IMG/VR virus record: IMGVR_UViG_3300025141_016448
Location: 1 to 21,536 of that record
Source: a virus
DNA: 21,536 nucleotides
Strand: one strand, 5' to 3'
Shown here: one piece after another, positions 1 to 21,536 of the stretch
How positions within the stretch are numbered: the stretch's first letter is position 1
Layout of the letters: each line of letters opens with the position of its first letter
The notes under the pieces: generated by a model
Database searches by the model: none
Told to the model about the DNA's origin: nothing
What the model saw: only the letters and a program-made list of their open reading frames with translations
Program-made: the position numbers and the translations under genes

Positions 1-439
1 GTATTTTTGTGTTAGATAAAAAAGTATCAATAACATTTTGTTTTATAATTTCGCCATCGAAAAAAAGAACTAAAAAACCTCTATTATTTATTATTCCAGA
101 TAGTACTTTTTCTGGTATAAATGAATCAAGATTGTAAGGTTCGTTCGATGTAAGAAAAGTAGTACCGTAATATTCCGGATTTAAAAAATCTACTGGATAT
201 ACCCAAGTATCTAATGTATCGCATAAATAACTAGGAATAAGGTTAGCTTTTTTATTTTCAAATAAATCAGTTATAAAAGGATTTATCATCATACCAACTT
301 GCCTGGTAAAATGTCGATTCTTTTTTTCTTTATTAGAAATAGTATCTTCTTGTTTTTTATAATAATCAATAAATTTTGTAGAATCTAATAAATTAGGAAG
401 AGGACCGTTTGGTAAAAAATTATCAAAAATTATGTTCAT
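1..439 (-). CDS. hypothetical protein, 3' end cut by window edge
   Basis: An open frame starts at an ATG (437-439) and runs without a stop to base 1, giving about 146 residues with the C-terminus outside the window. It begins MNIIFDNFLPNGPLPNLLDS and contains YLCDTLDTWVYPVDFLNPEYYG and a hydrophobic GFLVLFFDGE segment. I recognise no family. There is no signal peptide or clear membrane span. Its start lies inside the end of the 62-aa gene upstream (17-base overlap), so it is probably translated as part of the same operon. Codon use is AT-rich like its neighbours, and the amino-acid composition, including several aromatics and prolines, is that of a real globular protein. Function unknown. Confidence 0.7.
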   Translation of the reverse strand, partial: MNIIFDNFLPNGPLPNLLDSTKFIDYYKKQEDTISNKEKKNRHFTRQVGMMINPFITDLFENKKANLIPSYLCDTLDTWVYPVDFLNPEYYGTTFLTSNEPYNLDSFIPEKVLSGIINNRGFLVLFFDGEIIKQNVIDTFLSNTKI

Positions 440-611
440 TACCTACTCCTAACAAATAATTTTCCATATTTTCAACCCTATTAATAATGTGGTTAAAATT
501 ATGTTCTAATATATCATCAATTTCATTATTAAACTCTTTTAACTCATCTAAGCTTTTACTACACAGTTTTTCTAGTTCTATCATGGCTTTTGCAAACCAT
601 TTTTTATTCAT
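423..611 (-). CDS. small hypothetical protein (62 aa)
   Basis: This encodes 62 residues, rich in Lys, Glu, Asn and Leu and predicted mostly helical (MNKKWFAKAMIELEKLCSKS at the N-terminus, then a hydrophilic helix with NNEIDDILEHNFNHIINRVENM split over two heptad-like stretches). It starts 2 bases after the glutaredoxin stop and its last 17 bases overlap the next gene, which is normal for this compact operon. No known domain is visible. It could be a short coiled-coil phage protein. The coding call rests on position, strand and operon packing, because the ORF alone is too short to be convincing. Confidence 0.55.
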   Translation of the reverse strand: MNKKWFAKAMIELEKLCSKSLDELKEFNNEIDDILEHNFNHIINRVENMENYLLGVGNEHNF

Positions 612-613
612 AG

Positions 614-865
614 TTAATGCCCATAATTACTTGTTGTTTCTTCAAAGTATTGCATTAACTCGTTGTAGCCTCCGATATATTTATCTCTGATAAAAATTTG
701 CGGTACAGTTTTAGCATTAGGAACTGCTTTTAGTAAATCTTTTTTAGACCATAAATGATTTATATTTCTTTCATCAATTTTATATATTTTTCGTCTTATG
801 AATTCTTTTTTAGCAAGAGAACAATACATACAATCGTCTCTTGTCCAAATTGTTGCTTTTAGCAT
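614..865 (-). CDS. grx: glutaredoxin
   Basis: An 83-residue thioredoxin-fold protein of normal glutaredoxin length. The N-terminal strand is followed by the redox motif CMYC (residues 12-15, CxxC form), then the TVPQIFI segment carrying the conserved cis-proline, and GGYNEL, the usual glutathione-contact turn (GG-x-x-[DE]L). In the family this protein is a dithiol-disulfide oxidoreductase that passes electrons from glutathione to acceptors such as ribonucleotide reductase. Its place two genes downstream of a class II ribonucleotide reductase suggests that it re-reduces that enzyme; this role is inferred. A purine-rich AAGGAG lies about 12 bases before the ATG, a rather long spacing, and 27 bases separate it from the mazG-like gene. 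Confidence 0.9.
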   Translation of the reverse strand: MLKATIWTRDDCMYCSLAKKEFIRRKIYKIDERNINHLWSKKDLLKAVPNAKTVPQIFIRDKYIGGYNELMQYFEETTSNYGH

Positions 866-892
866 AACCTATTTTACTCCTTTTGGCAACCT

Positions 893-1279
893 TTATCTTT
901 CTTCAGATTTTTTCGCTGAGAATTTTCCGCCTGGATATCTAGATTCTAATTTACTAATATTTTCTTTTAGTACTTCATAAGGATCAAGTTTAAGAGCTAT
1001 ACATGCTTGTATCCAATACCACATTATATCTCCTAATTCACTTTTTAGTTTTTCTTTATTTTCTTCGTTGTATTTTTTACCTTGAAAAAAGATTTTTTTA
1101 ACTATATCATTAAATTCACCGATTTCACCGGATAATCCAATTGACGCAGTTGAAAGTCTTGGAACATCTAATCCTTCATTAGCAAGTGTAGCAATAGTTC
1201 TCATATATACATCATTTGATTTACTTCCTTCTGATGTAACACCATCAACAAAAGTTTGATAATTATATAAATCTAACAT
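893..1279 (-). CDS. mazG: MazG-like nucleotide pyrophosphohydrolase
   Basis: A 128-residue all-helical protein with the MazG-type metal site: E52-x-x-E55 in GLSGEIGEFND and E81-x-x-D84 in KSELGDIMWYW. Members hydrolyse (d)NTPs to monophosphate and pyrophosphate. Phage versions have been proposed to clean nucleotide pools or to lower host (p)ppGpp, although the substrate of any given member is rarely proven. The single-domain length fits phage MazG, about half the size of E. coli MazG. The ribosome site AGGAG sits 5 bases before the ATG and overlaps the stop codon of the ribonucleotide reductase gene, so the two are probably translationally coupled and act together in nucleotide supply. The C-terminal tail (RYPGGKFSAKKSEER) is basic. 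Confidence 0.88.
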   Translation of the reverse strand: MLDLYNYQTFVDGVTSEGSKSNDVYMRTIATLANEGLDVPRLSTASIGLSGEIGEFNDIVKKIFFQGKKYNEENKEKLKSELGDIMWYWIQACIALKLDPYEVLKENISKLESRYPGGKFSAKKSEER

Positions 1280-1287
1280 TTTTTCTC

Positions 1288-3411
1288 CTATATTTCACAT
1301 CCATCTGAATCACAGAATTTATTTGCATCAGCATTTTCTCCTTCTTCAGATAATAAGTTAAAGTTTAAAGGTTTTAGTGTTTTAGCATAAGCTTCAATTT
1401 CTTGTCTATCAGTAGTAATATATGGAGCTTGTTTATATCCATGGTCTGAAATTGGTAATAATGAAACACCTTTTAATCGAGAATCAAAACAAGAAAGTGC
1501 TCGTGCAATTTGATCGGCTTCATCCTGTTTAAACGTAATTGTAATAGAAACTTGGTTATCTGCCCAATAATGTTGCATATCTGCTGCATTTGCAAATTGT
1601 TCCCATATAGACACATTATGTTTTGATATAGTACCTTCAGCATGTATAACAGGAAAATATACTACTACTGTTCGTATTGGATCAGAAAGAGCAGGTTCTA
1701 TACGATATCCAGCTTTTTTTAATATATCAATCATAGGAGATATAGCAGATAATCTAACAGTACGATAGTATGATTCGTTTTCTGCGTAATGTATACCAGG
1801 TAATGCACCTGCAACTAAACTTACTGTTCCTGAAGGTTTAACAGAAGTTGTTTTACGAGATAGTGGAACACCCATCCATTCTGAATATTTTTGATCTATA
1901 TATTGGATATATGTATAAGCACGATCACAATATTCATCTAAGTACTTACGGCGACCAAATTTATTAATAGCTTCTTGGATACCAGATTGAGAACATCCAA
2001 TTCTACGATTACGTTTAATAACATCATTGGTATCTTGCCAATGTACAGCCATTAAAGTAACTGCTTTTGCATAAAGATATGCAAATTTTAGTGTACGTTG
2101 ATAATCCCAATAATCATTATGCTTAGTAGGAAAAGTTTCTACTAAACAACATAATTCATAAGATTCTAAAGATTGTTCAAGACAAGGATTTCCGCCTGCA
2201 ACTCGACGATCTTTCCAGTCAGCAGGATCTTTCATCCTACTATATTGTTGCATATTTTTTAGCCAAGCAAAGCCTGGTTCTCCAGAAATTGCAATAGATT
2301 TAGCGGCTTCTGTATAATTCATTCCAACTTCTGCAAAGATAGAATTATTAGAAGCCCAGCGCCAACCACCAAACTTATATGCCCAAGGTTTATCACTATA
2401 TTTTTTAGCAATTTCACTTCTTGAATCAAAGTCATTATTATATAAGTCATAGTCTTCTTGACTTATGAGATATAATTCTTCTGGCCCTATTGCTCCTGTT
2501 TCTACTCCTGCAGTTTCCCAATTCTTCATTTTCATAAATGCTATATCATTAGGAGTAGAAAAAGCAATTTCTGCGGTACGTCTAACATTGCCTGCAACTA
2601 CAATTTTACCAATAATATTCATAATATCAGTAATATCGACAGAATTTAATAATGGATTAGTAGATTTTGCTCTTTTAATAAGAATATCTTTAATTCCCAT
2701 AAGACCATGTTTTAATGGATCAGGACCAGATGCAACACCTCCAAAACCATTTATAGGTTTTCCATATGATCTAATCAATGAATAATCAAATGAGACAGGT
2801 GTAGAACCTTCCTCTAAATAAGAATCAATTAAACAAGATAATGCTTCTACCCAACCTTCTCTAGAATCATCAATATTAATAAGTTCTGGTGATCCTTCTG
2901 GTTCTATAGATGCAATTTTACCTGCACCTTTTGTATCAAATCCTACTCCTACACCTACCATACTCATATCCATTAAAAAAGCAAATGATTTTGATAGTTC
3001 TGCATCAATATCTTCAGTAGATACAAATGCACAATTATTTAAAGCTGCACCACCTTTTTCCCAGATGAAAGGTGTTCCCATCATCCATAATCCTCTACCT
3101 GGCGGCATCCATTTAAATTCAAAAAGACGTTCTGCTGCTTCTTCTGCTAATTTATGTGCTTTCTTTTCATTCCATGTAATATAGGATGCAATAGAATGAG
3201 TTTTTAAAATAGAAAAGAAACCTTCGACAACTCGAATTACACAGTCTGCCCATGTTTCCATTTTACCATTAGTTTTTTTACGAGAATATGTACGATAATA
3301 TGTAAATTCTGAAAGGCCACCATAGCCCCAGTTTACTATTTTATTCTTAAGTTTTTCTTTGAAATCTTTACGAAGTGTAAATTTAATTGGATTTTTGCCT
3401 GGTGCAAGCAT
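1288..3411 (-). CDS. nrdJ: class II (adenosylcobalamin-dependent) ribonucleoside-triphosphate reductase
   Basis: A 707-residue monomeric class II ribonucleotide reductase resembling the Lactobacillus leichmannii enzyme (about 739 aa). It reduces ribonucleoside triphosphates to dNTPs using a thiyl radical generated with adenosylcobalamin. Visible landmarks are MPPGRGLW (102-109), GAALNNCAF with redox C127, FLMDMSMVGVGVGFDT (145-160), the finger-loop NPCLEQSLE with thiyl C410 and catalytic E412, the redox partner C421 in YELCCLVE, PSGTVSLVAGALPGIHY, and the C-terminal swing-arm pair C700/C705 (CDSDGC) with the same 5-residue spacing as in the bacterial enzyme. All catalytic residues are present, so it should be active if the host supplies cobalamin. 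AAGGA lies 8 bases before the ATG. It heads the nrdJ-mazG-grx cluster. Confidence 0.95.
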   Translation of the reverse strand: MLAPGKNPIKFTLRKDFKEKLKNKIVNWGYGGLSEFTYYRTYSRKKTNGKMETWADCVIRVVEGFFSILKTHSIASYITWNEKKAHKLAEEAAERLFEFKWMPPGRGLWMMGTPFIWEKGGAALNNCAFVSTEDIDAELSKSFAFLMDMSMVGVGVGFDTKGAGKIASIEPEGSPELINIDDSREGWVEALSCLIDSYLEEGSTPVSFDYSLIRSYGKPINGFGGVASGPDPLKHGLMGIKDILIKRAKSTNPLLNSVDITDIMNIIGKIVVAGNVRRTAEIAFSTPNDIAFMKMKNWETAGVETGAIGPEELYLISQEDYDLYNNDFDSRSEIAKKYSDKPWAYKFGGWRWASNNSIFAEVGMNYTEAAKSIAISGEPGFAWLKNMQQYSRMKDPADWKDRRVAGGNPCLEQSLESYELCCLVETFPTKHNDYWDYQRTLKFAYLYAKAVTLMAVHWQDTNDVIKRNRRIGCSQSGIQEAINKFGRRKYLDEYCDRAYTYIQYIDQKYSEWMGVPLSRKTTSVKPSGTVSLVAGALPGIHYAENESYYRTVRLSAISPMIDILKKAGYRIEPALSDPIRTVVVYFPVIHAEGTISKHNVSIWEQFANAADMQHYWADNQVSITITFKQDEADQIARALSCFDSRLKGVSLLPISDHGYKQAPYITTDRQEIEAYAKTLKPLNFNLLSEEGENADANKFCDSDGCEI

Positions 3412-3441
3412 ATTAGTTTTTCCTTACGCATTTAGAATTAT

Positions 3442-4080
3442 TCAGTTCGACTCATCGTTACTGAATAGAATTTTATTTAATTTAATAGCTAATAATAAAT
3501 TACCTCTATTGGATAAATGACAAGTACCTGCTAATTGATCATTTTCATTTGTCTTTTCTTTTTTAAAATATTTTTTCTCAGATTGATTAGGATGCCTTTT
3601 TAAAATATTATCTATATAATATTTAGATTTTGAAAATGTATATATTTCATGGTTTTTATTCCAAAAAAGATGTAGTACATTTTTTTCTTTTCTAGTAATA
3701 CTTTCAATAGCTGCAAAAGTTTTATAAAGATTTGTAGCTTTATCAGTAGTTCTATTTTTTCTCATAGGTTGTGTATGAAATATTATATAGTAATCGTACT
3801 GAGTTTTATTGTTAATTAATGTTTGTAAAATATCAAATTCACTACCGCCAACAACTCCCCATGTTTGAACTTCACTATTAGATAACATACCTAAATAAAA
3901 TAACCAAGAAGATTCGTGAGAAAATTCTTGATTTAAATGTTTTTCAGTATGATTACTAGAACTTGCTAAGTCAGCAAAACTATCTCCAAAAACTCCTATT
4001 ATTTTATTTTTATATTCATTTGTTATAGTATAAGGTAGAATATATTCACAACAGTTACATTCTATAGATTTTATTTTCAT
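3442..4080 (-). CDS. SGNH/GDSL-type hydrolase-like protein
   Basis: A 212-residue protein with an SGNH-hydrolase block pattern: block I GVFGDSFAD (nucleophile S34), block II-like WGVVGGSEFD (Gly about 78-79), block III-like YYIIFHTQPMR (about 98-107, where the usual Asn is not obvious), and a final CHLSNRGNLLLA with candidate catalytic H188. The acid normally three residues before the His is absent (G-T-C precedes it), so activity is uncertain. Family members are esterases, acyl or acetyl hydrolases, often acting on polysaccharides or lipids. The ATG overlaps the gp46 stop as ATGA, and 30 bases separate its stop from nrdJ. There is no signal peptide, so it probably acts in the cytoplasm or in the virion. 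The target is unknown. Confidence 0.6.
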   Translation of the reverse strand: MKIKSIECNCCEYILPYTITNEYKNKIIGVFGDSFADLASSSNHTEKHLNQEFSHESSWLFYLGMLSNSEVQTWGVVGGSEFDILQTLINNKTQYDYYIIFHTQPMRKNRTTDKATNLYKTFAAIESITRKEKNVLHLFWNKNHEIYTFSKSKYYIDNILKRHPNQSEKKYFKKEKTNENDQLAGTCHLSNRGNLLLAIKLNKILFSNDESN

Positions 4081-5924
4081 GTATGTATTGTACTAATATT
4101 ATCTTGTTTAGTAATAGATATTTTATCAATTAAAGGATGTGTAAAATCATGGGAAATAAGAAATACATTTAAATTTTTTTCTTCTGATAGTACTTCAATT
4201 AATTTTTCTTTTCCTTCATCATCTAACACACCTGTTATTTCATCAAGAAATAATAGATTTACGCTACTTCCACCTAATTTTGATAGGAGATTTCTAATTG
4301 CTAATAAAATAGCAGTTTGAATTCTGCTAAATTCTCCTCCAGATACAGTTTCAATAGGAGTGTCAATTCCGTTATTAGAGACAATTATATTTAGTTTTTC
4401 TTTATCTAATCTAAAACTTACTTGAAATTGACCATCTGATAATGACGATAAGTAAAAATTAATTGTTTCTTCAAGCTCTTTAGTTAAATTTTCAAGTTTA
4501 AAGGCAACAATTCCTGATGTACTAAATGCTTTTCTTAGAATAATTAAGTTGTTAAGTTTATTTGATAAGTTAATAATATCATTTTTAACATTAATTTGTC
4601 TACTTAAAAAATGTTCTTTTTGCTCTACTAGAGCGTCTGTTTTAGCATTATGAATACTTACTTTTTGATTATGATCAGTAGCATTTTGTATTTTTTCTGT
4701 ATTTGTTATAACTTGTTTTTGTGTTGAATGTAAATCATTTTGTAATTGACTATAATTAGGATGTTCTAATGATAATTCAATATCAATAAGTTGGGATAAT
4801 TGTTCAAATCTTTCTACTTTTTTCTGATTATCATTATATTTTTGCATATCCTCTTGATATGTGTCAACACGATCCTGAGCATATATTTTTTCTTCCGACC
4901 ATGATTCAATTTTTAATACTGTTTCTAATAAGTCTTTATCTAGATCATTATGTAATTGTTTAGATTGAGAATTATCTATTGTTTGACCACATGCATAACA
5001 AGTATCAGATATATCAATATTCATCAATGATTTTTCAATACTTTGTTTATGTAATTTTACTTTAGTTATTTCTTGATTTATGTTTTCTAAATCAGAAAAC
5101 ATATTAGGATCTGTAATCGGAATTTTCATTGACATATTAAATTTTAAAGTATCACGTTCTTTAATATAGAAATTATTTCTGTCTATTTTTTTACATGTTT
5201 GTTCATATTCTTTAACTTCTTTTTCAAGAAAAGCTAAACTTTTTAGTATATCTTCATCAAGTTTAGGAATTTCTATAAAATTAATTTTTTCTGGTATTTT
5301 AGTATGGTTTAAAAATGATTCAATAGTTTTGATTTCACCTTGTAATATAGCTAATTCTTTTTCAATATTACTTATTTTAACTTTTAAAACTTCTCCTATT
5401 TTAATATATTTTTCTAAATTAAATAAATTAATAAGAAATTTTTTTCGATTAGTATCAGTTGCTTTTAAAAATTCTAATAAATCAATAGAACTTTGATATG
5501 TAAGTTGAGAAAATATATTAAAGTCTAATCCTATTAATTCTTGAATAGTTTTATATGTATCAAGTATTTTATGTTCTGATATATCTAAAATATCAGAATT
5601 AAATTGTTGAATAAATTTTACATTACTTTTTATTCCTGTTCTTTCCACAGTTATACAAAAATTTTCTCTATCAATTGAAAATTCTAATTCAGCCCACCAA
5701 TTCTTAGATTTTGTCCATCTATTAAGAAGATCAGCTTTTTTTATTCCTTTTATGTTTTTATTAAATAGAACTTCTTGTAAAATTAACGCAATAGAAGATT
5801 TTCCACTCCCATTAGGAGCAGTTAATTGAGTAATTTTATCTTTATTAAATTTAATTATATTTTCTTGCTCACCATAAGAAAACATATTAGAAAATTTTAA
5901 TGTATTAAGTACTATCTTTGACAT
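4077..5924 (-). CDS. 46: recombination endonuclease subunit gp46 / SbcC-like ATPase
   Basis: A 615-residue SMC/Rad50-type ATPase. Walker A is APNGSGKSS (about 36-44), a long coiled-coil region follows, the zinc-hook motif CYAC is at 309-312, a second coiled coil comes next, then the ABC signature SGGEFSR (528-534), Walker B NLLFLDE (556-562) and the D-loop GVLDDEG. The length is near that of T4 gp46. With gp47 it forms the complex that resects DNA ends for recombination-dependent replication. Its start overlaps the upstream PP-loop gene by 20 bases, with AGGA 8 bases before the ATG. All catalytic motifs are intact. The unusual point is that its partner gp47 is not directly adjacent, because the PP-loop gene lies between them. 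Confidence 0.93.
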   Translation of the reverse strand: MSKIVLNTLKFSNMFSYGEQENIIKFNKDKITQLTAPNGSGKSSIALILQEVLFNKNIKGIKKADLLNRWTKSKNWWAELEFSIDRENFCITVERTGIKSNVKFIQQFNSDILDISEHKILDTYKTIQELIGLDFNIFSQLTYQSSIDLLEFLKATDTNRKKFLINLFNLEKYIKIGEVLKVKISNIEKELAILQGEIKTIESFLNHTKIPEKINFIEIPKLDEDILKSLAFLEKEVKEYEQTCKKIDRNNFYIKERDTLKFNMSMKIPITDPNMFSDLENINQEITKVKLHKQSIEKSLMNIDISDTCYACGQTIDNSQSKQLHNDLDKDLLETVLKIESWSEEKIYAQDRVDTYQEDMQKYNDNQKKVERFEQLSQLIDIELSLEHPNYSQLQNDLHSTQKQVITNTEKIQNATDHNQKVSIHNAKTDALVEQKEHFLSRQINVKNDIINLSNKLNNLIILRKAFSTSGIVAFKLENLTKELEETINFYLSSLSDGQFQVSFRLDKEKLNIIVSNNGIDTPIETVSGGEFSRIQTAILLAIRNLLSKLGGSSVNLLFLDEITGVLDDEGKEKLIEVLSEEKNLNVFLISHDFTHPLIDKISITKQDNISTIHT

Positions 5925-6879
5925 ATTCTAATCCTGTTAATAATTTATATTCTAACCAATCTTCGGATAGTTTTGTATTCTCAAAGTGTTTATCTAAGTT
6001 ATCTTCTAGCCTCTTTTTATATCTTAATGTACTACTTCTCCAAGTTAAAAATGTTTGATAAGCATATCTACATTCCTTACGCAATATATTTTCAGCAGTA
6101 TTCATTTCCTTTAAACTTTTTTCCCATCCGGTGTATTTAATTCTATGAGTTAAGTTATCATATGACTCATATAGGAAACTATTATCTTTTTCTCCTGGTT
6201 GAGAAGAATCATAATTTTTAGTATAATGACAAAAAATAGGTTCTAAACTAGTAAAAGTCATAAATTTTTTCTTTGTATTAATTGCATATTTTATATAATT
6301 TGGACTATCTTCCCACCATCCAAAACCTAGATTAGGATAAAAATCAGGATTATGACCACTATTAATAAGTATCTCATTATCTTCAATAAAATCAAATAAA
6401 TATGTTAATGCTACTTGACTGATTGAATGAGTAAATTGACCGTATTTTACTGCTTTTGGGATTAAATTTTTTATTATTTTATTATAAGATAGAGGAATAA
6501 ATTTTTGATTTATTCCTCTATCTTTACAATATTTAGCCGCATATATTAAATCAAAATCATTTTGACCTTTAAAAAGTCTTAAACTTAAAACTCTAAAGGG
6601 AATATTTAATTGATAAAAAGTTTCTGCACATACTTCACTATCAATACCACCACTCATACCTAAAACAAATTTATAGTTTTTATATTTATCAGCAAAATCT
6701 CGTACTAGAGAAAAATAATCATCTCTAATAGATTTTCCATGATTTTTATAAGGTGGAGCAGAAATATATGATCCTAAACTTGGAATCTTGACATGGCAAT
6801 AATAATTTTTAGTAGGACGCATGAAAGTATTTGTTTGACTATATTTCCAATACGTTCTATTTATAGAAAGATCATACAT
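5905..6879 (-). CDS. PP-loop (N-type ATP pyrophosphatase) family protein
   Basis: A 324-residue protein with the PP-loop signature FVLGMSGGIDSEVC (71-84; SGGIDS at 76-81), as in asparagine synthetase, GMP synthetase, QueC and tRNA-thiolation enzymes. It is followed by FRVLSLRLF, like the second strand of that fold, and NSGHNPDFYPN later. These enzymes adenylate a carbonyl or carboxylate and release pyrophosphate. The C-terminal third is basic and aromatic and I cannot assign it. No glutamine amidotransferase domain and no CxxC thiolation motif is obvious, and no queuosine genes (queD/E, folE) are in view, so the substrate is unknown. Its start overlaps gp47 by 8 bases and its end overlaps gp46 by 20, so it is made together with the recombination nuclease. 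Nucleotide or tRNA modification is possible. Confidence 0.8.
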   Translation of the reverse strand: MYDLSINRTYWKYSQTNTFMRPTKNYYCHVKIPSLGSYISAPPYKNHGKSIRDDYFSLVRDFADKYKNYKFVLGMSGGIDSEVCAETFYQLNIPFRVLSLRLFKGQNDFDLIYAAKYCKDRGINQKFIPLSYNKIIKNLIPKAVKYGQFTHSISQVALTYLFDFIEDNEILINSGHNPDFYPNLGFGWWEDSPNYIKYAINTKKKFMTFTSLEPIFCHYTKNYDSSQPGEKDNSFLYESYDNLTHRIKYTGWEKSLKEMNTAENILRKECRYAYQTFLTWRSSTLRYKKRLEDNLDKHFENTKLSEDWLEYKLLTGLEYVKDST

Positions 6880-7843
6880 TTATACCTAAATCTCTATACT
6901 CACTTAAAATTTCTTTTGTATTTTTAATTTTAACAAAATTTAGATAAAGCTCAAGTTCTTCAATTAATGTTTTATTTTTTAAATCTAATTTTGAATTTTC
7001 TATAGGCTGCGTAGCAATTTTTTTATCTATTAATTCTGAGTTTTTAATTTTAGATAGTTCATCTATAGAACCTATTATTTCATAAATAACATGATTAATA
7101 TTATCTTTTTCTATATTATCACCAACATTAATTGTTTTTCTTAATAATTTAGGTAATTTTAAATCTTTAAATTCAACTTTATAGTCAAAATTTTGAGACG
7201 TAATTAAAGTAATAATATTTACACCATATTCTCTAGTAGGATTACGATCAAAAGTTACATTAAGAGGACTACCAGGATAATAAGCTGGATAATCCAAGTA
7301 TTTATGAGCAAAATGAAGATCACCGAGTAAAATAAGGTTCCAGGGACGAAGTTTCTCGAAATCATACTCTGGTGTGATATGAGGCGGTACTTCACCTCGA
7401 ATATGGGTGACCAAAATGTCTTTTTCATGTTTTTTAGTTGGTAAATTATCAATCTGCATTTCTCCATATGGAAAAAATTGGAAAAATGCACTGCCTTCTT
7501 GCACACGTTTATTTTTAGTAATAAGATGTACGTTTAAATTTGTAATCGCATTTTCTAAAGTAAAGTGCTCAAGAAATGTTTCTCCTTTTTTAGTTGCTTC
7601 ATGATTACCTGGTATAATATATGTTGGTATATTAACAGAATTTATATAAGATAAAAATAAACATACTTCATCTGGTTCTGGTTTTTTATCAAATATATCA
7701 CCTGCTATAATATGTACATCACAATCTTGTTCTAAAGCAACTAGTTTTTTAAAAAAAGTTTTAAATCTATTTATTTGCCATTTATAAGGAACTTTCTTTT
7801 TATGAAGAAGAATATGCCAATCTGCTGAATGTAAAATTTTCAT
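6872..7843 (-). CDS. 47: recombination endonuclease subunit gp47 / SbcD-Mre11-like nuclease
   Basis: A 323-residue calcineurin-like metallophosphoesterase. Motifs in order: MKILHSADWHI (metal ligands D8 and H10), IIAGDIFD (D49), IIPGNHEA (N80-H81), ILVTHIRGE (H147) and LGDLHFAH (about 173-180, a GHxH-like motif). It is the nuclease partner of the gp46/SbcC ATPase and processes DNA ends for recombination and replication restart; phages also use such complexes to help degrade host DNA. The length matches T4 gp47 (339 aa). It begins 1 base after the stop of the small membrane-protein gene and its end overlaps the PP-loop gene by 8 bases. The second half, after about residue 200, is Lys/Ile-rich and matches the variable capping region. 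Confidence 0.92.
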   Translation of the reverse strand: MKILHSADWHILLHKKKVPYKWQINRFKTFFKKLVALEQDCDVHIIAGDIFDKKPEPDEVCLFLSYINSVNIPTYIIPGNHEATKKGETFLEHFTLENAITNLNVHLITKNKRVQEGSAFFQFFPYGEMQIDNLPTKKHEKDILVTHIRGEVPPHITPEYDFEKLRPWNLILLGDLHFAHKYLDYPAYYPGSPLNVTFDRNPTREYGVNIITLITSQNFDYKVEFKDLKLPKLLRKTINVGDNIEKDNINHVIYEIIGSIDELSKIKNSELIDKKIATQPIENSKLDLKNKTLIEELELYLNFVKIKNTKEILSEYRDLGINV

Positions 7844-7844
7844 T

Positions 7845-7976
7845 TTATAAAAGTACCACCAAATAAATTAAGCCCAAAAAGATACCTAAAACCCACATTG
7901 CACATTTTTCTTCAATTCCTATTGAACCATGTTTTTTAGCTTCTTTCCAAACCTCATCCCAATCTATTTTTTTCAT
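7845..7976 (-). CDS. 43-aa single-span membrane protein coupled to amt
   Basis: I choose the ATG at 7974-7976, which forms an ATGA overlap with the amt stop (7973-7975). The longer frame reaching 8048 would lie within amt. The product has a charged amphipathic N-terminus (MKKIDWDEVWKEAKKHGSIG), then EEKC and a C-terminal hydrophobic stretch AMWVLGIFLGLIYLVVLL, consistent with one transmembrane helix ending at the C-terminus. It stops 1 base before gp47 begins. No family is recognised. Tight coupling to amt suggests co-production and possibly a membrane partner of the transporter, but that is inference. An unrelated small phage membrane protein is equally possible. Confidence 0.65.
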   Translation of the reverse strand: MKKIDWDEVWKEAKKHGSIGIEEKCAMWVLGIFLGLIYLVVLL

Positions 7977-9160
7977 TTTCTTCTTTTGATAAGAGTTTGC
8001 AATCCATCTTCCATGAACTCTGGATATGCACTTCCTGTCCCTTCCCACATATCAGAACCACTAAGTTCTTCTTCTTCACCTACACGAATACCTATTGTTT
8101 TATGTAGTATCCACCAAGTAGCAATAGAGGTTATGAATACAAACGAACCAATAACTACTATACCTTCTACTTGAGCTTGTAGAGTTGCATCTGAATTAAA
8201 GATAGGAACTAACAGTAGTCCAATTATACCAGCAACACCATGAACAGAAATTGCACCTACAGGATCATCAATACCCATTTTTTCAAATAGACTCATTGCG
8301 TAGGGGATTATTGCACCACCTAATGCACCATATAACACCGCCATCTCTGGACTTGGAGTATAAGGATCAGCAGTAATAACTACTAATCCTGCTAATGCTC
8401 CATTCAATGTCACATTAAGAATAGCTTTCTTTGTCCATATTTTAGATACAATCATTGCTGCTAGTAATCCACCTGCTGCAGCCATGTTAGTATTAACGAA
8501 TATTTTACCAACTGCTTTGGCATCATCAATTGTAGAAAATGCTAATTGGGAACCACCATTGAAAAAGAACCATCCTAACCATAGAATTAAAGTTCCTAAT
8601 GCAACTAGAGGCATATTGGAGCCGGGAATGTTTTGTGGTATACCATTCTCATCATATTTTCCTTGTCGAGGCCCTATCATAATAACAGATGCAAGAGCTG
8701 CAATTGCTCCGGCCATATGAACAATACCAGAACCAGCAAAATCAGAAAATCCTCGTTCGCTAAGAAAGCCACCACCCCATGTCCATAAACCTTCTAATGG
8801 ATATATGACTGCTGTAAACACTGCGGCGAATATTAAAAACGACCATAGTTTCTTTCTCTCTGCAACAGCACCAGATACTACAGACATTGCAGTAGCGACA
8901 AATACCATTTGAAAAAAGAAATCTGCATACATGGAATGTGTTTCTGGTTCATTCCATCCATACATCATACCATAACCAGCAAATAAAAATGCGATAGATG
9001 CCACCGAAAATAGTGCGACATTTTTAGTTAAAATTTCTGTTACATTTTTTGTTCTAATTGACCCTGCTTCAAGAGCAGTAAATCCGGCGGCCATCCACAT
9101 AACCATTGCACCAGATATAACAAAAAATATTGTATTCATTGCGTAACTTAATTCATTCAT
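7973..9160 (-). CDS. amt: Amt/MEP-family ammonium transporter
   Basis: A 395-residue polytopic membrane protein with about 11 hydrophobic spans, the usual Amt length after signal removal. Conserved residues can be matched to E. coli AmtB: W128 in LWTWGGG, D140 in SDFAGSGIVH (D160 in E. coli), and the twin pore histidines H148 and H307 (in AISVHGVAGIIG; E. coli H168 and H318). The family conducts ammonium across the inner membrane. The cytoplasmic C-terminus, normally ending in a GLD...HGE.AY-like motif, here reads SGSDMWEGTGSAYPEF, so GlnK control may be altered. The gene is visibly less AT-rich than its neighbours. It is intact and coupled on both sides by ATGA overlaps, which argues against a fragment or an assembly artefact. 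It is probably an auxiliary metabolic gene acquired from a host. Confidence 0.95.
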   Translation of the reverse strand: MNELSYAMNTIFFVISGAMVMWMAAGFTALEAGSIRTKNVTEILTKNVALFSVASIAFLFAGYGMMYGWNEPETHSMYADFFFQMVFVATAMSVVSGAVAERKKLWSFLIFAAVFTAVIYPLEGLWTWGGGFLSERGFSDFAGSGIVHMAGAIAALASVIMIGPRQGKYDENGIPQNIPGSNMPLVALGTLILWLGWFFFNGGSQLAFSTIDDAKAVGKIFVNTNMAAAGGLLAAMIVSKIWTKKAILNVTLNGALAGLVVITADPYTPSPEMAVLYGALGGAIIPYAMSLFEKMGIDDPVGAISVHGVAGIIGLLLVPIFNSDATLQAQVEGIVVIGSFVFITSIATWWILHKTIGIRVGEEEELSGSDMWEGTGSAYPEFMEDGLQTLIKRRK

Positions 9161-9870
9161 TTTATCATATATCCTGTTCGTATATCATTTAGATGTCCAT
9201 CCGCATCATATTTAAATGAATCTGGATGATAATTATTTTTAAATTTATAACCTTGTTCTTTCAATTCTTTAATTTTATATTCTTCATTTTTCCATATAGG
9301 AATTGCAACTGTACCTATTTGCTTATTATGTAAAATATCATTACCTGTTCTTAAATGTATTTCAATAATTTTATTTCCAATTAATTCTATATTTAAAAAA
9401 TCTATATCTATTATTTTATTTAAAAATGCTGGAAGTTTGATTTTAGGAGATTTTACACACTTCCATTTTGTAAATTTAGTAAGATTTTTTTCTGAATGTT
9501 CTCCTATCATCGCATGAAAAGATTCCCATCTAAATAGAGAATCTTTAGAAGCATTTGTAGCTTTATAATCTATAGAGTAATGAGTTCCTTCAAAGTATTC
9601 ACACCAAAAATATCCAGGAGGAATATGTCCATGATGAATAATAAAGTCATTATCAATTTCAGGAATAAATGTACATACTTTTGCACCTATTCCCATTCCA
9701 TATAAATTATATATAGGTCTTATAATAACTTTATAATGATTTAATGTAGAGGGTAAAGGAGTACAGGCAGGACCTGCTCGATAACCAAGCTTGAGAGCAA
9801 TCTCTAATTTATTAAAAACCCATCTATATTGAGGATACAGCTCCCAAGCTTGATAATCTTCATCTATCAT
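9157..9870 (-). CDS. putative ATP-grasp-like protein
   Basis: A 237-residue protein. By eye it has an ATP-grasp-like order of elements: KVIIRPIYNLYGMGIGAKV (47-65; basic residue, Pro and a glycine-rich loop), WCEYFEGTHYSIDY (89-102; resembling the E-x-x-x-G-x-x-x-S-x-D segment), and IDFLNIELIGNKIIEIHLRTG (156-176; resembling the strand ending in E-x-N-x-R, here E170-I-H-L-R). If correct, it would use ATP to join a carboxylate to an amine or thiol. The Asn metal ligand is His here and the N-terminal domain is short, so it may be divergent or inactive. It sits between a glycosyltransferase-like gene and amt with 4-base overlaps on both sides. The assignment is tentative; otherwise treat it as a conserved phage hypothetical. 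Confidence 0.5.
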   Translation of the reverse strand: MIDEDYQAWELYPQYRWVFNKLEIALKLGYRAGPACTPLPSTLNHYKVIIRPIYNLYGMGIGAKVCTFIPEIDNDFIIHHGHIPPGYFWCEYFEGTHYSIDYKATNASKDSLFRWESFHAMIGEHSEKNLTKFTKWKCVKSPKIKLPAFLNKIIDIDFLNIELIGNKIIEIHLRTGNDILHNKQIGTVAIPIWKNEEYKIKELKEQGYKFKNNYHPDSFKYDADGHLNDIRTGYMIK

Positions 9871-10694
9871 GTATGAGAATCTACCATTCCTATAACTTGG
9901 CTTAAATCACCTTCGAATGTATAAGTTCCAACATGGTTAAGTTTAGTATTAGGATCTAACCAAATCTCTCCTCCAAGTTTTTGCCATCTTCGGCAAAATG
10001 TATAATCTTCTGATAAATAACGATTATCATCTGGATCTTGAATTGTATCAAAAAATGAATAACAATATTTATTAAATTTAGTATCAATATTACTATCATT
10101 TCTATAATGTAATTCTGGATATGCTTCTCTCATTTTATCAAATACTCTGCGTTTAACACAAAAATATCCGGTTGATGCATCTAATACTTCAACAGCTCCA
10201 TTTTCTACTTTTATCTGTTTTTTCTCAGGATCACTAAATTTAAAATTAATAGCATACTGAATAGGAAGAGCTTTTTTTGGATAAGCTGCTGCTAAAATAT
10301 CTTTATCATATGCTAATGCTCGTAAAATACCATCAACATCAAATTCTATATCTGCATCTATAAAAAATAGATGTGATGCTGTACTTTCCATAAACATAGC
10401 TGCTAGTATATTTCTAGCTCGTGTTACCAAACTCTCATTTCTTAGAGTTGTAACACGGAAAGATATACCATGAGACATAAGAGCTTGGCTTAATTTAAAC
10501 ATCGAAAGAAAATATTGATCAGTAACTACTCCTCCATAACAAGGAGTAGCAAAAAATACTTCATAACCTCTCAATTTTTCTAGATCGATTTTAGCTACTT
10601 CACCTGCTACGTCTGTAAAAGCTCCAAAACTACGAGGAGCAGTAGGATCTACAGGCTCAGGAGATCCTACTAAATCTTTAAGGGACTTTTTCAT
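9867..10694 (-). CDS. glycosyltransferase-like protein (GT-A fold)
   Basis: A 275-residue protein. After a short Pro-rich leader comes YEVFFATPCYGGVVTDQYF (44-62), a Rossmann-like start of a GT-A domain, then RARNILAAMFM and the metal/nucleotide-sugar motif LFFIDADIEF (D113-x-D115). STGYFCVKR follows, and SEDYTFCRRWQKLGGEIWLD (228-247) resembles the acceptor/catalytic ED-containing region of family-2-like enzymes. It would transfer a sugar from a nucleotide sugar; the acceptor (DNA base, virion protein or surface glycan) is unknown. It overlaps the SSB stop and the ATP-grasp-like start by 4 bases each. It shares no obvious sequence blocks with the two tandem transferases near 13.1-14.7 kb, so it has a separate origin. 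Confidence 0.75.
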   Translation of the reverse strand: MKKSLKDLVGSPEPVDPTAPRSFGAFTDVAGEVAKIDLEKLRGYEVFFATPCYGGVVTDQYFLSMFKLSQALMSHGISFRVTTLRNESLVTRARNILAAMFMESTASHLFFIDADIEFDVDGILRALAYDKDILAAAYPKKALPIQYAINFKFSDPEKKQIKVENGAVEVLDASTGYFCVKRRVFDKMREAYPELHYRNDSNIDTKFNKYCYSFFDTIQDPDDNRYLSEDYTFCRRWQKLGGEIWLDPNTKLNHVGTYTFEGDLSQVIGMVDSHT

Positions 10695-11344
10695 GCTAAA
10701 TCGTCAATTTCTTCAGTAGCTTTAAACTCATCACTGACATCACCAGCAAAAAAGGCTGTATTTTGCATTAACCATTCTTTTTGCTCATCGTAAGTTTGAC
10801 GTTTATAAATACGATTTAAATCAAATAATTCTAATTTTAATTCGTCCTCAGTTAATTCCGTACTAGCTCTAGCAGGAATAGTAGTATATTTTACATTTTG
10901 AGGAAGGGGTCCAGTTTTTTCTTTTTTAACTGTAATATCATATCCAGTTTTTGGATCTGATGGATTTCCATATTCAGGATTAGACGCGTAGTCTACGATT
11001 TGACTATATATAGTTGATCGTAAATCAAATAATTTAATTTGTCCATCTGTTCGATCAATTACATTACATACATAAGAAAATTGAGGTTTATCTGAATATA
11101 CAGCTTCATCAATATCTTTAAATGGGTTAGATGCAGAATTATCGAAACTTTCTGTTTCTCTACTAAATTCTAAGCATTCTACAGGCATTTTTCTACCTTC
11201 TGTAGTTGTTACCCAATAACAATAACGGGGTAATACATCTCCAATTAGTCGAAGTTTATTATCCCCAATATTCATAGTCATTCGTTGAATTTCTCTACGT
11301 TGACCACTATTTTGTTTTCCTTTTGCTTTATCCCAAGCAACCAT
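10691..11344 (-). CDS. ssb: phage single-stranded DNA-binding protein
   Basis: A 217-residue phage ssDNA-binding protein. It begins with a basic segment (MVAWDKAKGKQNSGQRREIQ), has PRYCYWVTTTEGRKMPVECL (39-58), then DGQIKLFDLR, NPSDPKTGYDITVKKEKTG and PLPQNVKYTTIPAR, a pattern I associate with an OB-fold SSB family of marine and vibrio phages that is functionally like T4 gp32. The C-terminus is acidic (DVSDEFKATEEIDDLA), as is usual for SSBs that recruit partner proteins. The T4 gp32 zinc ligands are not evident. It has the strongest ribosome site in the window (AAGGAGGA, 4 bases before the ATG), in line with the high copy number such a protein needs. The stop overlaps the next gene as ATGA. 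Confidence 0.8.
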   Translation of the reverse strand: MVAWDKAKGKQNSGQRREIQRMTMNIGDNKLRLIGDVLPRYCYWVTTTEGRKMPVECLEFSRETESFDNSASNPFKDIDEAVYSDKPQFSYVCNVIDRTDGQIKLFDLRSTIYSQIVDYASNPEYGNPSDPKTGYDITVKKEKTGPLPQNVKYTTIPARASTELTEDELKLELFDLNRIYKRQTYDEQKEWLMQNTAFFAGDVSDEFKATEEIDDLA

Positions 11345-11348
11345 TTTA

Positions 11349-11356
11349 TCCTCCTT
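11349..11356 (-). promoter_or_regulatory. strong ribosome binding site of ssb
   Basis: AAGGAGGA, followed by TAAA and the ssb ATG, in the 32-base gap after the preceding gene. It is a near-perfect anti-Shine-Dalgarno match, and most other starts in the window have only 4-5 base matches. This suggests high translation of SSB. Confidence 0.8.
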
Positions 11357-11376
11357 GTTGAACGTAAGTTCTGTGT

Positions 11377-11829
11377 TTAGGATTTATTCTCTGAAACCAG
11401 AGACTCATATCTAAAGTATATATAATTTTCATCATATGTTAAAAATGGATTTTCCATTTCTAAATCTGTTAAATATGCTCTAGGAATATAATTACATTTT
11501 TCTGATATTCTTCGCATACTTAAAATTTTAATATAATTAACTTTTAGTTTAGCATTTACATTATATGTTAAAATTTTTGGATTAAGCATATAACTTTGTT
11601 TTTCTTTACTTCTATAATTACAATAAATTTTTCCTTTTATAGAATCTAAAGTTCCTTGTTGAAATAGAAATGCAGGAATATGATTTATATGAAGTAATTC
11701 TAAAAGTGATTTTCCTTGCCATGTTATAAATTCATTATAGCTTTTTGTTTGGGCATAAGTCAAGATAACAATTGCAGCAGGATCGCCTCTTGCTATACGA
11801 TAGATTTCATACCAATTAAAGTATATAAT
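11377..11829 (-). CDS. hypothetical protein, probable non-AUG (ATT) start
   Basis: A protein-like frame of up to 150 residues. The first conventional start is TTG at 11761-11763, but the frame is open and clearly coding-like upstream (YFNWYEIYRIARGDPAAIVI) back to a TAG at 11851-11853. There is no ATG, GTG or TTG in that upstream stretch. AGGAG at 11838-11842 is 8 bases before an ATT codon at 11827-11829, which I take as the best start. Starting at TTG gives 128 residues with no ribosome site. The gene overlaps the uvsW stop by 14 bases. An alternative is a +1 ribosomal frameshift from uvsW at CTT TAA. The product is Tyr/Asn/Lys-rich with no recognised domain and ends NPFLTYDENYIYFRYESL. Confidence 0.65.
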   Translation of the reverse strand: MIYFNWYEIYRIARGDPAAIVILTYAQTKSYNEFITWQGKSLLELLHINHIPAFLFQQGTLDSIKGKIYCNYRSKEKQSYMLNPKILTYNVNAKLKVNYIKILSMRRISEKCNYIPRAYLTDLEMENPFLTYDENYIYFRYESLVSENKS

Positions 11830-13102
11830 AACTTCTACTCCTGTACCATTCTAATCTTTTTGTTTGTTGTCTATGTACAATTGGTCCAGATAACCAAAAA
11901 TCTATAATTAAAGGAAGTTGTTTATCATCGTGTTCACGAATGATTCTACCAATCCGCTGTTCCAGCTTAATAGGATTGTTATTAGGGCAAGTAAGAAACA
12001 ATGTATCCAACCGATGACAACTAATACCTTCATCAAAGAGCTTCGTTGATAAGACAACTTTATATTTTCCTCCGACATTAGAAAGAACATCTTTTCTAGT
12101 TGATTCATCTGTTTCTCCTATTAAACATACACTATTTGGAATTAATTGTTGAATATCTTTTAACATTTGTACTCTCTCACCTAATATAAGAGGACAACGA
12201 TTATTTGCAATCATTTGAATTGCTGTTTTTGCGATAAGTTTGTGGTAATTAGTATTACCACAAAGTTTATTTAATTGTCGAGACCAATCTCGTTTAGGAT
12301 CAATTACTGGAAATCTAAAATCTGTTTGTATAATTTTTACAGAAGGATCATTTAATTTTCTAGGATCACGAGCAGATACAAGAAAAGGAGAAAAATAATC
12401 AGATAAATACACATGTTTTCCATCTTTTCTTTTTGGTGTTGCTGTAATTCCAATTTTAATTTTAGCATTTAAGTTATTAAGAGTAGTAGAAAATAAATCA
12501 GCAGGACAAAGATGAGCCTCATCAACAATAATCATTGAAAATGATTCTCTAAGCTGTGACAAATTATTATATACACTTTTATATATACCTACTGTTATAT
12601 CTTCAACTTGTAAAAAACCATCGCCAATTTTACCTATTTTTATATTAGGAATTTGATGTTCTAATTCTTCAATCCATTGTCTAAATAAAAGTTTAGTATG
12701 AACCATAATAAGAGTTTTTATATTATTTCTAGCAATAATATTACAACCAGTATACGTTTTTCCCCATCCACAAGGTGCTTGTATTATTCCACTCCTTGCA
12801 CGACCTTTTTGAAAAAATTTATCTACTAATTCTTGTTGTTCCCATCGTAGCTCACCAGAAAATACCATTTCTGTATTAGCTTCTTCGTATTTTCTATTAT
12901 CTATAACTTCTTGCCACTCTAATTTGTGGTATCCATTACTTGGAACAACAAAATATAAATCATCTTCTCCTAATGTAGATAAAATTTCATCACCATTATC
13001 GTATGTAAAAAGACTAATTAAATTATTAGAGTCTTCTACATCTTCTTTTTTAATATATATTTTATCAGAGATATATATTGTTTTTACATTAGCTTTTTTC
13101 AT
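11816..13102 (-). CDS. uvsW: UvsW-like DNA helicase (superfamily 2)
   Basis: A 428-residue SF2 helicase. Motifs: Q-like RWEQQELV (87-94), Walker A APCGWGKT (109-116), motif Ia-like IMVHTKLLFRQW, DEAH box IIVDEAH (191-197), motif III ITATPKR (219-225), motif V LSTKLFDEGIS and motif VI QRIGRIIRE. The C-terminus KRLEWYRSRSYYIL resembles the end of phage UvsW proteins, so the protein is full length. UvsW unwinds branched DNA and R-loops and drives the switch from origin- to recombination-dependent replication, consistent with gp46/47 elsewhere in the operon. The ATG overlaps the stop of the upstream transferase gene (ATGA). The last codons, CTT TAA, create a possible +1 shift site into the next frame. 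Confidence 0.9.
   Translation of the reverse strand: MKKANVKTIYISDKIYIKKEDVEDSNNLISLFTYDNGDEILSTLGEDDLYFVVPSNGYHKLEWQEVIDNRKYEEANTEMVFSGELRWEQQELVDKFFQKGRARSGIIQAPCGWGKTYTGCNIIARNNIKTLIMVHTKLLFRQWIEELEHQIPNIKIGKIGDGFLQVEDITVGIYKSVYNNLSQLRESFSMIIVDEAHLCPADLFSTTLNNLNAKIKIGITATPKRKDGKHVYLSDYFSPFLVSARDPRKLNDPSVKIIQTDFRFPVIDPKRDWSRQLNKLCGNTNYHKLIAKTAIQMIANNRCPLILGERVQMLKDIQQLIPNSVCLIGETDESTRKDVLSNVGGKYKVVLSTKLFDEGISCHRLDTLFLTCPNNNPIKLEQRIGRIIREHDDKQLPLIIDFWLSGPIVHRQQTKRLEWYRSRSYYIL
11838..11842 (-). promoter_or_regulatory. ribosome binding site supporting an ATT start
   Basis: AGGAG on the minus strand, inside the end of uvsW, 8 bases before an in-frame ATT and 11 before an ATA of the downstream hypothetical gene. 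No AUG, GUG or UUG lies at a usable distance in that frame, so this site decides the proposed start. Confidence 0.5.
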
Positions 13103-13923
13103 TTTATATTATTAAATTCTTTTTTCATATCGTCAGGTAACTTATCTAATCCAACATATTTATGAGTACCAGCAAAATGAATTAAATAAGAATTTCTCAT
13201 TTGATTATCTGTTTCTTTATCTTCTATTGGACAAGATGCATTTTTCATTGTATATTTGCCAGGTATAGAATTATATCTAGAGTCTAACCAAGTAATTTTT
13301 TCTGGATATTGACGACTATATTCATATACAAAAGGTTGATTAAGTTTAGACCAGAAAATAGGCCAATTATCACTTTTAATACTATTAACTATCCATTCAT
13401 TATAATGTTTATTAGCAGTTCCATTAATAAATTGTACTCCTGTCTGTGGATAATGAATATTACCATGTATTATTTTTCTTATATATTCTGTATGACCGGG
13501 ACTTCTAGATCGAAATCCTTTCATAATTGTATTTAGATTTATACATAATCCTATATTTTTAATTTTAGGTAATTCAAAATCTCTATATACCCATATATCA
13601 TTATGAAGTAATATTATATAATCTGCATCATTAATTTTTAAACATATTTCATGAATTTGTGAGGATAAATCTTTTTCTCTATCATCATCTGTATAGATAA
13701 AACCAATTTTTTTAAATCCAGAATTAAAATAATCCCATTTTAAATCTTTTCTATTTAAAATATATTCATACCCTTTTTTCTTACACCAATTTTTAACTGA
13801 CTTCATACATTTAAATAATAATTGTTGTGTTTGGTTGACTTCAAAAGTACTATTTTTAGAATCTAAATTCCAATTATCTACATATCCTTTTCCAACAAAT
13901 GATTGTAATACTACTACTTTCAT
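13099..13923 (-). CDS. glycosyltransferase-like protein, downstream tandem copy
   Basis: A 274-residue paralogue of the next gene upstream. Shared blocks are the N-terminus MKxVVxQxFVGxG, KCMKSVKNWCKKKGYEYILN, DIWVYRDFELPKI, YPQTGVQFINGTANKHYN, YPEKITWLD and the closing IHFAGTHKY...KEFNNI. The GT-A-like metal motif that reads DND in the paralogue reads HND here (H107-N-D109), so metal or nucleotide-sugar binding could be weakened. It also has an insert around residues 68-90 (GFIYTDDDREKD). It is likely a transferase-fold protein with unknown sugar and acceptor. It overlaps both neighbours by 4 bases. The family call rests on the fold-like order and the DxD-type motif and is not a firm family match. 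Confidence 0.65.
   Translation of the reverse strand: MKVVVLQSFVGKGYVDNWNLDSKNSTFEVNQTQQLLFKCMKSVKNWCKKKGYEYILNRKDLKWDYFNSGFKKIGFIYTDDDREKDLSSQIHEICLKINDADYIILLHNDIWVYRDFELPKIKNIGLCINLNTIMKGFRSRSPGHTEYIRKIIHGNIHYPQTGVQFINGTANKHYNEWIVNSIKSDNWPIFWSKLNQPFVYEYSRQYPEKITWLDSRYNSIPGKYTMKNASCPIEDKETDNQMRNSYLIHFAGTHKYVGLDKLPDDMKKEFNNIK
13754..13813 (-). repeat. 60-bp direct repeat, copy 1 (in downstream transferase gene)
   Basis: This 60-base block matches 14533-14592 with a single mismatch and the same orientation. It encodes most of the KCMKSVKNWCKKKGYEYILN block. Most of the rest of the two genes is far more diverged. Confidence 0.9.
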
Positions 13924-14690
13924 ATGTTATTAAATTCTTCTTGCATATTTAAAGGTAATTTCTTAAAATTATGCATTTTAACTGATCCCCATAAATGAAT
14001 TAGATAAGAATTTTTTATTTCTTCTTCAGTATAGTTGTATGGATATCTTCCACTCCATTTATTTAAATGAGGAATACAATTATATTTAAAATCTAACCAA
14101 GTAATTTTTTCTGGATATTGACAACAATATTTATATGTATGATTTGTTCCATCCCATATACTAGGAATTGCTTCTGATCTCCAATCTATATTAGATATAT
14201 CTATATTTTCATCCCAATCATTATTTTTTATAGTACTAAGTACTGAAGTATTATAATGTTTATTTGCAGTTCCATTAATAAATTGTACTCCTGTTTGTGG
14301 ATAACGAAAGGATTCTGTATAAACACCTTTAAATAAGCATAATCCTATATTTTCAATTTTAGGTAATTCAAAATCTTTGTATATCCATATATCATTATCA
14401 AGATTTATTATATAATCAGCGTTAATATTTAACAGTAATTCATGTCTTTGATGACATAAATCCATTCCTTTATCTACATGTCCAAGTTGTTGTTTTCTTT
14501 TTGCACAATAATCCCATTCTAAGTTTTTAGTGTTTAAAATATATTCATACCCTTTTTTCTTACACCAATTTTTAACCGACTTCATACATTTAGATAAAAT
14601 AAAAAGATTATCTCTATTATCTATTTTAGTATTGTACTTAGCACCAAGATGTCCTAAACCTACAAAATTTTGAAATACTACAATTTTCAT
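13920..14690 (-). CDS. glycosyltransferase-like protein, upstream tandem copy
   Basis: A 256-residue protein with MKIVVFQNFVGLGHLG at the start, KCMKSVKNWCKKKGYEYILN (35-54), a GT-A-like motif ADYIINLDNDIWIY with D98-N-D100, then YPQTGVQFINGTANKHYN and a C-terminal IHLWGSVKMHNF resembling the closing histidine-containing segment of such transferases. It probably transfers a sugar; donor and acceptor are unknown. It forms a tandem pair with the following gene, sharing near-identical DNA blocks, so the pair arose by duplication. The DxD-type motif is intact here and altered in the other copy, which makes this the better candidate for an active enzyme. The ATG overlaps the stop of the upstream gene as ATGA. 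Confidence 0.68.
   Translation of the reverse strand: MKIVVFQNFVGLGHLGAKYNTKIDNRDNLFILSKCMKSVKNWCKKKGYEYILNTKNLEWDYCAKRKQQLGHVDKGMDLCHQRHELLLNINADYIINLDNDIWIYKDFELPKIENIGLCLFKGVYTESFRYPQTGVQFINGTANKHYNTSVLSTIKNNDWDENIDISNIDWRSEAIPSIWDGTNHTYKYCCQYPEKITWLDFKYNCIPHLNKWSGRYPYNYTEEEIKNSYLIHLWGSVKMHNFKKLPLNMQEEFNNI
14533..14592 (-). repeat. 60-bp direct repeat, copy 2 (in upstream transferase gene)
   Basis: Matches 13754-13813 at 59 of 60 bases. A second shared block is 14252-14303 versus 13401-13452 (50 of 52 bases). These patches mark a duplication with possible later gene conversion. Confidence 0.9.
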
Positions 14691-15184
14691 AATCGTTCAT
14701 AATTTCTTTTTACGGGTTCCATAGTAAATTCTTTTAAAAACCATTCATTATTTATATAAATTACTCTACCATAAAGTATATCATCTATAACTAAAACTTG
14801 ATTAGTATTTATTTTAAAAGGATATGCAATTTTTTCTAACCATACTAAATTATCTTTTATTTTTATTATTTTTTTATTCTCAGCAGGAAAAGTGTTTTTC
14901 ATAGTAAGATCATGAATAATTGCGTTTTTATCTAATCCCCATACTACTTTAGAAATAAGACATTCTTGTACATTTTTACAAGTTATATTAAAGTTTCCTC
15001 GTTTATTTAATTGCATTAAACGAGCAAAATAATCACCTTTTAATTTTTTATCATCAAGAGTTTCAAATTGAGAAAATCGTTTACGTCTAATTTGAATTTT
15101 ATTAAATGTAATACTAACTTCATACGGTTTTACTAGTAATCCAAAGAAAGGAAAAGCTATTCTTGAAAATTTATTTGTACTCAT
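14687..15184 (-). CDS. hypothetical protein (165 aa) downstream of polA
   Basis: 165 residues, basic and rich in Lys, Ile, Asn and Phe. The N-terminal half has FPFFGLLVKPYEVSITFNKI and RRKRFSQFETLDDKKLKGDY, suggesting a small beta-rich domain with a positive patch. The C-terminal half (VWLEKIAYPFKINTNQVLVI, LYGRVIYINNEWFLKEF) also looks beta-rich. I recognise no family. It starts 14 bases inside the end of the polymerase gene, after a GGGGTGA-like ribosome site, and its end overlaps the transferase gene as ATGA. Position next to the polymerase hints at a replication accessory role, but nothing in the sequence proves that. Confidence 0.7.
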   Translation of the reverse strand: MSTNKFSRIAFPFFGLLVKPYEVSITFNKIQIRRKRFSQFETLDDKKLKGDYFARLMQLNKRGNFNITCKNVQECLISKVVWGLDKNAIIHDLTMKNTFPAENKKIIKIKDNLVWLEKIAYPFKINTNQVLVIDDILYGRVIYINNEWFLKEFTMEPVKRNYERL

Positions 15185-17429
15185 TTAATTCACCCCAACT
15201 TGAACCAATTTCAAAATCTACTTTTATTGGACAATTAGGGATTGATAAACCACGATCTTTTTGAATACAACGTCTTGCATTTTCAATATAAACATCAATT
15301 AAATTTTCTCTTACTTCACTAACAATTGAATCATGAACTACAGTAAAAGTTAAAATATCATCTTCATAACGATTATCTTGTACCCAATTAATAAGATCAA
15401 TAACACCAAGTAAATTAATATCTGAAGCAACACTTTGAATTAAGAAATTAACACCAGATCTAATTGCATGAGAGGCAACTCCTTTATTTGGAGATTTAGA
15501 TTCTGGTAAACGGCGTTTTCTACCGAAATGAGAATAAATAAAAGCATTATTTTCAATGTATTTATTAGAATCATCAATAAATTTTTTCAATGCTTTAGCC
15601 TCTCTAAAATATTTATTAATAAATTGAGAAGATTGTGCTCTAGTAATTTCTTCACCTGCAGCAGCATCTTTATTAACTGTTTCTGCAATTTTTGCTGGAC
15701 CTGCCTGATACATTATACCAAATGTAATAGCTTTTGCATATTGTCGTTCATTTGGGTAATATTTTTTAACATCTGATACTTCGCAAACTAAATTAAACAT
15801 TTGTTTTGCTACATAAGAATGAAAATCAAGTTTATCAATAAATGCTTGTTGAAGAAAAGAATCATTACTTAAAATAGCTGCGTAATAAACTTCTGCTGTT
15901 CCTAAATCACATTGAACAATTTTATACCCATCCCGTGCTTTAAATAATTTTTTAATATCTTTATTATCTCGTGGAATATTTTGATAGTTTAGATTACCAG
16001 AACTTGATAAACGACCAGAAGTAGTTCCTTGAATATTAAAACCGCTTCTTAATCTACCATCATTATCTATACCATTTACAATATTAGAAATATATGTTCC
16101 AGATAATTTAGATTTTTCACGCAAATCTAATACAGCTTGAGCAAGAGGATGATTTAAAGTTTGTAATACTTCTTTATCTACACTTAATGCTCCTGTTGCT
16201 GTTTTCTTTTTAGATTTTAATCCAATAATTTCAAAGAATAACTTTCGTAATTGCATTGTACTATTTGGATTGAAAGTTTTATTGTTAATTCTTTCAAATC
16301 TCTGTACATGAGGACTGTAACTAATTTCCTCAATACATTCTTCAATATCAATTTTATATTCTTTATCTAGTTTTTCTAACTGCTCTAAATCAATTGGACC
16401 GCCAGTTCTCTCTAATATTTTAAGAGCTTTTGTAGCTGGTTTAAGAATTGTATTATATAGAGAATTAAATTCTTTACTTTTATCTACTAAAGGTTTAAAT
16501 TTATTATAAAGTTGAAATGTTGCATCACCATCTTTACAAGCATAGGGTGCTAAGATTTCCATAGGAAGCATTCCATAATTAAAATCTGCTAATTTAATCT
16601 TATTTTTTCTAGCGAATGTTTTTTTATAATCATCTAATTCTTTTTCGTAATCGCCTAAATCAGTAAAACGTAATGCTAAAGCTTTTAATCCATGTGTTCC
16701 TACTGCTTCCTCTAAACAATAATGAAGAAGCATTGTATCTTCCCAACGATCAAATACAAATCCTAGAGAATCTTCTAAAAATTGCATATCAAATTTTGCA
16801 TTATGAAATACACATCGTTTATTAGCAAAAAGATCAAAGAAATAATCAAAGTTATTAGTTATAACTTCTAAAGATATGAAATGCCCTTGATGTTCTCTTG
16901 ATGATATTGCGATCCCAATAACAACACCTTTTCTCGGACTAAGAGATGTTGTTTCAATATCAACTACAATAGTATCAACATTATCATAATCAGAATAAAC
17001 TTTTATAAGTTGATCCTGAGTTTCAATAAATTGATAATCTTTTTCTATATTTTTACCTATATTTTGATCACTTAATATTGGTTTAATTTTAGAAAAAGCA
17101 GAAATAATATCATCATTTAATTGAGGTTTAAATATTGTCATATTAGGATGCATTATAGGAAGATATTTTTTCTCTATAAAAACTCCATTATATTTTTGTA
17201 CTCCTGTATATCCTGCAGTATATTTAAGACTTTCTGCGCCAATAGGACAAATAAGTTTATAACTATCTAATTCTTTCATATCTAAATCAATATCTTTTTT
17301 GAGTATTTTTTCTTTTTTATTAGAACATAGATATTTAATATCAAATGCAATTTCTGAAAAATATTTTTTTATTGTTTTAGATGGTTCTTTTTCTGCCGTA
17401 CTTGCAAATACAAAACAAACATCAGACAT
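15171..17429 (-). CDS. polA: DNA polymerase, family A (3'-5' exonuclease plus polymerase)
   Basis: 752 residues from an ATG at 17427-17429. A GTG seven codons upstream is less likely because AAAGGA lies 6 bases before the ATG. There is no 5'-3' nuclease domain. Exonuclease motifs: VVDIETTSL (D157, E159), FHNAKFD (D214) and YACKDGDATF (about 296-305). Polymerase: TTSGRLSSS.GNLNYQNIP, motif A IVQCDLGTAE (D508), motif B RQYAKAITFGIMYQAG (K566, F570, the position of E. coli F762), motif C VVHDSIVSEV (D700). It is the replicative polymerase of the phage. Motif A departs from the usual D-x-S-Q-x-E, and motif C has HDS where HDE is common. The catalytic aspartates are kept, so activity is expected. 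It overlaps the oxygenase gene by 8 bases. Confidence 0.95.
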   Translation of the reverse strand: MSDVCFVFASTAEKEPSKTIKKYFSEIAFDIKYLCSNKKEKILKKDIDLDMKELDSYKLICPIGAESLKYTAGYTGVQKYNGVFIEKKYLPIMHPNMTIFKPQLNDDIISAFSKIKPILSDQNIGKNIEKDYQFIETQDQLIKVYSDYDNVDTIVVDIETTSLSPRKGVVIGIAISSREHQGHFISLEVITNNFDYFFDLFANKRCVFHNAKFDMQFLEDSLGFVFDRWEDTMLLHYCLEEAVGTHGLKALALRFTDLGDYEKELDDYKKTFARKNKIKLADFNYGMLPMEILAPYACKDGDATFQLYNKFKPLVDKSKEFNSLYNTILKPATKALKILERTGGPIDLEQLEKLDKEYKIDIEECIEEISYSPHVQRFERINNKTFNPNSTMQLRKLFFEIIGLKSKKKTATGALSVDKEVLQTLNHPLAQAVLDLREKSKLSGTYISNIVNGIDNDGRLRSGFNIQGTTSGRLSSSGNLNYQNIPRDNKDIKKLFKARDGYKIVQCDLGTAEVYYAAILSNDSFLQQAFIDKLDFHSYVAKQMFNLVCEVSDVKKYYPNERQYAKAITFGIMYQAGPAKIAETVNKDAAAGEEITRAQSSQFINKYFREAKALKKFIDDSNKYIENNAFIYSHFGRKRRLPESKSPNKGVASHAIRSGVNFLIQSVASDINLLGVIDLINWVQDNRYEDDILTFTVVHDSIVSEVRENLIDVYIENARRCIQKDRGLSIPNCPIKVDFEIGSSWGELNEYK

Positions 17430-18210
17430 TAGTTGTCCTTTCTTGAACACTAGTTTTTAATTTTACAGAACTTGGTATAGGATTTCTAATATAATCATCG
17501 TCCCATACAATATTTATATTCCAAGCAATAGTTCTTCTTTCACCTTCACCTATAAATGGATATACAAGATGATCTAACCATATAGGAAATATATAAAATA
17601 CTCCGGGTTCTGGTACAATAAAATCACATTGAGGATATTTAAATGTAGGAATATCTCTTCCAGAAACTGTGCCCCAATGTAATGCTGTTATACCATCCAT
17701 AAGACCTTTTGCACCATGCAAATCTTCTTGTTCTATTTTTTTACCTTTTATTTGGTCCGGTACTTTTAAATGTATAAAACCAGCTAAAGCAGACCAATAT
17801 TCACTACCATGATCATGTAAAGGATTATAATCTGATTCATATTGATGAACTGTCCATACATCATTAAGCTCTAAATGATATGGACTAGGTTGTTTATTTA
17901 CTGCTTGATAAAAATGATGTACATATATATTAGTTGAATCTTTTAATAATTTTTTAAAAGGCCAAAAACGTGGTTCATCTACATCAATTTTAAGTTGTTT
18001 ACCTTTTTTAATTTCACCTACTAATTGACTCTGATATGTTTTTGAATTTTCATCTGCTTGTAGTTCATCACAATATTCATTTAATTGTGTAACCATTGAT
18101 TCTGGTATTTTACCTGATCCTACATTAAGTGCAGGATGCTGTTTAATATCGAAATGTACATCTTTAGATTGTGGTACAGCTTCTCTATTATTTTCTACTG
18201 TCTCTGTCAT
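17422..18210 (-). CDS. 2-oxoglutarate/Fe(II) oxygenase-like protein
   Basis: A 262-residue protein resembling the putative 2OG-Fe(II) oxygenases common in marine phages. The likely iron site is in NPLHDHGSEYWSALAGFIHL (H132 and H134), with the distal H214 in FYIFPIWLDHLVYPF and the 2-oxoglutarate-binding arginine in GEGERRTIAWNI (R225/R226). The spacing of jelly-roll elements (EPGVFYIFP before the distal His) fits the fold. Enzymes of this kind hydroxylate a substrate using O2, Fe(II) and 2-oxoglutarate. The substrate is unknown: protein, nucleobase and small molecule are all possible. It sits between primase and polymerase, overlapping primase by ATGA and polA by 8 bases. The N-terminus (MTETVENNREAVPQSKD) is probably flexible. 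Confidence 0.8.
   Translation of the reverse strand: MTETVENNREAVPQSKDVHFDIKQHPALNVGSGKIPESMVTQLNEYCDELQADENSKTYQSQLVGEIKKGKQLKIDVDEPRFWPFKKLLKDSTNIYVHHFYQAVNKQPSPYHLELNDVWTVHQYESDYNPLHDHGSEYWSALAGFIHLKVPDQIKGKKIEQEDLHGAKGLMDGITALHWGTVSGRDIPTFKYPQCDFIVPEPGVFYIFPIWLDHLVYPFIGEGERRTIAWNINIVWDDDYIRNPIPSSVKLKTSVQERTTNV
17436..17441 (-). promoter_or_regulatory. ribosome binding site deciding the polA start
   Basis: AAAGGA lies 6 bases before the ATG at 17427-17429. The longer frame that starts with GTG at 17448-17450 would place this site inside the gene, so I prefer the ATG. Confidence 0.7.
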
Positions 18211-19064
18211 TTTAATACCTCTTTTATTTCATTTAATGTAATTTCTCCAGGATCTTTACCTGTTGGAACTTTGATTATTCTTGAATAAATATTTCTAGTA
18301 TCTAATAATTTTGCAATTTTTTCAGATGCGATTTGACCAGCAATATCAGGATCCATCATTATATCAACTCTTGTTGTTCCAATTCTATCTAATATATCTA
18401 GTTTATTTTTATTAAAATTAGAAGCACCAAATAAACATACTGTGTTTTTATAACCAAGTTGCCACATATTAAGCATATCAAATATTCCTTCAACAAAAAT
18501 TAAATAGTTTGTATTTTTTATTTTGTCTAATGGAAATAGTATATTAGATATTTTAGCTTTAGTTGGTTTACGATAATATTTAGATTGTAAATTTTTTTCT
18601 ACTATTTTTCTGCCTTCAATAAATTTAAGTTTACCAAATTGATATACAGGTATGCAAATATAATTTTGTAGTTGAAGCTGCTGAGTTGTAAATGCTTCAA
18701 ATTCTTTCATTGTAATACCATTAATTCCTTTAAAGTCTGCATTATACATCAAACGTTCATTTGGAATTTGTATTTCATCTATTTCAATAATTTGTTTTAT
18801 TTTATTTCTTAATTTTTGTATTTTATAAGGTTGTTTACTTTCAATAGGTAAACGAGTTATTTCTCCTATACTTTCTAAAAATTTTGATGATCCACCTCCA
18901 AAACTACAACTCCAACAATGAAATAAATTTTTATCTAAATTATAACTAAGGCTTGGGCTTTTATCTTCATGTAAGCCAGATGTACAAGAAATAAGAATTT
19001 CTGATGGATTATTAGTTTTTTTGTATTGTATTCCTTTTTTATTGAGTAATTCAATTAATTCCAT
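18207..19064 (-). CDS. DNA primase (zinc finger plus TOPRIM, gp61/DnaG-like)
   Basis: A 285-residue compact primase. The N-terminal zinc-binding domain has C27, H32 (SCTSGLHEDKSPSLSY) and C50-x-x-C53 (FHCWSC), the CHC2-type pattern. The TOPRIM domain has FVEGIFDML (E192) and IMMDPDIAG (D238-x-D240), followed by KDPGEI, which is typical of the primase metal-binding core. It makes RNA primers for lagging-strand synthesis, probably with a separate helicase that is not in this window. The length is close to T4 gp61 (342 aa). It begins 12 bases after the stop of the FecR/RTX gene, with AAAGAGAT in that gap as a ribosome site, and ends with an ATGA overlap to the oxygenase gene. Confidence 0.9.
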   Translation of the reverse strand: MELIELLNKKGIQYKKTNNPSEILISCTSGLHEDKSPSLSYNLDKNLFHCWSCSFGGGSSKFLESIGEITRLPIESKQPYKIQKLRNKIKQIIEIDEIQIPNERLMYNADFKGINGITMKEFEAFTTQQLQLQNYICIPVYQFGKLKFIEGRKIVEKNLQSKYYRKPTKAKISNILFPLDKIKNTNYLIFVEGIFDMLNMWQLGYKNTVCLFGASNFNKNKLDILDRIGTTRVDIMMDPDIAGQIASEKIAKLLDTRNIYSRIIKVPTGKDPGEITLNEIKEVLK

Positions 19065-19076
19065 TATATATCTCTT

Positions 19077-21536
19077 TTATACTAATATTCCATTTTCATA
19101 TGTTCCTTCAGTAAAAGAACCACTATAATTCTCTAGTGTCACTTCCATATCTGCAGCGCTGTCTGCATCCAAGTCTATTTGTAGTAACTTAGTATTGGAA
19201 TTATATGTGACTTCTGGTGTTGTAGAACCTGTAAAAGATGGTACAATATTGAACATGGATGTAATATCAGATATGTCAAATGATTCATCTTGCTCATAAT
19301 CTTTGATGATATCACCGCTACCAGCTGGTGAATCTTCCTTATTGGAATATATATATGTATCACTACCACTACCGCCCCATAAGGTATCTGCGCCTTCTCC
19401 ACCTTCTATTTTATCGTCACCAAACAATCCGAATATTGTGTCGTTCCCGTCTTTTCCTTCTAGTGTATCATTGTTTGCAGTACCAGCGATGATTTCACTA
19501 GACTCTGTACCCTGTATGGTGTTATAACCGTCTGTAATAAGTGATGCTGCAAATTGTAGTATATTTGGTGCGTATATGTCTTTAAAATTAGGCATATAAC
19601 CACCAAGATAGAAATCAAGAGGAATAGATGAATAAATAACTGCACCTTCTCCGTATTTGTATGCGAAATCGACTATTTCATCTTCATCACTTGTATTAAG
19701 TAATGCAAGAGAATCATCTGGAAGAGTATCTTTTTTGGTGTAACCATGATTAGAACTATTCCCACCATCTATTGAAGTATCTGTAAGGAAACCTCCTGGC
19801 CCTTCTCCTACTACTGTTGATTTATCTACTACATCAATTTTTCTACTGTTAGTGAATCCTCTGATTATTTCTGCAGGCTCTTCTCCGAAAAGAATGTTCT
19901 CTGCATTTCCTACATGCCGGTCATGGATAACAAGAACCATACCTTCATCAACACGTTCCTTTATACGATCTATCGCATTTGTATATTCATTTCCATACGA
20001 ACCATTGGATGGATTAATCGCCCAGAGTATGTCCACTGTTGCAAGTTCTGTCTCCGAAAGAGTGGTCATTTTGATTGCATTGTGACCAGCATCCTCGATA
20101 GGAGCAACTTGTTTAGATAGTCCTTGACCATTTGACATAGAATAGTATCCTATATTAAGAGTAGAGTCTATAGTATCGCCTGTACTACCAACTCCTAAAA
20201 GATTTGGTTGTACTGTAGGTTCAGGTTCTGGTTCAGGTTCGGGCTCAGGTTCTGGTTCAACTACAATAATGGGTGCAGCCATGGCCATTGCAAAAAATCT
20301 TGGTTTTTCTGGTTCTTCATAAAATACTTCTTGTACTACTACAGGTTCTACGTAGTGTTCTATCTGTGCAATCACCATAATAGGTTCTGGTGGTGGCGCA
20401 ACAAATACAATAGGTTCTGGTACAAATTCTACAACTGGTTTGGGAACTTCCACAACTGGTTTGGGAACTTCCACAACTGGTTTGGGAACAACTTCTACAA
20501 CCTGTTCTGGTGGTTTCTCTTCTACTACCTCTACAGGTTTCTCTTCTATAACTTCTGGTGGTTTTTCCTCTACTACCTCTGGGCCCTTTTCTTCTATTAC
20601 CTCTACTGGTGCATCCTCACCTTCACCTTCTACTACTTCTACTGGTTTTTCACCTTCTGGTGGGGCCTCTTCAAGTAATACTTCCTCTGGTGGTTTCTCA
20701 CCTTCACCCTCTAATAGTTCTTCCCCTTCTCCTTCTTCTAATAGTTCTTCACCCTCACCCTCTATAGGGCCTTCTGGTGCAACTTCTTGTGGGGCATCTC
20801 CTTCTTCTCCACCTTCTTCATCAGGGGCATCGGCATCATCACCCTTCTCCGCATCTTCTGGTTTCTCTTGTTCTTGTGGTTGTTCCTCTGGTTTTTCATC
20901 GACAACAAACTCCTTAAATGCCTCTTTTTGGACTTCAAATTCCTGTTTCGCAATCTCAACTACTTCCTTTATTTCCACAACAACCTCTTTTGCTACCTCT
21001 ACTTCTTCCTTTGCAACCTCTACCTCTTGTAATTTTTCTTCTGCAACCTCTGCAAGTTTTTCAGCTTCCGCAATCGCCTCTACATCTCCTGTCTCTTCTG
21101 CAATCTGTTTTGCCTCTTCCGCCTCTTCCTTTGCATCTGCCGCCTCTTGTTCTGCAACTGCAACTTCCTGTTCCGCATCTGCAACTTTTTCTTCTGCAGC
21201 GGCCGCATCATTAGTCGCTTTCACTACCACTGTAGACGATAATGTGGTTAGAGTTTTACCGTAACTTTTCTGAATATCCTGTTTACTGAGAACTACTGGA
21301 GGCGGTGGAGCTTGTGTTGCACTGGTTAATTGTACTGTTGCACCTATTTGATTTAACACTACTGAACCACTTGCGTTGGTCATAACTAGTTCACCGATTA
21401 TGGGTTTACCGTCCCTACCCATTTCTGGTAATAGTGATATACTGTTTTCTGTACCTTCTGCAGCTGCAACACCAGCGACCTTAGTTCCACGTATACCAAT
21501 AACCCCCACTGGAGTTTTAACTAACATTCCTTCTGG
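19077..21536 (-). CDS. FecR-like / coiled-coil / Pro-Glu-rich / RTX mosaic protein, 5' end cut by window edge
   Basis: At least 816 residues; the frame stays open to the right edge (Pro-Glu-Gly before the first visible Met), so the true start is outside. Numbering from that Met: FecR-like segment LVKTPVGVIGIRGTKV (2-17) through GSVVLN; Ala/Glu coiled coil about 105-215; acidic Glu/Pro region 215-345; EVPKPVV and EP repeats 350-437; a globular domain about 455-665 (LATVDILWAINPSNGS, MVLVIHDRHVG) resembling the DUF4350/GATase-like modules seen in RTX proteins; RTX nonapeptides GTANNDTLEGKDGNDTIFG and on to WGGSGSDTY (673-727); a serralysin-like tail with FDISDI. RTX proteins bind calcium and usually leave by type I secretion. 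It is less AT-rich than the rest of the window. In a phage it could be an adhesin, a virion fibre or an acquired host gene. Confidence 0.85.
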   Translation of the reverse strand, partial: PEGMLVKTPVGVIGIRGTKVAGVAAAEGTENSISLLPEMGRDGKPIIGELVMTNASGSVVLNQIGATVQLTSATQAPPPPVVLSKQDIQKSYGKTLTTLSSTVVVKATNDAAAAEEKVADAEQEVAVAEQEAADAKEEAEEAKQIAEETGDVEAIAEAEKLAEVAEEKLQEVEVAKEEVEVAKEVVVEIKEVVEIAKQEFEVQKEAFKEFVVDEKPEEQPQEQEKPEDAEKGDDADAPDEEGGEEGDAPQEVAPEGPIEGEGEELLEEGEGEELLEGEGEKPPEEVLLEEAPPEGEKPVEVVEGEGEDAPVEVIEEKGPEVVEEKPPEVIEEKPVEVVEEKPPEQVVEVVPKPVVEVPKPVVEVPKPVVEFVPEPIVFVAPPPEPIMVIAQIEHYVEPVVVQEVFYEEPEKPRFFAMAMAAPIIVVEPEPEPEPEPEPEPTVQPNLLGVGSTGDTIDSTLNIGYYSMSNGQGLSKQVAPIEDAGHNAIKMTTLSETELATVDILWAINPSNGSYGNEYTNAIDRIKERVDEGMVLVIHDRHVGNAENILFGEEPAEIIRGFTNSRKIDVVDKSTVVGEGPGGFLTDTSIDGGNSSNHGYTKKDTLPDDSLALLNTSDEDEIVDFAYKYGEGAVIYSSIPLDFYLGGYMPNFKDIYAPNILQFAASLITDGYNTIQGTESSEIIAGTANNDTLEGKDGNDTIFGLFGDDKIEGGEGADTLWGGSGSDTYIYSNKEDSPAGSGDIIKDYEQDESFDISDITSMFNIVPSFTGSTTPEVTYNSNTKLLQIDLDADSAADMEVTLENYSGSFTEGTYENGILV
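19347..19511 (-). other. RTX calcium-binding nonapeptide region
   Basis: Encodes about five GGxGxDxLx-type units (NNDTLEGKDGND, FGDDKIEGGEGADTLWGG, SGSDTY), with Asp and Gly at the calcium-ligand positions. It would fold as a beta-roll only in calcium-rich surroundings such as seawater. Confidence 0.85.
20217..20258 (-). repeat. Glu-Pro dipeptide repeat
   Basis: Encodes seven consecutive Glu-Pro pairs. The DNA is a degenerate 6/12-base tandem repeat. It gives a stiff extended linker between the acidic region and the globular domain. Confidence 0.85.
20431..20492 (-). repeat. 21-bp tandem repeat (about 2.9 copies)
   Basis: Copies at 20431-20451 and 20452-20472 are identical, and a partial third lies at 20473-20492. 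Each encodes EVPKPVV, part of a Pro/Val-rich linker. Perfect tandem DNA repeats can expand or contract by slippage without breaking the frame (21 is a multiple of 3). Confidence 0.85.
20883..21215 (-). other. Ala/Glu-rich coiled-coil segment
   Basis: Residues about 105-215 of the mosaic protein consist of Ala, Glu, Val and Lys in heptad-like order (KVADAEQEVAVAEQEAADAK and onward). This predicts a long coiled coil or single alpha-helix of over 100 residues, acting as a stalk between the FecR-like head and the Pro/Glu-rich region. Confidence 0.75.

Follow-up and report, generated by a model that had tools for sequence, protein, structure and literature searches.

An intact ammonium transporter gene in a T5-like phage seems to have moved between unrelated phages

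The window analyzed here is an entire viral IMG/VR record of 21,536 bases. It contains an ammonium transporter gene (amt) among genes for phage replication and recombination (Table 1). Along the transcript, the order is primase, 2OG-oxygenase, polymerase, a 165-aa gene, two inserted genes and the D10 helicase, followed by a 128-aa ORF, the D11 single-strand DNA-binding protein (SSB), two more genes, amt, the small ORF tm43, D12, the PP-loop gene and D13. The position of amt is between D11 and D12.

Table 1. Genes and features of the 21,536-base window
Feature	Position	Strand	Remark
Ribonucleotide reductase (B12-dependent type)	1288..3411	(-)	downstream of D block
D13/gp46/SbcC-like subunit	4077..5924	(-)	
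PP-loop protein	5905..6879	(-)	weak NAD-synthase match; between D12 and D13
D12/gp47/SbcD-like nuclease subunit	6872..7843	(-)	right flank of insertion site
tm43, 43-codon ORF	7845..7976	(-)	probable single membrane span; no Pfam match
amt, Amt/TIGR03644 ammonium transporter	7973..9160	(-)	395 aa, ATG start
p237 (phrog_3577)	9157..9870	(-)	upstream of insertion; overlaps D12 directly in 8 relatives
275-aa gene (phrog_1574, unknown function)	9867..10694	(-)	present in relatives too
D11-type single-strand DNA-binding protein (gp32-like)	10691..11344	(-)	
D10-type helicase (UvsW-like)	11816..13102	(-)	
DNA polymerase, family A	15171..17450	(-)	42% to T5 polymerase
DNA primase	18207..19064	(-)	T5 pri position

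The order pri-pol-D10-D11-D12-D13 is that of phage T5 (AY543070), in which the same core is present minus most of the inserted genes of the window, and the homologous proteins are 26-42% identical. By this replication and recombination block, the backbone is T5-like (Demerecviridae-like); no structural gene was identified within the window. An earlier note on this DNA had recognized phage-type genes around amt, and this holds, but its label gp46/47 does not: these are the T5-type D13/D12 rather than T4 genes. The PP-loop gene (5905-6879, minus strand) is retained in many relatives and is absent from T5. Also absent from T5 are two tandem, mutually similar genes (274 and 256 aa; 13099-14690, minus strand) that lie between the 165-aa gene and the D10 helicase; neither Pfam nor PHROG gave a match for them. 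A gene at the contig end (19077-21527, minus strand) encodes an 816-aa protein that has RTX calcium-binding repeats and, at its C terminus, a serralysin-type match; the GC3 of this gene is high (0.226) and it has no PHROG match.

In a profile search, the amt product matches PF00909 over residues 12-378 (E 1.9e-91; 307 bits, cut-off 23.2). It scores 533.2 bits against TIGR03644, the "marine subtype" of probable ammonium transporter (marine_trans_1), for which the curated cut-off is 514. Alignment to E. coli AmtB (mature numbering, in brackets) places F107 (F87), W148 (W128), D160 (D140), H168 (H148), W212 (W197), F215 (F200), S219 (S204) and H318 (H307) at equivalent positions. The twin histidines, the tryptophan and serine of the selectivity filter, the phenylalanine gate and Asp160 are all present. 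The earlier note was right about the four residues it had listed (H148, H307, D140 and W128), and its estimate of about 11 membrane spans agrees with the 11 long helices of an AlphaFold2 model (pLDDT 83.6). This model was made from an input of 38 sequences; an input of 17 viral sequences gave a pLDDT of 53 and was set aside. The TM-score of the model is 0.90 to 6eu6, the best PDB match, and 0.85 to AmtB (2ns1). A search of predicted viral structures gave no match. Purifying selection acts on viral amt: among its copies, dN/dS has a median of 0.10 and a maximum of 0.23 (440 viral pairs with dS 0.05-1.5).

Both ends of amt overlap the neighboring genes by ATGA, as had been described before: the start with p237 (9157-9160) and the end with tm43 (7973-7976). 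Together, amt and tm43 fill exactly the gap between p237 and D12. In eight relatives (L253-L260, D12 79-82% identical) amt is absent and the p237 homologue overlaps D12 directly; therefore, amt and the 43-codon ORF are an insertion, tm43 having entered together with amt. A tm43-like ORF, 49% identical to that of the window, also follows amt in another viral locus (L003). The GC3 of amt and tm43 is 0.21-0.25 (amt 0.21), compared to 0.08-0.13 in the D-block and most other window genes; other exceptions are a glutaredoxin gene (0.19) and the RTX gene (0.23). Two further relatives (L047 and L059) have amt at the same place, and both contigs end within it. L047 has amt and L253 lacks it, despite 97% identity between their SSB genes, which indicates that the gain or loss of amt was recent. 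Another relative, L264, has a different gene at the D11-D12 site (4882-5371), so the site accepts other genes too. The linkage of amt to the phage genes is found again in a second assembly (L002) identical to the window and, on the upstream side, in the diverged L047 and L059; the downstream junction of the occupied site is represented by one sequence, in two assemblies (the window and L002). We thereby confirm amt as a real, intact, phage-borne gene.

A 10-bp direct repeat, ATAAAATGAA, is present at the insert ends (the p237/amt and tm43/D12 junctions). As a sign of a mechanism of insertion or excision it is weak evidence, as 5 of 171 pairs of window gene starts match equally well. In L003 (3798-5130), amt is flanked by a 13-bp direct repeat, AAAATAGATTGGA, and about 1 in 1000 random pairs of sequence windows is as good. 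This repeat may be a trace of insertion beside the tm43-like gene.

Two viral scans identified about 105 distinct viral loci that encode relatives of this Amt, in about 31 different pairs of neighboring genes. Neighbors include genes for T4-type gp23, tail tube, UvsY, UvsW-like, late sigma, DnaB-like helicase and PhoH proteins. Near-identical amt genes (90-96% DNA identity) occur in unrelated viral backbones. The window and L003 share 94.8% DNA identity from the ATG (0) to 73 bp past the stop codon, and the window and L005 share 90.1% from the ATG (0) to 5 bp past the stop codon; in both cases the flanks are unrelated. For L009 and L010, the identity is 95.8%, from -11 to +9. In loci with similar amt and different neighbors, similarity mostly begins about 0-60 bp from the ATG and stops near the stop codon. 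L005 carries its own major head (gp23), tail tube, UvsY, UvsW-like and late sigma genes, and is considered T4-like because of these proteins. As a cassette of almost exactly one ORF, the gene seems to have moved among T5-like, T4-like and other phages that are unrelated to each other, by a putative recombination process.

Other genes lie beside amt in some viruses. In a 213-kb viral contig (L183, 8001-10252), a gene for a PstS-like phosphate-binding protein directly follows amt, and genes for nitrogen and phosphorus uptake adjoin. A GroEL-like gene, judged by eye, is just downstream of a viral amt in L150 (3950-5596).

Phage metabolic genes are usually read as captures from the host. Each phage could have taken amt separately from its own host, with phage-to-phage transfer minor, and this usual reading speaks for such a history, which we regard as unlikely here. 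Published viral glnK-amtB pairs have been interpreted as the outcome of two or more captures, with Bacteroidetes and Gammaproteobacteria as the sources (PMC8115048). In a 127-row Amt tree, 49 distinct, full-length viral sequences form one group (99% support; stem 0.74 changes per site), and a single cellular sequence (L069) is nested inside it, as separate capture would allow; with a smaller tree, the AU test does not reject a clade made up of viral sequences alone (p 0.48). Against separate capture, the viral Amts group together across the many gene contexts, and the highly similar DNA in unrelated phages stops at the gene boundary. Moreover, cellular Amts among the matches listed are no closer than 67% (L069); those of other gammaproteobacteria are about 52-63% identical, and those from an order with genomes of about 1.2 Mb are 46-51% identical, again among the matches listed. 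Closer bacterial donors than these may exist. L069 is a gammaproteobacterium-like chromosomal contig (with a TonB receptor and aceE) in a MAG labelled Dehalococcoidia, in which it is probably misbinned. A search of the INPHARED phages found no close relative of the window Amt, with matches at most about 40% identical, and several of these matches look like host contamination.

We somewhat favor a phage-dedicated Amt lineage, long kept by marine phages without a P-II regulator, that would travel between T5-like and T4-like phages as a gene-exact cassette. In that case, phages with presumably shared hosts would use one common gene for nitrogen uptake instead of acquiring it anew from each host.

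The window Amt passes the TIGR03644 cut-off, and the bacterial members of this family have the same pore residues and tail motif. They differ in that they are mostly beside glnK, whereas viral members have no glnK neighbor, and in the loop between TM2 and TM3, which has 26-45 residues in most bacterial members and 14-15 in viral ones (between window positions 67 and 80). A P-II gene (glnK) is within 800 bp of amt in 104 of the 116 cellular loci with enough upstream DNA. No P-II match was found near amt in any viral locus examined, the window included, or in 16 whole viral records, among them ones of 130 and 213 kb. The earlier note had proposed that an unusual C-terminal tail frees the transporter from host PII. 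We reject this, as the tail (GIRVxEEEExGxD...AYPEF) is common to bacterial, glnK-linked TIGR03644 Amts, and the AmtB residues R384, E390, G393, D395, A403 and Y404 are all present. The window Amt thus has the conserved C-terminal tail of GlnK-regulated Amts, and because it matches its glnK-linked relatives and AmtB, the ability to bind host GlnK may well be retained in the phage protein. One consistent change in viral Amts is the loss of a cysteine shortly before AYPEF. With regard to regulation, the sequences support one statement: the phages appear not to carry the P-II regulator.

The phage protein could be an ammonium sensor or a non-conducting Amt that alters host nitrogen signaling rather than uptake, although we consider this improbable. 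Its best sequence and structure matches are the ammonium sensors or receptors Ks-Amt5 (6eu6) and Sd-Amt1 (8qj3), the closest solved structures, at 34-36% identity. None of the canonical residues is missing from Ks-Amt5, including those of the filter, the Phe gate and the His pair, and still this protein does not translocate ammonium (PMC5764959). The claim in the earlier note that twin histidines, aspartate and tryptophan make the protein look functional goes too far for this reason; its description of an intact Amt in a phage operon stands, given the ORF, the selection and the linkage. E31, N47 and F27 are common to Ks-Amt5 and the phage Amt. However, the Ks-Amt5 cation site is present only in part, with Q24, E31, N47, D50, T51, T109 and T112 corresponding to A, E, N, L, F, S and S, and L and S take the place of the pore plugs Y30 and F34. 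The kinase fused to Ks-Amt5 has no counterpart, as the phage protein ends after the tail without any signaling domain. Relatives in bacteria that match the phage protein at nearly all these positions adjoin glnK, like assimilatory transporters, and this linkage points to assimilation. Transport is thus the best reading of the function of the phage Amt.

The deviating GC3 of amt could suggest a chimeric contig or bacterial contamination, but we find this extremely improbable and largely refuted by the four-base overlaps on both sides, the identical second assembly, the upstream junction shared with two diverged relatives and the matching empty site in eight others, which bear out the earlier view that physical linkage to phage genes makes contamination unlikely.

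As a host-type metabolic gene in a phage genome and under purifying selection, amt is an auxiliary metabolic gene. Its role in ammonium uptake, also proposed in the earlier note, is supported as the simplest reading of an intact, selected Amt physically linked to phage genes. Overall, it is likely that the amt product works as an ammonium transporter of the marine TIGR03644 type, that a marine T5-like phage carries the gene and expresses it with the replication block to raise ammonium uptake, and that amt descends from a bacterial glnK-amt pair, lost glnK and passed between unrelated phages. We stop at "likely" because the nearest structures are sensors, while the sensor residues are mostly absent and the cellular relatives are linked to glnK. 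The phage would express amt along with its replication genes during infection, and the infected cell, presumably an ocean bacterium, would gain additional ammonium from which to make nucleotides and proteins, to the benefit of the phage. We infer that the source was a bacterial glnK-amt pair, probably gammaproteobacterial, from which glnK would have been left behind as amt entered a viral lineage that may now circulate mainly among phages.

Phage Amt as such is already published. Marine oxygen minimum zone phages, one of them T4-like, carry glnK-amtB pairs (Gazitua et al., PMC8115048). These are phage-borne Amts in marine phages, as here, but glnK directly precedes amtB, whereas the window has no P-II gene, a T5-like backbone and an exchangeable single-ORF cassette. 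At Station ALOHA, a bacteriophage-encoded, bacterial-like Amt was proposed to aid ammonium acquisition (PMC7174320); the portion of that report considered here gives no backbone, insertion site or phage-to-phage transfer, and its Amts may well include relatives of the window amt. Amt genes are also published from algal and giant viruses (PMC9083009). For an Ostreococcus tauri virus, expression and ammonium transport are reported (Monier et al. 2017, as cited in PMC9083009); by that description, this is a virus-encoded transporter like that of the window, but from a eukaryotic virus. In the open-access literature, we found no T5-like amt carrier, gene-exact exchange between phage groups, empty site or P-II-free viral Amt group. 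The T5-like carrier and the gene-exact traffic between phage groups appear to be new.

Two cautions follow from this locus: phage metabolic genes should not be read simply as host captures, and pore residues alone should not be taken as proof of Amt function. In the sea, nitrogen is often in short supply, and phages have a high demand for it. The passage of a transporter gene between unrelated phages, cut exactly at its ends, points to strong, repeated selection for ammonium uptake in infection. Phages with and without amt at the same site are natural pairs for a direct test of the benefit of the gene.
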